Shown: positions 1-64,000 of the stretch, one piece after another | How positions within the stretch are numbered: the stretch's first letter is position 1 | How the letters are laid out: each line of letters begins with the position of its first letter | Source of the DNA: Nitrosospira multiformis | GTDB taxonomy: Bacteria; Pseudomonadota; Gammaproteobacteria; Burkholderiales; Nitrosomonadaceae | DNA: 64,000 bases | Direction: 5' to 3' | Assembly: GCA_017306155.1 (NCBI GenBank) | Contig: JAFKJB010000004.1 | Location: 62,001 to 126,000, forward strand | Notes under the pieces: model-generated | What the model was told of the DNA's origin: nothing | The model's database searches: none | What the model saw: the letters and a program-made list of their open reading frames with translations, nothing else | Position numbers and translations under genes: made by a program

Positions 1-121
1 TGCGCTGAATCGCAGGAAGTCTGAGGCCCGGGCCGGCGGCGTTCTCGTTTCGGACCCAGCTTTCAAATGTCTCCTTGTGCACTGCCCAGGGCAGGCCATA
101 GAGTTCGGCGCGAAGGTTCAT
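1..121 (-). CDS. Partial gene, possible phage S49-type head protease N-terminus
   Basis: Only the first 40 codons are inside the window. The ATG at 121-119 overlaps the stop of the upstream 81-residue gene as ATGA, so the two are translationally coupled. The peptide begins MNLRAELYGLPWAV. The pattern of a short N-terminus, then a residue run with PWA, then a helix, resembles the start of S49 (SppA-like) capsid-maturation proteases of lambda-type phages. No catalytic Ser or Lys region is visible, so the assignment is an inference from a short stretch plus position downstream of a terminase small subunit. It could equally be another morphogenesis protein. Confidence 0.4.
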   Translation of the reverse strand, partial: MNLRAELYGLPWAVHKETFESWVRNENAAGPGLRLPAIQR

Positions 122-363
122 AAGCTTTTTGCCTCCGTAGCCGTATGCCGATAGGCTGATCTAAGCGCGTTTTCGATCTGCTCCTGGCTGAGCACATCAG
201 TTATCAAAGGCGGCAGTTCGCCTTTTTCATCATCGCAGTCCATCGCCTGGCGAAGGATGCGTTCATGATAATCGGTGAGGTCATCACAATGGCGCGCTCG
301 CAGCTCCTCAGATTCCTTCCAGGCGTGAAGCGTGAGAACAGCCAGCTTTCCCAAAATATCCAT
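118..363 (-). CDS. Hypothetical 81-residue protein of the mobile element
   Basis: A small acidic protein of 81 residues that I do not recognise. It has no membrane segment or signal peptide. It is mostly helical in character, with a charged middle containing DCDDEKGE near residues 42-49. It sits between the 192-residue gene, 45 bases upstream, and the possible head protease, to which it is coupled by an ATGA overlap. By position it could be a small phage morphogenesis or head-joining protein, but that is inference only. Confidence 0.55.
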   Translation of the reverse strand: MDILGKLAVLTLHAWKESEELRARHCDDLTDYHERILRQAMDCDDEKGELPPLITDVLSQEQIENALRSAYRHTATEAKSL

Positions 364-408
364 GTACGGTTTTCCTATGTGAATTGATGGATTGATCGCG
401 GTAGTCGA

Positions 409-987
409 TCAAGGTTGATCGTACGTATCGGCATGGACGTGCAACAAGATGGAGGAGGTGCATGAAGCTGTGGCATGTTCCTGCACTATCTTTTTCAGCT
501 GGACCCAGCCATGAGGCACTACGCCATTTCCAAACTTGAAGGCAAAGAATAGTGCGCAGCGCAAAGGGGTCGTATCTTCAGGAGGAAGTGCGCGATCCTC
601 CCAGTCAGGCCAGAAAACCTCCTGGAAGGTGTCAATGTGCTTACCCAGTTCCACGCAACGGCTGTATTCTTTCGTTCCATCGATAAGTTCGAAAGCACGA
701 ACGAGCCAGGCATTGCGCGCTTCGAATCTATCGACGGTGCGCCAGTCGCGCTGAGCCGCTGAAGGCGCAAGATTCATCACCTCATCGAGGGCGCGCATCC
801 CATTCACGTATTCCCGGATTTTCGCTCTAACCCACAGAAGAGTTTCCGCTGGAACCGGTTCGCTATCAGGTGCGGCAAGTGCCTTGATATGTGTCGCAAT
901 ATCAGGTGGAAGTCCGTCCTGCCTCTCTGGTTCACCTCCCGCTGCCAGTTGCCCCCAATGATTCGCCGGGATGTGGGACGCACTCAT
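409..987 (-). CDS. Hypothetical 192-residue protein of the mobile element
   Basis: I do not recognise a family. The 192-residue product has no signal peptide or membrane helix. It is rich in Trp and charged residues (WPDWEDRALPPED near residue 130) and ends with a Cys/His-containing tail. Its ATG overlaps the stop of the 84-residue gene upstream as ATGA, so it belongs to the same operon as the Nu1-like terminase gene. The small-terminase context suggests a packaging or morphogenesis role, but no motif supports a specific one. Confidence 0.6.
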   Translation of the reverse strand: MSASHIPANHWGQLAAGGEPERQDGLPPDIATHIKALAAPDSEPVPAETLLWVRAKIREYVNGMRALDEVMNLAPSAAQRDWRTVDRFEARNAWLVRAFELIDGTKEYSRCVELGKHIDTFQEVFWPDWEDRALPPEDTTPLRCALFFAFKFGNGVVPHGWVQLKKIVQEHATASCTSSILLHVHADTYDQP

Positions 988-1238
988 TGAAGGGTCCCTC
1001 CGGGTGCGGACACTCCCTGATTTTGCGTTTCGGTTCCTTCGGTATCCTCAAACCAGTTTTCGCGAGAAATCGGGGTAAGCAAGTGCCAGGCAATACCGCT
1101 ACCAGTGAGGATTCCGATCCCTCCGGTCTTATTGTGGCCACAGTAAGCCGAGATGGTATTTTTATCACGCCGGATAATGACATTACGAGGATCCTCCAGG
1201 CACTTGATGCAAATTCCACCTGGCGCTTTAATTGCCAT
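984..1238 (-). CDS. Hypothetical 84-residue protein with Cys/His zinc-finger-like pattern
   Basis: This 84-residue product contains CIKC at residues 10-13 and CGH at 33-35, a spacing compatible with a small zinc-binding knuckle. The rest is Gly/Thr rich and unrecognised. Its ATG at 1238-1236 lies inside the end of the Nu1-like gene (11-base overlap), and its own stop overlaps the next start as ATGA. The tight coupling supports it as a real gene. I infer a nucleic-acid or packaging-related role from position only. Confidence 0.55.
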   Translation of the reverse strand: MAIKAPGGICIKCLEDPRNVIIRRDKNTISAYCGHNKTGGIGILTGSGIAWHLLTPISRENWFEDTEGTETQNQGVSAPGGTLQ

Positions 1239-1737
1239 GGCTGAAGCCCTCCTCCTGGATAACCGTTAATTCTTTTTTTGAATACTCATCAAATTTTTTG
1301 TGGAGCGAGTCGGATACCGACCTGAGTTCTCGATTCAGCAGGAAGAAACAACGATTGGGATCACTTTCTCCGGCAAGGGCGGTTGAGGCGCGACTGGCAA
1401 TGCTTTCGTACTGTTGTTTTATTTCTCTTATGATCGAGTAAACCGCAGTGCAGACGTCTGCACTACTTACCAGGGCATGTATCTTTTCCAGATACTCGAT
1501 TTCCGCTAAATCCGCTTTGTTCTTCAGGAGCCGATGGCGCTGCGTCTCCGTCGTTGAACCATGCGCGGCCATGGCACGAGCAATCATCCATTCGATAACA
1601 GCAGCGGTGTCGTATTGGTTCTCGCCACCACGTCCGGCATCGAGGAGGATGGGAAGCCCCTCTTTTTCCTGCCAGGTCGTCAGGGTACGTTCAGAGCGTC
1701 CCAGGATTCCGGCGAGCTCACGCTTGTTTACTATCAT
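1228..1737 (-). CDS. Phage DNA packaging protein, Nu1-type terminase small subunit
   Basis: The product has 169 residues. The N-terminal 55 residues form a winged helix-turn-helix of the Nu1/MerR type: NKRELAGILGRSERTLTTW, then a turn and a proline, then an ENQYD segment. A long helical C-terminal region follows, as in lambda Nu1 proteins that recognise cos or pac DNA and recruit the large terminase subunit. Length matches the family. A GGAG ribosome site precedes the ATG. The gene heads a run of overlapping small genes. Oddly, no large terminase follows within the visible 1.2 kb. The small terminase either works with a helper phage's large subunit, or the large subunit lies elsewhere. Confidence 0.8.
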   Translation of the reverse strand: MIVNKRELAGILGRSERTLTTWQEKEGLPILLDAGRGGENQYDTAAVIEWMIARAMAAHGSTTETQRHRLLKNKADLAEIEYLEKIHALVSSADVCTAVYSIIREIKQQYESIASRASTALAGESDPNRCFFLLNRELRSVSDSLHKKFDEYSKKELTVIQEEGFSHGN

Positions 1738-1937
1738 TCGGATAACTCCGTAACCAGATTTTTAAAAAAACGATCAGGCAATTTTTCATTTGTATTCAAT
1801 ATGATATGAATAACAAGGTGCTATTTACCTCCTTAAAAGGAAGGAAATGTTTAATTAAATCAATGACTAGCGCTTTTTCGCGGTCGTTCGCGCCGCATCT
1901 AAAAGACTTCCTGGGAGGACCCGTGAATTCTGGCTGG

Positions 1938-2178
1938 CTAAGATGCTCATCTAAGGTGCTCATGTGAGCATCTTTGTCAAAGCCTTTATCCATGCGGGTT
2001 TCCGCTAAGTTGCTCAGTGTGTCTGAGGGACAGAGCAGGTTAAGCATCTTAGCTAAGGTGCCTACACTCATGAGCAGCTTGAACAACTTAGCTATAAGCC
2101 TTGTATATAGTTGTTGTTGTCTAAGGTGCTCACTGAGCACCTTAGATGAGCATCTTAGGGATAGCGTGAGCACCTTAG
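1938..2178. repeat. Cluster of 11-bp repeats in both orientations, iteron-like
   Basis: The unit is CTAAGGTGCTC (or CTAAGATGCTC) and its reverse complement. Direct copies start at 1938, 1951, 2005 (variant), 2053 (partial) and 2121. Inverted copies start at 1966 (variant), 2042 (variant), 2081 (variant), 2135, 2148 and 2168. Copies at 2121-2131 and 2135-2145 form a perfect inverted repeat around a 3-base loop. Pairs at 1938/1951 and 2135/2148 are spaced exactly 13 bases. The last copy covers the stop codon of the RepA-like helicase gene. Next to a primase/helicase module, such repeats suggest a replication origin or protein-binding array. Confidence 0.75.
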
Positions 2179-3368
2179 TCATGATTCCCATCCAACGTCA
2201 TTTGTGGGCTTTTGTGCTTATCCGGTAGTGTCCAAGCCCATGCGCCATCTCCCGCCGCACCGCCCACCCGTTGCGGCTTGATACCGAGCGCAGCCTGTGC
2301 CCGCCGGATGGTAGCGCTAGAATATCCAGCTTCCCTTGCATGCTTCTTAACGTCGTTACTTGGTACCGGTCCGCCAGATAGCAAATCAATCAACCACTCT
2401 GCCGCATCCTCTGCCAGCGTCGTTTCATGATCACCGTCTTCGTCCCGCCCCAGCGCCTCATCAGCGGAGATCGATATCCTCTCATCCTCCCAGGCAACAT
2501 ACGGCACGCCGTTTGCCTCCTCGATGCGATAGGCCATGCCGCTGGCATCCGGTCCCAGGTTATTCTTTAGCGGCAGGAAAAGGCGCCTGTTCGGGTCGCC
2601 CTTGTCCCGCGTCACCAGGAATGCCGCCCGCGCAGCCGCCACGAACGCCAGACTTCCGGTAGCGCGATAGAGGGCTGATCCGCCCGTGCCTTTGTTCAGG
2701 TGGGTAACAAAGATAATGGCAGCACCGAGGCTGCCAGCAAGTTCGGATAGAGGCGCTATCACTGCCCGCACCTCCGCATTGTTGTGAGAGTCTGCCCCAT
2801 CGAGGTATGCGGAAACCGGATCAACCACGATAAGGCGACATTGCGGGAGTGCCTGCGCTGCCTCCCGGACCGGCTCCAGGTCCCGCCGCAAGCTCAGCAA
2901 TCTTGTTTCCGGATCGCCATCGCGGTTCAAGCTTTCCACCCCGCCCACGATATGAACGCGGGAAGGATCGGCTCCCGCTGCATCCAGCCTTGGCCGGATG
3001 GTATCGGCAGCATCATCCTCGGCCGAGATGAACAGCACGTCTCCAATAGGGCAGGCCCCGCCTCCTGCCGGCCAATCCCGTCCGGTGGAAACATGCGCGG
3101 CCAGATTTACCGTCAGCATGCTCTTGCCCAGGCCGGGATCGCCAGCTATCAGGGTAGGCTTGCCTTGCGCGATTTTGCCCCGCCAGACCCAATGTATGGG
3201 CTGCGGGGTTACGTCGCTTGCGCGGGTCAATTTCAGGCGGGATTTGGGCGATGGATGTATTCCCTGTCCACGCTCGATGTAACGCTGCTGTTCAGGCGTG
3301 AGAGGTTTCTTCCCTCGTTTATCCAGCGCGGCAGCGCCGCGCTCTATGCTTGAAACCTTATTACTCAT
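2175..3368 (-). CDS. RepA-like RecA-fold replicative helicase/ATPase
   Basis: The 397-residue product is a RecA-fold ATPase of the RepA/AAA_25 type found in plasmids, prophages and satellites. The Walker A motif GDPGLGKS is at about residues 76-83, an ISAEDD segment lies near 114-119, and a Walker B-like VVDPVSAYL is near 181-189. A C-terminal winged-helix-like region covers about 318-380. I chose the ATG at 3368 because it overlaps the primase stop (ATGAGTAA); the frame opens 18 bases earlier. It probably unwinds element DNA for replication together with the primase-like protein upstream. Its stop codon lies inside the 11-bp repeat cluster. Confidence 0.82.
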   Translation of the reverse strand: MSNKVSSIERGAAALDKRGKKPLTPEQQRYIERGQGIHPSPKSRLKLTRASDVTPQPIHWVWRGKIAQGKPTLIAGDPGLGKSMLTVNLAAHVSTGRDWPAGGGACPIGDVLFISAEDDAADTIRPRLDAAGADPSRVHIVGGVESLNRDGDPETRLLSLRRDLEPVREAAQALPQCRLIVVDPVSAYLDGADSHNNAEVRAVIAPLSELAGSLGAAIIFVTHLNKGTGGSALYRATGSLAFVAAARAAFLVTRDKGDPNRRLFLPLKNNLGPDASGMAYRIEEANGVPYVAWEDERISISADEALGRDEDGDHETTLAEDAAEWLIDLLSGGPVPSNDVKKHAREAGYSSATIRRAQAALGIKPQRVGGAAGDGAWAWTLPDKHKSPQMTLDGNHD

Positions 3369-3777
3369 CACACGCCTCCACAGCACCTTGCAACCGTGAG
3401 GCGGCTATCAGCAGCCGCTTTCTGTCCTCCTCGGGTAGCTCCACGCCTCTGGCTACATTCAATGCCGCTATGGATACCAGGAGGGCTTCGAATGCCACGC
3501 AACGTAGAATGTCGCTTGCATAAAACGGCTTTCGCTCTTTCTGGCCGCTATAACCTCCCTGGCGCTCTGGAAATAAATCGTTGAGATCGAGCCCTACCGC
3601 CGCAAGAACGCTGGAGGTTTCGCACCCGGCAAAACAATGCGCCAGCGTCCGCCCATCCAGCTCGCGGATTGCCAGGGAAGGACGTTTATCTCGATGAGCC
3701 GGGCAGCGTGCTATCCAGCGGTCTTTCCCGGTTTGCTTCACGCCGTCCAGGCGATTCAAAAGGGTAGAGGCGCTCAT
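3361..3777 (-). CDS. Primase-type zinc-finger (CHC2-like) protein
   Basis: The 138-residue product carries a CPAH motif near residue 25 and HCFAGC near residue 47, with PSLAI between them. This is the zinc ribbon of phage and satellite primases (C-x2-H ... C-x3-C). No TOPRIM or polymerase domain follows, so it is a stand-alone zinc-ribbon protein rather than a full primase. The chosen ATG at 3777 overlaps the upstream stop as ATGA. The stop overlaps the RepA-like start. The pairing suggests template recognition for primer synthesis during element replication. Confidence 0.75.
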   Translation of the reverse strand: MSASTLLNRLDGVKQTGKDRWIARCPAHRDKRPSLAIRELDGRTLAHCFAGCETSSVLAAVGLDLNDLFPERQGGYSGQKERKPFYASDILRCVAFEALLVSIAALNVARGVELPEEDRKRLLIAASRLQGAVEACDE

Positions 3778-4094
3778 ATTTCCTCCACCAGCCGATGGTT
3801 CAGCGCGGCCACCATCCCAAGAGTGAATACCTTGTTGTCCTGAGCTTCCCCCACACAATCCATGTCAATGTCAAACACATATCCAGGCGTATTGCTACCG
3901 CACATGGAGATAAAAACAAGTCCAACCAGCTCGCCGCGTTCTGCCTTTTTCAGCATGGCGCGTAGATGGTCGACACAATCTTGACGGACCGTGGCTACAG
4001 GTGAGTCTGGTTTGCAAAGTGGGGTTACAGTGGCTAATTTCAGGGCAGGTGAGGTGACAGGCGCGGGTGCGCCTTTACGAGTGCGTTTCATATG
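3774..4094 (-). CDS. Hypothetical protein downstream of an Icd/Ash-like leader
   Basis: The product has 106 residues and starts MKRTRKGAPAPVTSP at the ATG 4094-4092, which has a good AAGGAG site about 11 bases upstream. The C-terminal half (LVGLVFISM, then a Gly/Asp segment) resembles small conserved proteins of prophages and P4-like satellites; no function is assignable. The reading frame stays open upstream to 4421. That extension contains AGIGVP and NLHESRPPDW segments reminiscent of the N-termini of proteins annotated as Icd-like cell-division inhibitors. I prefer the short start because of the ribosome site, but the long form (215 residues) cannot be excluded. Confidence 0.55.
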   Translation of the reverse strand, partial: HMKRTRKGAPAPVTSPALKLATVTPLCKPDSPVATVRQDCVDHLRAMLKKAERGELVGLVFISMCGSNTPGYVFDIDMDCVGEAQDNKVFTLGMVAALNHRLVEEI

Positions 4095-4330
4095 GCAAGA
4101 CTCCTTTTCAAGCGGCTGAAGGTTTCCGCTTCCCCGACGCCAATCGGGTGGGCGGGACTCGTGCAGGTTGGCGTACCGGGAAAAGGAACCGGCGAGCCTT
4201 TCGGCTCCCCACACGAGCCACCCATAAAAAGGGTGATATGTATGACGGACAAAATAAAAAAACCGCTCAGAGGCGGTTGTCCGCCTTTTCTCCGGAACGC
4301 CAATTCCGGCCACTGAATTTGCAGTGGCAA
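4095..4330 (-). promoter_or_regulatory. Structured P4-like leader region with overlapping frames
   Basis: This minus-strand stretch lies upstream of the 106-residue gene. It carries a perfect hairpin with a GAAA tetraloop (GAGCC arms, 4194-4207) and the intrinsic terminator at 4251-4278. Two overlapping frames both resemble Ash/Icd-type peptides: one contains GEPKGSPVPF (80-residue frame, 4088-4330), the other NLHESRPPDW. In P4-type elements a comparable leader makes an immunity RNA and short peptides. Whether this one acts as RNA, peptide or both is inference. Confidence 0.4.
4251..4278 (-). terminator. Rho-independent terminator (minus strand)
   Basis: Arms AACCGC (4261-4266) and GCGGTT (4273-4278) enclose a 6-base loop. 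On the minus strand the stem is followed by a run of seven T and then ATTTT. It lies downstream of the 96-residue gene and inside the leader of the 106-residue gene, so it could also act as an attenuator. Confidence 0.7.
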
Positions 4331-4377
4331 GCAAAGGATAAGTCTCAGCGAATGCCGATGTCAAGGACTGGCAGGGG

Positions 4378-4668
4378 TTATTTACCATCAGCCGGTTCCT
4401 TGTGAGCAGCCATCGCCGCAAGGTGCGATTCGATCTTTTTCAGCAGTGGAAGCAGCCGCTCTGAATATTCGAGCCAGACCTGCCTGTAACCTTGTTTTAT
4501 CGGATCCGGCTTCGCTTGCTCTTGTTCGGGTACGAGGGTTGATAACCACTGCTCGATCATCTCCAGCAATCTAAAAAGCCGCACTACATATCGCCGCAAA
4601 AATTTTCTATAGGCTCTCGCTAAGACGATATGTGGGGGGTCATCCGACTCTCGACAACCGCGCCTCAT
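4378..4668 (-). CDS. Hypothetical 96-residue helical protein
   Basis: I do not recognise a family. The 96 residues are mainly helical, with an Arg-rich N-terminal half (YRKFLRRYVVRLFRLL near 20-35) and Leu-rich stretches that could form a coiled coil. The ATG overlaps the stop of the excisionase-like gene as ATGA, so both are in one transcript. A minus-strand terminator follows 100 bases downstream. Confidence 0.5.
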   Translation of the reverse strand: MRRGCRESDDPPHIVLARAYRKFLRRYVVRLFRLLEMIEQWLSTLVPEQEQAKPDPIKQGYRQVWLEYSERLLPLLKKIESHLAAMAAHKEPADGK

Positions 4669-4883
4669 TGCGCTTCTCCGTTAAGCAACGCACGAATTGC
4701 AGCAACAGACCAGGCAAGCCTTCCATTTATGCGGATAGGACGAATAGGACCATTCTCAAGGCTGGCCCAGGAGCGAAGGGTTTGGGGTTTTCTATGTAGG
4801 AAATGCGCAGCGGCATCGGTGGGAATTGCCGTGCGAGTCTCGAGATCGAGTGGAATGTAGCGTTGATTTGCTTCGGATTTCAT
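4665..4883 (-). CDS. Excisionase/AlpA-like helix-turn-helix DNA-binding protein
   Basis: The product has 72 residues. The region from about 20 to 66 (IPTDAAAHFLHRKPQTLRSW, then a wing ending RINGRLAWSVAAIRALL) matches the compact winged-helix of excisionases and AlpA/HTH_17 regulators. Such proteins bend att DNA for excision or switch on the element's early genes. It lies two genes from the integrase on the same strand, which fits a recombination directionality role. The exact role, excisionase or transcriptional activator, cannot be told from sequence. Confidence 0.7.
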   Translation of the reverse strand: MKSEANQRYIPLDLETRTAIPTDAAAHFLHRKPQTLRSWASLENGPIRPIRINGRLAWSVAAIRALLNGEAQ

Positions 4884-5025
4884 CGTTTAGCCTCCATTGT
4901 TGATAAGGAAGCTTCACGATTTCATACCGCTCTTTTTTTTATGATGCGGCGGTATGTTGAGGTCAGTATTTACGCGGGTTTGCGAGTAGCAGCGCCGTAT
5001 GTGCGCCGCATGGTACAGCCGTATG

Positions 5026-5820
5026 CTAATTACTCAGGTATTCTCTGGCCGCCTGCCATTCTTCAATCCAATCTTTAAGATTTATGAATACAGCATCAAG
5101 CTTTTTTACTGATATCCCTATGCTGGAAAGCTCAACCGCTATTTGAACCGGATTCCATAATGCAGAAGTTTTTTTATTGCCTTTTATCACCCTCGCTCGC
5201 GCCAGCCATTTAGGAGCATCAGCAAGAGCATTGCTCCACTGGTCTCGGTTGAAGTGCATGCCTTCAAAAGCATTAATTACTTGTTGCTTTGTGATTCCTT
5301 TAGCAATCGCTCCAGCCGTTGCGTCTACGCTAGAGCTTGTTTCGAGGATATTTCCGGTATAAGCCGATATAGCCGCCTGATCATCTTCCGGTAAACAGTC
5401 AACGTAAGCCCTCACCAGATCGGGGAAGTGGTGCTCCATCATGGCGAGAATTTTTCCGAATCCCCCAGATGGGGGAAACTTGGGAATGTCTTCAAACTCG
5501 TTCAGAAAATCTGTAGTTGCCGCTAGAGGGCCAAAGAGCTGCCGCAAGGTATATATCCTATCCTTAGCCAAATTAGCGCGCAAAGTTGTTTCTTGGTAAA
5601 ACCCAAAGTGGATAAGTAGCTCAGCTGCTCTACGTTGCCTGATGGATAATCCTAAACAGGCAGCGGAGAACCTCAGTTTCCGACCAAGCATGCAATCGAG
5701 AATTTCAGTTTCAATATCGTATTCTCGAAGCTTGCCGTAGTAGTTCTCTGGTACAAGTCCAGCTCCAAACAAGTCGCGCAGCACTAATGCGCGCAGCTCC
5801 AGGCGGTTAAACCGATTCAC
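5026..5820 (-). CDS. Hypothetical 264-residue cargo protein beside the integrase
   Basis: The product has 264 residues, with no signal peptide or membrane helix and no motif I recognise. It starts at a GTG (5820-5818) after an AGGGGG site. It lies between integrase and excisionase, a typical slot for cargo or accessory genes of integrated elements. Its upstream region shares the 14-base motif TGAAGGTTTCCGCT (plus-strand reading) with the leader near 4117, suggesting shared control. Defence or regulatory function would be a guess. Confidence 0.6.
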   Translation of the reverse strand: MNRFNRLELRALVLRDLFGAGLVPENYYGKLREYDIETEILDCMLGRKLRFSAACLGLSIRQRRAAELLIHFGFYQETTLRANLAKDRIYTLRQLFGPLAATTDFLNEFEDIPKFPPSGGFGKILAMMEHHFPDLVRAYVDCLPEDDQAAISAYTGNILETSSSVDATAGAIAKGITKQQVINAFEGMHFNRDQWSNALADAPKWLARARVIKGNKKTSALWNPVQIAVELSSIGISVKKLDAVFINLKDWIEEWQAAREYLSN

Positions 5821-5872
5821 GAAACACCCCCTTCAGGTGTCATCCTTCAGAATAAGGGCGCCAGACAGGCGG

Positions 5873-5886
5873 TGAAGGTTTCCGCT
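5873..5886. repeat. 14-bp element shared with position 4117-4130
   Basis: TGAAGGTTTCCGCT occurs exactly at 4117-4130 and 5873-5886, in the same orientation, followed in both places by a CCCCG run. Each copy sits just upstream (minus strand) of an element gene: 23 bases before the 106-residue gene and 52 bases before the 264-residue gene. It is a candidate common regulatory site or leader segment. Confidence 0.5.
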
Positions 5887-5920
5887 TTTCTCCCCGTCGG
5901 GATAGTCTGGAGCTTAAACG

Positions 5921-7249
5921 TCAGGTGTTTTTCACCACCTTTAAGCCTGGTTGCGCCGGCACAAATTCAACTCCTGCTTGTTCCAATATCCAGGCCTCTA
6001 TCTTCACGTGCCATTTGCGCAGCAGATCGAGCGGTCTGCGAATGTAATGCTGCTCCCGCACTCCCTGAGGCGCATGGCCCTGGATTTGTGCAGCGATTCC
6101 CGCGGGCATTTCTATCCATTCGCACAGGCTGGCAAAGCTGCGGCGCAACCCATGCAATGTCACTTCCACTCCTGCGACGGCACAAACCCTGTAATTCGCA
6201 TCGTGTGGATCCTCCAGGTGCCCGGATGCAGCTGAGGGGCTTGAGAAGACAAACTCATTCCGGCGGGGGAGGGCTGTCAGCAGGTGCGCCAGGTAAGGCG
6301 GCAAGGGAATAACCCGCAGCCCCTCCATTTTGTCCTTTATAGTCATGCTGCCCCACTGAAAATCGACATCTGCCCAACGCAGGCCTGTCAGTTCATTGGT
6401 GCGCGCGCCTGTCAGCAGCAAGGTTTGCAAATAGGCCGAATTAACAGGATTGCCGATCTGCCTCACAGCCTTGAACCATGCCGGCAATTGTTCACGCTGT
6501 AGCGCATCATCTTTCTTCTGAGGCCTGCCGAGTATCTCTCGAATAGATTTGCTTTTCGCGGCATTTCCAGATACCAGCTCACGATAAGCCGGATACTCCG
6601 CGCACCAGGTGAGAAAGACAGATAAGAGGCGACTTGCAAGGCGAGCTCGGCCAGGTCGTTTCTTGCTTTCCACTTTCGCCCATTCCGTTATCAGCTCAGG
6701 AGTAAGGTCAATAAGGCGAACTGCTGCCAACGATGCGAGAGTTCCGGCCTCTGTCAGTTTGTGGCTGCGCTTCCTTGCCTCTCCACCGGCCTGCATGGCT
6801 TCCACATGATCGGCATAATGCCGCTCACCCCAGAAAGGCTTGCGGACTCTGAGATATTCGTCCCAGGCCATCCCCAGGGTGATAGCTTCCCGGGCTTCCT
6901 GCGCTGCTTCCGCAGCGGCCTGCGCCTCTCTCTCCAGCCTTGCGGCAAGCTTCGCCGCTTCCTCATCAGCTTTCACCTGGCGGGGATCGTCGCCCTTGTC
7001 TATCGTGACTTGCAGCCTGCGCGCTTCCTTTTGGGCATCAGTAATGCTCCAGGCATTTACGTCCCCGATAGTGACACGCATGGATTGCCCCTGAACCTTC
7101 GCCTGGAAAATGTAGCGCTTGCGATCTGATCCGGCAGTTACCCGTACTCCCAGGCCTTGAACCTCATCACACCAGAGAAAGGCCTGCTGTTTGTCTTTTG
7201 GACATCGGAAGTTTTCGACCCTGCCAGCAGTGAGTTTTACCTTCGCCAT
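5921..7249 (-). CDS. Tyrosine recombinase / integrase (DUF4102 type)
   Basis: The 442-residue product is a phage- or island-type integrase. An N-terminal arm-binding DUF4102 domain covers about residues 1-90, then an Ala/Glu-rich linker helix (95-122), a core-binding domain (125-230) and the catalytic domain. Catalytic residues visible are Arg283 in TGARTNE, His366 and Arg369 in HGLRR, His392 in GHA and Tyr402 in QHYIRR. It inserts and, with an excisionase, excises the element at tRNA-His, whose duplicated 3' end lies 150 bases upstream of its start. All key residues are present, so it should be active. Its start is preceded by two tandem copies of ATTTGTAACC. Confidence 0.95.
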   Translation of the reverse strand: MAKVKLTAGRVENFRCPKDKQQAFLWCDEVQGLGVRVTAGSDRKRYIFQAKVQGQSMRVTIGDVNAWSITDAQKEARRLQVTIDKGDDPRQVKADEEAAKLAARLEREAQAAAEAAQEAREAITLGMAWDEYLRVRKPFWGERHYADHVEAMQAGGEARKRSHKLTEAGTLASLAAVRLIDLTPELITEWAKVESKKRPGRARLASRLLSVFLTWCAEYPAYRELVSGNAAKSKSIREILGRPQKKDDALQREQLPAWFKAVRQIGNPVNSAYLQTLLLTGARTNELTGLRWADVDFQWGSMTIKDKMEGLRVIPLPPYLAHLLTALPRRNEFVFSSPSAASGHLEDPHDANYRVCAVAGVEVTLHGLRRSFASLCEWIEMPAGIAAQIQGHAPQGVREQHYIRRPLDLLRKWHVKIEAWILEQAGVEFVPAQPGLKVVKNT

Positions 7250-7252
7250 AAA

Positions 7253-7273
7253 ATTTGTAACCGATTTGTAACC
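7253..7273. repeat. Tandem ATTTGTAACC repeat at the integrase start
   Basis: Two perfect 10-base copies start at 7253 and 7264, an 11-base period or about one helical turn. They lie directly upstream of the integrase start codon on the att side. They could be arm-type integrase sites or an operator for the integrase gene. Confidence 0.5.
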
Positions 7274-7400
7274 CGGTTTTCAGTATATAGCGGAATATTG
7301 ATCTACACAAAGAACAGGAGTAAATCTGTTAAGTGACTGAAAATATGAAAAAACAGTGATTTTCTGAATGGCGATCAACACAGAAAAATACCGTTTTAGG

Positions 7401-7449
7401 CGGATTGTGATTCCGGTTGTCGTGGGTTCGATCCCCATCAGCCACCCCA
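7401..7449 (+). other. Attachment site: 3' fragment of tRNA-His (GTG anticodon)
   Basis: The fragment begins in the anticodon stem. It reads through the loop TTGTGAT (anticodon GTG), the stem TCCGG, the T-arm GTGGGTTCGATCCCCAT and the acceptor strand CAGCCAC, then the His-specific C73 and CCA. The 5' half of the tRNA is missing: upstream bases do not form D-arm or acceptor partners. This is the duplicated tRNA 3' end left by integration at a tRNA gene. The complete tRNA-His is expected on the plus strand beyond the left edge. Confidence 0.88.
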
Positions 7450-8078
7450 AAACATCTACCCATCAGTTTCATTTGCTGCGGGAACCCCAGGTTCTCCCCT
7501 ATTTGAACTTACCGTGCACAGCGTGAAGTAAAACGACATAGTCATGTGTCCGATCAGTTGTGCACAGCATGACATACACAACCTTTCAGTTTGAAATCTT
7601 TTGTAGTAGAGTCTTAAAACGGGTAGGCTACGGGGCAAGGTGCGACCGGAACAAGGAGCTTTATCAGGGCCAGGTTTTTACCCTTTTCCTGTCTGGAGAG
7701 CCAAAAGCAATCCACTCCCACGCGTGACCCCCATAAATTCAGGTCATGATTTCTTCACAACCGCCGGACTGCTTCTATTGTCAGCAATTTTGCATAACCC
7801 GTTTATGTACGCCGGCAAGAGGATCCTCTCTGGCCGGTACGTCTAGTTTTTCTCAGTTGCCGCATTCACACACTTGCGAAGCACATGAATCTGTCGATAT
7901 CACCCTAAACAGCCCCTTGTCCGAGCAATCTTCCGATATACCCTTCGTAACACCTGCTTCGGGTCTTGACTCGGAGTCTGTGTATCAAACTCCCTCCCGA
8001 GCGGCAAATTGATATTTATTGAGGTTATGTGAATTAGCGAACAGACAGTATTTTTATTATCGGTAATATCTGATCCTT

Positions 8079-8135
8079 AGCCTGTTGTTGTTCTCGTTCG
8101 TTGTTCTCATTCTCGTTTTCGCTCTCGTTTTTGTT
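8079..8135. repeat. Low-complexity pyrimidine tract
   Basis: Imperfect repeats of TTCTCG/TTGTTC make an almost purine-free plus strand except for spaced G. On the minus strand it reads as a run of Glu, Asn and Lys codons in a short frame, which I take as an artefact of composition. Such tracts can vary in length by slippage. Confidence 0.5.
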
Positions 8136-8213
8136 CTTTTGCAGGGTGCAGGGAGCAGTCGTTAGCAGGGAAGGCTTTTCACCTTCACCTGTTATCTTCA
8201 ATATTGATGGTAA

Positions 8214-8244
8214 CAATGGTAGCGGTCGGCAATGGTAGCGGTCG
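8214..8244. repeat. Tandem CAATGGTAGCGGTCG repeat upstream of epsA
   Basis: Two exact 15-base copies start at 8214 and 8230, a 16-base period. They lie about 310 bases before epsA. A tandem binding site for a regulator of the exopolysaccharide operon is possible. Confidence 0.5.
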
Positions 8245-8495
8245 AAATACTTCGGTAACAGTAGTAAGTCATTATTTGTAGTGAGTGTAGTGAGTCATTG
8301 TTTCGAATACTCCCGATAAAGCGGACGCCCAAAATGAAGCACAATATCGAGCAGCATTCACAGCATCCAATACTGGAAAGGCTGAGGGGAAAACCAGGGG
8401 CGCCTGTGCTGTACCAGAGAGAGAACAAACGACTACATAATGTAACGGCAGTATTCGCTCACAATTCACATTCTTTTTGCCGCTAGTACCAGAGC

Positions 8496-8513
8496 CTGAG
8501 TTATCTGAGTTAT
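8496..8513. repeat. Tandem CTGAGTTAT repeat just upstream of epsA
   Basis: Two perfect 9-base copies abut at 8496-8504 and 8505-8513, ending 37 bases before the epsA start. The position fits an operator or activator site near the epsA promoter. No clear -35/-10 pair is visible. Confidence 0.4.
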
Positions 8514-8550
8514 TTAACCCATTCAATAAACCGATTACTCGCAAAATAAA

Positions 8551-9354
8551 ATGGGTTTTTTCCCTTCGTTTACTGATGATCATCTTCAGCGTTACTTTCG
8601 CATCATTCAGGAAGGAACAGCAGTTCGTCGCCATTTCGATTTATTTAAATGGCTGCAAGGGGAAGTGCAGCATTATTTGCCCCACGAGATACTGCTTGCG
8701 GCCTGGGGCGATTTCCGCTCGAACAATGTCCGATACGACATCATTTCCCCGCTACCCGGTATCAGAACGGCGCAACTGCAGCTGGACCGGCTTTCTCCAT
8801 TGGTGAACGTATCCTATAACCGATGGATTGAGATGGGGCGTATTCCTTGTGCGTCCAGAGTTTGCGAGGCGCAGTTAGGCGTGTCGGAGATTCTTCAGGG
8901 GGATGGAGCGGCGCACTGCTCTTTCGGAAGAGCGTTACGCAACATGCGCTCGTCACTGTTCCATGGTATCAGTGATGAGCGCGGACGCCATGACTGCCTT
9001 TATGTCATCTTCAGTTCCAAGGATAAGCTTGACGATTCAACATTGATCGCAATGGAAATTCTGCTGCCCTACCTTGATACGGCTTTGCGCCGCGTAACAC
9101 CCTTGCAACAGCACTCCTGCCGGCCCTCCCTTCTCGCAGATACGCCGGAATTCGATATCCATAGACTGAGTGAGCGAGAGGTCGAAATAATGACCTGGGT
9201 AAGAAAGGGCAAAACAAATGCCGAAATCGGCAGTATCCTGCGCATTAGTTCTTACACTGTCAAAAACCACCTGCATCAGATATTCCGGAAACTCGATGTC
9301 TACAACCGGGTGCAAGCCATTTCCAAAATTGAGGAACGCGTTGGTCATGGCTGA
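8551..9354 (+). CDS. epsA: XrtB/PEP-CTERM-associated LuxR-type regulator EpsA
   Basis: The 267-residue product has an N-terminal sensor-like region with the family signature HFDLFKWLQGEVQHYLPHE (about residues 28-46). A C-terminal LuxR/GerE helix-turn-helix covers about 203-258 (LSEREVEIMTWVRKGKTNAE, then SYTVKNHLHQIFRKL). EpsA-type regulators sit at the head of exosortase-B exopolysaccharide operons and probably control them. The stop overlaps the start of epsB by eight bases. The start lacks a strong ribosome site, which may limit expression. Confidence 0.88.
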   Translation: MGFFPSFTDDHLQRYFRIIQEGTAVRRHFDLFKWLQGEVQHYLPHEILLAAWGDFRSNNVRYDIISPLPGIRTAQLQLDRLSPLVNVSYNRWIEMGRIPCASRVCEAQLGVSEILQGDGAAHCSFGRALRNMRSSLFHGISDERGRHDCLYVIFSSKDKLDDSTLIAMEILLPYLDTALRRVTPLQQHSCRPSLLADTPEFDIHRLSEREVEIMTWVRKGKTNAEIGSILRISSYTVKNHLHQIFRKLDVYNRVQAISKIEERVGHG

Positions 9355-10765
9355 GGCAAATCCTACATTTTCCGCTTCAACGGTTACCGCGCACCAGGCG
9401 AAAGGCCCGCTGGCCAACAATATGCTGGGCGCGGTCGAGTCAGTGCTCGATCCGGCGATACTGACACTTTCGTTGTGGCTGATAAGCATCAGTTTTGAAG
9501 GCGAGTTGCTTCCGCCTTACTTGATCCTGTCGGTGATCGTATTCTCTATCTCCTTTCCAGGTGCGTCACATCTCCGATCATCCGTCAAAGTCCTTGTCTT
9601 CGACGTGCTCTATACCTGGTTCTGGATGGCTTTACTACTGTTTTTTCTCGGTTTTGCCACCGGTTATATCGCCCAGTTCTCCAGCCAGGTGCTCATCACA
9701 TGGCTATGGGCTGCGCCCTTAAGTCAAATCGGCACCCATCTGTTGTTCCGTATGGCTGCACCCTATCTCCTCCTGCTCCAGGGTCCGCCACAGCGCGCCA
9801 TCATCGTTGGCATGAATGAGCAGGGGGCAGCGTTCGCCAGCCGTATCCATGAAGCGCGTTATTCCAATATGGAACTGGCCGGTTTTTTTGATGATCGGAA
9901 TGAGAGCCGGCTTCCACACGCGCGCCATAATCCCTTGCTCGGAAGACTTCGAGAACTCCCCGAATTTGTCAAGGAGCACCGCATTCAGTTCATTTATCTG
10001 TCGTTGCCGATGGCCTCCCATCCACGCATTCTGCATGTTCTGGACGAGTTGAAGGATACGACCGCTTCAATCTATTTCGTGCCTGACATGTTTATTACTG
10101 ATCTTATCCAGGCGCGCAGCGGGACGGTATGTGGTACACCCGTTATTGCCGTCTGTGAATCCCCCTTCACGGGCTCCAATGGGATCATTAAGCGGGCCAG
10201 CGACATTATCCTCTCGCTACTGATCCTTCTACTCATCTCGCCACTTCTGCTGCTCATCGCAACTGCCATCCGGCTGGATTCACCGGGCCCCATCATTTTC
10301 AAGCAGCGACGCTATGGGCTGGACGGCGAGGAAATCCTCGTTTACAAGTTTCGCTCGATGAGCGTCTGCGAAGATGGGAATACCATCCGGCAAGCACAAA
10401 GAGATGATTCCCGCATAACCCGCATCGGGGCTTTCCTGAGGAAGAATTCGCTGGACGAATTACCGCAGTTCATCAATGTATTGCAGGGGCGCATGAGCAT
10501 TGTCGGTCCCAGGCCTCATGCGGTGGCGCACAACGAGATATATCGCAATCTTATAAAAGGCTACATGATCCGGCACAAGGTAAAGCCGGGAGTTACGGGC
10601 TGGGCGCAGGTCAACGGCTACCGTGGAGAGACGCGAACCCTGGACAAGATGCAGGCGCGAATCGATCATGATCTCGATTATTTACGCAACTGGTCGTTGC
10701 GGCTCGATTTGCACATCATCTGCAAGACTATTCTGGTAGTACTGAAAGATCGGGCGGCATATTAA
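9347..10765 (+). CDS. epsB: Undecaprenyl-phosphate hexose-1-phosphate transferase EpsB
   Basis: The 472-residue product starts with the repeat unit of an exopolysaccharide by moving a hexose-1-phosphate onto undecaprenyl phosphate at the inner membrane. Several membrane segments occupy roughly residues 30-140. A Rossmann-like domain (RAIIVGMNEQG, about 150-165) and a further helix (about 282-305) follow. The C-terminal WcaJ/PglC catalytic domain contains FKQRRYGLDG, KFRSM, DELPQ and VGPRPHA. I chose the ATG at 9347, inside the epsA stop (overlap ATGGCTGA); the frame opens further upstream but that part is epsA sequence. Confidence 0.9.
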   Translation: MAEANPTFSASTVTAHQAKGPLANNMLGAVESVLDPAILTLSLWLISISFEGELLPPYLILSVIVFSISFPGASHLRSSVKVLVFDVLYTWFWMALLLFFLGFATGYIAQFSSQVLITWLWAAPLSQIGTHLLFRMAAPYLLLLQGPPQRAIIVGMNEQGAAFASRIHEARYSNMELAGFFDDRNESRLPHARHNPLLGRLRELPEFVKEHRIQFIYLSLPMASHPRILHVLDELKDTTASIYFVPDMFITDLIQARSGTVCGTPVIAVCESPFTGSNGIIKRASDIILSLLILLLISPLLLLIATAIRLDSPGPIIFKQRRYGLDGEEILVYKFRSMSVCEDGNTIRQAQRDDSRITRIGAFLRKNSLDELPQFINVLQGRMSIVGPRPHAVAHNEIYRNLIKGYMIRHKVKPGVTGWAQVNGYRGETRTLDKMQARIDHDLDYLRNWSLRLDLHIICKTILVVLKDRAAY

Positions 10766-10901
10766 GTGCTTTCCCTCATGCGTCGCAAAGCGCAAAGCCT
10801 CTCAGCATCCGTTAACGCGAATAATACTTCCGCTATCCGCCCGTTAGTCAAGGTGATACTCTTGCAGCCTCCTTTGTATCGGAAAGATAGAGATATCTAA
10901 A

Positions 10902-12221
10902 ATGAAAAAAAGATTGCCGTTAAATCTTTCCCTTGGCCGCTGTCGTTGGATCGCAGTAGTTGCTTCTTTAGGTTTTTTTTTGCTGGATATGCAACAGGTA
11001 ATGGCTCAACAGTCGATGCCGCATCCTCCGAGGAAAGTTCCCGACAAGACTTTCAGCGTGACCGCGGGCACCACATTTACGTACGACAGTAATGTCTTTC
11101 GTTTGTCTCCCCTCGTCAACCCGGTTGGATTAACCGGCCAGCCGCGGACAGCCGATCAGATCATTATCACGTCTGCAACTCTTGGGTTTAATAAAACATA
11201 TTCCATGCAACGCTTCGAGGTAACCGGTACCCTGGTTGATAACCGTTACATGAATTTTGATTTTCTTGATTTTCTCGGAAAAAATTACAACGCGGCCTGG
11301 TACTGGTATGCAACCCCTTACCTGCACGGCAGATTGACTAGCCGCCACAGTGAAGCGCTTAACAATTTTGCAAACCTCTCCGGCTTTGTGAATGGTACGA
11401 ACCGCAATCTGCGCACCAATGACAACTATCATTTCGATGGGGTTCTTGAGCTTAACAGGGCCTGGCATCTCATTGGCGGTCTTGACCATAGCGTCATGAA
11501 GAACAGCCGCCTGACCATTCAGGATTTTAACAACAAGGTTTCCTCGGTGGAGGGGGGAATACGCTATGTCTCAAGTTCGGGCAGCACGCTCACTTACAAA
11601 GTGAGAAGCGGGCGCGGGGAGTTCATCAATCGACCGGAGCCTATCGTCAGCGCCCTCTTCGATACCCGCTTCGATGAAATGGAGCACGAGCTCCGCATGC
11701 ATTGGCCCATCACGGTCAAGACTTCCATAGAGGGACGGGTCGGCTACCTCGACCGTCAGCATGCTCATTTTCCCCAGCGCGACTTTGCCGGCTTCGTGGG
11801 CGATCTCAATATAAATTGGCTGGTGACCAGCAAACTGCAGTTGACGGGAGGATGGTCCAGGCAATTATCCAATTATCAGACTGCGCCATTCGCCTTTCAG
11901 AGTTCTGTCTTTGAGCGTTTCTCGAGCAGTTACATTGCTACCAATCGCTTCTCGTTTGCTCCTGTCTGGCAAATCACGGAAAAGACTGCATTAAGGGTCC
12001 GCTATGATTATATTCTCAGTGATTTTCATGGCGCTGTTGTTTCCCTTCCTGCAGGTAATCGGAGCGATCAGATGCATTCCGGTTTAGTTGCCCTGGATTG
12101 GCGGCCACTTAATGTACTCTATCTCAGTGCCGCTTTTCATAGGGATCATCGCAGCTCCAACCATCGCGGCTTTGATTTTGACAGCACCGCAGGAAGTGTT
12201 TCGGCTACGCTTAATTTTTAA
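10902..12221 (+). CDS. epsL: Outer-membrane polysaccharide biosynthesis protein EpsL
   Basis: The 439-residue product has an N-terminal signal peptide (positive residues, hydrophobic core about 17-32, cleavage near VMAQQ) and then alternating polar/aromatic strands ending in NF, typical of an outer-membrane beta-barrel. It matches the XrtB-associated EpsL family in length, position and start of the mature region (FSVTAGTTFTYDSNVFRLSP). It is inferred to act at the outer membrane in export or modification of the polymer. It lies 136 bases after epsB and 275 bases before epsD. That second gap has no gene and could hold a promoter. Confidence 0.82.
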   Translation: MKKRLPLNLSLGRCRWIAVVASLGFFLLDMQQVMAQQSMPHPPRKVPDKTFSVTAGTTFTYDSNVFRLSPLVNPVGLTGQPRTADQIIITSATLGFNKTYSMQRFEVTGTLVDNRYMNFDFLDFLGKNYNAAWYWYATPYLHGRLTSRHSEALNNFANLSGFVNGTNRNLRTNDNYHFDGVLELNRAWHLIGGLDHSVMKNSRLTIQDFNNKVSSVEGGIRYVSSSGSTLTYKVRSGRGEFINRPEPIVSALFDTRFDEMEHELRMHWPITVKTSIEGRVGYLDRQHAHFPQRDFAGFVGDLNINWLVTSKLQLTGGWSRQLSNYQTAPFAFQSSVFERFSSSYIATNRFSFAPVWQITEKTALRVRYDYILSDFHGAVVSLPAGNRSDQMHSGLVALDWRPLNVLYLSAAFHRDHRSSNHRGFDFDSTAGSVSATLNF

Positions 12222-12496
12222 TAATCAAGCAACCATGGTTCACTATTATTACCATGAGACAAGTTGAGAAGAGTTGGCAAGAAGTGATTTACAATGGGAG
12301 TGCTGGTAGTACGAATGGACTATTGCGGCCGAATACCACCTCGGCTACCGTGGTTGTTAAGTACCTGAATTACACGCCTGTATTGACGGGAATGTGTGCT
12401 GGCGGGAAGTGAAAAATACTTGAAAATACCGAGTAGTTTTAAATTATTTGTCCTGTTTTTTAACCGAAAAGCCAATGGCTCAACAAACTTGATCAT

Positions 12497-13468
12497 ATGA
12501 AAATGGATCGTCAGAAATTCATAATGCCACTATTATTTCCGTTGCTTGCTTTAGGATTTGCGGCTTGCGACAAAAAAGAATCACAGCAGCCGGTCGGCCA
12601 GGTAGCGGCCAAAGTAAATTCTGGTGAAATCTCTGTGCATCAACTCAATTACGTTCTGGCCAGAGCCACGCGCAATAGTGCAAATTCTCCGGAAAACGCA
12701 TCCAGGATTCGACAGGAAGTTCTTGACCGCCTGGTCGATCAGGAGCTTGCGGTAGAACAGGCTATCAATAAAAAGCTTGACCGCTCACCGGAGGTTCTCA
12801 TGGCCCTGGATAACGCCCGGAGAGAGATTCTTGCGCGCGCCTATCTCGAGCAGATCACTGCGGCCACTCCAAAGCCAACCGTCGAAGAAGCAAAAACCTA
12901 CTATTTGGAGCATCCTCAGCTTTTCGCAGAACGCCGCATTTATAACATACAGGAAATTGTGCTTCCTTCATCAAGCGGTGTCACGGACGAGCTGCAGCAA
13001 ATGCTCGACTCAGGCAAGCCCATGGAAGACATTGCAAAATGGCTGAAAGGCAAGGAGATAAAGTTTGCCGCCGGCAGCGCAACGCGTTCTGCCGAACAGA
13101 TTCCTCTTGAGCTCCTGCCCAAGATACATCCGCTGAAATCCGGCCAGGGCCTGCTTATCCAGGGCCCGCAATCGATTACCCTCATGCGGATTGCTGCCGC
13201 ACAAACAGCGCCGATTACCGAAGCAGCGGCGTTACCGCGTATCCAGCAGTTTCTTGGAAATCAGCGCGCGGCAGAAGCCGCGAGAGGGGAAATAAAGGCG
13301 CTCAAGGCAAAAGCCGAAATCACCTATATGGGCGAATTCGCTGCTGCGGATAAAAATGCATCTGGCGAAGGACATTCCGTTTCATCGATCGCCAGTAATA
13401 CGGATAAGAGTTCGCCGCAGATCGATAATACCGGCCTTGAAAAAGGTGCGGCTGGTTTGTTGAGATAA
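12497..13468 (+). CDS. epsD: EpsD family peptidyl-prolyl cis-trans isomerase, lipoprotein
   Basis: The 323-residue product has a lipoprotein signal (hydrophobic stretch, then LGFAAC with the Cys near residue 24). A SurA-like helical region follows (about 40-110, with ending LVDQELAVEQA) and then a PpiC-like rotamase domain (about 118-235). EpsD proteins are parvulin-type foldases tied to exosortase-B export systems and probably help fold outer-membrane partners such as EpsL or EpsE. The C-terminal 50 residues are Ser/Asn rich and likely disordered. Confidence 0.85.
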   Translation: MKMDRQKFIMPLLFPLLALGFAACDKKESQQPVGQVAAKVNSGEISVHQLNYVLARATRNSANSPENASRIRQEVLDRLVDQELAVEQAINKKLDRSPEVLMALDNARREILARAYLEQITAATPKPTVEEAKTYYLEHPQLFAERRIYNIQEIVLPSSSGVTDELQQMLDSGKPMEDIAKWLKGKEIKFAAGSATRSAEQIPLELLPKIHPLKSGQGLLIQGPQSITLMRIAAAQTAPITEAAALPRIQQFLGNQRAAEAARGEIKALKAKAEITYMGEFAAADKNASGEGHSVSSIASNTDKSSPQIDNTGLEKGAAGLLR

Positions 13469-13496
13469 CGCAATTACCAAGAGGAAGTCCGACAAT

Positions 13497-14291
13497 ATGT
13501 TTCAAATTTTGGTTCGTACCTTGATCCTTTTATCAGTGCTGTTTTCGGCCAAAGCTTTTGCCGAGAGTCCTGATTATCCATTGGGCCCAGGGGATATCCT
13601 GCGCATTCAGGTTTTTCAAAACCCTGACCTTACTACTGAAACCCGGGTTTCCGAAAGTGGTTCCATCACGTTTCCGCTGGTTGGCGCTGTCGAGGTTGGA
13701 GGGCTTTCTGTTGCTTCCGCCGAGAACAAGCTTGCATCGGCCCTTAAAAAGGGTGGTTTCATAAAGCAACCCCAGGTGACCATTGTCCTTCTGCAGATGC
13801 GAGGCAATCAGGTGAGTGTGCTTGGTCAGGTCAACCGGCCGGGACGCTTTCCGCTGGAAACCTTAAGCAGGGTGAGTGACATGCTGGCTGCCGCCGGCGG
13901 TACAACGGCGCTTGGGGATGATTTCGCGATCGTCACCGGCACCCGCAATGGCCAACCTTTCCGCAAGATGATCGATATTCCCGCAATTTATCTGGAAGAG
14001 ATGTCCGAGGAAGATATCATCCTTGCCGGAGGGGACACGATTTACGTTCATCGGGCTCCCGTTTTCTATATATACGGCGAGGCGCAGCGACCAGGCGCAT
14101 ATCGTATCGAGCGGGGCATGACCGTAATGCAGGCTCTGGCTCAGGGGGGTGGACCTACTCCGCGAGGCAGCGAATGGTGGTTGCGTCTTGATCGCAGAAA
14201 TGCCGATGGGGTCGTTGAGCGTCTCTCACCCAAGATGACGGATGCGGTCCAACCAAATGACATAATTTACGTAAGGGAAAGCATTTTTTGA
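13497..14291 (+). CDS. epsE: Polysaccharide export protein EpsE (Wza/OPX family)
   Basis: The 264-residue product has a Sec signal peptide ending near AKAFA. The polysaccharide export domain follows (YPLGPGDILRIQVFQNPDLT, about residues 27-110), then two SLBB-type repeats (about 110-185 and 190-262). It lacks a lipobox cysteine. It would form the periplasmic/outer-membrane channel for the exported polymer. It lies 28 bases after epsD and 15 bases before epsF in the same operon. Confidence 0.9.
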   Translation: MFQILVRTLILLSVLFSAKAFAESPDYPLGPGDILRIQVFQNPDLTTETRVSESGSITFPLVGAVEVGGLSVASAENKLASALKKGGFIKQPQVTIVLLQMRGNQVSVLGQVNRPGRFPLETLSRVSDMLAAAGGTTALGDDFAIVTGTRNGQPFRKMIDIPAIYLEEMSEEDIILAGGDTIYVHRAPVFYIYGEAQRPGAYRIERGMTVMQALAQGGGPTPRGSEWWLRLDRRNADGVVERLSPKMTDAVQPNDIIYVRESIF

Positions 14292-14306
14292 GCGTATTCC
14301 AAACCT

Positions 14307-15698
14307 ATGACACTTCAACAATTTCTGCTCATTCTTCGTGCCCGGTACAAGGTAGTCTTCTCTATTTTATTGTTTACGGTAATCGCTACCCTTATAGTCA
14401 GTTTGTTATTGCCTAAGCAATATACCGCCGGTACAGCTGTAGTGGTTGACATCAAATCGCCCGACCCGGTAGCAGGGATGATATTGCCGGGCCTGACGTC
14501 CCCGACGTACATGGCTACCCAGGTAGACGTGATCAATAGCGACCGTGTAGCAGAGCGTGTGGTGAAAATGCTGCGCCTGGATGAGAACCCTGTGGTAAAG
14601 GAGCAGTGGGAAGAGGACGGAAGCAAGGGTGAGCTTGTCACCTGGCTGGCCAGCTTGCTGAAAAGAAAGCTTGATGTCAAACCTTCCCGGGAAAGCAACG
14701 TAATCTACATTGATTATACCGGGAATGATCCCGGTTTTTCCGCGGCTGTTGCAAACGCCTTCGCTCAAGCTTATATCGATGTGAATCTGGATTTGAAGGT
14801 AGCGCCCGCGCGCCAGTATGCAGACTGGTTTAAAGGACAAACTGCTGCGGCAAGGGATGAGTTCGAGCGATCCAAAGCCGCACTTTCTGCGTATCAACAG
14901 GAAGCCGGGCTCGTCGCCACGGAGGAGCGCCTGGATTATGAAGTTGCCAAGCTCAATGAACTTTCAACTCAGCTCACGCTTATTCAAGCCCAGACATCGG
15001 ACAGTAGCAGCAAGCGGAAAGCTGCTGAAGATCCGGATACTTTGTCTGAGGTCATACAGAGTCCGCTGATAAACAGCCTCAAATCGGACATTGCCCGCCT
15101 CGACGCGAAGCTGCAGGAAAGCAGCGCGTACCTAGGGCCAAATCATCCGCAAACCAAACGCACGCAATCTGAACTCGCATCCTTCAAAAACAGGCTTGCT
15201 GCGGAAACACGCAAGATTCATAGCAGTATCGGTACCTCTTACGAGGTGGGGAAACGGAAGGAGCAAGAGTTGCTCGAAGCGATGGAAAAGCAGAAGGAGC
15301 GCGTGCTGGAGCTTAACAAACAGCGTGATCAGATGAGCGTCCTCAAAGGGGACGTAGAAGCCGCGCAACGCAATTTCGAAGGCATGAGCCAGCGTAGCGC
15401 TCTCACCCGTCTGGAAAGTCTTTCCGTTCAGACGAACATAACCCCGTTGAACCCTGCTTCAGTCCCGAGTGAGCCGTCAAGCCCCAAATTGCTGCTCAAT
15501 GTGCTGATTTCCATCTTTCTAGGGACGCTGTTGGGTGTGAGTGCCGCCCTGGTAATGGAATTGATGAATCGGCGCGTGCGTTCTGTAGAGGACATCGTGG
15601 AAGCCATAGAGATTCCGGTGCTGGCGGTAATACCCGGTCCGTTCCGCAGGAGGCTTTCGAGTCGTCTTCCCAAGTTGCCCAACCCCGAAACCAGTTAA
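14307..15698 (+). CDS. epsF: Chain length determinant protein EpsF (Wzz family)
   Basis: The 463-residue product has an N-terminal membrane helix (about 17-36), the Wzz domain, a long periplasmic coiled-coil region (about 170-365) and a second helix (about 395-420). The second helix is preceded by the Pro-rich VPSEPSSPK motif of polysaccharide co-polymerases. It controls polymer length together with the BY-kinase-like EpsG, whose gene follows after 20 bases. The short cytoplasmic tail (RRVRSVEDIVEA...) is standard. All expected parts are present. Confidence 0.92.
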   Translation: MTLQQFLLILRARYKVVFSILLFTVIATLIVSLLLPKQYTAGTAVVVDIKSPDPVAGMILPGLTSPTYMATQVDVINSDRVAERVVKMLRLDENPVVKEQWEEDGSKGELVTWLASLLKRKLDVKPSRESNVIYIDYTGNDPGFSAAVANAFAQAYIDVNLDLKVAPARQYADWFKGQTAAARDEFERSKAALSAYQQEAGLVATEERLDYEVAKLNELSTQLTLIQAQTSDSSSKRKAAEDPDTLSEVIQSPLINSLKSDIARLDAKLQESSAYLGPNHPQTKRTQSELASFKNRLAAETRKIHSSIGTSYEVGKRKEQELLEAMEKQKERVLELNKQRDQMSVLKGDVEAAQRNFEGMSQRSALTRLESLSVQTNITPLNPASVPSEPSSPKLLLNVLISIFLGTLLGVSAALVMELMNRRVRSVEDIVEAIEIPVLAVIPGPFRRRLSSRLPKLPNPETS

Positions 15699-15718
15699 TA
15701 CTCAAACGGAGTTACATC

Positions 15719-16648
15719 ATGAATCCCGTAAGCGCCAGTTTGCCAGCCATCAAGCGGAGTCAGAGTTCCAATTCCCGCGAATCGTTCTTTGCTGGCCGAA
15801 CTCAAATCATTGGAAACAGCAGTTCGATCGGGGCCATTCTCGTCAATGCGGGAAGGCTGTCTGAGGAGAATGTGGCTCGCATACTGGAAGCGCAGGCACA
15901 GCAGCAAAACCACTTTGGTGACGCAGCCATAAGCCTCGGTTTGCTCACGGACGATGACGTGCGTTTTGCTCTTTCGCGCCAGTTCAACAATCTCTATCTG
16001 CCAGCAGGAGATAACAGTCTCAGCCACCATTTAATCGCGGCCTACAAGCCGTTCAGTCCTGTCGTCGAACACCTGCGAAGTCTGCGCAGCCAGCTTATGT
16101 TACGCTGGTTCGAGCCAGATGCGGACCGGAACGTGCTTGCCATTGTCAGCCCGGGCGCGAGAGAAGGTCGAAGCTTCATGGCTGCCAATCTTGCCATCGT
16201 TTTTTCACAACTTGGCAAGAGCACATTGCTCATCGATGCAAATCTCCGGGCACCCCGGCAGCAGGAATTCTTTAAAGTGAATACAGGCGGAGGCTTATCC
16301 AGCTATCTTTCAGGTCGTGCCGGTTTGGAGAGCATTATCAGAATTCCGCCATTACCCGGTCTTTCTGTACTGCCTGCGGGCGCAGTACCGCCAAATCCGC
16401 AGGAACTCATCGGCCGGCCCATTTTCGCGGATTTGCTGCAATTGATTGGCTGCGAGTTTGATGTGGTTATCGTGGATACACCCTCAGCAAGCGAATACGC
16501 GGAAGCACAAGTCATCGCGACGGAGGCATCTGCTGCCTTGATTGTTCTTCGAAAGAACCATACCTCTCTATCGCGGACCGTGGAACTGACGCGACGTTTC
16601 CAGCAGACGGGCGTTGCGGTGGCAGGTTCTGTGCTGAATGATTTTTGA
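15719..16648 (+). CDS. epsG: EpsG, tyrosine-kinase-like chain length partner with altered P-loop
   Basis: The 309-residue product has a small N-terminal MshEN-like domain (about residues 40-95, ILVNAGRLSEENVARIL) and a MinD/BY-kinase ATPase domain (about 130-309). In the Walker A position it reads GAREGRS, with Arg where Lys is usual. The second motif is LLIDANLR rather than DADLR. Walker B, VVIVDTPS, is intact. There is no C-terminal tyrosine cluster. It would pair with EpsF to control polymerisation. The substitutions may be normal for the EpsG subfamily or may reduce ATP turnover. Confidence 0.85.
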   Translation: MNPVSASLPAIKRSQSSNSRESFFAGRTQIIGNSSSIGAILVNAGRLSEENVARILEAQAQQQNHFGDAAISLGLLTDDDVRFALSRQFNNLYLPAGDNSLSHHLIAAYKPFSPVVEHLRSLRSQLMLRWFEPDADRNVLAIVSPGAREGRSFMAANLAIVFSQLGKSTLLIDANLRAPRQQEFFKVNTGGGLSSYLSGRAGLESIIRIPPLPGLSVLPAGAVPPNPQELIGRPIFADLLQLIGCEFDVVIVDTPSASEYAEAQVIATEASAALIVLRKNHTSLSRTVELTRRFQQTGVAVAGSVLNDF

Positions 16649-16764
16649 ATAATAAGAGCGGGCATGGATTCATGGCCATATCACCCATAAATAGGTTCGC
16701 ATGATCGAAATTCCACGAATATCAGGCGCTAAACGAAAGGGATGATATATATCTTATATTTTCT

Positions 16765-17205
16765 TCATTTTCTTGACTCGCTTGTGAAAGCACAGGAGGG
16801 GCTGTTGGCGCAGCTGGGAAAGCCGGGTTGGTTTCTTCGGCGCCGCCACTCTGCCCCGAGCAGGGCAATACCGATAAGACTACCTGTCACGTCAGCAGCA
16901 AAATCATCCCATCCTGCCTTGCGCCCGGGCAGATATATCTGATGCCATTCATCACACAAGCCGATCAACGCTGCTCCGAGAAATGCAATGCCCAGTCGTC
17001 GCCATCCATTGAGGCCACTTGCTGTACCTATAGCCCAGGTGAGCAGGGCAAAAATAACAGCGTGGACAAGCTTATCCCAGGGGCTGGGTATCAGGTTTAC
17101 GGCAACAGGATGCGCTCCACCGGCAAATAGACCAGTCAGAATTCCCAGCACGAGCAACATGGCCGCAGCACGAAGATAACGAGATAACAGATGTTGTGAA
17201 AACAA
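16765..17205 (-). CDS. VanZ-like membrane protein, antisense in the eps operon
   Basis: The product is a small membrane protein with about four helices and the VanZ-family pattern: SPWDKLVHAVIFALLTWAIG, a Glu-Trp-His-Gln segment after CDE, then DDFAADVTGSLIG. The start is uncertain. The ATG at 17160 would place it directly at the first helix. A TTG at 17205 includes the basic LSRYLR lead typical of the family, so I used that. The frame also opens to 17292, inside xrtB. It is convergent with epsG and back-to-back with xrtB. VanZ-like proteins are common around polysaccharide loci, role unknown. Confidence 0.7.
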   Translation of the reverse strand: MFSQHLLSRYLRAAAMLLVLGILTGLFAGGAHPVAVNLIPSPWDKLVHAVIFALLTWAIGTASGLNGWRRLGIAFLGAALIGLCDEWHQIYLPGRKAGWDDFAADVTGSLIGIALLGAEWRRRRNQPGFPSCANSPSCAFTSESRK

Positions 17206-17206
17206 A

Positions 17207-18121
17207 ATGATTATAAATTCTTCAATTATCTTCAATAAAAAAAACTCGCCAGGCGAATCTCGTAGTCCGGTATTTGTCTGGTTGCCTGTCATCGCCGGAT
17301 TAATCGTACTTTATTTACCAAGCCTGGTCGATCTCTTTCGCGGCGTCTGGTCTACCGATCAGCAAGCTCATGGTCCGATTGTGCTGGGTATCGCCTGCTG
17401 GCTTATTTACCGGAAGTGGCCGGAAATGTGGCGTCAGAGCGAGGGGAAGCCCGCAGCTCCAGGTGCCGGTTGGCCAATCTTTATTTTTGGCCTGATGCTT
17501 TATGTAATCGGACGTTCCCAGGATATCCTGCTGTTCGAAATCGGCTCGGTAATCTGGCTGCTTGCCGCCATTGTTTTGCTTGTGCGTGGCTCGTACGCGC
17601 TCAAGGTCCAATGGTTTCCGCTCTTTTTCATGTTGTTCATGATTCCTCTCCCCTCCGCACTCGTCGATGCTCTGACAATGCCGATGAAAATGGCGGTTTC
17701 ATATGTGGCGGAAAACATTCTTTTCTGGTTCGACTATCCCATTGCGCGAACCGGAGTCATCCTGCAGATTGGGCAATACAAGCTGCTGGTAGCAGATGCG
17801 TGTGCAGGTCTTCATACTCTCTTTACACTCGAGGCGCTTGGCCTGCTCTATCTTAACCTGGTTCGTCACGATTCGTTATTCAGAAACATCGCATTGGCTA
17901 TCCTTATTGTTCCGATATCCTTTACCGCCAACGTTATCCGGGTAATGGTACTGACGCTGATTACCTACCATTTCGGCGACGAGGCGGGGCAAGGCTTCCT
18001 GCATGGCTTTGCCGGCATGGTGCTCTTCCTCAGTGCTCTGCTGCTGATCATTGGAGTCGATTCGCTATTACAAATGGCAGTCAGGTTGCATGTTAGAAGC
18101 AGTGCGTTCGGAGAGGCATGA
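17207..18121 (+). CDS. xrtB: Exosortase B (XrtB/EpsH)
   Basis: The 304-residue product is an integral membrane cysteine protease/transpeptidase with about eight helices. The catalytic triad is visible: Cys199 in VADACAGLHTLF, Arg245 in ANVIRVMVLT and His266 in GFLHGFAG. The LHTLFTLEALGLLYL signature fits XrtB. It is expected to recognise the C-terminal PEP-CTERM signal of exported proteins, such as those at 32284 and 37616, and process them at the inner membrane. The start at 17207 sits almost against the divergent VanZ-like gene. The stop overlaps epsI in an ATGATGATGA run. Confidence 0.93.
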   Translation: MIINSSIIFNKKNSPGESRSPVFVWLPVIAGLIVLYLPSLVDLFRGVWSTDQQAHGPIVLGIACWLIYRKWPEMWRQSEGKPAAPGAGWPIFIFGLMLYVIGRSQDILLFEIGSVIWLLAAIVLLVRGSYALKVQWFPLFFMLFMIPLPSALVDALTMPMKMAVSYVAENILFWFDYPIARTGVILQIGQYKLLVADACAGLHTLFTLEALGLLYLNLVRHDSLFRNIALAILIVPISFTANVIRVMVLTLITYHFGDEAGQGFLHGFAGMVLFLSALLLIIGVDSLLQMAVRLHVRSSAFGEA

Positions 18122-18801
18122 TGATGAATTCCTGGCCAAGAAATTGCCTGCTTCTGGTATTCATGCTAGCTGCCTCAGGCCTCGCACTGGCGCTGAAGCC
18201 TACACAAAAAATCGCCGACCAGGGTTCCGCAGTCAACCTCGAAAGAATAATACCAAAAGAATTTGGAGACTGGAGGGAAGAGCAGCATAACTTCGTACAA
18301 ATGGTCGATCCCCAGCAAAAGGAGCTGATCGAACGTATCTACACCCAGACGCTGAGCCGCACGTATGCGAATTCCGACGGTTATCGCATTATGCTGGCAA
18401 TAGCGTATGGCGATGATCAGAGAGACTCCATGCAAACGCATTATCCAGAGGTTTGTTACCCCGCCCAAGGTTTTAAACTGATATCAAGAGAAAAAGGAAG
18501 CATTACCTCATCAAGGGGTTCGATTCCCGTTGTGCAGCTCGTAACCTCGCTGGAAGAACAAAGAATCGAACCCGTGACGTATTGGGTGATGATAGGCGAT
18601 ATACCCATCACTCAAGGTTGGAAAAAAAAACTGGCGGAGATGCGTTATGGACTGAAGGGAATGATTCCCGACGGGCTTCTCTTCCGGGTCTCATCCGTCG
18701 ATCAGGATGACCGGCACGCTTTTGCAATGCACCAGGTATTTATTGACGATATCTTGTCCGCGATGCCGGTAGCGGAACGCAAGCGATTTGCAGGAACGTG
18801 A
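18118..18801 (+). CDS. epsI: Exosortase-associated protein EpsI
   Basis: The 227-residue product has an N-terminal membrane anchor (about 9-25) and the EpsI domain, including SRTYAN, the IAYGDDQ segment and QTHYPEVCYPAQGF (about 107-120) with the conserved Cys. EpsI is a periplasmic partner of exosortases, sometimes fused to them, with a suspected role in polymer or substrate processing. The start has three ATG codons in a row overlapping the xrtB stop, so the exact first codon is ambiguous. Confidence 0.9.
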   Translation: MMMNSWPRNCLLLVFMLAASGLALALKPTQKIADQGSAVNLERIIPKEFGDWREEQHNFVQMVDPQQKELIERIYTQTLSRTYANSDGYRIMLAIAYGDDQRDSMQTHYPEVCYPAQGFKLISREKGSITSSRGSIPVVQLVTSLEEQRIEPVTYWVMIGDIPITQGWKKKLAEMRYGLKGMIPDGLLFRVSSVDQDDRHAFAMHQVFIDDILSAMPVAERKRFAGT

Positions 18802-18869
18802 TCATGCGGATCTCAACCCGTTTTTTTGCACCCCCACCCCCTTCTGGGAACGTTTGAAATAGGCGGGAT

Positions 18870-20333
18870 ATGAGTCTTGCAGTCAAGAGCTTAAGCGCGG
18901 TCAAGAGCAGCTATGCCGGAACGATTATCCGCATCGGCGCGCAGTTTGGTGCTCAAATTTTGATCATGCGGCAACTCGATCCGGAATTGGTGGGTGCGTT
19001 CGGATATGTGCTGTTGCTCCATGGTGTCCTGGCTTTGATTATCGACCAGGGTTATGGATGGTCCCTGATACAGGGACACTTTAACGACAAGCGCGAAATC
19101 GCCATTGTTTTTTCCAGAATCATGCTTTTATCGTTTATTGGCATGCTCTGTGTTTTCGCAATCTCATACCCTATCGCGGATTATCTAGGGAATGAGCTTG
19201 TCGGGTCCATGCTCAGATATTCGGCTCCGTCGTGCCTCTTCATAGGATTCTTCAGTATCTCACAAGCTGCATTGAGAGCCGAGCTCAGGTTTCGGGAGAT
19301 TCAAATAGCAACTACCGGTGCCTACCTGATCGCGTATCCCATTGTAGGGGTCACGATGGTTTTAGCCGGTTTCGGGGTCTGGTCTCTGGTAGCTGCGTGG
19401 TATGTACATTACATTCTCCAGGTTGTTATCGGTCACTATTACAGCCCTCATTCGCTAAGGCTTGCGAATCCTTTCCTGCCAACCAAGAGTGGTCCGATGG
19501 GTCGCCAGGTGGCTGGAATCAATGTTTTGAACTGGGCCGTAGACTATTCTGGCGGTGTGTTCATCGGAGGAATGGGTGCGTCGGCATTGGGTAATTTCAA
19601 TGCCGCCATGATGTTGGCGCGCACTCCTGCGCTTCAAGTGGTTCAAACACTACAATCCATTCTCTTTTCCACGGCTTCTGCGATTGGCGATGACCAGCAA
19701 CGAATAAAGCGCCTCTACCTGGCCGTGCTGGCAGCGGTCAGTTTTATCGTTTTTCCTGCGTACGGATACACTCTCACCCACGCAGAGTTGGTGATCAAGA
19801 TAGTGTTCGGGAGTAAATGGCTTGATGCCGCGGGTATTTTTTCCGCTTTGTCCATCGGAATGATTACGTTCTCCCTGAGCTTGCTTTCAGGTGCAATCCT
19901 TACTGCGACCGGCGATCAGAAAACAGTACTTTATTCCCAGGCAGCTTGCCTGATGCTCATGATCCTCGGTTTGTCTCTCACCATAAATGTCAGTCTTGCC
20001 CATATTGGACTTGCCATTACCGTGGCGTATACGGTCAGGCTTTCTTTACAGTTGAAAGCAATTGCGGCGAGGGGCGGGATAACGCTGAAAGAATTCCTCG
20101 CGACACTAAGAGGGCCTTTTTTTGTCGCTATCATTATGGCGATGCCGGTTACCTCATTTGGTGAATTCACGTTTGGGGTTATTCCAACCGAATTATTGGC
20201 GCTTGCCCTCAAGGGTCTTGTACTTTTGGTGTTGTTCAGGGTATTTCCCGGTTTTTTCTTTAGTCTTGCCTCGATAGATCTGCTGAGCAGATTTCGTGCA
20301 GGACGCCAGGTTGTCAGTATGCTGGGTATCTGA
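18870..20333 (+). CDS. Polysaccharide flippase (Wzx-like, MOP superfamily)
   Basis: The 487-residue product has about 12-14 membrane helices and the start LKSLSAVKSSYAGTIIRIGAQ typical of the lipopolysaccharide biosynthesis/PST flippase family. It would move undecaprenyl-linked repeat units across the inner membrane. It lies between epsI and a polymerase gene, completing a Wzx/Wzy-type export set with epsB-G. A second, different flippase is at 62496-63962. Confidence 0.87.
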   Translation: MSLAVKSLSAVKSSYAGTIIRIGAQFGAQILIMRQLDPELVGAFGYVLLLHGVLALIIDQGYGWSLIQGHFNDKREIAIVFSRIMLLSFIGMLCVFAISYPIADYLGNELVGSMLRYSAPSCLFIGFFSISQAALRAELRFREIQIATTGAYLIAYPIVGVTMVLAGFGVWSLVAAWYVHYILQVVIGHYYSPHSLRLANPFLPTKSGPMGRQVAGINVLNWAVDYSGGVFIGGMGASALGNFNAAMMLARTPALQVVQTLQSILFSTASAIGDDQQRIKRLYLAVLAAVSFIVFPAYGYTLTHAELVIKIVFGSKWLDAAGIFSALSIGMITFSLSLLSGAILTATGDQKTVLYSQAACLMLMILGLSLTINVSLAHIGLAITVAYTVRLSLQLKAIAARGGITLKEFLATLRGPFFVAIIMAMPVTSFGEFTFGVIPTELLALALKGLVLLVLFRVFPGFFFSLASIDLLSRFRAGRQVVSMLGI

Positions 20334-20380
20334 AACATGCGCACTCGCCGGCAAAATTTACTCGTTTGTGAGACCTCCTC

Positions 20381-21859
20381 GTGCTGACAGTCGTCATTCT
20401 CTCGGTAGCTGCCTTCGCTTTTGCGCTGGGTTCAATCGCTGCAATAAGTGCTGTTGCAGGCGCAGCTTCCCGCTGGCCAAGTCAAATGTTCAGCTATCTG
20501 ATGTGGATGCTAGTGATAGCAGGTGTGGGCGGCATCCTCATCTCAGGGCGTGTTCTCAGAATAGAGGAAGAAACTTTGGTTGTGGGAGCAATGAGCGAAG
20601 CTGGGGGAACGATAATTGCCAAATTGCTTCTCTCCGCTGTAATTGGAGTTTCCATCGCTTTATGCGTGACATGGATATTGTTGTCGCGCAAAAGGAAGGC
20701 GAAGGATGACCGCTTCGAACAAAGGGGGCTGAATTCACCGGACGATATCATGATTGCGTTTATGGTGTTCTATGTCGCGTTCAGCATCCTGCCGCTCATC
20801 TTTGGAAAGAGTCATCAGTTTCACGTATCACTGTTTTATCCATTTTTCGTGTTCACCGCCTTGTTTCTATGGATGCGGCTGTCGAAGGTCGACCCGATCA
20901 TCGTGATCAAGCAGTGCCTGGGATTTATTGTATTGACCAGCCTGGTCGTGGCCGTACTGATTCCCCAACTTGCCGTACAGCCCAGCTATGTAGGGCTTAT
21001 CCCCGGATTCAATTCGCGACTTTGGGGATTGACAACAGGAGCAAACTCCCTTGGATCAGTTGCTGGCGTCCTTCTCGTGCTTGAGGCCGCCGAGCCGTCG
21101 GCGAGGAGATGGCTGAGTAATGGAATTTTTTTTACCGCTGCCGTTGCTCTGGTTTTGACTCAGTCCAAGACTTCCATTCTGGCAGCGTTCCTGGGGCTTT
21201 TGATCATTTTTGGATACCGGTTGGTGACCGGGTTTCAGGGAAAAAAGCTGGGCGGACGTAATGAAAATTCAATTTTAATTATTCTGATAGCGTTTTTTGT
21301 TTTATTTATCGCAGCAGCCAGTGCATGGGTCATGTTTTTTGATACAAGCGTCTTTACTTCACTTGAACGCAATCTGGATTCGCGGGCAGTCGGCAGATTG
21401 GCCACGGCGAGCGGACGAACCTGGATATGGGAAGTCGCTGTGCGAGGAGGGATGGAGAATCCTCTGTTCGGGCAGGGTTTAGGCTTCTGGAGCTTGGAGA
21501 ACCGGCTCCGATGGGGTCTGCTCGGTGCAGCACATGCTCATAATTTGTTTCTTGACGTGTTTGTCCGTTCCGGACTTGTGGGCTTGACCACACTATTGGT
21601 TTTTCTCTACTTTGTTTTTCGCTACTCCATACGCGCGACCCGATACACGCATGCAGGCAGCATTGCACTGGCAGTCATCTTTCTCGTTCGAGCGACGTTT
21701 GAAGTGCCACTCCAGCCCAACGCCATTCTAGGAGCGGAATCCATGGCAATGCTGGCCTACTTCCTCTATGTAATCGATAGAGGAGCCAAGCGGCGCGACC
21801 AGGCTCATGAGCCCGCCCCAAGGCCGCCACATTTTTTGAGGGCAGGAAATTTCCGATGA
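20381..21859 (+). CDS. O-antigen polymerase/ligase-like protein (Wzy-like)
   Basis: The 492-residue product has 10-12 membrane helices and the Wzy_C signature near its C-terminus: GQGLGFWSLENR, then AHAHNLFLDVFVRSGLVGL (about residues 363-408). It would join repeat units in the periplasm. The start is GTG at 20381, after a short gap from the flippase. The stop overlaps the next glycosyltransferase as ATGA. Polymerase is more likely than ligase because of the operon context, but sequence cannot separate the two. Confidence 0.83.
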   Translation: MLTVVILSVAAFAFALGSIAAISAVAGAASRWPSQMFSYLMWMLVIAGVGGILISGRVLRIEEETLVVGAMSEAGGTIIAKLLLSAVIGVSIALCVTWILLSRKRKAKDDRFEQRGLNSPDDIMIAFMVFYVAFSILPLIFGKSHQFHVSLFYPFFVFTALFLWMRLSKVDPIIVIKQCLGFIVLTSLVVAVLIPQLAVQPSYVGLIPGFNSRLWGLTTGANSLGSVAGVLLVLEAAEPSARRWLSNGIFFTAAVALVLTQSKTSILAAFLGLLIIFGYRLVTGFQGKKLGGRNENSILIILIAFFVLFIAAASAWVMFFDTSVFTSLERNLDSRAVGRLATASGRTWIWEVAVRGGMENPLFGQGLGFWSLENRLRWGLLGAAHAHNLFLDVFVRSGLVGLTTLLVFLYFVFRYSIRATRYTHAGSIALAVIFLVRATFEVPLQPNAILGAESMAMLAYFLYVIDRGAKRRDQAHEPAPRPPHFLRAGNFR

Positions 21860-22986
21860 AGAAACCCCGTGTCGTCCTTGTTGCCCTGCACTTTGCCGAA
21901 TACGCCTTGAATTTGGCGCTTGCAATAGCCGAAAGTCGAGAGGTGCTCCTGGTTCTGTATCGTGGTAATGCTGACCTGGAGCTCGGTTCAGACTGGATTG
22001 CCGGTATCCGTCACCCCTCCTTGACGTTATTGATAATGAAAAGGCCACGCACCCCCATCGAGGTTCTTGGCAATGCAGGACGGCTTGTACGCGCAATCCG
22101 GCAGTTTAAGCCTGATGTGATTCATTATCAGGAAGATCCTCGCGACGAGATAATTCTGGGGCTATATTTCTTGCGCTCGATACCGGCAGTACTTACCGTG
22201 CACGATCCCACTCCACATTCAGGAACAGATTCCAATCGCCTACGCTATTCACGCTTCAGGCTATACCGTCCCCTGATGAGGCGGGCCGCAGATATGGCCA
22301 TTACCCACGGTCGTTTGCTTGCTGATGACTTGATCAAGGAGTGTCCTCACTTCAAAGATAAAATTCAATCCATTCCACATGGTCCTCTGGGACCTTGTCT
22401 CAGCAAGGCCCCGGTACGCCCTGGCGGTTTCCGCTTGCTGTTTTTTGGACGCATCTATGAATACAAGGGACTCGGTTATTTTGTCGACTCCATCATAATG
22501 TTACGAGATAAAGGTTATCCAGTGGTTGGGGTGGTCGCCGGCTTTGGTACGGATTTGCCGCGACATAAGCGGCGCATGGAAGAAGCTGGCTGTTTTGAGA
22601 TCCTGGATAGATATATCGGTGCGGAGGAAATCCCCGATTTGTTTCTTGACTCTTTTGCGGTAATCCTTCCTTATGTCGAGGGTACCCAAAGTGGTGTTGC
22701 GGCGATGGCATTGGGTTTCGCCCGCCCTGTAATAGCCAGCGCGGTGGGATCAATACCGGAACTGGTCAGAAGTGGGGAAAACGGTCTGCTGGTGCCTCCG
22801 TCAGACTCCATCGCGCTGGCAGATGCAATCGAAACTCTTCTTACTGAGGACCAGCTTTGGGAACGGCTGGCCGCAGGGGCGAGCGAGCTAAGGGACGGAG
22901 ACCTTTCTTGGAGATCTATTGCCGACAAAACAATTGATGTTTATGCCTCAGTTAGAAAGGTGCGGCTGACTTCAGCAGCTCCTTAG
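21856..22986 (+). CDS. Family 4 glycosyltransferase
   Basis: The 376-residue product is a GT-B fold enzyme. An N-terminal acceptor domain (KKPRVVLVALHFAEYALNLA) is followed by a C-terminal nucleotide-sugar domain with FGRIYEYKGLGYFVDSI (about 196-212) and SVGSIPELVRSGENGLLVPP (about 296-315). It probably adds one sugar to the lipid-linked repeat unit on the cytoplasmic face. The start overlaps the polymerase stop (ATGA). Donor and linkage cannot be predicted. Confidence 0.87.
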   Translation: MKKPRVVLVALHFAEYALNLALAIAESREVLLVLYRGNADLELGSDWIAGIRHPSLTLLIMKRPRTPIEVLGNAGRLVRAIRQFKPDVIHYQEDPRDEIILGLYFLRSIPAVLTVHDPTPHSGTDSNRLRYSRFRLYRPLMRRAADMAITHGRLLADDLIKECPHFKDKIQSIPHGPLGPCLSKAPVRPGGFRLLFFGRIYEYKGLGYFVDSIIMLRDKGYPVVGVVAGFGTDLPRHKRRMEEAGCFEILDRYIGAEEIPDLFLDSFAVILPYVEGTQSGVAAMALGFARPVIASAVGSIPELVRSGENGLLVPPSDSIALADAIETLLTEDQLWERLAAGASELRDGDLSWRSIADKTIDVYASVRKVRLTSAAP

Positions 22987-23092
22987 GTTGGGCCATGCCA
23001 GCAGTAAAGTAGCGAGATTTGATGATGACTGTAACTCTCAAAGTTTAATCCAGGCAAGTACTTGATATTAATCATTCTATGGGGTGGCCGAA

Positions 23093-25480
23093 ATGATAAA
23101 ACTATCGTACTTTGATTACGGAAAAAGCCAGAAGCGTTGTGAGCTGGCGATACGGTGTTCGTTGCTAATGGTTCTGGTCATTGTGACAGCAGGTTGCACC
23201 ACCCCGGAAACGGAGCAGGGATTGAACGTCGCGCGCATCTCGCCTTCAAACAGGCAGACAGCTCCTGCTGACTGGATACAACCAAAGGACCCCAAGCTGG
23301 TGCAACCAAAGCCTGCCCAAGGCGCAGTTTCTATCCAGAATCCGCCAGGATTCAGTTGGAGTCGCCCACAACAGCAAGTGCAAGGCTATGAATTGCTCCT
23401 CCAGGGACCTGGTGACCAGATACATACATGGCAAACAACCCAGAACTGGTTCTTGCCATCATCCAGATTAGAGCCGGGTAAGTATGCCTGGAAAGTCAGA
23501 CCGACCGGTTCTCGTGGACAATGGAGCGATGCACGCAGTTTCTCTATTTCGCCTGATGCAATCGTGTTTGAAGTTCCTTCTGAGGAAATGATATTAAAAT
23601 ACATTAGAGCGCGCACTCGGCCACGTTCACTTTCCACTGCCGAAAAAGGTACCGATGCTCCGGCAGAGGCTGGTCAGTCTAAAAGGAGGGCCAAGCAGGC
23701 TTCCACTATCCAGCAATTAGAATCTCGGGTGAAGAGTGGCGCCAACAAGCCACCCGTGGACGAAAACTCCGTAGCGTTGGTGCCGCGTTCCAAGGACGAA
23801 AAAGCTTGGGTCGCTTCACTGACAACCATTCGATCCCGTACTTCTGATGAATCCAATCAATTACGACTTGCTTCCCTGCTTTGGCAACTTACTGGGCAGC
23901 GTTCGTACCTCGACGAAGCGAAGCGTCGAGGTAACGCGCTTGCTGCACTCGACCCTGGCGGATCCACCTCTCAAGCGAATCAGGATCAGGGTAATCGCGC
24001 CATTGCATGGGGACTCGCTATTGCCTACGATTGTTTGTCAGATGATCTATCGGCTGCCCAAAGAGCGGCATGGCTTGGCATCATCAAGAACCGGGTCGGG
24101 CAGATCTATTCTGATCTCAAGTCTTCGGGGTGGCGCCTGGCGCAAACACCATTCGATTCTCACGCGGGCACAAATATCGGCTATCTCGCCGCCATCTCGG
24201 CACTTATGATTGACAGCATACCTGAAGCTGAGCAGTGGTTCCGCGATTCATTTCGTTTTTACGTGCATTACCAAAGTCCCTGGGGAGGCGAGGATGGGGG
24301 GTTCGCAAACGGCACGGCATATGCCCAATATTCCATTGATGTTTTACTTGATCTGTGGGATGTAATTGCCGCCACAACGGGCGTCAATATCTATGAAAAG
24401 CCATGGTCCCAAGGTTTCCTCAAATTCATGGCATGCTTTAATCCACCGGGCAGTCCGACATTTGCCTTTGGGGACGGGGCTGAGAGAAAGCCGTGGGAGG
24501 AAGAACTTAAAGCATATGCAAATCGCTACGATAATGATCTCGCTCTTTGGTACTCCGCCAATCTGACTGGTTCTCCGCCCCCATTGTCCGAACTGACCAA
24601 CCCGGCGTCACATGCAAGGACAAATACATCCGGCGAGGCTCCGAAAGAAAACTCATGTGCGTTCAAGAGCGTCGGCTGGGTAGCCATGCACAGTCATTGG
24701 GCTGATCCCAAACGTACATCCATTTACTTTAAATCAAGTCCTTACGCGGCATTCGTCCATAGTCATGCCGATAACAATTCGTTTGTCGTGATTTCAGAAG
24801 GCGAGCCACTGCTGATCGACAGTGGGTATTATGACTGGTATGGTTCCCCTCACTGGAAAGGATGGTATTGGAGAACCAAGGCGCATAATGCCATTACGTT
24901 CGACGGAGGAAGAGGCCAGGCAGAGAAAACCGGCCCTGACCAGATAACGGCAGCGGGGAGACTGGTAGACTTCCACAGTAACGGGAAAGTCGACTTCGCA
25001 GAAGGAGATGCATTGGCGGCATACGAGGGTGAATTGCAGAAGGCCAGGAGGCGCCTGTGGTATTTGCGGGACGAAAATGTGCTCGTTATTCATGATTCCC
25101 TGAGTTCTGCGGTTGCACGGCAATTTGAATGGAACATTCATTCAGCCAATACATTCGAGGTCAAAGCTGCAACATCGATCGAGACGAAGAGTAAAACCTC
25201 CCGCGCGTGCATTGATGTGCTACAGCCAAAGGGGATCGAATTTCTTCAGAACAACAAGTTTGATTCTCCACCTGGAAAAATAACCGAAGGCAAAGCTCAA
25301 GGGATACCTGAAATGAAAGATCAGTGGCATGGGAAATTCCGGAACAAAGAGCGAGAGACTACCGTGGAGTTTCTGGTAGTGGTTGATGTGGGATGTAAGA
25401 ACACTCCGATAGAGAAAGGAAACTTCGAAAGCAGCCGGGACATTACGGTAGGTAAGGAGAGTATCCATATTGCCAAATAA
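23093..25480 (+). CDS. Heparinase II/III-like polysaccharide lyase, lipoprotein
   Basis: The 795-residue product from the ATG at 23093 (a GTG at 23084 is also possible) has a lipoprotein signal ending VTAGC with Cys at 35. An N-terminal Fn3-like sandwich follows (about 70-155), then an alpha/alpha toroid (about 230-480) and a heparinase II/III beta-sandwich with HSHADNNSFVV (about 558-568) and TKAHNAITFDG. It should cleave uronate-containing polysaccharide in the periplasm or at the outer membrane. Inside an exopolysaccharide locus it probably trims or recycles the cell's own polymer. No close match to characterised enzymes is claimed. Confidence 0.8.
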   Translation: MIKLSYFDYGKSQKRCELAIRCSLLMVLVIVTAGCTTPETEQGLNVARISPSNRQTAPADWIQPKDPKLVQPKPAQGAVSIQNPPGFSWSRPQQQVQGYELLLQGPGDQIHTWQTTQNWFLPSSRLEPGKYAWKVRPTGSRGQWSDARSFSISPDAIVFEVPSEEMILKYIRARTRPRSLSTAEKGTDAPAEAGQSKRRAKQASTIQQLESRVKSGANKPPVDENSVALVPRSKDEKAWVASLTTIRSRTSDESNQLRLASLLWQLTGQRSYLDEAKRRGNALAALDPGGSTSQANQDQGNRAIAWGLAIAYDCLSDDLSAAQRAAWLGIIKNRVGQIYSDLKSSGWRLAQTPFDSHAGTNIGYLAAISALMIDSIPEAEQWFRDSFRFYVHYQSPWGGEDGGFANGTAYAQYSIDVLLDLWDVIAATTGVNIYEKPWSQGFLKFMACFNPPGSPTFAFGDGAERKPWEEELKAYANRYDNDLALWYSANLTGSPPPLSELTNPASHARTNTSGEAPKENSCAFKSVGWVAMHSHWADPKRTSIYFKSSPYAAFVHSHADNNSFVVISEGEPLLIDSGYYDWYGSPHWKGWYWRTKAHNAITFDGGRGQAEKTGPDQITAAGRLVDFHSNGKVDFAEGDALAAYEGELQKARRRLWYLRDENVLVIHDSLSSAVARQFEWNIHSANTFEVKAATSIETKSKTSRACIDVLQPKGIEFLQNNKFDSPPGKITEGKAQGIPEMKDQWHGKFRNKERETTVEFLVVVDVGCKNTPIEKGNFESSRDITVGKESIHIAK

Positions 25481-25738
25481 AGCAAGCAATGTCGCTACTG
25501 TTTTATCCCTGAGATAGATATCAAGTCTATAGAAATGAAATTGCGGCAAATAGCACTGACCTTTCTCCATGGATACATGCCCTATATTCTATTCGGCGCC
25601 ACCTTACTGTTGTAAATACACCAGACTTTGAGTAACGGAAAACCTTCTTAAATAGAGAATTTGGTAAGACCCTTATGCTGGAGAAATAGTGCCCTAATCG
25701 AGAGGCAGGCGGTGAGCAATCCAAAATGGAGGGACAAA

Positions 25739-26587
25739 ATGCAAAATACCGGTAGAATTTGCGTGGCTGATCCTAATCATCGCTTAAGTCAAAAAAGATT
25801 TGCCATAAATTCCAGAGACATATTTATTTGTCCTGATTGTGGCTGCATCATGGCTGATGTTGACTTCGACCATGGTCAATATGAGTCTGGAGAGTACTAT
25901 ACTATGCAGCATAAAACAGTACAAAGTATCGAAGAAGTATGGGGATTCAGATGGCGCTATATTCTAGATCAGATTTTGAAAATTAATGGGTGCTCATCTT
26001 TGCTCGACGTTGGTGCAGGCAATGGATATTTTGTGGCTTTAGCTTCAAGAGAATTTTCTTTCGATGCAAGCGGATTAGAAATATCGCAAGAAGAAGTCCA
26101 ATTCGCTGAGAACGTCTTAAACATCAGGCTAATTAGAGAAGATCTTACTCAACATAATCTCGACTATGACGTAGTCACTTGCTTGAATGTACTGGAACAC
26201 GTAGTAGATCCTCAACTGTTTTTATCCCATCTGGTAAACCGGGTTAAGCCTGGTGGGCTTCTAGTTATTACTACACCTAATCCCGCTTGTATTCATCGAA
26301 AGGTAAAGGGATTAAAAAACTGGAATATGATAGCGCCTCCCCATCATATTAATCTTTTTACAAAAGAATCCCTGTACATCCTCTTGATGCGCTACGGCTT
26401 AGTACAACTTGATTACCAAACGCTAAGCACTTATGTGAACTTTGTAAGAGGGTTTGACACTGAGAATCTCCTTCTCCGACGGTTATTTTTCAATTTACTA
26501 AAGACATTCGACCTCGGTGCTGATCATTTTTTCATTGTTAAAAAGCCAGCTCAATGTGAGCGGAAAATTAAATTCTATTTGCAATAA
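25739..26587 (+). CDS. Class I SAM-dependent methyltransferase with Cys-rich N-terminus
   Basis: The 282-residue product has a possible zinc ribbon (C-V-A-D...CPDCGC, about residues 8-40). A Rossmann methyltransferase domain follows, with LLDVGAGNGYF (about 84-94), CLNVLEHVVDP (about 141-151) and a KPGGLLVITTPNP strand. This architecture is common in glycan-locus methyltransferases. I chose the ATG at 25739 because a GGAGGG site lies 8 bases upstream; the frame opens at a TTG at 25661. The gene is visibly more AT-rich than its neighbours, suggesting recent transfer. Confidence 0.8.
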   Translation: MQNTGRICVADPNHRLSQKRFAINSRDIFICPDCGCIMADVDFDHGQYESGEYYTMQHKTVQSIEEVWGFRWRYILDQILKINGCSSLLDVGAGNGYFVALASREFSFDASGLEISQEEVQFAENVLNIRLIREDLTQHNLDYDVVTCLNVLEHVVDPQLFLSHLVNRVKPGGLLVITTPNPACIHRKVKGLKNWNMIAPPHHINLFTKESLYILLMRYGLVQLDYQTLSTYVNFVRGFDTENLLLRRLFFNLLKTFDLGADHFFIVKKPAQCERKIKFYLQ

Positions 26588-26617
26588 TTCTCCTAAGCAA
26601 AGGAGGATATTAACAAT

Positions 26618-26740
26618 TTGAAAAAGAAGCAAATGCGATTGAATCAGATTCGATTGGCCCTCCGTTACAGGATACGTAAGTTATGTCGCGATTCCTGGTT
26701 ATGCTACCTTCGTGCTGAAAAGAAAGATCTCCCGAAATGA
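26618..26740 (+). CDS. Small basic 40-residue protein coupled to a glycosyltransferase
   Basis: A TTG at 26618 follows a perfect AAGGAGG site, with 10 bases between. The frame encodes 40 residues, very rich in Arg and Lys (MRLNQIRLALRYRIRKLC near 6-23), and its TGA overlaps the ATG of the next gene as ATGA. An internal ATG at 26633 gives a 35-residue alternative. I recognise no family. It may be a real small protein, a leader that couples translation, or the decayed end of a gene. The ribosome site and overlap favour translation. Confidence 0.45.
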   Translation: MKKKQMRLNQIRLALRYRIRKLCRDSWLCYLRAEKKDLPK

Positions 26741-27813
26741 ATAAAAGAAAGATATCTCTTATGCTGGGAACAGACCCCGCGGGCAAGGGAGGCATAGCTT
26801 CGGTCGTTACCTTGCTTGGAGAGGAGGGTTTTCTCGACCAGCAAAACGTCAGGTATATTGCTTCACACAGGGAGGGAACACCTTTTGAAAAGGTGGCAAC
26901 CATGCTTCTTTCTACCTGGCAAGTCCTATGGCATTGCATTTTTGCCAGACCAGTCATTGTTCATGTTCACTCGGCCTCTCATGCAAGCTTTATTAGAAAA
27001 TCCATTTTTCTCGCTATCGGAAGATTTTTCCGTTGCCGGACAGTTTTTCATTTGCACGGGGCTGAATTTCAGCATTTTGCTACGAAGGAATCCGGGCCTC
27101 TCCTGAAGTGGTGGATTCGGCGAACTCTCGAGAGGAGTTCCAAAGTGTTAGCGCTATCCGAAAATTGGGCAGTTTTTCTCTCAATTTACGCTCCCGCGGC
27201 TAACATTCAGGTTTTCCCCAATTCTGTCGAGATCAGGACGCAGTCCAAACAAATGGAAGAGGCCGGAAGAATTCTATTCCTTGGGCATGTAGGAAAACGG
27301 AAAGGAATATTCGAACTGTTGAAAGCTTTATCTTTGCTTAAGGATTCATTTCCGCATGTCAAATTAGCCATTTGCGGAGATGGACAGCTTGACTCGGCAC
27401 GGAAAATGGCGGATGAGCTGGGCATAGGCTCTAACGTGGAGTTTCATGGCTGGATAGGCGCCGATCAGAGGGCCAACGAATTTGCTCGTGCATCGATTTT
27501 CACGCTTCCCTCTTATGACGAAGGCTTGCCGATGGCTATGCTGGAAGCAATGGCGGCTGGAAAGGCGATCGTTGTAACTCCCGTCGGAGGCATACCGGAA
27601 GTGGTGAAGGATCGAGAAAACGGCTTGCTTGTTCCACCCGGCGATGCCCACGCCCTGGCGCAAGCTTTAAGGGAGATACTGGAAGATTCCAGTCTTGGTA
27701 AGATGCTGGCAGAAAATGCAGTAAGGACAGTAGAGGCAAGATTTAGCCCTCCTGTAGTGCTGGGACAACTCGCTCGAATTTATGAAGATCTCAGGGCTGT
27801 TCCACAGAGTTGA
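26737..27813 (+). CDS. Family 4 glycosyltransferase
   Basis: The 358-residue GT-B enzyme has a glycine-rich N-terminal loop (DPAGKGGIASVV, about 13-24) and HLHGAEFQHF. Its C-terminal donor domain has ILFLGHVGKRKGIFELL (about 174-190), PSYDEGLPMAMLEAMAAGK and GGIPEVVKDRENGLLVPPGD. It probably adds a sugar to the exopolysaccharide repeat unit. The ATG overlaps the stop of the preceding 40-residue frame. Donor is unknown. Confidence 0.9.
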   Translation: MNKRKISLMLGTDPAGKGGIASVVTLLGEEGFLDQQNVRYIASHREGTPFEKVATMLLSTWQVLWHCIFARPVIVHVHSASHASFIRKSIFLAIGRFFRCRTVFHLHGAEFQHFATKESGPLLKWWIRRTLERSSKVLALSENWAVFLSIYAPAANIQVFPNSVEIRTQSKQMEEAGRILFLGHVGKRKGIFELLKALSLLKDSFPHVKLAICGDGQLDSARKMADELGIGSNVEFHGWIGADQRANEFARASIFTLPSYDEGLPMAMLEAMAAGKAIVVTPVGGIPEVVKDRENGLLVPPGDAHALAQALREILEDSSLGKMLAENAVRTVEARFSPPVVLGQLARIYEDLRAVPQS

Positions 27814-28013
27814 GTTGGGGGCATATGAAAGGGTTGTAAGAGAAGGGTTGAAAAGGCCAGTCGTAAGTTGCTATCCCATTAAATCATGATGCAACACGAA
27901 TTTGCTATTTGTAAGGATATCTGCTCTGTCCTTCTGCTGATTCTGTTCCATCGCCGTAAGTATTTCATGAAGTCAAAATTGGTTTGGAAGCTGGCAGACG
28001 GGAGTAATCCAAC

Positions 28014-28847
28014 ATGAACAAAGTCCTTGCACCGTTAAAGCAAATTTCAGTGTCGATGGGGAAGAGGTTCGCGCCAAATGCTTACGCTCTATTCAAGTTC
28101 AAGTCCCTGGGGCGTAATTTTTCCGAACCCGAGCTTCGTTTACTGCCGTATCTTTGTGATTCGCGGAAGACATCGCTCGATATCGGCGCTGCCGGCGGGT
28201 TGTACATGGCGCATCTGCTTAGGCTCTCCGCATACTGTATTGCCTTCGAGCCGCGGCCTGCAGAAGCGGCTCGCTTAAAGTCCGTGCTTGCACGTGCAGC
28301 GCATCATGCCTCTGTCGAATCTGTTGCACTTTCCGACTTGACGGGCGAGATCAAACTTAGGACTCCTATTGAAGACCCAGGTCGCAGTACCATTGAAGCA
28401 AGTAACCTGCTGGAAGATGAAGATGGCGGCTGCCTGAACGAGGTGGTCGTTCCAGTTCGGAGACTCGACGATTATGCTCTCGACAATGTCGGCTTCGCTA
28501 AGATCGATGTAGAAGGGCACGAGCTCGCGGTATTGAAGGGGGGTGAGCACACAGTGCGCCGACACCGTCCCTCACTTCTCATTGAGATCGAGGATCGCCA
28601 CAGAAAAAACGCGATTAGAGACGTGACCGATTTTCTTACGGATCTCGATTATTCCGGTTTTTTCCTCTTGAATGACCGGGCGCGTCCATTAAATGAATTT
28701 GACAGGGAACTGCATCAAGATAGCCGGAACATCGGTGGCTGGAAGAGTCATTGGGAAAGGAAAGGAATTTATATTAACAACTTCATTTTCGTGCCTTCGG
28801 AAAGACGACAGGAGTTTATTCAATCTGTACTGCATGAAAAACGGTGA
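28014..28847 (+). CDS. FkbM family methyltransferase
   Basis: The 277-residue product has the SAM-binding motif SLDIGAAGGLYMA (about residues 46-58), the acidic loop CIAFEPRPAEA and the FkbM signature FAKIDVEGHELAVLKGG (about 163-179). FkbM enzymes O-methylate sugars in surface glycans and antibiotics. It stands alone, with 200 bases upstream and 358 downstream free of genes. Substrate is unknown, but a sugar of the local polysaccharide is the likely target. Confidence 0.85.
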   Translation: MNKVLAPLKQISVSMGKRFAPNAYALFKFKSLGRNFSEPELRLLPYLCDSRKTSLDIGAAGGLYMAHLLRLSAYCIAFEPRPAEAARLKSVLARAAHHASVESVALSDLTGEIKLRTPIEDPGRSTIEASNLLEDEDGGCLNEVVVPVRRLDDYALDNVGFAKIDVEGHELAVLKGGEHTVRRHRPSLLIEIEDRHRKNAIRDVTDFLTDLDYSGFFLLNDRARPLNEFDRELHQDSRNIGGWKSHWERKGIYINNFIFVPSERRQEFIQSVLHEKR

Positions 28848-29205
28848 GGAAATGGCCACGCTGAGCAGAGTTTCCTTGTTTGGCTTAATTTTCCATCTCA
28901 AGGCTTAAACCACCGGCTTGCGCCGGTCAGCCCTAGCCGCGAATCAAGCAGTATCTGGGCCATCATTTTGAGCCGAGGCCGGACGATGTTCCAAGATGGA
29001 ACCCGATCAGGACCATCGTTTTGGGGCGAGGCGTATCCGGACTTTCGGTCCACAACCCAAACCACGGCTTAGCCGGCGATTGCTGAGCCCCACTACGGCA
29101 TGAAGCTTGTCGCCGTTGAGCCAGTTGTTGAAATTGAAACTATAGTCTTGCTTGGGCCTGAGGTCATCATTCCAGGTGGAGAAAACATGCTTAGGTGTTC
29201 AGGAT
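28848..29205. other. Gene-free spacer with a hairpin and possible remnant
   Basis: The stretch contains a perfect 6-bp stem (ACCGGC/GCCGGT, 28912-28927) with a 4-base loop and no T-run. A minus-strand frame of about 60 codons ends near 29010. It contains aromatic/Asn-rich segments that look like a fragment of an exported protein but match nothing I can name. No gene is supported. Confidence 0.35.
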
Positions 29206-30228
29206 ATGCGAATCTGGTTAGAACTCACGAATTCACCCCATGTGAACATGTTCGCGGCAATGATCCGCGATCTGGAACGGGATCATGAAATCATCATCAC
29301 TTCGAGACCTTTGGCAAACACGATTGATTTGCTGGATCTTCATGGATTCAAGCACAGCGTAATAGGCCTTCATTACGGCGGCAGACTGTCTGCAAAACTG
29401 TTTGGTTTTCCGGTTCGGGTAATGCAGTTGCGGCAATTTCTTGCCGAACGGCACATAGACGTCGCCATCTCGCAGAGTTCGTTCCATTCCCCGGGCGTTT
29501 CCCGTTTGTTGGGGGTGCGTTCCATTTATATGAACGATAATGAGCATGCGCTGGGAAATATTCCGGCCTTCATCTGCGCGAGCAGGATCATGGTGCCCGA
29601 GTTCCTGAGCTTAGGGAAATTGAAGAAGCAGGGGGCCAATCCCCGTAAGGTGATTCATTACCCTGGCGTAAAAGAGGGCATCTATTTATGGGAACTGGAT
29701 GCGCGCCTGTCAAAGGAAGGAGGTTGGCAAAGAAAGGCCAAATCGCGCAAAGTCGTCTATGTCCGTCCTGAACCCTGGACCGCGCAATATTACAAGGGAA
29801 AGCGAAATTTTCTCGATGATCTTCTGCTTGGAATGCAGGACCACGTGGATGTCGTGCTGCTGCCCAGAGGCAAGGAGCAGAGCGTCCATTACCAGAAGCC
29901 CGAGTTCTCCCACGTACGTGTTGTGACCACGGCACTTGATATCGCGGATATTGCTCCCGACTGCGACCTGTTCATAGGGGCGGGCGGCACGATGACTCGC
30001 GAAATGGCAGTACTTGGTATTCCGACCATTTCTGTCTATCAGGATGAGTTGCTGGATGTGGATCGCTATTTGCTGAAAGCGGGAGCGTTTGCGCACAAAC
30101 CCGAATTGATGGCAGAGGACGCACTACGCTACCTGGATCTGACCGAGAGCCGTCCGCCCAATCGTGAACTGCTCGAAAAGGGAAGGGCAGCTTACGAGAT
30201 GATCAAAAACGAAATTCTGAACAGATAA
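29206..30228 (+). CDS. DUF354 domain protein (UDP-GlcNAc 2-epimerase/GT-B-like)
   Basis: The 340-residue product begins MRIWLELTNSPHVNMF, the signature start of DUF354. This family has a two-domain GT-B fold related to UDP-GlcNAc 2-epimerases and glycosyltransferases. A nucleotide-binding-like segment is LFIGAGGTMTREMAVLGIP (about 262-280). I chose the ATG at 29206 to match the family start; the frame opens 54 bases earlier. Biochemical function of the family is not settled. Here it precedes an oxidoreductase and a barrel-like protein, suggesting work on a nucleotide-linked amino sugar. Confidence 0.83.
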   Translation: MRIWLELTNSPHVNMFAAMIRDLERDHEIIITSRPLANTIDLLDLHGFKHSVIGLHYGGRLSAKLFGFPVRVMQLRQFLAERHIDVAISQSSFHSPGVSRLLGVRSIYMNDNEHALGNIPAFICASRIMVPEFLSLGKLKKQGANPRKVIHYPGVKEGIYLWELDARLSKEGGWQRKAKSRKVVYVRPEPWTAQYYKGKRNFLDDLLLGMQDHVDVVLLPRGKEQSVHYQKPEFSHVRVVTTALDIADIAPDCDLFIGAGGTMTREMAVLGIPTISVYQDELLDVDRYLLKAGAFAHKPELMAEDALRYLDLTESRPPNRELLEKGRAAYEMIKNEILNR

Positions 30229-30250
30229 TTTTTGCTTGGGAGTAATTACT

Positions 30251-31354
30251 ATGGTGCGCCTTGGAGTAGTAGGTTTAGGCAAAATGGGTTTGTCGCATTA
30301 TGCCATGATCAATGCCCATCCGGATGTGAAGGTCGAAGCGATATGCGACTCGACCGGATATGTTCTGGATGTTCTCAGTAAGTACACTGGCGTTCGCACT
30401 TACACGGATTTCGATGTCATGCTACGCGATATCGAACTGGATGCGATAATCATCGCTACCCCTTCCCGTTCGCACGGACGGATGGTCGAGGCTGCGCTCA
30501 ATGAAAATCTCCATGTTTTTTGCGAGAAGCCCTTTTGCCTCGATATAGCAGAGGGCGAGAAGCTTGCCCGCATCGCTACCGAGAAGACCCTGGTCAATCA
30601 GGTCGGCTATCACAACCGTTTTGTAGGGGCTTTTCAGGAAGTGAAGCGTTTGCTCGATGCAGAAGCAATCGGTACTGTCACACATGTGCTGGCCGAGGCG
30701 TATGGTCCGGTAGTGCTCAAGCCCAAGGGTTCCACCTGGCGCACACAGCGTACCGAGGGGGGCGGATGCCTGTACGACTACGCTGCCCATCCGATCAACC
30801 TGGTAAACTGGTTCCTCGGCGCGCCTCAAAATGTGGGCGGTTCGGTATTGAATAAAATTTTCTCCAGAGACACGGAAGATGAAGTGTTCAGTACGCTGTA
30901 TTATGACGATGGAAAGAGCGCTCAAATCTCGGTGAACTGGAGCGATGAGTCCTATCGCAAGATGACTACGAAGGTGACTCTCTGGGGTACCCGGGGGCGT
31001 ATATACGCTGACCGCCAGGAATGCCAGGTATATATCCGCGATGATCTGGCTGTTCCCGCAGGATATCAGCGGGGATGGAATGTGCGTTATACGACAGATC
31101 TGACTGAAGCAGTGTGGTTCTACCTGCGTGGCGAAGAATACTCTGCGCAACTGGATTACTTTGTGCGCTGTATCGAGGCGCGCGCAAACGATAATGTCAA
31201 CTCCTTCGAAGAGGCCGTAATGACGGATCGGGTAATGGCGATGATGATTGCCGATGCGGAAAGGCGCCCGCCCGTTACATCTGGCATTGCTCCGCGGCAG
31301 GCGCCGGGAAAAAAGTTCGGTCTGCTATTCGGCGGCCGCAAGGCAGTGAGTTAA
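30251..31354 (+). CDS. Gfo/Idh/MocA family oxidoreductase
   Basis: The 367-residue product starts MVRLGVVGLGKMGLSHYA, a Rossmann NAD(P) site. It contains the family EKP motif in VFCEKPFC (about 95-102) and an alpha/beta C-terminal domain with YDYAAHPINLVNWFLG, where His could be catalytic. It probably oxidises or reduces a sugar ring carbon, as WlbA-type enzymes do in nucleotide-sugar pathways. I chose the ATG at 30251, which has a GGGAG site; the TTG at 30236 is less likely. Confidence 0.87.
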   Translation: MVRLGVVGLGKMGLSHYAMINAHPDVKVEAICDSTGYVLDVLSKYTGVRTYTDFDVMLRDIELDAIIIATPSRSHGRMVEAALNENLHVFCEKPFCLDIAEGEKLARIATEKTLVNQVGYHNRFVGAFQEVKRLLDAEAIGTVTHVLAEAYGPVVLKPKGSTWRTQRTEGGGCLYDYAAHPINLVNWFLGAPQNVGGSVLNKIFSRDTEDEVFSTLYYDDGKSAQISVNWSDESYRKMTTKVTLWGTRGRIYADRQECQVYIRDDLAVPAGYQRGWNVRYTTDLTEAVWFYLRGEEYSAQLDYFVRCIEARANDNVNSFEEAVMTDRVMAMMIADAERRPPVTSGIAPRQAPGKKFGLLFGGRKAVS

Positions 31355-31398
31355 CGCAGCCACTCATCGCAGCCTCTCATTCAAGGGAAGAGATAAAA

Positions 31399-32265
31399 AT
31401 GGAACGCCTGTTGTTTGGTGACAATCAGTTTTTTGGGGTCAACCATATGTCAGAAGAGAAAGCGCGGACCCAGATGATGCGCTTTCAGGAACTGGCAGCG
31501 GTCATCGACGTACTGGATAACGCCTATGATGAAGGCGTCACGTCTTTCATGTGCACTACCCATGATCGCATCGCGATGGTCTGTGATCACATGCGATCGA
31601 ATCCCCAGCGTTACAAGGACTTTCAGTTTTTGCCATGCATGCCCTACGCCCACAAATATGCAAATGCGGTTACCGAGGATGGGATGGTGGGTGCACTGAA
31701 GCGCTTCCTTCCAGAAGAAGGCATCGTGAATGCGGCGCTGCGCGGGGGAATGTCCCTTGCAAGAAAGGATATCGAAGGCATTACCACTTTACTGGTGGAT
31801 GCGGAAATGAAGATGTTTGCAGGTTTGAATACTCCTGTAATCTTTCTTCAAAACGTTGTGGTCGATCTGCTGTTGGGTCTCGACTTCAATGCGGCTTTCC
31901 GTATTTTTGCCGACCACATCAAGTCTCGCTATGACGCCGAACCCGGCTTCATTACGATGAACATGCCGAAGTTGCTGGATGCGCTCGAGGAGGTGGGGAT
32001 CGAGAACCCGATTGTGTGTTCCAACATCAACAAGATCGGGTTTCGCATGTGTGGCGGTTTCGAGGCTTATGAGCGGGCGCTGAATGAGAAGAAGTTCCGG
32101 GCCATTGCGATGTCGGTGTTCGCGTCTGGGGCGGTTCCAGCCAGGGAGGCAATCGAGTGGGTCTGCAAGCAGCCGAATATACAGGCCATCGTTTTCGGCG
32201 CTTCGAGCAAGACAAATATCCGGAATACAAAATCCTTGGTAGAGGAATTCTGGCGTATCAATTAG
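31399..32265 (+). CDS. Conserved hypothetical protein, possible TIM-barrel (aldo/keto-like)
   Basis: The 288-residue soluble product starts MERLLFGDNQFFGVNHMSEE. It has alternating strands and helices, with ATP- or NAD-site motifs absent. A late segment, IQAIVFGASSKTNIRNTKSL (about 262-281), resembles the phosphate-binding end of aldo/keto reductases (GASSxxxI). An aldo/keto-reductase-like or lyase-like barrel is my best guess. It lies 45 bases after the Gfo/Idh gene and 19 before the lyase gene, so it probably serves the same sugar pathway. Confidence 0.6.
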   Translation: MERLLFGDNQFFGVNHMSEEKARTQMMRFQELAAVIDVLDNAYDEGVTSFMCTTHDRIAMVCDHMRSNPQRYKDFQFLPCMPYAHKYANAVTEDGMVGALKRFLPEEGIVNAALRGGMSLARKDIEGITTLLVDAEMKMFAGLNTPVIFLQNVVVDLLLGLDFNAAFRIFADHIKSRYDAEPGFITMNMPKLLDALEEVGIENPIVCSNINKIGFRMCGGFEAYERALNEKKFRAIAMSVFASGAVPAREAIEWVCKQPNIQAIVFGASSKTNIRNTKSLVEEFWRIN

Positions 32266-32283
32266 TATTTTTTTGGAGCAGGG

Positions 32284-33450
32284 ATGAACAGGGTTACAGT
32301 GTTTGTTTTATGTTTTGCTTTAACGTTTCCTTTTAGTTTCGCTCGTGCTGATATAGTTTTCGATGGAAGATTAAGTAAGGGGGATTTTTCCGGTTATCGG
32401 GCGCTCGAAGCCAATGGAACGCGTTCCGGTGGTGCTTTGACTCCGAACGGTATTCCATCCCGGCTGGACCGGGTTCGTGATCCAGCGGGTTCCGGTCAGT
32501 GGGTGATGCGCGCAACTCATGTTCATGGGGATCTAGCCATATATGGAGGTTATCGCTCAGAATTAAGCACCTTCCAGGATCCCATTGGCTCGGAACGGTG
32601 GTACTCCTGGGGCTACTATCTTCCAAAAACGTTTGCCACAGCGAAAAATGATGTCGTTATAGCGCAAATCCATAACACCCCTGATATTAGGGAAAGTCAT
32701 AGTCGGAATCCTACTCTTGCAGTGCTGGTTCAGGGTGAGAGGATAAAGCTCATAAATGCATTCGACTACGACAGGATTACCTCGCCAGCAGGTACTCGCT
32801 CAATCGCCGGGGCTGATTATGAACGCCGGGAATTGACCTCATGGGATCTTCAGGCCGGACGCTGGACGTTTTTAGACTTGCACGTGAAGTGGGCTACGAA
32901 CAATACAGGTTTTCTCGAATTATGGAAAGATGGGACGCTGCTTTTCCAAGAGAAAAATCACATCAATACTTTCAATGACGAACGAGGCGTATGGTTCAAG
33001 AGCGGGCTATATGATTGGTCACCCAGTCCGGAATCTATTTCCACATATTCCTCTGGAGTGATCATCAGGGACGAAAAAGAAATGTCTCGGTCCATGCTAA
33101 TGTCTCTCGTGCCTGAATCAAGCATTTCTCCGGATACACTTTCGCGCTGGAGCGTGGGGCAGGACTTAAGCGGCGTGATAGGGGATATTTTTGCTCAGCG
33201 GGCAGCCCAGGCAGGAGATACTCTTGCTCATCGGGTGGCTCAGGCAGAGAAAAACCCGGTCTACGGACATAATGAAACCCTTCATGATGTCGTCGCTGGA
33301 GACGGAAAGGAAATGTTTCAGGCTACGTCAGTGTCCCTCGTGCCTGAGCCAAGCATTTATTTGATGATGCTGGCCGGTGTCGCAAACATCGGTTTCTTCG
33401 CGTATAAGCGTCGGAGGATATTGCTAACAGAGAGCCCTATGCCAGCATGA
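32284..33450 (+). CDS. Heparin-lyase-like polysaccharide lyase with PEP-CTERM tail
   Basis: The 388-residue product has a Sec signal peptide ending near ARA. A beta-jelly-roll region of the heparin lyase I / PL-like family covers about residues 25-265 (YGGYRSELS, SWGYYLPKTF, WTFLDLHVKW, FKSGLYDW). The C-terminal sorting signal is VPEPSIYLMMLAGVANIGFF plus KRRR. It should be exported, cleave a surface polysaccharide and be handled by exosortase. The 100 residues before the tail contain a second, degenerate copy of the motif (VPESSIS, near 278). The stop overlaps wecB as ATGA. Confidence 0.75.
   Translation: MNRVTVFVLCFALTFPFSFARADIVFDGRLSKGDFSGYRALEANGTRSGGALTPNGIPSRLDRVRDPAGSGQWVMRATHVHGDLAIYGGYRSELSTFQDPIGSERWYSWGYYLPKTFATAKNDVVIAQIHNTPDIRESHSRNPTLAVLVQGERIKLINAFDYDRITSPAGTRSIAGADYERRELTSWDLQAGRWTFLDLHVKWATNNTGFLELWKDGTLLFQEKNHINTFNDERGVWFKSGLYDWSPSPESISTYSSGVIIRDEKEMSRSMLMSLVPESSISPDTLSRWSVGQDLSGVIGDIFAQRAAQAGDTLAHRVAQAEKNPVYGHNETLHDVVAGDGKEMFQATSVSLVPEPSIYLMMLAGVANIGFFAYKRRRILLTESPMPA
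33070..33360 (+). repeat. Internal duplication of the PEP-CTERM motif region
   Basis: Bases 33070-33129 and 33301-33360 are two copies of a 60-base unit, identical at 46 positions by my count. They encode DEKEMSRSMLMSLVPESSIS and DGKEMFQATSVSLVPEPSIY. Only the second keeps the VPEP motif and is followed by the hydrophobic helix and basic tail. The first is now part of the linker. Confidence 0.7.
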
Positions 33451-34562
33451 AAAAAATTTATCTTGTTGCCGGAGCTCGTCCCAATTTCATGAAAATCGCG
33501 CCGGTTGTGCGCGCTTTGCAGACTCGCCAGGGTCTGGAATTTAAAATCATCCATACCGGTCAGCATTATGACAGGGAGATGAATGACGTCTTTTTTGAAG
33601 AACTTGGCATCCCCCAGCCGGACATCTTCATGGCGGCTGGTGGCGGAACTCACGCGCAACAGACAGCCAGGATCATGATGGCCTTTGAAGAGTTTTGTGA
33701 AGCCGATCCCCCGGATGCGGTACTGGTGGTAGGAGATGTGAACTCGACGTTGGCCTGCTCCATTGTGGCCAAAAAGTTGCATGTACCCGTGGCTCACGTA
33801 GAGGCCGGCTTAAGGAGTGGCGACATCACGATGCCGGAGGAAGTCAACCGTATCGTTACCGATAGCATTTCAGACTGGTTTTTCGTGACGGAGCCCAGCG
33901 GAATCGATCACTTGAAGCGGGAAGGAAAGCGAGATTCCGCAATTCATTACGTCGGGCACGTAATGATCGATAATTTGTTGTACCAGCTCAAAAAGCTGGA
34001 GGATTTCGATATTTCCAGTCCTGAAAAAAGTCCGTTCAAGACGAGGCATACGGCCAACGGAAGCCGTTATGGCGTCGTGACTCTGCACCGGCCGAGCAAT
34101 GTGGATAACGTCGAGATGATAACTCGCCTGTGCGGTGCGCTGCGGGAGATTGCCATTGAACTGCCTTTGATCTTTCCGGTCCATCCTCGTACGAGAGGTA
34201 ATCTCGAGAAATTTGGCATTGAGCTGGGGCCGAATATCACGCTGCTAGGACCGCAGGCATACATGCCTTTTCTTAATCTATGGAAAGATGCCGCGGTGGT
34301 GCTGACTGACAGCGGAGGGTTGCAGGAAGAAACCACTGCTCTCGGCGTGCCCTGCGTTACCCTTCGCGACAATACCGAACGTCCTGTCACTGTTGAAGAA
34401 GGATCCAACGTATTGGCAGGTACCGATCCGGCACGCATCATTGACGAGGTACGAAAGATATTACGTGGGGAAGGCAAGCGCAGCCGACGCCCCCATCTAT
34501 GGGATGGAAAAGCGGCTGAACGGATAGTGGATATACTGGTGAAGGAAGTAAATCAGGCGTAA
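33447..34562 (+). CDS. wecB: UDP-N-acetylglucosamine 2-epimerase (non-hydrolysing)
   Basis: The 371-residue product starts KKIYLVAGARPNFMKIAPVV. It contains HTGQHYD, HVEAGLRSGDITMPEEVNR (about 112-130) and the donor-binding DSGGLQEE (about 287-294). It interconverts UDP-GlcNAc and UDP-ManNAc in the cytoplasm, feeding ManNAc-type sugars into the polymer. The start overlaps the lyase stop (ATGA), tying precursor supply to the exported lyase. No partner WecC is beside it, so the ManNAc may be used unoxidised or modified by the upstream oxidoreductase. Confidence 0.92.
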   Translation: MKKIYLVAGARPNFMKIAPVVRALQTRQGLEFKIIHTGQHYDREMNDVFFEELGIPQPDIFMAAGGGTHAQQTARIMMAFEEFCEADPPDAVLVVGDVNSTLACSIVAKKLHVPVAHVEAGLRSGDITMPEEVNRIVTDSISDWFFVTEPSGIDHLKREGKRDSAIHYVGHVMIDNLLYQLKKLEDFDISSPEKSPFKTRHTANGSRYGVVTLHRPSNVDNVEMITRLCGALREIAIELPLIFPVHPRTRGNLEKFGIELGPNITLLGPQAYMPFLNLWKDAAVVLTDSGGLQEETTALGVPCVTLRDNTERPVTVEEGSNVLAGTDPARIIDEVRKILRGEGKRSRRPHLWDGKAAERIVDILVKEVNQA

Positions 34563-34785
34563 ACGGGAAACTATGCTGTGGCGGTGCGATTAGCGCCATC
34601 CTGTAGCGACTATTCACGGTGCTACCAACCCAGAGCAAAAAATGGAGTTGCTTGAGACGTGGAGCTTCGTATCCTCAAGTATTATTGAAAGGGGTCGAAG
34701 GAGGAATCAACCGAGGAACCGGATTACGATAAATCGTTTACGCGCTCTCGGCGGTGTGTAATTATTGCGAAGGCAGCAGAGCCAT

Positions 34786-34791
34786 TATAAT
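34786..34791 (+). promoter_or_regulatory. Possible -10 box (TATAAT) before galE
   Basis: A perfect TATAAT lies 27 bases upstream of the galE start in a 256-base gap. TTGCGA lies 15 bases before it, a shorter spacing than ideal. A separate promoter for galE is plausible but weakly supported. Confidence 0.25.
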
Positions 34792-34818
34792 TTCTTTTTT
34801 TAATGAAGCAGGACGCTT

Positions 34819-35874
34819 ATGATTCTTGTCACCGGTGGCGCAGGCTATATAGGTTCACATACCTGTGTGGAACTGCTGAATGCAGGTCTTGATGTCACCG
34901 TATTCGACAATTTTTGTAACAGCCATCCCGAGGCATTAAGGCGGGTTGAGCATATCACCGGAAAAAAGCTCCGCGTCGTGCAAGGCGATTGCCGTGACCG
35001 CTCCTCCGTGAGCAATGCTCTCCGGGAGAACCAGGCAATCGCTGTCATCCACTTCGCCGGCCTTAAAGCCGTGGGAGAGTCAGTGCAGCAACCGCTGGCT
35101 TATTACGATAATAACGTTGTCGGTACCCTTCGTTTGCTGGAGGCGATGTCGGAGTGCGGAGTGAAAACTCTGGTATTCAGTTCTTCCGCTACTGTTTATG
35201 GTGAGCCCAGATCCCTGCCATTAACGGAAGATCATCCGCTTTCTGCCACCAATCCGTATGGTCGAAGCAAGCTGATGATCGAAGAAATCCTGCGTGACCT
35301 GTACCACAGTGATTCTTCCTGGCGTTGCGCCATCCTCAGGTATTTCAATCCCGTTGGAGCGCATTCCAGCGGTTTGATTGGCGAAGATCCCAGAGGAACT
35401 CCTGATAATCTCATGCCCTTTGTGGCCCAGGTTGCCATTGGCCGCAGGGAGTATCTGAATGTGTGGGGCAATGATTATCCTACGCCGGATGGAACGGGTG
35501 TGCGCGATTATATTCACGTCGTGGATCTGGCATCAGGCCATCTCAAAGCCCTCGAGGCCCTGGAGAATCCTGGAGTGCGCAATGCAGAAGCCATTAAGAG
35601 GCAAGGAGGATGTCTGACGGTAAACCTTGGAACCGGGACGGGCTATAGTGTGCTGGAAATGATAAGGGCTTTTGAAAAGGCGAGTACTCATAAGGTACCC
35701 CACAGAATTGCTTCACGCCGGCCGGGTGATATCGCCTCATGCTATGCCGATCCTGCGCTTGCATCCGATCTGCTCGGCTGGCGAGCAAAACGGGGACTGG
35801 AAGAAATGTGCGTTGACACGTGGCGCTGGCAGAGCCAGAATCCCAAGGGATATGGAGGCGAGAATTCACACTAG
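34819..35874 (+). CDS. galE: UDP-glucose 4-epimerase
   Basis: The 351-residue short-chain dehydrogenase fold enzyme has the NAD motif VTGGAGYIGSHTC at the start, SSATVYG (about 124-130) and the catalytic YGRSK (about 151-155). Length and motifs match GalE. It makes UDP-galactose for the polymer and for lipopolysaccharide. It lies between wecB and the mannose gene, with its own upstream gap. Confidence 0.93.
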   Translation: MILVTGGAGYIGSHTCVELLNAGLDVTVFDNFCNSHPEALRRVEHITGKKLRVVQGDCRDRSSVSNALRENQAIAVIHFAGLKAVGESVQQPLAYYDNNVVGTLRLLEAMSECGVKTLVFSSSATVYGEPRSLPLTEDHPLSATNPYGRSKLMIEEILRDLYHSDSSWRCAILRYFNPVGAHSSGLIGEDPRGTPDNLMPFVAQVAIGRREYLNVWGNDYPTPDGTGVRDYIHVVDLASGHLKALEALENPGVRNAEAIKRQGGCLTVNLGTGTGYSVLEMIRAFEKASTHKVPHRIASRRPGDIASCYADPALASDLLGWRAKRGLEEMCVDTWRWQSQNPKGYGGENSH

Positions 35875-35967
35875 GCGTTCGATTCCTTTGTCGCTATCCG
35901 TTCTGTGCCGAGACAGATGCCTGGTAAGCCCCTCGAGTAGCGGCGATCCCGTTTTCATAAAAACTTT

Positions 35968-37413
35968 ATGCAATCATTAGTTCCCATTGTCCTCTCCGGC
36001 GGGTCCGGAACCCGCCTGTGGCCTCTTTCACGCCAGAAATATCCGAAACAGCTCCTGTCTTTTATCGGTGAAGACTCGCTGTTGCAAGCTACCCTCCGCC
36101 GCATGGAAGGGCTCACCGATGTCGAGCTTGGAGCGCCTCTCGTCGTTTGTAACGAGGAGTACCGCTTCGTAATTGCCGAGCAACTGCGGCTCATGGGAAC
36201 AAAAGGGAATATTCTGCTCGAACCGGTGGGACGTAATACCGCTCCCGCACTTACACTGGCTGCACTCGCCGCCATGCGGGAGGGAAGCGATCCGGTTCTG
36301 CTGGTGATGCCGGCAGATCATGTGATCGTTGATGTGTCCCGTTTTCAAATGGCCATTCGTGCAGGCATGACGCTGGCTGGGGATGGTGCAGTAGTAACAT
36401 TTGGAATTACGCCGGATTCGCCGGAAACAGGCTACGGCTACATTGAAGCCGGTGAGCCCCTGGGAACGGGTGGGGCAGGCAGGATAGCGCGCTTCGTTGA
36501 AAAACCCGACCGTGCCACCGCGCAAACATATCTCGAAGCCGGCTCTTATTTCTGGAACAGCGGGCTATTCATGATGAGGGCTTCGGTATGGCTTGCTGCC
36601 ATTGATGCCTGTCGTCCCGATATTTCAACAGCGTGCCGTGCAGCCTGGGAAAAAGGCGTAGCCGATGGCGATTTTTTACGCGTCAATAAAGAAGAATTTC
36701 TGCACTGTCCGAGCGATTCGATTGATTATGCCGTAATGGAGCGCCTTGCGCACGATGACTCGTTGCCAGCCGGCATATTCATTCCGCTCTCTGCTGGATG
36801 GTCCGATGTGGGATCGTGGGACTCCTTGTGGCAGGTTTTGCCCAAGGATCATCAAGGCAATGTTTCTCAAGGCGATGTGCTGTTGAATGATTGCCGCAAT
36901 GTATTGGCCCTGTCCGGGCATCGGCTCGTGGCCTGCGTGGGAGTTGAGGATATGGTGGTGATTGAAACCCCTGATGCCATCCTTGTGGCTCACATGAGTA
37001 AAACGCAGCATGTAAAGAAAATCGTGGACGATCTCAAGCGCAGGGGCAGACCGGAGAGCGAACTGCACCGAAAGGTATTCCGTCCCTGGGGCTGGTATGA
37101 CGGAGTCGATTCGGGTAAACGTTTCCAGGTAAAGCGGATCGTTGTCAAGCCGGGTGCTTCGTTGTCGCTTCAGATGCATCATCATCGCGCCGAGCATTGG
37201 ATCGTCGTACATGGAACCGCACAGGTAACCCGTGGCGATACGACTTATCTTGTGTCGGAAAATGAATCCACTTTCATACCACTGGGCACTCGTCATCGTT
37301 TGCAGAACCCTGGCTGCGTTCCGTTGGAGATGATAGAGGTTCAGTCGGGTTCATATCTGGGGGAAGACGACATCGTGCGATTCGAGGACGTTTATGGAAG
37401 AAAGGAAAGCTGA
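35968..37413 (+). CDS. manC: Bifunctional mannose-1-phosphate guanylyltransferase/mannose-6-phosphate isomerase
   Basis: The 481-residue product has an N-terminal nucleotidyltransferase domain with GGSGTRLWPLSRQKYPKQ (about 10-27) and FVEKPDR. The C-terminal cupin isomerase domain has RPWGWYD, QMHHHRAEHWIVV (about 409-421) and FIPLGTRHRLQNP. This two-domain form (ManC/AlgA/CpsB) makes GDP-mannose from fructose-6-phosphate with a phosphomannomutase found elsewhere. GDP-mannose would feed mannosyl, fucosyl or rhamnosyl units. Confidence 0.93.
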   Translation: MQSLVPIVLSGGSGTRLWPLSRQKYPKQLLSFIGEDSLLQATLRRMEGLTDVELGAPLVVCNEEYRFVIAEQLRLMGTKGNILLEPVGRNTAPALTLAALAAMREGSDPVLLVMPADHVIVDVSRFQMAIRAGMTLAGDGAVVTFGITPDSPETGYGYIEAGEPLGTGGAGRIARFVEKPDRATAQTYLEAGSYFWNSGLFMMRASVWLAAIDACRPDISTACRAAWEKGVADGDFLRVNKEEFLHCPSDSIDYAVMERLAHDDSLPAGIFIPLSAGWSDVGSWDSLWQVLPKDHQGNVSQGDVLLNDCRNVLALSGHRLVACVGVEDMVVIETPDAILVAHMSKTQHVKKIVDDLKRRGRPESELHRKVFRPWGWYDGVDSGKRFQVKRIVVKPGASLSLQMHHHRAEHWIVVHGTAQVTRGDTTYLVSENESTFIPLGTRHRLQNPGCVPLEMIEVQSGSYLGEDDIVRFEDVYGRKES

Positions 37414-37615
37414 AGACTCAATCAGTTTTCCTGGCTAGTCCTATCGGTCTATTGATCATTTTCCCATGGAGTGTAATCTTTCATTATCGAGGCCCACGGG
37501 TTTATTTCGCGTCTCGATGCAATAGGTACTACCAACAAAAAAATTGTCAACTCTGCTATATATACAGATGGTTGATGTTCAATGTTTCTAGTAAGTACTT
37601 AAGGAGGTTAAAATC

Positions 37616-38179
37616 ATGAATACTTTTTTGAAGCGAGCTGTTGCTGTTGCAATTCTGGCCGGCGTGGGTGCTGGCGCCAATGCTGCACCTACGAATGATC
37701 AGCTTGGTACGGTGTCTTATAATGTGCCAACCACGTTCAGCGGAAGTGTAGTGCCTGCTGGAGATTTCAATGATGTCTTTTCCTTCAGTCTGCCTGCCAA
37801 CAGCGGTTCCGGCTACAGCGTCATTAATTTTCCAGTGGATATCCCAAATGTTGGTTCCTTCAACACAATCCTCTCCACGATGTCACTGATTTCCGACCCG
37901 GATGGAGTCCGGAATAGCGGTGATGAGCATCTCCTGGCCTCGGCTGTACTCGGAGGATCAAATACATCCGACGCTCTCACTTTGCATTGGGGGCCGAACG
38001 CAGGCGGTAATTTTGATTTGAATATCACAGGAATGACCAACGGTACCCTGGGCGGTCTTTACAGCGGATCGATCCAGGTGAGTCCGGTTCCGGAGCCAGA
38101 AACCTACGCGATGCTTCTCGCAGGTCTGGGCCTGATGGGCGCTGTCGTGCGTCGCCGGAGCCAGCGTAAAAATTCCTGA
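37616..38179 (+). CDS. FxDxF-type PEP-CTERM surface protein
   Basis: The 187-residue secreted protein has a signal peptide ending near ANAAPT and a central beta-rich domain containing FNDVFSFSL (the FxDxF motif, about 51-59). The sorting tail is VPEPETYAMLLAGLGLMGAV followed by RRRSQRKN. It is a predicted exosortase substrate and probably a surface or matrix protein. A strong AAGGAGG site precedes the ATG, and a strong terminator follows, so it is likely well expressed as a single-gene unit. Confidence 0.85.
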   Translation: MNTFLKRAVAVAILAGVGAGANAAPTNDQLGTVSYNVPTTFSGSVVPAGDFNDVFSFSLPANSGSGYSVINFPVDIPNVGSFNTILSTMSLISDPDGVRNSGDEHLLASAVLGGSNTSDALTLHWGPNAGGNFDLNITGMTNGTLGGLYSGSIQVSPVPEPETYAMLLAGLGLMGAVVRRRSQRKNS

Positions 38180-38224
38180 TTGACGAAACGCAAAAACGCA
38201 AGCCTCTTCTGCGTGGAGAAAGAT

Positions 38225-38250
38225 ACGGCCCCCTTGGGGGCCGTTTTATT
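38225..38250 (+). terminator. Rho-independent terminator after the PEP-CTERM gene
   Basis: Arms ACGGCCCCC (38225-38233) and GGGGGCCGT (38236-38244) pair perfectly over nine bases around a two-base TT loop as written and are followed by TTTTATT. It closes the exopolysaccharide region 46 bases after the stop codon. Confidence 0.88.
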
Positions 38251-38690
38251 GACGCATTCTCATGCACGCCCGGTGGAGATCAACAGCCATTGTGGATAAA
38301 GGACGGGAGTGTGGCAGGATTTGTATTTGACAGTTGTCGATGCCGATCCTTTCTTTTTAACGATGATTCTGTCGAGATCATGGCCGATGGGACAAATGCC
38401 ATCCTCTCCGTACCTGGAAAGATTCTTCCCTTTCCAGCTGATTTCTGATGCTGTTCTCTGCCTATTCCCCTTTTCTTAAGAAGTAAGGGATTTTTCACTC
38501 AAGAAAATGCTCAGGCACCTTCTTGAGCCTCCAGTCGTAATGTACGCACGCATACCTTGAATTCAAGACCCGCTTCGATGGTTTAAATGATCGGATGCGG
38601 CAGAGAGAAAGCATGCGGCAAAAAGCAAGAGAAAAGCCAAACGCGCTAAGCGCGCTATGCCTTTACTGGAGGAAAGCAGGATAATGGATA
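38251..38690. other. Gene-free spacer before tRNA-Val
   Basis: No supported gene, terminator or repeat is visible here. Short frames exist on both strands but none has a ribosome site or a recognisable domain. Confidence 0.4.
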
Positions 38691-38767
38691 TGGTAGGCGC
38701 GATTGGACTCGAACCAACGACCCCCACCATGTCAAGGTGGTGCTCTAACCAGCTGAGCTACGCGCCT
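38691..38767 (-). tRNA. tRNA-Val (GAC anticodon)
   Basis: On the minus strand the gene reads acceptor AGGCGCG, the D-arm with AGCTCAGCTGGTTAGAGC, anticodon stem CCACC/GGTGG with loop TTGACAT (anticodon GAC), the T-arm with GGTTCGAGTCC, acceptor CGCGCCT and an encoded CCA end. All stems pair. It would decode GUC and GUU valine codons. It is intact and not disrupted by the nearby genes. Confidence 0.95.
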
Positions 38768-38799
38768 GCAAGGCGCAATTTTAGCTGAAACAGTGCGGA

Positions 38800-38830
38800 C
38801 GTTCAAACTATAATGTGCAGTTCTTGAACG
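38800..38830 (+). promoter_or_regulatory. TATAAT box within an inverted repeat upstream of the RluF-like gene
   Basis: A perfect TATAAT (38809-38814) lies inside an inverted repeat with 7-base arms CGTTCAA (38800-38806) and TTGAACG (38824-38830). No good -35 is present at the right distance. It could serve the rluF-like gene on the plus strand or, read on the other strand, the tRNA-Val promoter region. Confidence 0.3.
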
Positions 38831-38878
38831 ATAGGTCGTTATACTTCATGGTACCTTTTTCCTGAGCAGCAGGAAACG

Positions 38879-39610
38879 ATGGAAAAAATCCGGTTATCCA
38901 AGCTCATGTCCCAGAAGGGGTTGTGTTCGCGCCGGGAAGCGGATGACTATATCGAACGAGGTTGGGTATTCGTGGATGGCGAGCGCATCAATCAATTAGG
39001 CATCAAGGTTTTTCCCACGCAGGAAATAAAGCTTGCGCGCATGGCGCAGGCGCAGCAGTGCGGTCAAGTCACCGTATTGTTGCATAAGCCCGTCGGGTAT
39101 GTTTCAGGGCAACCCGAGCGGGGATACAAGCCCGCGATCAGCCTCATCAATAGAGAATCGCAGTTTCAAGATAGCAATGCATCCTCCAGTGTCAGTCCAT
39201 CAAATTTGAGAGGCATGGCGCCGGCAGGACGGCTGGATATCGATTCAAGCGGGTTGCTTGTGTTTACCCAGGATGGCCGCATCGCGAGGAAATTGATCGG
39301 TGCCGAATCCGAGATTGAAAAGGAATATCTTGTACGCGTGGAAGGAGAATTGTCCCAGCGTACCCTGAATCTTTTGAGTCACGGCCTGAGCCTGGATGGA
39401 AAGGCGCTGAAACGTGCCGAGGTGGTCCAGCAGAATAAGGACCAGTTGAGGTTCATTTTGAAAGAAGGCAGGAAACGGCAAATTCGTAGAATGTGCGAAC
39501 TGGCTGGTTTGAGCGTCACAGGACTGAAACGCGTTCGCATCGGCAAGATAAGGCTTGGCGAACTTCCCGTGGGAAAGTGGCGTTATTTGCGACAAAACGA
39601 AGAGTTTTAG
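38879..39610 (+). CDS. rluF: 23S rRNA pseudouridine synthase, RluF/RsuA family
   Basis: The 243-residue product has an N-terminal S4 RNA-binding domain ([20 protein letters not shown], about 5-24) and the pseudouridine synthase catalytic motif [13 protein letters not shown] (about 117-129, with Asp as the nucleophile). [12 protein letters not shown] follows near 197-208. Length and motifs fit RluF/RluE/RsuA-type enzymes. RluF is the best guess, but the exact target nucleotide cannot be told from sequence. It is a housekeeping gene inserted between sugar clusters. Confidence 0.82.
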
Positions 39611-39710
39611 CGCATTTTGCATTTTGTCCATTATCAGGATCCATCACCAGGCTTCCTAAGCAGCAAGGGCGTGTTAAACAGAATAACTTAATGAGTTCAA
39701 GGAAGAGCAA

Positions 39711-40772
39711 ATGATTCTGGTAACAGGAGGCGCTGGATTTATCGGAGCGAATTTCGTACTGGACTGGCTGGAGCAATCTGATGAGGCGGTCATCAATCTC
39801 GATGTGCTCACTTATGCCGGCAACCTGGAGAACCTGAAAACGCTGGAGGGTGACAAGCGGCATATTTTTGTACAGGGCGATATTGGTGATTCCGACCTCC
39901 TGGTTCATCTGCTAAAGGACTATCAGCCGCGCGCTATCCTTAATTTTGCCGCGGAGAGCCATGTCGATCGCTCCATACATGGCCCGGAAGACTTCATACA
40001 GACCAACATCGTGGGTACCTTCCGCCTTCTGGAAGCGGTCCGCGGTTACTGGGGCACACTGACAGGAAATGAAAAGCAGCAGTTTCGTTTCCTCCACGTC
40101 TCAACCGATGAGGTTTATGGATCGCTGGCAAAAGACGAAATGCCTTTTACCGAAACGCATCGTTACGAACCTAACAGCCCTTACTCGGCGAGCAAGGCAG
40201 CGAGCGACCATCTTGTGCGTGCCTATCATCATACCTACGGGTTGCCTGTTCTCACCACAAACTGTTCCAACAATTACGGGCCATATCAATTTCCCGAAAA
40301 GCTCATCCCGCTCATGATCGTCAACGCACTGGCGGGAAAGCCATTGCCGGTCTACGGCGATGGCCAGCAAATCCGCGACTGGCTCTACGTAAAAGACCAT
40401 TGCAGCGCCATTCGTCGCGTGCTGGACAACGGTATTCCAGGGCAGATTTATAACATCGGCGGCTGGAACGAGAAACCCAACGTTGAAATTGTGGAAACGA
40501 TCTGTGGTCTGCTGGATATGTTTCGTCCCCGCTTAGACGAGCCTTATCGCAATCTGATCAGATATGTGGCGGATCGTCCAGGCCATGACCGGCGCTATGC
40601 AATCGATGCGAGCAGAATCGAGCGTGAACTGGGCTGGAGACCTGCTGAAACTTTTGAAACAGGAATCAGCAAAACCGTGCAGTGGTATCTCGACAACACG
40701 GCCTGGGTTACCCATGTTCAATCCGGAGTTTACCGGCACTGGGTAGAGAAGAATTATAAAGAGCGCGCTTGA
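39711..40772 (+). CDS. rfbB: dTDP-glucose 4,6-dehydratase
   Basis: The 353-residue product has the NAD motif [21 protein letters not shown] (about 131-138) and [10 protein letters not shown] with the Tyr/Lys pair (about 161-170). It catalyses the second step of dTDP-L-rhamnose synthesis. It is first in a four-gene operon, rfbB-D-A-C, in which each gene overlaps or touches the next. Confidence 0.95.
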
Positions 40773-41674
40773 TGAAAATTCTGCTGTTCGGAAAAGACGG
40801 CCAGGTTGGATGGGAACTGCAGCGCAGTCTTGCACCTCTTGGCGAGGTAGTGGCTCTGGATTCTGGCAGGCGGGAATTCTGCGGGGATTTCACCCGTCTC
40901 GACGGAATTACGGATACCGTTCGGGCAGTTGCGCCGGATGTGATCGTGAATGCCGCTGCACACACTGCTGTAGACAAGGCTGAAAGCGAGCCGGAGTGTG
41001 TCCGCATCATCAACACCCTTGCTCCCGCTATACTCGCCCGCGAAGCCGGCAAGCTGGGTGCCTGGCTCGTGCATTATTCTACCGATTATGTATTTGACGG
41101 GAGTGGAAATGCGTTTCGGGCAGAAACCGATCCCACCAATCCTTTAAATGTATACGGCATGACCAAGCTGGAAGCAGAGCAAGCGATTTTGACTTCGGGT
41201 TGCAATCATTTCATCTTTCGCACGAGTTGGGTTTTTGCAGCGCGTGGCAGTAATTTCGCAAAAACCATGCTGCGCCTGGCTCAGCAACGCGATAGCCTCA
41301 ATGTTATCGATGACCAGGTTGGAGCCCCTACCGGCGCGGAGCTTCTGGCCGATATCACTGCTCATGCCATACGGCTAAGCAGGCAGCGGCAGAATATCTC
41401 GGGACTTTATCATCTGGCTGCCGCGGGTGAAACATCCTGGTACGGTTATGCGAATTTTGTATTGAACTTTGCGCGACGGGAGGGAGTCAAGCTCACGGTT
41501 GCACCGGAAAATGTTTTCCCGGTAACAAGCAGTGAATTTCCGTCCGCCGCCCGGCGGCCGAAAAACTCGCGCCTCGATACCGGAAAATTGCAAAGCGTAT
41601 TCGATTTAAGCTTGCCGCCGTGGGAAACAGGAGTAGCGCGCATGCTTACCGAAATTCTCGAGAAACCACTATGA
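40772..41674 (+). CDS. rfbD: dTDP-4-dehydrorhamnose reductase
   Basis: The 300-residue product starts [17 protein letters not shown] and contains [22 protein letters not shown] (about 99-107) and YGMTKLEAE with the catalytic Tyr/Lys. It reduces the 4-keto sugar to give dTDP-L-rhamnose. I chose the ATG at 40772, which overlaps the rfbB stop by one base (TGATG); a TTG three bases earlier is less likely. Confidence 0.95.
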
Positions 41675-42558
41675 TTCAGCGTAAAGGCATCATTCTTGCC
41701 GGGGGCTCCGGCACACGGCTCTATCCGGTGACAAAAGCAGTCTCCAAACAACTGCTGCCTATTTACGACAAGCCGATGATCTATTATCCGCTCAGCACGT
41801 TGATGCTCGCGGGTATTCGCGACATCCTCATTATTTCCACTCCTCAGGATACGCCCCGTTTCGAGCAGCTTCTGGGTGACGGGGGCGATTGGGGCTTGAA
41901 CCTGCAATATGCGGTGCAAAACAGCCCGGATGGGCTCGCTCATGCTTTTATCATTGGCAGGGGTTTCATTGGCAGGGATTCGAGCGCGCTTGTGCTGGGC
42001 GATAACATTTTCTATGGGCACGATTTGCATCTGCAATTACAGCATGCCATGGAAAGATCGGAAGGTGCGACAGTCTTCGCCTATCACGTCCAGGATCCAC
42101 AGCGCTATGGGGTCGTCGCCTTTGATGCGGATCATCGTGTTTCTTCGCTGGAAGAAAAACCCGCTCAACCCAAGAGCAACTACGCCGTCACCGGCCTGTA
42201 TTTCTACGATAATCAGGTGGTGGATATTGCGGGTGGACTCAAGCCTTCCGCGCGCGGCGAACTGGAAATCACCGATGTCAATCGCATTTATCTCAAGCAC
42301 GATCAGCTCAATGTGGAAATCATGGGGCGGGGCTATGCCTGGCTGGATACCGGCACGCACGAAAGCCTGATAGAAGCGAGCAACTTCATTGAAACCATCG
42401 AACACCGCCAGGGGCTCAAAGTGGCCTGCCCCGAAGAGATCGCCTTTCGCCAGGGCTTCATAAGCAGCGAGCAGCTTGAGAAGCTGGCGCAACCTCTGGC
42501 CAAGAATGGTTACGGCCAGTACTTGAGACGCCTGCTAGAGGAACGGGTGGTTACATGA
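41671..42558 (+). CDS. rfbA: Glucose-1-phosphate thymidylyltransferase
   Basis: The 295-residue product starts [20 protein letters not shown], with the pyrophosphorylase signature and [18 protein letters not shown] (about 27-44). It couples glucose-1-phosphate to dTTP, the first step of dTDP-rhamnose synthesis. The ATG at 41671 overlaps the rfbD stop (ATGA); the frame opens earlier inside rfbD. Typical family length is about 290. Confidence 0.95.
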
Positions 42559-43106
42559 AGGTTATCGCCACCCCTATCCCGGAAGTCCTGATAATCGAGC
42601 CCAAGGTGTTCGGAGATAGCCGGGGGTTTTTCTTAGAGAGCTTCAATCAGCAGGCTTTCAGTCAGTCGACGGGACTTGACGTGCAGTTTGTCCAGGATAA
42701 TCATAGCCGCTCTACCAAGGGCGTTCTGCGTGGTTTGCATTATCAAATCGGCCGGCCTCAGGGCAAGCTGGTACGTGTCGTGCGTGGGGCAGTATTCGAC
42801 GTGGCGGTAGATATTCGCAGATCATCGCCCACTTTTGGGCAATGGGTGGGCGTCGAATTGACTGAAGACAATTACCGCCAGTTGTGGTTGCCGCCCGGGT
42901 TTGCGCATGGGTTCTATGTCCTCAGTGACATTGCAGATTTCTTATATAAAACCACAGAGTACTATTTCTCTGATTTTGACCGCAGTATTATGTGGAACGA
43001 CCCCGAGATTGCCATCGAATGGCCCATCGAGACAGGTGCAAGTCCCGTCGTTTCCAGCAAGGATGAAAAGGCGGCGAGACTGGTTCATGCCGAAGTGTTC
43101 GAATGA
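42555..43106 (+). CDS. rfbC: dTDP-4-dehydrorhamnose 3,5-epimerase
   Basis: The 183-residue cupin-fold enzyme has [18 protein letters not shown] (about residues 47-64) and [13 protein letters not shown] (about 113-125). It epimerises the 4-keto sugar before reduction by RfbD. The start overlaps the rfbA stop (ATGA). With rfbB, rfbD and rfbA it forms a complete dTDP-L-rhamnose pathway. Confidence 0.95.
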
Positions 43107-43221
43107 AGTCCGTGTTCCGAGTTCGTGAAATAATGGCGGAATGTGGAAAGGAAAAGGGAAAGAGAGTGGATAGCGCGTCAGGCCGAGTCAGTACCAGGCA
43201 AAGAACAGTAAGCATCCGGTA

Positions 43222-44325
43222 ATGATGCAGATACCGTCAGGACAGGAATTTCCCCTGCGAGAGGCGCACAACCTTGTCCGCGATCTCATGACGCCCAATC
43301 CCTGGATCTACTGGCTGGATTTTCTCTTTCATATCTCGCTTGGCTGGATAGCCTTTCTGATCATTCTGTCCATGCCGCTCTTTTCATTCTGGCAGCTGCC
43401 GGCCATGCTCGTTGCCACGTTTGCTTTTTATCGTGCCGCTATCTTTGTACATGAACTGGCCCATCTCAGAAAAGGCACTTTCAGGCTGTTTCGCTTTATC
43501 TGGAATGTGACATGCGGCATACCTCTGCTGATTCCTTCTTTCACCTATGATGGCGTGCACAACGATCACCACAGGAGGGATGTGTATGGCACTGCGGGAG
43601 ATGGCGAATATATCCCTTTTGCAACCTTGAAACCGATGGTCATGGTGGGATATGTGCTGCTGTCCTTCATCCTGCCGCTTTTTTTCATCGTTCGTTTCCT
43701 GCTTCTCACACCGTTGTCGTATTTCATCCCGCCGCTGCGCCGGATTCTGTGGGAGCGCGCGTCCTCACTCACCATAGATATGAACTATAAGCGCGCCCCA
43801 AATGCAATCCGCAACGACAGGCATTGGAGAATCCAGGAGTTTGGCGCTTTTGTATTCATCACTGCGGTGGTTAGCTGTATTGCACTGGACATTCTGACCC
43901 CTTGGTTCCTGGTCTTCTGGTACGTCATCGCGATGTTCATCTTTTTTATAAACGCCTTGCGTACATTGAGTGCGCATGCGTATCGTAATCCCGACGACCG
44001 CCCGATGGAATTTGCCGAGCAATATCTCGATTCCATCAATGTGCCGGGCAACTTCCTTACTGGCCTGTGGGCTCCGGTTGGTTTGCGCTATCACGCAACA
44101 CACCATCTTTTCATGAGCATGCCCTACCATAATCTGGCTGAAGCTCAGCAGCGCCTTGTAAGCGGGTTGAGCGATAATACTCTTTATCTGACCACAGTTC
44201 GGGCAGGCATGTGGGATGCATTGCGGCGGATATGGGAGGAAGCCGTCGCGAATACGCGCCGGAGCGGTGCGTCCGCACTTCCGGTTAAATTGGACGATAA
44301 TGCAGGACGGCGTAGAAACGCTTAA
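43222..44325 (+). CDS. Membrane fatty-acid desaturase
   Basis: The 367-residue integral membrane enzyme has the three histidine boxes of non-haem di-iron desaturases: HELAH (about 77-81), HNDHH (about 113-117) and HATHH (about 291-295), between paired membrane helices. It would introduce a double bond or hydroxyl into an acyl chain at the inner membrane. It lies 116 bases after rfbC. Whether it acts on membrane phospholipid or on an acyl group of the surface glycan is unknown. Confidence 0.83.
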   Translation: MMQIPSGQEFPLREAHNLVRDLMTPNPWIYWLDFLFHISLGWIAFLIILSMPLFSFWQLPAMLVATFAFYRAAIFVHELAHLRKGTFRLFRFIWNVTCGIPLLIPSFTYDGVHNDHHRRDVYGTAGDGEYIPFATLKPMVMVGYVLLSFILPLFFIVRFLLLTPLSYFIPPLRRILWERASSLTIDMNYKRAPNAIRNDRHWRIQEFGAFVFITAVVSCIALDILTPWFLVFWYVIAMFIFFINALRTLSAHAYRNPDDRPMEFAEQYLDSINVPGNFLTGLWAPVGLRYHATHHLFMSMPYHNLAEAQQRLVSGLSDNTLYLTTVRAGMWDALRRIWEEAVANTRRSGASALPVKLDDNAGRRRNA

Positions 44326-44677
44326 AAATATCATTTGCCGCAAACGCTGCTCATCCCGGGTTCATCAGGCACTACCTGGCTGCGAACCTCGACGGCCTCC
44401 AGGCTTTGCGGGGAAATGTGTTCCAAAGCAGCCGGATGCAATGAACTTTGTTCCCTGATTGAGTCGAGGCAGGCCGGCTGATTCTCAACAGCCAGCTTCT
44501 TCCTTTTTCCTTTGTCATTTCTCGCTATGATATGCTGCCCATGAACAGTCCGGGAACTGGCCTTCAGTACAATGGTATTCGAGGTGATATGGGATGATGA
44601 TGCTGGATGGAGTGATCTGGTTTTGTGCCGTTATAACGTCTATAAGTTAACTTCTATAAGTATAAAGCGGGAGATAA
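44326..44677. other. Gene-free spacer before tviB
   Basis: The gap has no supported frame. CTATAAGT occurs twice (about 44639 and 44654) shortly before the ribosome site of the next gene, around a TTAACTT segment. I see no clear promoter pair or terminator. Confidence 0.35.
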
Positions 44678-45961
44678 ATGATGAGTGTGGTGGCGGTGGT
44701 TGGGCTAGGCTATGTGGGATTACCTTTAGCGGTGGAGTTCGGAAAAAAAAGGAAGACCATTGGTTACGATCTTTCAAGCAGCAAGGTAGAAAGTTACAAG
44801 CAATGCATCGATCCGACCGGTGAGGTTTCCTCCGATGACCTGAAAGCCGCAGAGCAGCTTCATGTCACTAACGACCCGGCTGAGTTGTCACAAGCGGATT
44901 ATATTGTCGTGGCGGTTCCAACACCTGTAGACGCAGCTCATCAGCCGGATTTTCGGCCCCTCGCGAGCGCGAGCGAAACCGTGGGGAAACATATGAAGCG
45001 GGGGGCAATCGTTATTTACGAATCCACCGTTTACCCGGGAGCAACCGAGGAAGTCTGTATTCCTGTCCTTGAGAAACATTCCGGCATGAAATGGAAAAAC
45101 GATTTTCATGTCGGCTTCTCGCCCGAACGGATCAATCCGGGTGACAAGCAGCATACCCTCACAAAAATTCTCAAGGTCGTCTCTGGAGACGATGAAGATA
45201 CACTGGAAAAAATTGCGGCGCTTTACGAGAGCATAATTACCGCTGGCGTGCATCGCGCCTCCAGCATCAAGGTGGCGGAAGCAGCCAAGGTGATCGAAAA
45301 TACTCAAAGAGACCTCAATATCGCTTTGATGAATGAACTGGCGATTATTTTCGACAAACTGGATATCGATACACTGGAAGTGCTGCAGGCGGCCGGCACG
45401 AAATGGAATTTTCTACCTTTTCGCCCGGGGCTGGTTGGCGGTCATTGTATCGGGGTCGATCCCTACTACCTTACCCATAAGGCGGAAATGGTGGGTTATA
45501 TCCCCCAGGTCATCCTCGCGGGGCGGCGTATCAATGACAGTATGGCCAAATTCGTGGCGGAACAAACGATCAAGCATATCATCAAGGCCGATATCAACGT
45601 CCGGAGTGCGCGCGTGAATGTTCTCGGCCTGGCCTTCAAGGAAAACTGCCCTGATCTCAGGAATTCCAAGGTTGCCGATCTGATCAATGAACTCGAAAGC
45701 TATGGGATAGAGATTCACGTCCATGATCCTGTCGCCAGTTCCGAAGAAGCCCGCCACGAATACGGTGTGGAACTTGAATCCTGGGAGAACCTTCCGCGCG
45801 CGGACGCAATGATCGTTGCCGTTGCCCATCGCCAGTTCACTGAGATGCCCTTGACCCAATTTCAGACCAAAATCACGGACAAAGGATGTTTCATAGATGT
45901 GAAATCCCAGTTCGATCCTGCCGCGTTGCGAGAGGCTGGCTTAAACGTGTGGAGACTGTGA
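44678..45961 (+). CDS. tviB: UDP-N-acetyl-hexosamine 6-dehydrogenase (TviB/WbpA type)
   Basis: The 427-residue nucleotide-sugar dehydrogenase has VVAVVGLGYVGLPLAVEFG, the ESTVYPGATEE segment (about 111-121), RDLNIALMNE and the active-site GGHCIGVDPYYLT with Cys near 259. The pattern fits the Vi-antigen TviB / WbpA branch, which oxidises UDP-GlcNAc (or GalNAc) to the uronic acid. Two ATG codons start the frame; the second has better ribosome-site spacing. The next gene completes the pathway. Confidence 0.9.
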   Translation: MMSVVAVVGLGYVGLPLAVEFGKKRKTIGYDLSSSKVESYKQCIDPTGEVSSDDLKAAEQLHVTNDPAELSQADYIVVAVPTPVDAAHQPDFRPLASASETVGKHMKRGAIVIYESTVYPGATEEVCIPVLEKHSGMKWKNDFHVGFSPERINPGDKQHTLTKILKVVSGDDEDTLEKIAALYESIITAGVHRASSIKVAEAAKVIENTQRDLNIALMNELAIIFDKLDIDTLEVLQAAGTKWNFLPFRPGLVGGHCIGVDPYYLTHKAEMVGYIPQVILAGRRINDSMAKFVAEQTIKHIIKADINVRSARVNVLGLAFKENCPDLRNSKVADLINELESYGIEIHVHDPVASSEEARHEYGVELESWENLPRADAMIVAVAHRQFTEMPLTQFQTKITDKGCFIDVKSQFDPAALREAGLNVWRL

Positions 45962-45978
45962 AGGGATAGTCCACCAGG

Positions 45979-47031
45979 ATGGCTGCTTACCCAAAATCGC
46001 TGCGGCATCTGGAGGACCGCCAATACTGCTGGCTGGTCACGGGCGTTGCGGGCTTCATCGGGTCCAATCTGCTGGAGGCCTTGCTCAAGCGTAACCAGAA
46101 AGTAATCGGACTGGATAATTTTTCCACCGGCTATCAGCGGAATCTCGAGCAGGTACGGGATCTGGTCGGAGAAAAGGCCTGGGGTAATTTCAGCTTTACA
46201 GAGGGTGATATCTGTCAACTGGAAACCTGCACGGATGCATGCCGTGGCGTGGATTTCGTTTTGCACCAGGCAGCATTGGGTTCCGTGCCGCGTTCCATTC
46301 AAGATCCCATTCGAACCAACGAAGCCAATATTTCCGGATTCCTCAACATGCTGGTCGCGTCAAGGGACGCGCAAGTGAGGCGCTTCATCTACGCCGCCTC
46401 CAGTTCCACCTATGGCGACCACCCCGGCCTGCCAAAAGTGGAAGCGGTCATTGGACGTCCCCTCTCGCCCTATGCTGTCACCAAATATGTGAACGAACTC
46501 TACGCCGACGTGTTCGCGCGTTGCTATGGCCTGGACTCCGTCGGGCTGCGCTATTTCAACGTATTCGGTCCAAGACAGGACCCCAATGGCGCTTATGCCG
46601 CGGTTATTCCCCAGTGGGTTTCGGCATTGATCAGAAATCAGACGCTGTACATCAATGGGGATGGCGAAACCAGCCGGGATTTCTGTTATATCGACAATGT
46701 AGTGCAAGCCAATCTTCTCGCTGCTCTTAGTGACAACAAGGGAGCGGTGAACCAGATTTACAATGTGGCAGTGAATGAACGCACCAGCCTGAATCAACTG
46801 TATGGCATGATGCGCGAGCTGTTGCTGGAGAGGTTTCCGGAGCTGGAGAATCATCGACCGACGTACGTCGACTTTCGCAAGGGCGATGTCCGGCATTCCC
46901 AGGCGGATATTACGAAAGCCGCCAAATTACTTGGTTTTGAGCCGTCCCACCGCATCGATGAAGGACTCAGGCAGGCAATGAGCTGGTACATCGCGCATCT
47001 TGTCCCTGCACAGGAGGCAAGTGGCGTCTAA
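45979..47031 (+). CDS. tviC: UDP-N-acetylglucosaminuronate/GlcNAc 4-epimerase (TviC/WbpP type)
   Basis: The 350-residue extended SDR enzyme starts its Rossmann motif at [16 protein letters not shown] (about residues 21-36). It carries [14 protein letters not shown] (about 138-151) and the YAVTKYVNE Tyr/Lys pair (about 165-173), typical of WbpP/TviC. With TviB it makes UDP-N-acetyl-galactosaminuronate. It lies 18 bases after tviB. Confidence 0.9.
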
Positions 47032-47066
47032 ACGTTTGTTGAACTTCGATTCGCGTTATTCATCCC

Positions 47067-47681
47067 CTATTCATCCCATTTGCCCGCTTGTTTCAACTGA
47101 TTCTTCAAGCCGGGTAGCGGGAATTCCAGTTCATATGCTTTCTTTGCATAAGTTTTCGCCTGTTCATAATCTTTCTGTTTCAAGTAGAGCAAGCCCAGAT
47201 TGTAGTTGATAGTGGGATTTTCGGGCTCAAGGCCGACCGCTATCCGAAGCTGTTCGGTAGCTTCATCAGCCTTTCCAGCTTTCAGCAAATAATTGCCGTA
47301 TACCATTCTTACTATGGCATCGTTTGGCTTGAATCGAATGGCGCGATCAAAAAAACACCCAACGGAATATTTCGCCCCAACGGGTTTTAAGGTTTTCTCT
47401 CTCAGCGACAGCTTGCCGAATGCTGCCAGGGCGCGGTGATGGTTGGGGAACATCATAAGGGTATAACTCAACTCTCCTCCGAGACTTCCGCTATTTCCAT
47501 GACGCAAGTTTTCTATATTTGAGGTAAAGTGAGCCTGCTCAACAAGTCCCAGGAGGTGCTTATCCCCGCTTATATAATCATGGCCACTTGTCAATTCTCC
47601 GCAATAGGCAGAAGAGGCTGCATGAAGATCTGTGGAGATCAATGAAATAACCAATATCGCAATGCCGGGCAGGACTTTCAT
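47067..47681 (-). CDS. Secreted TPR-repeat protein
   Basis: The 204-residue product has a signal peptide (hydrophobic core about 5-20, cleavage near LHAAS). Tetratricopeptide repeats follow in the C-terminal half, e.g. AIVRMVYGNYLLKAGKADEA (about 121-140) and NPTINYNLGLLYLKQKDYEQ. It is predicted to be periplasmic and to act as a scaffold. It is convergent with tviC, and its partner is unknown. Small TPR proteins are common near exosortase loci. Confidence 0.7.
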   Translation of the reverse strand: MKVLPGIAILVISLISTDLHAASSAYCGELTSGHDYISGDKHLLGLVEQAHFTSNIENLRHGNSGSLGGELSYTLMMFPNHHRALAAFGKLSLREKTLKPVGAKYSVGCFFDRAIRFKPNDAIVRMVYGNYLLKAGKADEATEQLRIAVGLEPENPTINYNLGLLYLKQKDYEQAKTYAKKAYELEFPLPGLKNQLKQAGKWDE

Positions 47682-47791
47682 CAGCGTTCCTTACGCTCAA
47701 GCTTGCTTGCTCTGAACTCTATCTGGCTCAGAACCTGCGTTGACAGAAGGGAAATTCCCTTAATCCCAGGTTTGATTTCAATTTATTGCTC

Positions 47792-47947
47792 CGGCCAGAA
47801 AATATCATGAATCTCGTCATTCGGGGCCTGGCTCGGAATCCAGCAAAGGAATCCAACCCATGCCCAGTAATGGCGGGCCTTGAACGTCACGGGATACCTG
47901 CTTCCGCCGATATGACGATTGTACTGTTTGTTCGCCGAACCAATAGT
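47792..47947. repeat. Interspersed repeat, copy A (about 156 bp)
   Basis: This segment is clearly homologous to 51141-51297. It starts CGGCCAGAAAATAT, then ATGAATC.CGTCATTC, CGGAATCCAGC, TTGAACGTCAC, GGATAC, CTTCCGCC and TATGAC, and ends near GTTTG.TCGCCGAA. It contains the GTCAT...GGAATCC and GGATACC...ATGAC building blocks of common bacterial intergenic repeats. No frame in it is coding. The rest of the 47682-48138 gap shows nothing else. Confidence 0.75.
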
Positions 47948-48138
47948 CAATCTTTCTCTGATTCAGCAGTTATTCGCCCTATCGAACCCGCTATCGAGCT
48001 TCCTGCCACCCTTTGAAAGGGTTCTAAACATTCTCAAGATAGAAGGGAGCAGTTGTCAAGTTCAATCAGGCGACGCAAAAATTTTTGAAGCCGGATTTTT
48101 CTGAAATCGGTCCGCCAGGATGGCAACCAGTACGGTTT

Positions 48139-49017
48139 CTACCAGGAATAAAGCCATTCCCTTGTCCAGCGCGCTATCTGATCGCGCCATTCCCGCCGGG
48201 AAAAGGTATGGTTGGCTTCCAGCAAGCTGAAGCGCGAAAAGCGCGGAGAAGCCAGCAGTTTTTTCCATTTTGGTGAACCTTTTACCAGGTCGGAGAATTC
48301 GTGAGCTGTCAGATCATTGCCGCTGAGTATCAGGAGCACCTTTCCCTGGAAACGCTCAAGCCCTTGAAACATCCGTTCCGGCAAGGGGGCAGAATCACAT
48401 CCATTCTTGGAGTTATTCCTTGCAGCAGAGGGGGCAGTTTCACTTTTTTCTGTCACGACTGCATTGATGGTGCCGAAAAGTGATCTTATAGACGCGGCAT
48501 AGTTGAAATTTCCGCTCCATATTTTGCGCCAGAGTTCGCGCTCGAAAATGCGCGAAGTGTAATAGTGCTTCAAATACACCCTGGCAGAGCCTTCCTCCGT
48601 TCTTACCCATGGATTCAGCAGGATCAGGCCGGTCACTCGCCGGTCCTGATAAGCATAAAATAATGCGGCGGATGCTGCATCGCATAGACCCAGAATCACC
48701 AGTTCGCTCAGGGAAGGGATTTCTGCGAAGAGACGATTTATTGCATGGCGCACATCATCTTCCACGTTTTCAAAGGTCCTTGCATCTCCCTCACTATCGC
48801 CCATGCCGCGGAAATCAAAGCGGAAGACCGGTGTGCCATTCGCCGCCAGCTGGCGGGCGAGGAGGGTAAACTGGCGATGGCTTCCTGCGCGATATTGGGG
48901 TCCTCCGACGAGAATAAGAACACCTCTTGAGGAGGCGTGCTCAGGCAAGGTTAAAATACCGTAGAGGCAATCGCTCCCGCAGCAGAAAACAATGGAGCGC
49001 TCCTCGTAATTCATCAT
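48139..49017 (-). CDS. Exosortase A system-associated hydrolase 1 (alpha/beta fold)
   Basis: The 292-residue product starts MMNYEERSIVFCCGSDCLYG. It has an alpha/beta-hydrolase core with GPQYRAGSHRQF, FDFRGMGDSEG (about 80-90) and a nucleophile elbow that reads GLCDAAS, with Cys where Ser is usual. The catalytic His is probably in EANHTFS near the C-terminus. This family accompanies XrtA-type loci. The start at 49017 overlaps the stop of hydrolase 2 (ATGA). Substrate is unknown, perhaps an acyl or ester group of the glycan. Confidence 0.8.
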   Translation of the reverse strand: MMNYEERSIVFCCGSDCLYGILTLPEHASSRGVLILVGGPQYRAGSHRQFTLLARQLAANGTPVFRFDFRGMGDSEGDARTFENVEDDVRHAINRLFAEIPSLSELVILGLCDAASAALFYAYQDRRVTGLILLNPWVRTEEGSARVYLKHYYTSRIFERELWRKIWSGNFNYAASIRSLFGTINAVVTEKSETAPSAARNNSKNGCDSAPLPERMFQGLERFQGKVLLILSGNDLTAHEFSDLVKGSPKWKKLLASPRFSRFSLLEANHTFSRREWRDQIARWTREWLYSW

Positions 49018-49865
49018 GCTGCCAGTGCAAAAACACTTGTCGTTGCCGATATCAGTTCGGCACATTCCGAGATTTCCTGGGTGGCCCAGAACGGTTGGCA
49101 TGGTATGAGATGGATGTGGAGGTCGACGCCCTTCTGCTTCCACTTCTCGGCTATCTTTGCCCCGGCTGGAGGCATGGAACGCCCAGCTTCAGGGATGGTC
49201 TCGAACCAGTGAATGGCGCTTTTTCCGACCGCCAGCTCAGCCGCTTTCAAGCTATCGACCGCTTTCGCGAGCTCGGGCGCGAGTTCGTATCCCGCTATTT
49301 CCAGTGTTTCACCTCTTTCCAGCTGTTTACGCAACATAGCCGTTCCTGTCGATTTTTCCCCAGAGACGGTGGAGAACAATTCACCCGCCATTCGCAACCG
49401 CAAAAACTGATTCAGGAAAGTTTCTCCGCTGACAACGGGCTGCCATAAAATGATGCGGTCAACGGCATTTGCTTCATCTTGTGCGAAGTCCAGGGCCAGC
49501 AACGCGCCCAGGCGTAATCCCCACAAACTTACCGGAACGGCAAGGCGGCTCCCGAGCCAGAGGCGGGCGTAAGCCAGATCCTGCTTCCAGATATCCCAGC
49601 GGGCATCGTGAAACTCGCCACTGCTATCGCCACAACCAAAAAGATCCACTTGCAGCACACCCCATCCAATTGCAGCGAAAGCTCTTGCCTGGACCGCGGC
49701 CATTCGCCGCGTTTTGTTCATCTCATCGCCGAAAGGGTGTACATACAGAATAGCTCCCTGGCATTTCCTGCCTGGATGCGGCTGATGAAAAAGGCAGAAA
49801 CGCTGTCCCAGGCCGGTTTGCAAAAAGAAAGGCTCTGCATGAGCCGAGCCCGGATCCGTTTTCAT
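49014..49865 (-). CDS. Exosortase A system-associated hydrolase 2 (alpha/beta fold)
   Basis: The 283-residue product has the hydrolase fold with YVHPFGDEMNKTRRM (about 39-53) and VDLFGCGDSSGE (about 75-86). In place of the usual nucleophile elbow it reads WGLRLGA, with Arg where Ser would be, so classical hydrolysis may not occur. It is coupled by ATGA overlaps to the acyl carrier protein upstream and hydrolase 1 downstream. The trio is a known companion set of exosortase A loci. Function is unproven. Confidence 0.8.
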   Translation of the reverse strand: MKTDPGSAHAEPFFLQTGLGQRFCLFHQPHPGRKCQGAILYVHPFGDEMNKTRRMAAVQARAFAAIGWGVLQVDLFGCGDSSGEFHDARWDIWKQDLAYARLWLGSRLAVPVSLWGLRLGALLALDFAQDEANAVDRIILWQPVVSGETFLNQFLRLRMAGELFSTVSGEKSTGTAMLRKQLERGETLEIAGYELAPELAKAVDSLKAAELAVGKSAIHWFETIPEAGRSMPPAGAKIAEKWKQKGVDLHIHLIPCQPFWATQEISECAELISATTSVFALAA

Positions 49866-50113
49866 TCCGCCAGCTTCTGCTCGACGAATTGCGCCAGACT
49901 GCCGACAGTTTCAAACGTTTTTGCGCTGATCTCATCATCGTCAACCGTAATGTCGAAGTGCTCCTCGAGAGCAGTGATGACATTGACGACAGCCATTGAA
50001 TCCAGTTCAGGAATGGCCCCAAGCAAGGGGGAGTTTTCCTTGAGCGATTTTCTTCTTTCACCGAGGCTCAATACGTCAGATAGAATGTTTCTCACTTCTT
50101 CAATATGCTGCAT
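49862..50113 (-). CDS. Acyl carrier protein, exosortase A system-associated
   Basis: The 83-residue acidic four-helix protein has the phosphopantetheine site at Ser39 in PELDSMAVV, followed by the helix ALEEHFDITVDDDEIS. It would carry an acyl or aminoacyl group as a thioester. It is the first gene of the minus-strand trio and overlaps hydrolase 2 (ATGA). A PaaK-like adenylate-forming enzyme at 56853 could load it. No ribosome site of special note. Confidence 0.87.
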   Translation of the reverse strand: MQHIEEVRNILSDVLSLGERRKSLKENSPLLGAIPELDSMAVVNVITALEEHFDITVDDDEISAKTFETVGSLAQFVEQKLAE

Positions 50114-50522
50114 ATTTACTCCGAGCTGTTTATTTTTGAGAATACGTCATTGCTGCAACCCCTGAGTATCAAGATGAGGCTTTCAAAATGAACCGGAGAT
50201 GCCAGGGCAAATGAAAAAAGGACTGCGAGACGGCGCACTTCATTTTTCCGAAGATGGCAACGCGGTAGCAGTACAAGGCAAGAGTTTATAAAACACTGCT
50301 CCTTCAGTTTCAGGATATGCTGGCTGGACGCGATAAATTCCTTCCTGTCACTGTTCCTGCTGCTTCTGCCGGTAATTTTGCTATCCTGGATAAAAATCTG
50401 CTAATAGTACTACAAGTCGCAGGACGTTACTTCTTGAAGGTAAAATCGCTTTACTTTTCAATGGATTTTCTTGTAATCTTCGGACGTTTTGTCTTTTATC
50501 GGAGAAACAATGACATGAAAAA

Positions 50523-50905
50523 ATGGAGGGTATGCAGGAAGCTGAAGCCGGGAAGGATTCGGTAGGCTCGAACAACGTTCGTCCGGCCGGTTTGATTCTT
50601 CCTGTTTTACTCATCAGCGCTTCTTTCCCGGTTTGTGTAGGACAAGTAAACACCGAAACCTCGTTCGAGCGATTATCGTTCTTGCTGACAGGAACGCCAC
50701 CGGGAGGCTGGATCAAGGCAAGCAGGCTGGAACACGACCAATGTGACGCAAGGAGGCAATATGTGGCTCGACCGGCACACACAATGGCCGCCCATATTGA
50801 CGGTACAAGATAAACGCCACCAGTTTTTCACGTTTCCGCATACCATCTGCTTCTCCGGACTCAACCATGTGGATACGAAACGTCTCGTTGCGGCGTTTTC
50901 TTGAC
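50523..50905 (+). pseudogene. Possible decayed secreted protein gene
   Basis: One frame (50523-50813) contains a signal-peptide-like segment (LILPVLLISASFPVCVGQ) and then TGTPPGGWIKAS before degenerating. A second frame continues in a shifted register (about 50723-50905) with GGNMWLDRHTQWPPI and SGLNHVDTKRL. A frameshift joining the two is plausible. The family is unknown, and the pieces are too short to be sure. Confidence 0.3.
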
Positions 50906-51030
50906 GGTGAGAATTCTCTCAGGTGGAGTTCGAAGCCGGGGTATCAGGATTTCCTGAGCTTATGCGAAGATTCCGGCGGCTCATCCGTTTCCAGCGAGGT
51001 AAGACCGAACATGTATTATTTCCTGCCCAG

Positions 51031-51130
51031 CCTGTTAACACTTTAAGGTAAATAATTGAAATTAAAAGCATTATCCAGAATCCTTGTATCCAAATAAACC
51101 TTTTGCAAGCAATAATATAGGTTAACAGGC
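51031..51130. repeat. 100-bp segment bounded by 10-bp inverted repeats
   Basis: GCCTGTTAAC (51031-51040) and GTTAACAGGC (51121-51130) are perfect inverted repeats enclosing 80 AT-rich bases with no frame. The shape is like a miniature inverted-repeat element, though no target-site duplication is evident. It lies 10 bases before copy B of the interspersed repeat. Confidence 0.5.
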
Positions 51131-51140
51131 CCTATTGACT

Positions 51141-51297
51141 CGGCCAGAAAATATTATGAATCCCGTCATTCCCGGCCTGACTCAGAACCCAGCACTCCGG
51201 AATCCAGCGCAAGCCAATAATGGCGAGCTTTGAACGTCACCGGATACCGGCTTCCGCCAGTATGACATTTGCACTGTTTGCCCGCCGAATTAATAAT
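51141..51297. repeat. Interspersed repeat, copy B (about 157 bp)
   Basis: Second copy of the segment at 47792-47947, in the same orientation 3.3 kb away. Shared blocks include CGGCCAGAAAATAT, GTCATTC, GGCCTG, CGGAATCCAGC or close variants, TTGAACGTCAC, GGATACCGGCTTCCGCC or variant, and TATGAC. The two flank the XrtA-associated hydrolase/ACP operon. Confidence 0.75.
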
Positions 51298-51587
51298 ACC
51301 ATTTGCTCACCGGGTCAATAATAAACTTATGCGTATGTTTAGGACGCTATTCCTTGGACCGGGTGAATACGTTCATCATTATCATGCGCAAGCAACCGCA
51401 CTCAGTCAGTTGATCCTTAGTACTACCCGGCTTCGGGTGATTGCGGAGGCAGCTTTGACAAGGCGCTGTGGAGGATGCAGGAAATTCCGGCCTCGCGCTT
51501 CAGTCTATCGAAGTCCCCGTAACAGCCCAGCTTTTTACTAAAACTGGTCATACAAGTTAAGGAATTGTCTCTTTCCGTGGATACTCT

Positions 51588-52709
51588 ATGGCAACTTTAA
51601 AAGTTGTAGTGATTCTGCCGACCTACAACGAGCGGGATAACATTGGCAGAATGATTGATGCGCTACAGGTTCACGCTCGGGAATTTCTTCATGACATGCA
51701 CATTCTTGTGGTGGATGACGATTCACCTGACGGCACGGCAGAGGTGGTTCGGGCGAAGCAGGCTGCAAATCCGAATGTGCATTTGCTGATGGGAAAGAAG
51801 GCAGGGCTTGGCGCCGCCTATATCCGCGGAATGATTCATGCGATGGATGAGCTTCATGCTGATGTCGTGTTCGAGATGGATGCTGATTTCTCGCACAAAC
51901 CCGAGGATGTGCCTCGGCTTATGGCGGCGCTCGAGGAGGGCGCGGATTTTGTGATTGGCAGCCGTTATGTGAAGGGCGGCTCCATTCCAAAGGAATGGGG
52001 GATTCTGCGCCGCATGAATTCCCTGGGCGGTAATGTCGTTGCACGCTACGTTGCCGGGATATACAAAATTCGAGACTGCACAGCAGGCTTCAGGGCGATC
52101 AGAACTTCTCTCCTCAAAAAAGTCACCTTTGACGATCTTCGTGTTCAGGGATACGCCTTCCAGGTCGCACTGCTGCACAAGGCTGTATCTCTCGGTGCAG
52201 TCATAAAGGAAATTCCCGTGGACTTTGTAGATCGCACCAAGGGCGAGTCGAAGCTCGGAATCTCGGACATCATCGAGTTTGTCCTGAATGCCTGGTGGAT
52301 ACGTCTCCACAGCTCAAAGACCTTTATCAAGTTCGCCATAGTAGGATTGTCCGGCGTGGTTGTGAATCTTGGCGTGTTTACACTGCTTCTCCAGGCAAAT
52401 GTAAATAAATATATCGCCTCTCCTATCTCGATCGAAATATCGATTATCACGAACTTTCTGCTGAATAACTACTGGACCTTTCGCTGGCGCAAGTCTCAAG
52501 ACCATATCCGTGTCAAGGGGCTGAAGTTCAACATGGTGTCTCTCGTATCCCTGGGGGTAAGTTATTCCACTTTTGTAGTGCTATCCATTCTGTTCCCTGA
52601 GGCCTCGCCGGAAATTCACCAGCTTGTCGGGATTGCCCCCGCCATGCTCATAAATTACTTCCTGAATTCTTATTGGACATTCAAGAATACGCCTGTGCCC
52701 AAGGATTGA
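51588..52709 (+). CDS. GT2 dolichol-phosphate-mannose synthase-like transferase fused to GtrA domain
   Basis: The 373-residue product has a GT2 catalytic domain (about 1-235) with VVILPTYNERDNIGRMI, VVDDDSPDGT (about 44-53) and EMDADFSHKPED (about 98-109). A GtrA-like four-helix membrane domain follows (about 240-368, FIKFAIVGLSGVVVNLGVF). It probably makes a polyprenyl-phosphate-linked sugar and helps flip it. The following GT39-like gene could use that sugar outside the inner membrane. Confidence 0.9.
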   Translation: MATLKVVVILPTYNERDNIGRMIDALQVHAREFLHDMHILVVDDDSPDGTAEVVRAKQAANPNVHLLMGKKAGLGAAYIRGMIHAMDELHADVVFEMDADFSHKPEDVPRLMAALEEGADFVIGSRYVKGGSIPKEWGILRRMNSLGGNVVARYVAGIYKIRDCTAGFRAIRTSLLKKVTFDDLRVQGYAFQVALLHKAVSLGAVIKEIPVDFVDRTKGESKLGISDIIEFVLNAWWIRLHSSKTFIKFAIVGLSGVVVNLGVFTLLLQANVNKYIASPISIEISIITNFLLNNYWTFRWRKSQDHIRVKGLKFNMVSLVSLGVSYSTFVVLSILFPEASPEIHQLVGIAPAMLINYFLNSYWTFKNTPVPKD

Positions 52710-52880
52710 GTAAGCTGGAAGGAGCAGCATTTCACGGCTGCTTTCAATTGCTTTCGGCTCTTTACTCGACAGAACGTCATTAAACTGAGCGTAAGCTGGC
52801 AGCAGTCTGGATCGGCTTTGTCAATATATCGGATTTACCCTGTGTTAAAAGGTATGCGCTAATTTTCCGAATTCCCAGCC

Positions 52881-54230
52881 TTGAATACACTTCCAGATCC
52901 AGAAAATAACATTGAGGGTGTCCGTCGCTTTCAACGCCGGCACAGGGTTGCTGCCCCCTTGTTTCAACTCCTCGATTCGCACGTTTTCCTGCCGGTGTGT
53001 TTCATGCTTTTCGTGGCATTGCGCGCAGCGCTGATTTTCTTTGTGCCAATTGAGATGACCTCCGATGCAAGCTGGTATTTCAACAGGGCGATCAGCATAG
53101 CGAGCGGAGAGGGCTATTCGGAAGCCGGGTATCCGACAGCCTATTGGCCGGTTGGCTATCCCGGCTTCCTTGGCATCCTTTTCTATCTTTTCGGCCAGGA
53201 TAAACTGGTGGGACAGATAGCTAATTTGGTCATGGCAGCGGTCAGTTTTCTTTTGCAACTCGAACTGACAAGACGAATTTTCCGGAGCGAAGCCGCGGCG
53301 CGTCTGAGCGTCCTCCTGCTTACCCTGTATCCGAATCATGCAGCCTACACCTCTTTCATCTTAACCGAAATTTACTTTACCTTTTTACTGCTTCTTGGCG
53401 TATATCTCTATATCACAAGGAGCCATTGGCTCTGGGTATGGATTTGCGGCATTGTCTTCGGGCTGGCAGCGCTGACTAAACCGCAGGTAGTATTCTTGCC
53501 TGGTCTGCTGGTGCTTTTTCATGTATTTAGCAAAGAAAGAAGGGATAAGCTACGACACCACTTCATCAAGGGATTTGCAATCTATCTTGCAATGGCTATG
53601 GTGCTGGTTCCATGGGCAGTGCGGAACACGATGGTTTTCGGGGAGTTCGTCCTGATTTCCACTAACGGCGGCGCAACCCTCCTGACTGGAAACAATCCCA
53701 CAGCGAGCGGAGGTTACGAAGAAAATGATCCATTAGTGGCTCAACGCAATTTCTCGGTTCAGGATCAGGTGGAATCGGACCGGCATGCAAGAAAGCTGGC
53801 AACCGACTGGATAAGGGCAAACCCCATGCGGTTTGTAGAACTTATCCCTCTGAAGATATGGCATCTCTGGGCCAGGAATGGCGAAGCGGAGTGGGCCTAC
53901 CAGGCAGGCTACCAATACTATGAACAATACAGGAATGCTTTCCGTACCGTGAGATGGATAAACCAGATCTTTTATGCCCTGCTGCTTGTGGGCTCGTTCG
54001 CGGCGGCTTTCCTGTTGATGAAGCATCGCGATAAGGTTGCCTGGCCCTGGGCGCTCATCGGATACTGCCTGATGATTTACCTGACCCTGATATCCATAGT
54101 TTTTTCCGGACAACCCAGATTTCATTTTCCGGTCATGCCGTGGGTCATCATGTATGCAGCGTGGGCCGCCGTTATGATCACGGCAGGTCAGCCCCGGGAG
54201 CGATATGGCCAGCAAGGAATCCGGATCTGA
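52881..54230 (+). CDS. GT39/ArnT-like integral membrane glycosyltransferase
   Basis: The 449-residue product has about 10-11 membrane helices and the PMT_2/ArnT pattern in its first periplasmic loop: TSDASWYFNRAISIASGEGY with the catalytic-type Asp (about 57-76), then PTAYWPVGYPGFLGILF. Such enzymes move a sugar from polyprenyl phosphate onto lipid, glycan or protein in the periplasm. The start is uncertain: TTG at 52881 is the only early start codon in frame and has no good ribosome site. The C-terminus is short for the family. Confidence 0.82.
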   Translation: MNTLPDPENNIEGVRRFQRRHRVAAPLFQLLDSHVFLPVCFMLFVALRAALIFFVPIEMTSDASWYFNRAISIASGEGYSEAGYPTAYWPVGYPGFLGILFYLFGQDKLVGQIANLVMAAVSFLLQLELTRRIFRSEAAARLSVLLLTLYPNHAAYTSFILTEIYFTFLLLLGVYLYITRSHWLWVWICGIVFGLAALTKPQVVFLPGLLVLFHVFSKERRDKLRHHFIKGFAIYLAMAMVLVPWAVRNTMVFGEFVLISTNGGATLLTGNNPTASGGYEENDPLVAQRNFSVQDQVESDRHARKLATDWIRANPMRFVELIPLKIWHLWARNGEAEWAYQAGYQYYEQYRNAFRTVRWINQIFYALLLVGSFAAAFLLMKHRDKVAWPWALIGYCLMIYLTLISIVFSGQPRFHFPVMPWVIMYAAWAAVMITAGQPRERYGQQGIRI

Positions 54231-54505
54231 CCGCGACACCCTCATGGGTTTCACATCAGCGATGCCTAATGGCGCTCAGTCTGGGTATTCTGACCACAGC
54301 GATCGGAGTCGCAGGCATTTATCCTGGAAAGGTATTCAACCAAATGCAGAATCGGCCAACTTATATCGTGAAGGATGTTTGCCGCTGATGATCAACCTGC
54401 AACCGATGTACAGTATCCGGCACGGCTTCCTGTACACTCGTGACTGGAGTTTCACGTAAATCTTCCGTTAAGCCATGCTGGACCTGACTCCACTGCAAAA
54501 AATTG

Positions 54506-55723
54506 ATGCGAATTCTGCATATCCTTGATCATTCCATTCCCCTGCACAGTGGCTACACTTTCCGGACTCTTTCGATCCTGAATGAACAACGGAACCTGGG
54601 GTGGGAAACCTTTCACCTGACCGGATCGAAGCAGGAAAATTGCAGTGTGCCGGAAGAGTTGGTGGAAGGATGGCATTTTTATCGCACCCCACCCCCATCC
54701 GGGTTGAAAGCGCGACTGCCGGTCCTGAATCAGCTGGCTGTCATGGGGGCGCTTACCCACCGCCTGACCGAGGTGGTCAAGATTGTTGAACCGGATATCC
54801 TGCACGCGCATTCTCCAGTGCTGAACGCTTTGCCTGCCCTGCGCGTGGGACGAAAATGGGGTATTCCTGTCGTCTACGAAGTCCGGGCATTCTGGGAGGA
54901 TGCAGCCGTGGATCACGGCACCCACCGCGAATGGGGGGCGCGATATCGCCTCACGCGCGAGCTGGAGAGTTATGCTTTAAGGAATGTTGATGCAGTAACC
55001 ACGATTTGCGAAGGACTCCGCGGCGACATCCTCAAGCGCGGCATTCCGTCGGAGAAGGTGACTGTCATTCCCAATGCAGTGAATATCGAAAATTTCAGGA
55101 TGAGCGAGCGTGGGGACTTGCAGCTTGCAAACGCTCTCGGTGTGGAGGGCAAGGTGTTGCTCGGCTTCATTGGCTCATTTTATGCCTACGAAGGATTGAC
55201 CGTACTGCTCAGCGCACTGCCCCGGATGTTGGCGGCAAATCCCGACATCCGCATTCTGCTGGTCGGAGGAGGGCCGCAGGAGGACGAGTTGAAGTCTCTC
55301 ACAGCCCGAATGGGCCTGCAAGGCAAGGTTATTTTCACAGGCCGCGTTCCCCATGACCAGGTTCGGCACTATTACAATCTGATCGATATTCTCGTATATC
55401 CCAGGTTGCCCATGCGGCTCACGAATCTGGTGACTCCGCTCAAGCCGTTGGAAGCGATGGCGCAGGGGAGGCTCGTTGCCGCTTCGGATGTAGGCGGACA
55501 TCTCGAACTCATCCAGGATGGAAAAACCGGCGTACTTTTCAAGGCGGGTGATTCCGACGCTCTGGCAGTCCGGATATTGAATCTGATATCCAGTTCCCAT
55601 ACCTGGGGCGGTCTTCGGGCTGCGGCGCGCAGTTTTGTCGAAACACAGCGCAATTGGGCGGGCAGCGTGGCCGGCTATAAGGAGATCTACGGCACTCTCC
55701 TCTCAAGGAAAGCGCCGTCATGA
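54506..55723 (+). CDS. Exosortase A-associated GT4 glycosyltransferase (Daro_2409 type)
   Basis: The 405-residue GT-B enzyme starts MRILHILDHSIPLHSGYTFR, the typical start of the PEP-CTERM/exosortase A-associated Daro_2409 family. It has YEVRAFWEDAAVD (about 129-141), VIPNAVNIENF (about 190-200) and LKPLEAMAQGRLV. It probably adds a sugar to an XrtA-linked repeat unit. I chose the ATG at 54506; the TTG just before is less likely. The stop overlaps the next gene (ATGA). Confidence 0.87.
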   Translation: MRILHILDHSIPLHSGYTFRTLSILNEQRNLGWETFHLTGSKQENCSVPEELVEGWHFYRTPPPSGLKARLPVLNQLAVMGALTHRLTEVVKIVEPDILHAHSPVLNALPALRVGRKWGIPVVYEVRAFWEDAAVDHGTHREWGARYRLTRELESYALRNVDAVTTICEGLRGDILKRGIPSEKVTVIPNAVNIENFRMSERGDLQLANALGVEGKVLLGFIGSFYAYEGLTVLLSALPRMLAANPDIRILLVGGGPQEDELKSLTARMGLQGKVIFTGRVPHDQVRHYYNLIDILVYPRLPMRLTNLVTPLKPLEAMAQGRLVAASDVGGHLELIQDGKTGVLFKAGDSDALAVRILNLISSSHTWGGLRAAARSFVETQRNWAGSVAGYKEIYGTLLSRKAPS

Positions 55724-56832
55724 AAGCCGGTTTGCGCATTGGATTGGTTGGCCCTTTACCTCCTCCGTCGGGGGGAATGGCTAACCAGACCTTGCAGTTG
55801 GCGGGGCTTCTGCGAGAAGAAGATATTGAGGTGGAACTGATCCAGGTCAATCGTCCTTATCGGCCCACCTGGATTGGAAAATTCAAGGGGATAAGAGCAG
55901 GTTTCCGGCTGCTGCCCTATCTCGGCCAGCTGTGGTCTTCCGCCGGCAGAGTGCAATTATTTCACGTAATGGCCAATTCCGGCTGGTCCTGGCACTTGTT
56001 TGCTGCTCCCGCTATCTGGATTGGGCGGCTCAGGGGTAAGCCGGTGATTATCAATTACCGGGGAGGCGAAGCGGACTCCTTCTTTGATAACGCCTTTTCG
56101 TGGGTAAGGCCGAGCCTGTCAAGAGCGAGTGCTATTATCGTTCCTTCCGGGTTTCTGGAAGGGGTTTTTGGTAAACGCGGTTTTTCGGCCAGCATCGTTC
56201 CCAATATCATCGACCTGAGCCGCTTCGGAGCAGGGATGCGGCCGGGTGTCTCTACTGTGGCAGCCGGACCTGGTTTTCCTCATATCATCGTCACCCGTAA
56301 TCTGGAGCCGATTTACGACAATGAGACTGCATTGCGCGCCTTTCACATCATAAGGCGCTCCTACCCCGCCGCGAAGCTTACCCTGGCTGGATCAGGACCG
56401 GAGCGGCAGGCGCTGGAACAGCTCACCTGCGCGTTAGGCATAGCGGATGCCGTGACGTTCACCGGACGTGTGGACAACGAGGGCATGGCGGCAATCTATC
56501 GCAGCGCGAGCGTAATGCTCAATCCGAGCCTTGCCGACAATATGCCCATATCGATACTCGAAGCCTTGGCAAGCGGCGTCCCGGTGGTGAGTACGAACGT
56601 GGGGGGTATTCCCTATCTCGTTGAGCATGAAAAGAACGCCTTGCTCGTACCTGCACGCGATCCCCAGGCGATGGCCAACGCAGTCCTGCGGCTGCTCAAT
56701 GATGCGGCGAAAACCAGGCGTTTGATCGAGGACGGCGTTGAATGTGTGCAGCGCTACACCTGGCCAAACGTGCGCGTCCCCCTGTTCCGTGTCTATGAGC
56801 AGGTTCTTGCCACATCCGACAGATCACACTGA
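55720..56832 (+). CDS. Family 4 glycosyltransferase
   Basis: The 370-residue GT-B enzyme starts RIGLVGPLPPPSGGMANQT (about 6-24). Its acceptor-side strand is VIINYRGGEAD, and its donor domain has ARNLEPIYDN-type strands, VMLNPSLADNMPISILEAL (about 265-283) and GGIPYLVEHEKNALLVPA. It is coupled to the upstream glycosyltransferase by ATGA and followed after 20 bases by a PaaK-like ligase. Specific sugar unknown. Confidence 0.88.
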   Translation: MKAGLRIGLVGPLPPPSGGMANQTLQLAGLLREEDIEVELIQVNRPYRPTWIGKFKGIRAGFRLLPYLGQLWSSAGRVQLFHVMANSGWSWHLFAAPAIWIGRLRGKPVIINYRGGEADSFFDNAFSWVRPSLSRASAIIVPSGFLEGVFGKRGFSASIVPNIIDLSRFGAGMRPGVSTVAAGPGFPHIIVTRNLEPIYDNETALRAFHIIRRSYPAAKLTLAGSGPERQALEQLTCALGIADAVTFTGRVDNEGMAAIYRSASVMLNPSLADNMPISILEALASGVPVVSTNVGGIPYLVEHEKNALLVPARDPQAMANAVLRLLNDAAKTRRLIEDGVECVQRYTWPNVRVPLFRVYEQVLATSDRSH

Positions 56833-56852
56833 GCAGCGCGGAAGCCTGACAA

Positions 56853-58214
56853 ATGAGAAACAGGGACTGGTATACATCGCTCGTATCGGGTCTTCTCTTT
56901 CCGCTGCAAGAGCGTCTCAAGGATCATTCCACGGTATCGGTACGCAAGGCGCTGGAGGTGTCCCAGTGGTGGAGCCGGGAGCGCCTGGAGGAATTGCAGC
57001 TGTTGAAGCTGGGGCATCTGCTGGCTGAAGCAGAAGTGCACGTACCTTATTACCGCAGGCTATTTGCGGAGGCTGGTTTCAAGGCGGCCCAGGTGTCCAG
57101 CCTTGCCGATCTGGCGCGTTTGCCGCTGCTCGATAAACCTGCGATCCGCGCGAATATCGAAGCGCTGAAATCGGAAAAGGCCCAGAACCTCTCTCGCTTC
57201 AATACTGGCGGTTCCAGCGGTGAACCGCTGGTTTTTTACATCGGCAACGAGCGCATAAGCCACGATGTGGCCGCCAAATGGCGCGCCACGCGCTGGTGGA
57301 ACGTCGATATCGGCGATCCTGAGGTAGTGGTCTGGGGCTCTCCCATAGAACTCGGCGCGCAGGATCGTCTTCGCATGCTGCGTGATCGGCTGCTCAGAAC
57401 AAGATTGTTCCCGGCGTTCGAGATGTCTGAACAAAAGCTCGATCATTTCCTTGGCGAATTGCGCGCCGCACCTCCCAGAATGTTTTTCGGCTACCCTTCG
57501 GCCTTGTCCCATATCGCCCGTCATGCGCAGGCAAGAGGGCAGCGAATGGACGACCTGGGTATCAGGGTGGCCTTCGTTACTTCCGAGCGGCTTTACGATG
57601 AACAGCGACAACAGATCAGCAAAACCTTCGGATGTCCTGTTGCCAATGGCTATGGAGGGCGCGATGCAGGTTTCATCGCACATGAGTGCCCAAAAGGTGG
57701 CATGCACATCACGGCAGAGGATATTATCGTGGAGATCGTGGATCGACAGGGGGTCCCGCTACCCTGTGGCGAAGCAGGAGAAATCGTAGTCACTCATCTT
57801 TCTACCGGAGAATTTCCGTTCATTCGCTATCGCACGGGGGATATAGGGATACTGGATGATGGAGTCTGCCTTTGCGGGCGGGGGCTTCCTCTTATCCGCG
57901 AAATTCAGGGCCGCAGCACGGATTTTGTCGTTGCCCAGGATGGGACGGTCATGCATGGCCTGGCCCTGATCTACATCCTGCGAGACCTGCCGGAAATACG
58001 CAGCTTCAAGATCATACAGGAGAGCCTGGCTACTATTCGAGTCTGCGTTGTTACAGAAAGCGGATTAACTTCGGAAACGGCCGCAAAGATCGAATGGGAA
58101 TTCAAGGCGCGGCTGGGCCAGGAAGTAGATATCCAGATCGAGGAACTAGCGGAAATTCCTGCGGAAAAATCGGGGAAGTTTCGTTATGTTGTGAGTAAGG
58201 TGCAACCAGTTTGA
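56853..58214 (+). CDS. PaaK/CapK-like adenylate-forming enzyme
   Basis: The 453-residue product belongs to the phenylacetate-CoA-ligase-like family common in capsule loci. The phosphate-binding loop is FNTGGSSGEPLVFYIGN (about 113-129). YGGRDAGFIAHEC (about 267-279) and the ATP-site Asp in YRTGDIG (about 327-333) follow. It probably activates a carboxylate as an acyl adenylate and passes it to CoA or to an acyl carrier protein, perhaps the one at 49862, for acylation of the glycan. This partner link is inference. Confidence 0.85.
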   Translation: MRNRDWYTSLVSGLLFPLQERLKDHSTVSVRKALEVSQWWSRERLEELQLLKLGHLLAEAEVHVPYYRRLFAEAGFKAAQVSSLADLARLPLLDKPAIRANIEALKSEKAQNLSRFNTGGSSGEPLVFYIGNERISHDVAAKWRATRWWNVDIGDPEVVVWGSPIELGAQDRLRMLRDRLLRTRLFPAFEMSEQKLDHFLGELRAAPPRMFFGYPSALSHIARHAQARGQRMDDLGIRVAFVTSERLYDEQRQQISKTFGCPVANGYGGRDAGFIAHECPKGGMHITAEDIIVEIVDRQGVPLPCGEAGEIVVTHLSTGEFPFIRYRTGDIGILDDGVCLCGRGLPLIREIQGRSTDFVVAQDGTVMHGLALIYILRDLPEIRSFKIIQESLATIRVCVVTESGLTSETAAKIEWEFKARLGQEVDIQIEELAEIPAEKSGKFRYVVSKVQPV

Positions 58215-58270
58215 CACGAAGATGAGCTTGTTTGGCATCCAAAATCCATCTTTTCAAATGGGGTGATTAA

Positions 58271-58621
58271 ATGAAAATGAAAACGGAAAAAACCTCTTCT
58301 TTCTCAAAAACATATTATGACGAGCCGCGTGACGAGATGGTGTGTTTCGTTCCCATTTCAGCCAAACGGCTGCTGGATGTTGGATGCGGGCAGGGGGCTT
58401 TTAGGGGAAATTTGCTCAAAACCCATAGTCAACTGCAAATTTGGGGGGTCGAGCCATTTGCAGACGCGGCCGAAGTCGCCCAGCAAAGATTAGCGAAAGT
58501 AATCAATACAACTGTTGAAAACGCCTTGGAGAGCTTACCCGAGCATTATTTTGACTGTGTGATATTCAACGATTCACTCTACGAACGCTTTGCTGTATTA
58601 GCGAGTCCTGTAGACGCATGA
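58271..58621 (+). pseudogene. Truncated methyltransferase fragment
   Basis: The 116-residue frame contains the SAM motif RLLDVGCGQGAF (about 33-44), IWGVEPFADAAEVAQQRL and FDCVIFNDSL. It then changes abruptly to an unrelated tail (YERFAVLASPVDA) and stops. The intact paralogue at 61559-62215 continues from the same FNDSL point with EHMEDPAAAL and 110 more residues. The fragment therefore lacks half of the domain and is probably inactive. The break lies 18 bases before the 3' end of the opposite-strand gene at 58639. Confidence 0.7.
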
Positions 58622-58638
58622 TTCTTCTGAGTGCTGGC

Positions 58639-59493
58639 CTATCGCCTGAAAAAATTCCATAGACTCTTGAAAAAAGAGACGGAAACTTTCGACTCTCGAT
58701 CCCAGGTGTCATGGCTGGCATCCTTCACTGGATGCCACAGGACGTTCGGCTCAGAACCGGGGGCTTCCATAGGTGGCCTGAATACGAAAGTGCCGGGATT
58801 TAGCGATTTATCGAGCCTGTTGTTTCGATAGTACCTATTCTCTCTGCCGTCTGGCACAAATTCGCCTTCACCACCGAAATCCTCTATCTGCAATCCCCGG
58901 TATGCAAGCACCGTCGACATCACCCCCTCGGAATGCCCGGCCCAGGCGTTCTGGCGATATTCTTCTGCCAGTATTTCCAGAGCTGCTCTTGATAATCGCA
59001 GGATGGGATTGAACGAACGCAGCCATTCCTGCCGCGGCAATGCTACAGCATCGGGCAACTCCAGCGATTTCCAGAGCGGCCATTCGGGAATCTGATCGTG
59101 GCGGGCGATACTGGTGCTGAGCATATCGGCTGAATTGTCCACAAAATCGGCAAAGAAACTTCCCCAGTGACCGGAGTAAACCACGTCGTATTCCAGGTAC
59201 CAGTAGTTGTCATAGCCCGGCAAGCGGTGAAAGGCACTCAGCAGCATGCCATCCTCATTGCCCGGGATTTTTCCGGGAAAGTAATGGCAGGCCCGTTTGT
59301 ACTGGTGCCAGTCGTGGCTGCCATGCCCGAGAGCGGGTGCTATCCGTGCAGCCTGGGCCTGACTGAGCCTGGTTTCGTCGTAATAAAAGAAAACATCATG
59401 ATTCGGTGGCACTTCTTCGCGCAGTTTATTCAGCCGGGCAAGAATCGTTTTCCCCATCAAGTGGCTGCTGAAAAGAACGGCGGTACGTTTCAT
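58639..59493 (-). CDS. Uncharacterised glycosyltransferase-like protein
   Basis: The 284-residue soluble protein starts KRTAVLFSSHLMGKTILARL and has NYWYLEYDVVYSGHWGSFF (about 96-114), an acidic motif placed like the donor-site DxD of GT-A enzymes. I tentatively place it near the DUF3405-type glycosyltransferase-like families. It lies 25 bases downstream of a GT2 gene on the same strand, supporting a glycan role. Its activity is unknown. Confidence 0.6.
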   Translation of the reverse strand: MKRTAVLFSSHLMGKTILARLNKLREEVPPNHDVFFYYDETRLSQAQAARIAPALGHGSHDWHQYKRACHYFPGKIPGNEDGMLLSAFHRLPGYDNYWYLEYDVVYSGHWGSFFADFVDNSADMLSTSIARHDQIPEWPLWKSLELPDAVALPRQEWLRSFNPILRLSRAALEILAEEYRQNAWAGHSEGVMSTVLAYRGLQIEDFGGEGEFVPDGRENRYYRNNRLDKSLNPGTFVFRPPMEAPGSEPNVLWHPVKDASHDTWDRESKVSVSFFKSLWNFFRR

Positions 59494-59518
59494 AAGGAAA
59501 GTTCCCCTGGATTTTCCT

Positions 59519-60370
59519 TCAACCCTGCTGCACCAGCAAATGTTCCTTCAACGGATTAGTGGGGTCCAGTTCATCGTCAGAGGTATAAAGGCGCATCTGG
59601 GACTGGGAAGGCAGCAGAAACTCATGCTCCTTGATAGTCGCTCTCCAGCCGTGAGCACCCGTTTCCGTGGGATCGTACGATTTTTTCACGTATTTCTGGA
59701 TGGCATGATCGAGGCTCAGGACGATGTAATGCTTGAGCTTGAAATCGACGGGGTAGGGCTTGAGGCCGGGGAACTGGATCACGTGCCCGCCACTGTCCCG
59801 GAGATTTACCGCCGGGGGCAGCCGGTGGTTGCGCGCCAGTTCGCGTAGAAAAGCCTTCATACCGGGCCAGCGCCGGTTCTGTTTTTTCCAGGCGTTCAGA
59901 CGATGGGGGTGGCGTTGGGCAAAGGGATAATACCAGCGCATTGTTTTCTGGAACTCGGCATTATCGTGGTCCGACGATTCCCTCACGGGCAGGAAGGTGT
60001 ATTCCATGAAGTTGACCGCGTTGTAGCCTTTCTGGTCCACCTCGGTAAAAGCCTCGGCGAGGGTCTGCCTGGAGTTGGGGGCCACCCGGATTTCGTCAGG
60101 GTCGGCGTGCATCAGCCAGTCCGCCTCGATCTCGTCAGCAAGCTCTTCCTTGCGCATCAGGATTTTTTGCCACTGGTACATCCCGTTCCTGGGGATGCGC
60201 TCGATCGCGATCAGATTGCGGCCGAGGTACTGCTGGGCAATTTCCACGGTATTGTCCGTGGAATCGTTATCCAATAAATAGACGTGTATGCCCTGCTGAA
60301 GGTAGTGGTCGAGGCAGGCGCCTATAAATCTCTGTTCGTTGTAGCTAGCGAGTATTGCGACAATTTTCAT
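59519..60370 (-). CDS. Family 2-like glycosyltransferase
   Basis: The 283-residue product starts KIVAILASYNEQRFIGACLD with the GT2 nucleotide-binding strand, YLLDNDSTDNTVEIA (about 31-45) and ADWLMHADPDEIRV (about 83-96) in the DxD position. It is a GT-A enzyme, probably adding a sugar to the local glycan. The C-terminal half contains Lys/His-rich segments without recognised domains. It is the upstream partner of the gene at 58639. Confidence 0.8.
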   Translation of the reverse strand: MKIVAILASYNEQRFIGACLDHYLQQGIHVYLLDNDSTDNTVEIAQQYLGRNLIAIERIPRNGMYQWQKILMRKEELADEIEADWLMHADPDEIRVAPNSRQTLAEAFTEVDQKGYNAVNFMEYTFLPVRESSDHDNAEFQKTMRWYYPFAQRHPHRLNAWKKQNRRWPGMKAFLRELARNHRLPPAVNLRDSGGHVIQFPGLKPYPVDFKLKHYIVLSLDHAIQKYVKKSYDPTETGAHGWRATIKEHEFLLPSQSQMRLYTSDDELDPTNPLKEHLLVQQG

Positions 60371-60473
60371 TATTAATACGAGAAATCAGGACATAAAAAT
60401 CATCAGTGCATTTGGCTTTAATCGGGGGTTTACGTGCTTTGCGCGTTACAATGGATAAGTATCAAATTTGTTG

Positions 60474-61511
60474 TTATTTTGAACGAGAAAATACATATTG
60501 CAGGGCCTGTCGAATCAGGAGATAAAAGTTTCCACGTAAAAAGTTAGCCCAAATGTATGGATGAGAAAGTAAGAGTGAAGGAAGCCAGCTTGGTACTATT
60601 CGCTCTTCGTTCCACATTCCGCCGCGTCCTAAGAGGGCGTCCCAAATGGCAAATAGTGTGGCAGTTTCCTTTTGATTATCGTTAATTTCATGCCATGAGG
60701 ACGCAAGCAACAAGGCGCCTGCAACGTAATGTCTTGTGAAGCTAAACCGCTGTGTTCGGGGGAGATGATTGATCCAAAAAAAATACTTATTTCTAGTATT
60801 TAGATACACATAGTATGGAGGACGTTTGGTTGGATCATCTGCACCGTCATGGAATACTATTGCATTGGGAACGATCTTACTTCGAAATCCTGCACGGATT
60901 AACCTGACACAAAAATCTACATCCTCGAAATACGCAAAGAGCTTTTCTTCAAACCCGCCAAGTCGCTTCAGGATTGATGTTCGAATAAGTAGTGCAGTAC
61001 CCCAAAGGCAAAAAGCCTCTGGGTTTTTTTCTTGAGACACCAATGCATCATCAAGTCGTTTGAATTTCTCGAAATATTGAAACTCCCAATTTATGGTACA
61101 ACCACAGAACTGAATACCACTTATATCTGGAAATTCACTTTCAATAAGGACAGGGGATACTGAACCCACGGTTGAATCAGAATCCATTTGGGCTACCAGA
61201 AGGTGAAGCGCCTGAGGATCAATTATGGTGTCATTATTGAGTATCCAGATATATTCATAGCCGTTCTCTAGGGCAAAGTTAATACCCTGGTTCTGTGCAG
61301 CAGCAAACCCAAGATTTTTAAGGTTCTGGATTAGCTTGACCTGAGGAAATAAGGTGGTAATAGTTTCGGAAGAATTATCGTGTGACGCATTATCAATAAC
61401 GACGACGGAAAGATTTTGATAGCTTGAGTTAAAAAGAGATCTCAAGCACTTAATCGTTTTATCTTTCCCGTTCCAGTTTAATACCGATACCAGAACGTTA
61501 GGTTTTTTCAT
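60474..61511 (-). CDS. Family 2 glycosyltransferase (rhamnosyltransferase-like)
   Basis: The 345-residue GT-A enzyme starts KKPNVLVSVLNWNGKDKTIK. It has VVIDNASHDNSSETI (about 35-49), the YIWILNNDTIIDP donor-site motif (about 87-99) and FAYFEDVDFCVRLIRAGF (about 192-209). This pattern is common in rhamnosyltransferase-like GT2 enzymes, and dTDP-rhamnose genes are present at 39711-43106. The gene is more AT-rich than most of the window, suggesting separate origin. Acceptor unknown. Confidence 0.87.
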   Translation of the reverse strand: MKKPNVLVSVLNWNGKDKTIKCLRSLFNSSYQNLSVVVIDNASHDNSSETITTLFPQVKLIQNLKNLGFAAAQNQGINFALENGYEYIWILNNDTIIDPQALHLLVAQMDSDSTVGSVSPVLIESEFPDISGIQFCGCTINWEFQYFEKFKRLDDALVSQEKNPEAFCLWGTALLIRTSILKRLGGFEEKLFAYFEDVDFCVRLIRAGFRSKIVPNAIVFHDGADDPTKRPPYYVYLNTRNKYFFWINHLPRTQRFSFTRHYVAGALLLASSWHEINDNQKETATLFAIWDALLGRGGMWNEERIVPSWLPSLLLSHPYIWANFLRGNFYLLIRQALQYVFSRSK

Positions 61512-61558
61512 ATCAAATATTCATACAGATTATTTATAGTCAACAGAACATTTCAGAA

Positions 61559-62215
61559 TCAATCTATAGGTTCAGCAATTACAAGAAATTGAATATATCG
61601 CATATCACGGGTGAGTTCTGGAAATAACTTGAAAAGCAATCTTCTTAATCTTTTTTCCTCATGCCACCAATCTTCGTTAATACCAATTAGAGATGAAACA
61701 CGAAATTCGGTATGGTTGAACAAGCGAACTATGCTTTTTTCCGTGAAGAATCGTAAATGTGTTCGATCGCGAATTCCGAAATCTTCATAACGCCAATCGC
61801 GTTCGAGCAGTAAGTGTTCAAGGTTATCCACGTGGCGCATGTTAGGTATGCAGCAATGAACCCTCCCGCCTTTTCTAAGTTTTCTTTTCGCAAGAGTTAG
61901 CGCCGCCGCCGGGTCTTCCATATGTTCTAGTGAGTCATTAAATGTCACTAAATCGAAATAGCTGTCAGGAATAGTGTTTCTCTCATGAAAAATATCGTTT
62001 ACAACATGGTCTAAACGTTCTTTAGCAACAGAGGCGGCTTGAAGCCCAGGCTCAACACCCCATATTTCTACGTCTCTAATTTGTTTTAGAGCACTCCCAA
62101 AAGCACCTTGGCTGCAGCCCACATCCAATATTGTTTGGGCACTGGCTGATACATACATTAATAATGTGTGCCGGTCTGCATCTGCATATTCTGGTCGTTC
62201 AAAAGTTACGCTCAT
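61559..62215 (-). CDS. Class I SAM-dependent methyltransferase
   Basis: The 218-residue enzyme has TILDVGCSQGAFGSAL (about 28-43), IWGVEPGLQAA, FNDSLEHMEDPAAAL (about 92-106) and a KLRKGGRVHCCIPN strand. It probably methylates a sugar of the surface glycan. It is the intact relative of the truncated copy at 58271-58621. It lies 47 bases upstream of the GT2 gene on the same strand. Confidence 0.85.
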   Translation of the reverse strand: MSVTFERPEYADADRHTLLMYVSASAQTILDVGCSQGAFGSALKQIRDVEIWGVEPGLQAASVAKERLDHVVNDIFHERNTIPDSYFDLVTFNDSLEHMEDPAAALTLAKRKLRKGGRVHCCIPNMRHVDNLEHLLLERDWRYEDFGIRDRTHLRFFTEKSIVRLFNHTEFRVSSLIGINEDWWHEEKRLRRLLFKLFPELTRDMRYIQFLVIAEPID

Positions 62216-62495
62216 ATCATGTCCGATTTAACAGAGAGACTGTTCAAGCATGAACTAAAGTCGAGGCGTTTTGCCTGATAAGTATGTCAGTAAAATAAGT
62301 GGAAAAAACAACTATATTACTCTGCAATGGAGCCCGTAAAAATAAGGCTATCGCATTGAGGGGCCTCATAAGAGCTGAAAAACCGGAATACGGCCAAATC
62401 GATTTAACAAGCACGACAGTTCCCGATTTGCCGCTACACAATGTCGGGCGTAAGCCGATATAGGTTTTTAGCAGAGACCGTTTTCCAATCCGTCA

Positions 62496-63962
62496 TCAAG
62501 TTGGATCGCTAGTACGAGGCCGACGCCATGTTTTTATATGCCCCTGCATCAGCACAAGCTCGTCAAATAACGGGGGTTTAAGCAGCCAGATAGCCACGGC
62601 CCAGCTAATTCCGGTAACGAAGATGAGCGCCGTAACCATGGGGATAGAAGTAAATTGCGCATTGCCCCAGGTCATAATTGCAAAAAGGGAAGGCGACACT
62701 GCCACAACAGTTATTGTGATATTTTTAATATAAATTCGGCCAAACGATGTAAATGGAATCTGGAGGAGCCGTTGCCCGATAATTTGGTAAATGCATACCT
62801 GAATCAGACCAACGAATACCATAGCTACCGCAACCCAAATCAGGCCGTGCTGCGAAGCAACTAACACTGCTATAACTGTAGTAATTTGCAAGGTGAGAAC
62901 GATACGAAAAGAAGTGCGAATTTGCTCCACGGATATCAGCATCTGATCGACCAGGACAGTTGTATATATCAGAATTGCATGAACGCAGAGAATGCGCAAG
63001 ACAGGCGCCGATTCCAGCCATTGATCTCCGAACAGTAGCCGTATTACGGGTTCCGAGAGTACGGCGAGCGTGGCAAAGAAAGGCCATGCCACCGTGGTTA
63101 TGCAGGCAACCAGAAAAAGGTACTGATCCTTGTCGAGCGACCCGTCGCGATGCTGCCTGGAGAAGTGCGGGAGTATGACTCCCCAGAGGGCTTCCAGAAA
63201 AGCCTTGTTGAAAATGCCGATTGTACCGAGTGCCCTGCTGTACAAGCCCACAGCGCTCAAATCCAGCAGCTTTCCCAGTATCCAGTCTGGAGACGTCTGG
63301 CCCGCATGGGTGATCAGCTGGCGGCTACCTGCATAACGGCAAAAAGCGAAAACGTGAGGAATCTCGCGTATACCGGGCAGAAGCAGCATCTCCTTGGGAC
63401 GGAATACAAAGGTAAGGAGCACGCTTGTCGCGGTCCCCGCGATCGCGCTCCAGACAAGGCTGCGATAGGCTTCCCCGGCAAGGGCGGAGAGTATGCCTAC
63501 CAGTGAGGATGCAATAACGCTTGCCACCTGGATTACCATGGTGTGCTGGAATCGCATCTCGCGCCGAATGTGCGCGAAAGTGATGGCGCCGATGGGTACC
63601 AGCAGAAAATTGATGCACAGCAGGCCGATAACTTCGCGCACTGCCTCGCTATTGTAAAAATCCCCGATGGGGGTTCGCGCAAAAAACAGGATGAGCGCAA
63701 TGCCCCAGCCGAACAGCACGTTAAGCGTAAATGCAGCCCGAATGCGATCGGGTGTCAGCTCCTTTTCCTGCACAATGTATTCATTGATGCCGAACTCGCG
63801 CAGTAAATGGCCAAGACCCACAAATACTGCTGCTACCGTATAGACGCCTATATCCTCGGGCGTGAGCAGGCGGGCCAGGATGACGGTCGTGATGAAGTGA
63901 ATGATGACCGTCAGGTATTTGTTGAGATATGAGTAAGCGAGCGCTACCCTGAAGCTAGCCAC
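62496..63962 (-). CDS. Polysaccharide flippase (Wzx-like), second copy
   Basis: The 488-residue membrane protein of the MOP flippase superfamily has 12-14 helices and the start ASFRVALAYSYLNKYLTVII. LARLLTPEDIGVYTVAAVFV (about 29-48) is typical of the polysaccharide synthesis protein family. It would export a lipid-linked repeat unit distinct from, or alternative to, that handled by the flippase at 18870. It is the first minus-strand gene of this end cluster, 280 bases upstream of the methyltransferase. Confidence 0.87.
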   Translation of the reverse strand: MASFRVALAYSYLNKYLTVIIHFITTVILARLLTPEDIGVYTVAAVFVGLGHLLREFGINEYIVQEKELTPDRIRAAFTLNVLFGWGIALILFFARTPIGDFYNSEAVREVIGLLCINFLLVPIGAITFAHIRREMRFQHTMVIQVASVIASSLVGILSALAGEAYRSLVWSAIAGTATSVLLTFVFRPKEMLLLPGIREIPHVFAFCRYAGSRQLITHAGQTSPDWILGKLLDLSAVGLYSRALGTIGIFNKAFLEALWGVILPHFSRQHRDGSLDKDQYLFLVACITTVAWPFFATLAVLSEPVIRLLFGDQWLESAPVLRILCVHAILIYTTVLVDQMLISVEQIRTSFRIVLTLQITTVIAVLVASQHGLIWVAVAMVFVGLIQVCIYQIIGQRLLQIPFTSFGRIYIKNITITVVAVSPSLFAIMTWGNAQFTSIPMVTALIFVTGISWAVAIWLLKPPLFDELVLMQGHIKTWRRPRTSDPT

Positions 63963-64000
63963 GGTTGTATTTTATTGGTTGTATTTGTCGTTTCCGCATG

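What the first reader, a model, noticed from the sequence alone, without database searches (positions are those of the whole stretch)
32284..33450. Exosortase-sorted polysaccharide lyase inside the polysaccharide locus
A heparin-lyase-like domain is joined to a standard PEP-CTERM tail and translationally coupled to wecB. An enzyme that can cut the polymer and is itself handled by the exosortase would let the cell trim its matrix at the surface. I know no characterised system with this exact arrangement.
Basis: partly seen in the sequence, partly recalled or inferred. Interest (0 to 1): 0.7.

Follow-up and report, generated by a model that had tools for sequence, protein, structure and literature searches.

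The report
Exosortase-tagged lyase in swappable polysaccharide cassette
A soil ammonia-oxidising bacterium carries, inside its slime-making gene cluster, a secreted enzyme that probably cuts polysaccharide and bears a tag for surface sorting, while nearly all relatives that lack it carry an unrelated secreted protein in the same gene neighbourhood.

Summary
ORF 32284-33450 has a signal peptide, a PF14099 lyase domain (E 6e-47) and a PEP-CTERM tag, and overlaps wecB by 4 nt in an XrtB polysaccharide locus of a Nitrosospira. Two predicted models match PL20 glucuronan lyase first. Arg91, Gln128 and Tyr243 are kept in 11 of 11 orthologues; His130 is Gln in 3 of 11. The lyase domain is under purifying selection, the tag region less clearly. 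New: 11 of 23 Nitrosospira genomes have the tagged lyase; 11 others have a secreted beta-helix/CBM protein, near wecB in the 10 where that can be seen; none has both, one has neither. An rpoB tree needs about 5 switches, and one close pair suggests exchange of the block epsF-wecB. Most likely it is a secreted, exosortase-processed depolymerase for the cell's own uronate-containing polymer, like AlgL, PslG or WceF in role, unusual in its sorting tag. Activity, substrate, processing and place are inferred. New variant of a known kind; moderate interest.

The parts
32284..33450 (+). lyase-PEP gene: signal peptide, PF14099 beta-jelly-roll lyase domain, spacer, PEP-CTERM tail
32284..32352 (+). signal peptide, residues 1-23 (judged by eye; cleavage site not predicted by a tool)
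   Evidence: sequence; N-terminal helix 2-22 in the model
32377..33048 (+). PF14099 domain, residues 32-255; R91, Q128, H130, K239, Y243 in the putative active site
   Evidence: fold
33070..33127 (+). decayed duplicate of the region before the PEP-CTERM motif (reads ...SLVPESSI...)
33340..33414 (+). PEP-CTERM sorting signal, residues 353-377 (VPEP, hydrophobic stretch, basic end)
33447..34562 (+). wecB, UDP-GlcNAc 2-epimerase; ATGA overlap with the lyase stop
31399..32265 (+). unassigned gene directly upstream (reads ...FGDNQFFGVNHMSEEK...)
   Evidence: no Pfam match, no NCBIfam match over cut-off
17207..18121 (+). XrtB exosortase
18118..18801 (+). EpsI, type B
20381..21859 (+). Wzy_C-type polymerase/ligase
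23084..25480 (+). second lyase-like gene, heparinase II/III family, nearest solved chain oligo alginate lyase (3a0o, E 6.7e-45)
34819..35874 (+). galE, first gene downstream of the block that differs in G101
37616..38179 (+). small FxDxF-type PEP-CTERM protein
44678..45961 (+). TviB-like nucleotide-sugar dehydrogenase (uronate donor)
45979..47031 (+). TviC-like nucleotide-sugar epimerase

Best explanation
A secreted beta-jelly-roll polysaccharide lyase that is made together with the sugar-supply enzyme WecB. It crosses the inner membrane by its signal peptide and is held there by the PEP-CTERM helix. An exosortase (XrtB most likely) cuts it at the PEP motif and passes it outward, where it cleaves uronate linkages of the cell's own XrtB-locus polysaccharide by beta-elimination, setting chain length or loosening the matrix. 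The gene belongs to an exchangeable cassette (about epsF to wecB); in most relatives without it a secreted beta-helix/CBM protein lies in the same neighbourhood. Shown: gene anatomy, fold match, residue conservation, purifying selection on the domain, co-location, mutual exclusion, repeated switching. Inferred: catalytic activity, substrate, exosortase cleavage, final location, biological role, and that the beta-helix protein is a depolymerase.
For: Domain and tag over curated cut-offs. Best fold match PL20 2zzj for both models, then PL13 and PL7 lyases. R91, Q128, K239, Y243 in 11 of 11 orthologues. By the alignments, with numbering that I counted, Q128, Y243 and R91 stand against Q91, Y200 and H53 of 2zzj, and H130 and Y243 against H151 and Y357 of heparin lyase I; the heparin lyase segments are weak (whole-sequence E 0.002), and the active-site role of these residues is recalled, helped by a PDB title naming H151A. 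Domain dN/dS 0.14-0.30 in 6 of 6 pairs. Orthologue directly upstream of wecB in 11 of 11 genomes that have it, overlap in 10 of 11. XrtB over cut-off in 23 of 23 genomes of the genus. Nucleotide-sugar dehydrogenase in the locus and over cut-off in 22 of 23 genomes. Tagged lyase in 11 of 23, beta-helix/CBM protein in 11 of 23, both in 0, neither in 1 (P 8.9e-6 if kinship is ignored); 5 changes for either label on the rpoB tree, one clade of lyase genomes rejected, p-AU 8.5e-7. Against the sister genome G101, epsA-epsE are 85-95% identical in DNA, epsF, epsG, xrtB, epsI and wecB 71-79%, the genes between epsI and wecB unmatched, and galE-tviC 90-95% except the small PEP-CTERM gene.
Against: His130 is Gln in 3 of 11 orthologues, so activity may be weak or lost there. 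The tag region is not clearly constrained: dN/dS from residue 346 on is 0.47, 1.49, 0.70 and 1.15 in the 4 pairs measured, over 31-43 codons, and one orthologue (G094) has SEP for PEP. The lyase occurs with several different glycosyltransferase sets, so by genes it is not specific to one repeat unit. The dehydrogenase is there with or without the lyase. XrtA is a second possible processor. Lyase and wecB distances agree only weakly (rho 0.36). Model quality is modest and the jelly-roll is shared with non-lyases. The cassette boundary rests on one pair of genomes.
Confidence: 0.5

Rival explanations
1. [quoted passage not shown] surface delivery is secondary or does not occur.
For: A lyase in the synthesis operon that clears the periplasm is the AlgL case (abstract of PMC8829089). 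The wecB overlap would tie its amount to synthesis. The tag region is only loosely constrained.
Against: A clearance enzyme needs only a signal peptide; untagged PF14099 paralogues with a hydrophobic N-terminus lie in the same locus in G109 and G102, beside the tagged one, so the tag looks like a distinct purpose.
Confidence: 0.22
2. A matrix-binding protein with a lyase fold but little activity: it binds the polymer and, through exosortase handling, links it to the cell surface, as proposed for other PEP-CTERM proteins.
For: His130 is Gln in 3 of 11; PEP-CTERM proteins are reported to keep polysaccharide cell-bound (passages of PMC9850573 and PMC12188702).
Against: R91, Q128, K239 and Y243 kept in 11 of 11; purifying selection on the domain. 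2zzj itself has no His at the 130 position (alignment), so its loss need not abolish activity.
Confidence: 0.18
3. A scavenging or weapon enzyme that attacks polymers of other organisms or debris; its place in the locus is incidental.
For: Lyases of this fold commonly degrade foreign polymers (general knowledge). The lyase stays while the glycosyltransferases around it change.
Against: Conserved place next to wecB in 11 of 11; absent with the rest of the block in the sister genome G101; alternation with another secreted protein.
Confidence: 0.07

Closest known systems
PL20 endo-beta-1,4-glucuronan lyase of Trichoderma reesei (2zzj)
   Same: best sequence match among solved chains (E 4.9e-8 single, 9e-14 by profile) and best fold match; Gln and Tyr aligned
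   Different: fungal; about 20% identity; TM-score 0.55 for the domain with rmsd 8.0; His53 stands against Arg91 and His130 has no counterpart
PL13 heparin lyase I (3imn, 3in9) and PL7 alginate lyases
   Same: next best fold matches; H151 and Y357 of heparin lyase I stand against H130 and Y243
   Different: weak sequence match (E 0.002 and worse); chains of about 370 aa for heparin lyase I
AlgL of the alginate operon, PslG of the psl cluster, WceF of the stewartan cluster
   Same: a polymer-cutting enzyme encoded inside the polymer's own synthesis locus (AlgL and WceF: abstracts; PslG: search listing only)
   Different: other folds (AlgL an alpha-toroid, WceF a beta-helix by the outlines seen; PslG recalled); none carries a PEP-CTERM tag as far as I recall
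PEP-CTERM/exosortase systems (Haft 2006; PepA of Aquincola; CrtB of Nostoc)
   Same: exosortase, EpsI and a PEP-CTERM tail in a polysaccharide locus
   Different: in the passages read no PEP-CTERM protein is said to cut polysaccharide; most are said to be in single-gene operons, this one is within an operon

Membership tests
Pfam PF14099 (Polysacc_lyase) | score over the curated cut-off over most of the model | tested here: met
   160.6 against 29.9 bits, model positions 3-205 of 210
PL20 (CAZy) | sequence family of glucuronan lyases, with its catalytic His, Gln, Tyr (roles recalled) | tested here: inconclusive
   nearest solved relative, about 20% identity; Gln and Tyr kept, His53 is Arg; CAZy itself was not available
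polysaccharide lyase (function) | beta-elimination on a uronate polymer | not testable with these tools
   needs purified protein and polymer
PEP-CTERM protein | N-terminal signal peptide plus C-terminal PEP motif, hydrophobic stretch and basic end | tested here: met
   tag over cut-off; tails of 11 orthologues viewed, 10 keep PEP and one has SEP; signal peptide judged by eye
XrtB substrate | processing lost without XrtB | not testable with these tools
   XrtB in the same locus, but XrtA is also in the genome
XrtB exopolysaccharide locus | epsA, epsL, epsD-G, xrtB and epsI type B together | tested here: met
   each over its NCBIfam cut-off
AlgL-type clearance enzyme | needed to clear periplasmic polymer | not testable with these tools
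   genetic test needed

The most novel reading that the evidence does not exclude
Nitrosospira polysaccharide loci have an exchangeable, serotype-like cassette with two depolymerase positions: a mid-cassette one filled by unrelated glycanases (heparinase II/III, TIM-barrel glycosidases of two sizes, untagged PF14099) and one before wecB filled by either an exosortase-tagged jelly-roll lyase or an untagged beta-helix/CBM enzyme, never both. Each polymer type would travel with its own trimming enzymes, one of them delivered by the exosortase route; phages of the genus that carry the same lyase fold could drive the switching.
Probability: 0.35. Interest if true: 0.68.

Novelty: new variant of a known kind. 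Interest (0 to 1): 0.5.

Why it matters
The job of exosortases is still poorly defined by experiment. A substrate with a measurable enzyme activity, encoded in the exosortase's own polysaccharide locus, would give a direct readout: one can ask where the activity is, and how polymer size changes, with and without the exosortase. The lyase/beta-helix alternation gives a natural comparison between related strains and suggests that these ammonia oxidisers switch surface polymers by cassette exchange, as other bacteria switch capsule types.

Tried and rejected
Phage origin of this gene: a viral-contig scan with the orthologue alignment confirmed no relative (17 pattern matches, 0 confirmed).

Tagged relatives outside the genus: the orthologue alignment found, in 399 genomes of the order, the own genome and three genomes of one other genus. 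PF14099 matched in 16 of 398 genomes of the phylum and 11 of 399 of the order, own genome included in both (E up to 1e-8, samples drawn evenly and overlapping in part). 37 loci were looked at: one is the own genome's and three are second views of the same places, leaving 33 places. In 19 an ORF was found with my profile and in the other 14 by the frame of the match. In 31 of 33 the end was read and none has a PEP-CTERM tail; 2 run off the stretch held. Other phyla were not searched.

In the family, 12 of 125 genomes match the protein, all in the genus; one of the 12 (G112) has only an untagged relative. A link between lyase presence and the dehydrogenase: none seen. Agreement of distances among the 11 lyase genomes: lyase-wecB rho 0.36, lyase-rpoB 0.59, wecB-rpoB 0.82, so lyase and wecB need not always move together. 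The wecB tree is poorly resolved (8 of 19 inner branches starred; the label needs 4 changes, starred branches force only 1; 22 genomes, G106 left out). Reading the extra tail segment in other frames gave stops.

Literature searches (open-licence full texts only, so absence from print is not shown): PEP-CTERM + polysaccharide lyase + exosortase, 3 papers, none opened; Nitrosospira + exosortase + exopolysaccharide, 0; glucuronan lyase + PL20 + crystal structure, 7, none opened; PEP-CTERM + heparinase + exopolysaccharide, 0; PEP-CTERM + exosortase + flocculation, 5, two opened as passages; PslG/AlgL/BcsZ, 23, two outlines with abstracts opened; Nitrosospira + PEP-CTERM, 2, none opened; PEP-CTERM + depolymerase, 3, one opened as passages, on another matter; XrtB + PEP-CTERM, 0; exosortase + alginate lyase, 0. 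Haft 2006 was opened by identifier, passages only.

Full report
What is there. The ORF at 32284-33450 is real and as described: signal peptide (by eye), PF14099 domain (residues 32-255), PEP-CTERM tail (353-377), and a 4-nt ATGA overlap with wecB. It sits in an XrtB-type polysaccharide locus (epsA, wcaJ-type transferase, epsL, epsD, epsE, epsF, epsG, xrtB, epsI type B), followed by galE, manC and a small PEP-CTERM protein, rhamnose genes and a TviB/TviC-like pair for uronate sugars. The six named records that encode a relative are all Nitrosospira (6 of 6). The genome has 32 TIGR02595 matches at E up to 1, 29 of them over the cut-off, and two PF14099 genes over the cut-off, this one and a weaker one in a prophage.

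Fold and active site. By sequence the only solved hit of the single protein is glucuronan lyase 2zzj; a profile adds heparin lyase I and one alginate lyase weakly. The full-length model is of modest quality (mean pLDDT 55.2, pTM 0.55), the domain alone somewhat better (64.9, 0.70). Both give 2zzj as best Foldseek match, then heparin lyase I; alginate lyases follow. The domain's TM-score to 2zzj is 0.55 with rmsd 8.0, and the jelly-roll is shared by many carbohydrate-binding proteins, including toxin binding domains lower in both lists, so the fold alone does not prove a lyase; the family match and residues carry more weight. R91, Q128, K239 and Y243 are the same in 11 of 11 orthologues, H130 in 8 of 11. 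dN/dS of residues 24-262 is 0.14-0.30 in 6 of 6 pairs; the signal peptide and the last 31-43 codons give scattered values up to 2.1 and 1.49.

Conservation of place. In the family, 12 of 125 genomes match the protein, all in the genus; 11 have the tagged orthologue. All 23 Nitrosospira genomes have wecB (in G106 in two pieces). Of 22 wecB loci read, the 11 with the lyase have it directly upstream, 10 with a 4-nt overlap; the other 11 have other upstream contexts. Between strains the genes upstream of the lyase differ widely, while wecB, galE, manC and a small PEP-CTERM gene follow in all 10 relatives' loci, at times with genes inserted.

Alternation. Reading loci without the lyase (10 loci) showed in 7 a secreted protein of about 1050-1190 aa on the opposite strand upstream of wecB. 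Three were scanned: all three have right-handed beta-helix and CBM_4_9 domains; one was compared with solved chains, nearest a parallel beta-helix protein. None of 8 tails viewed is a PEP-CTERM. At E up to 1e-20 the protein is in 11 of 23 genomes, exactly the lyase-free ones except G112, and in no other genus of the family (11 of 125). It lies 0.8-5.7 kb from wecB in the 10 genomes where both are on one contig, in some with other genes between; in G106 they are on different contigs. On an rpoB tree of 23 genomes (G108 partial; 11 of 20 inner branches starred) either label needs 5 changes, and the lyase genomes as one clade are rejected (p-AU 8.5e-7). Labels are still somewhat clustered (15 of 500 shuffles as low). 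The window's genome is sister to G101, a beta-helix genome. Between these two, DNA identity falls from 85-95% (epsA-epsE) to 71-79% (epsF, epsG, xrtB, epsI, wecB; epsI over 376 of 684 nt) with no match for the genes between, and returns to 90-95% from galE to tviC, apart from the small PEP-CTERM gene; three genes further down (51588-55723) had no match in the stretch fetched. Exchange of the block is the simplest reading; it rests on one pair. Lyase and wecB distances agree only weakly, so finer exchange inside the block is likely.

A second enzyme-like gene. ORFs of 200 aa or more were filtered by a simple hydropathy rule for secretion, leaving out those that match other window genes. 22 of 23 genomes show such a carbohydrate-active gene: heparinase II/III in 5 (G000, G097, G098, G099, G107), a TIM-barrel glycosidase of about 370-500 aa with weak GH10/GH39/GH42 matches in 9 (G096, G100, G101, G103-G106, G111, G115), a 740-757 aa GH42-like one in 5 (G094, G095, G110, G113, G114), and untagged PF14099 in 3 (G102, G109, G112). 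In 19 it lies between xrtB and wecB on one contig; in G106 and G107 it is on the contig of xrtB; in G112 on a separate small contig; in G108, fragmented, none was seen. Families were scanned for 3 of 5, 7 of 9 and 3 of 5 and the rest assigned by similarity. One TIM-barrel representative matches GH39 xylosidases (best E 1.5e-5) and PslG (1.6e-4) among 43 solved chains.

How it most likely works. I favour a secreted, exosortase-processed depolymerase for the cell's own uronate polymer, encoded in an exchangeable cassette. The genes show structure, conservation and exchange; they do not show activity, substrate, cleavage by XrtB or final place. AlgL-like clearance and a binding-only role are the main rivals. 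Papers seen: outlines with abstracts for AlgL and WceF; passages of Haft 2006, the Aquincola PepA paper and the Nostoc CrtB paper; PslG papers only as a search listing.

Novelty. Enzymes that cut a polymer within its synthesis locus are known, and PEP-CTERM proteins in such loci are known. The searches listed no paper whose title or abstract start describes the combination or the alternation; most listed papers were not opened and the library is limited. I rate it a new variant of a known kind.

Noticed in passing
L031:11431-12168 (own genome, contig C15); L033:8837-9685 and 10769-11590 (G109): PF14099-fold genes near a phage major head protein (phrog_334) in apparent prophages; by eye the own-genome copy lacks the QxH and Tyr motifs and the L033 8837-9685 copy keeps them.
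   Followed up: partly
window 33067-33297: Extra tail segment (66-77 residues) with a decayed second copy of the pre-tag region, in 4 of 11 orthologues (own genome, G097, G098, G099), lengthening the linker between enzyme and sorting tag.
   Followed up: partly
window 23084-25480: A second lyase-like gene, heparinase II/III family, near oligo alginate lyase 3a0o.
   Followed up: partly
L097:1314-2927 (own genome, contig C10): A second exosortase, XrtA with fused EpsI domain (TIGR03109 352.9 against 208 bits); a second, weaker exosortase match was seen in all 23 genomes of the genus.
   Followed up: partly
L057/L058 (G106:C45:20346-21448): wecB of G106 is matched in two overlapping pieces, a frame break or an assembly error.
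   Followed up: no
window 31399-32265: A gene without a Pfam match or an NCBIfam match over its cut-off lies upstream of the lyase in 5 of 11 lyase loci (window); in G112 it lies directly upstream of wecB instead.
   Followed up: no
window 25661-26587: A methyltransferase gene of markedly lower G+C (0.397; the other 27 genes listed 0.489-0.546), perhaps a recent arrival.
   Followed up: no
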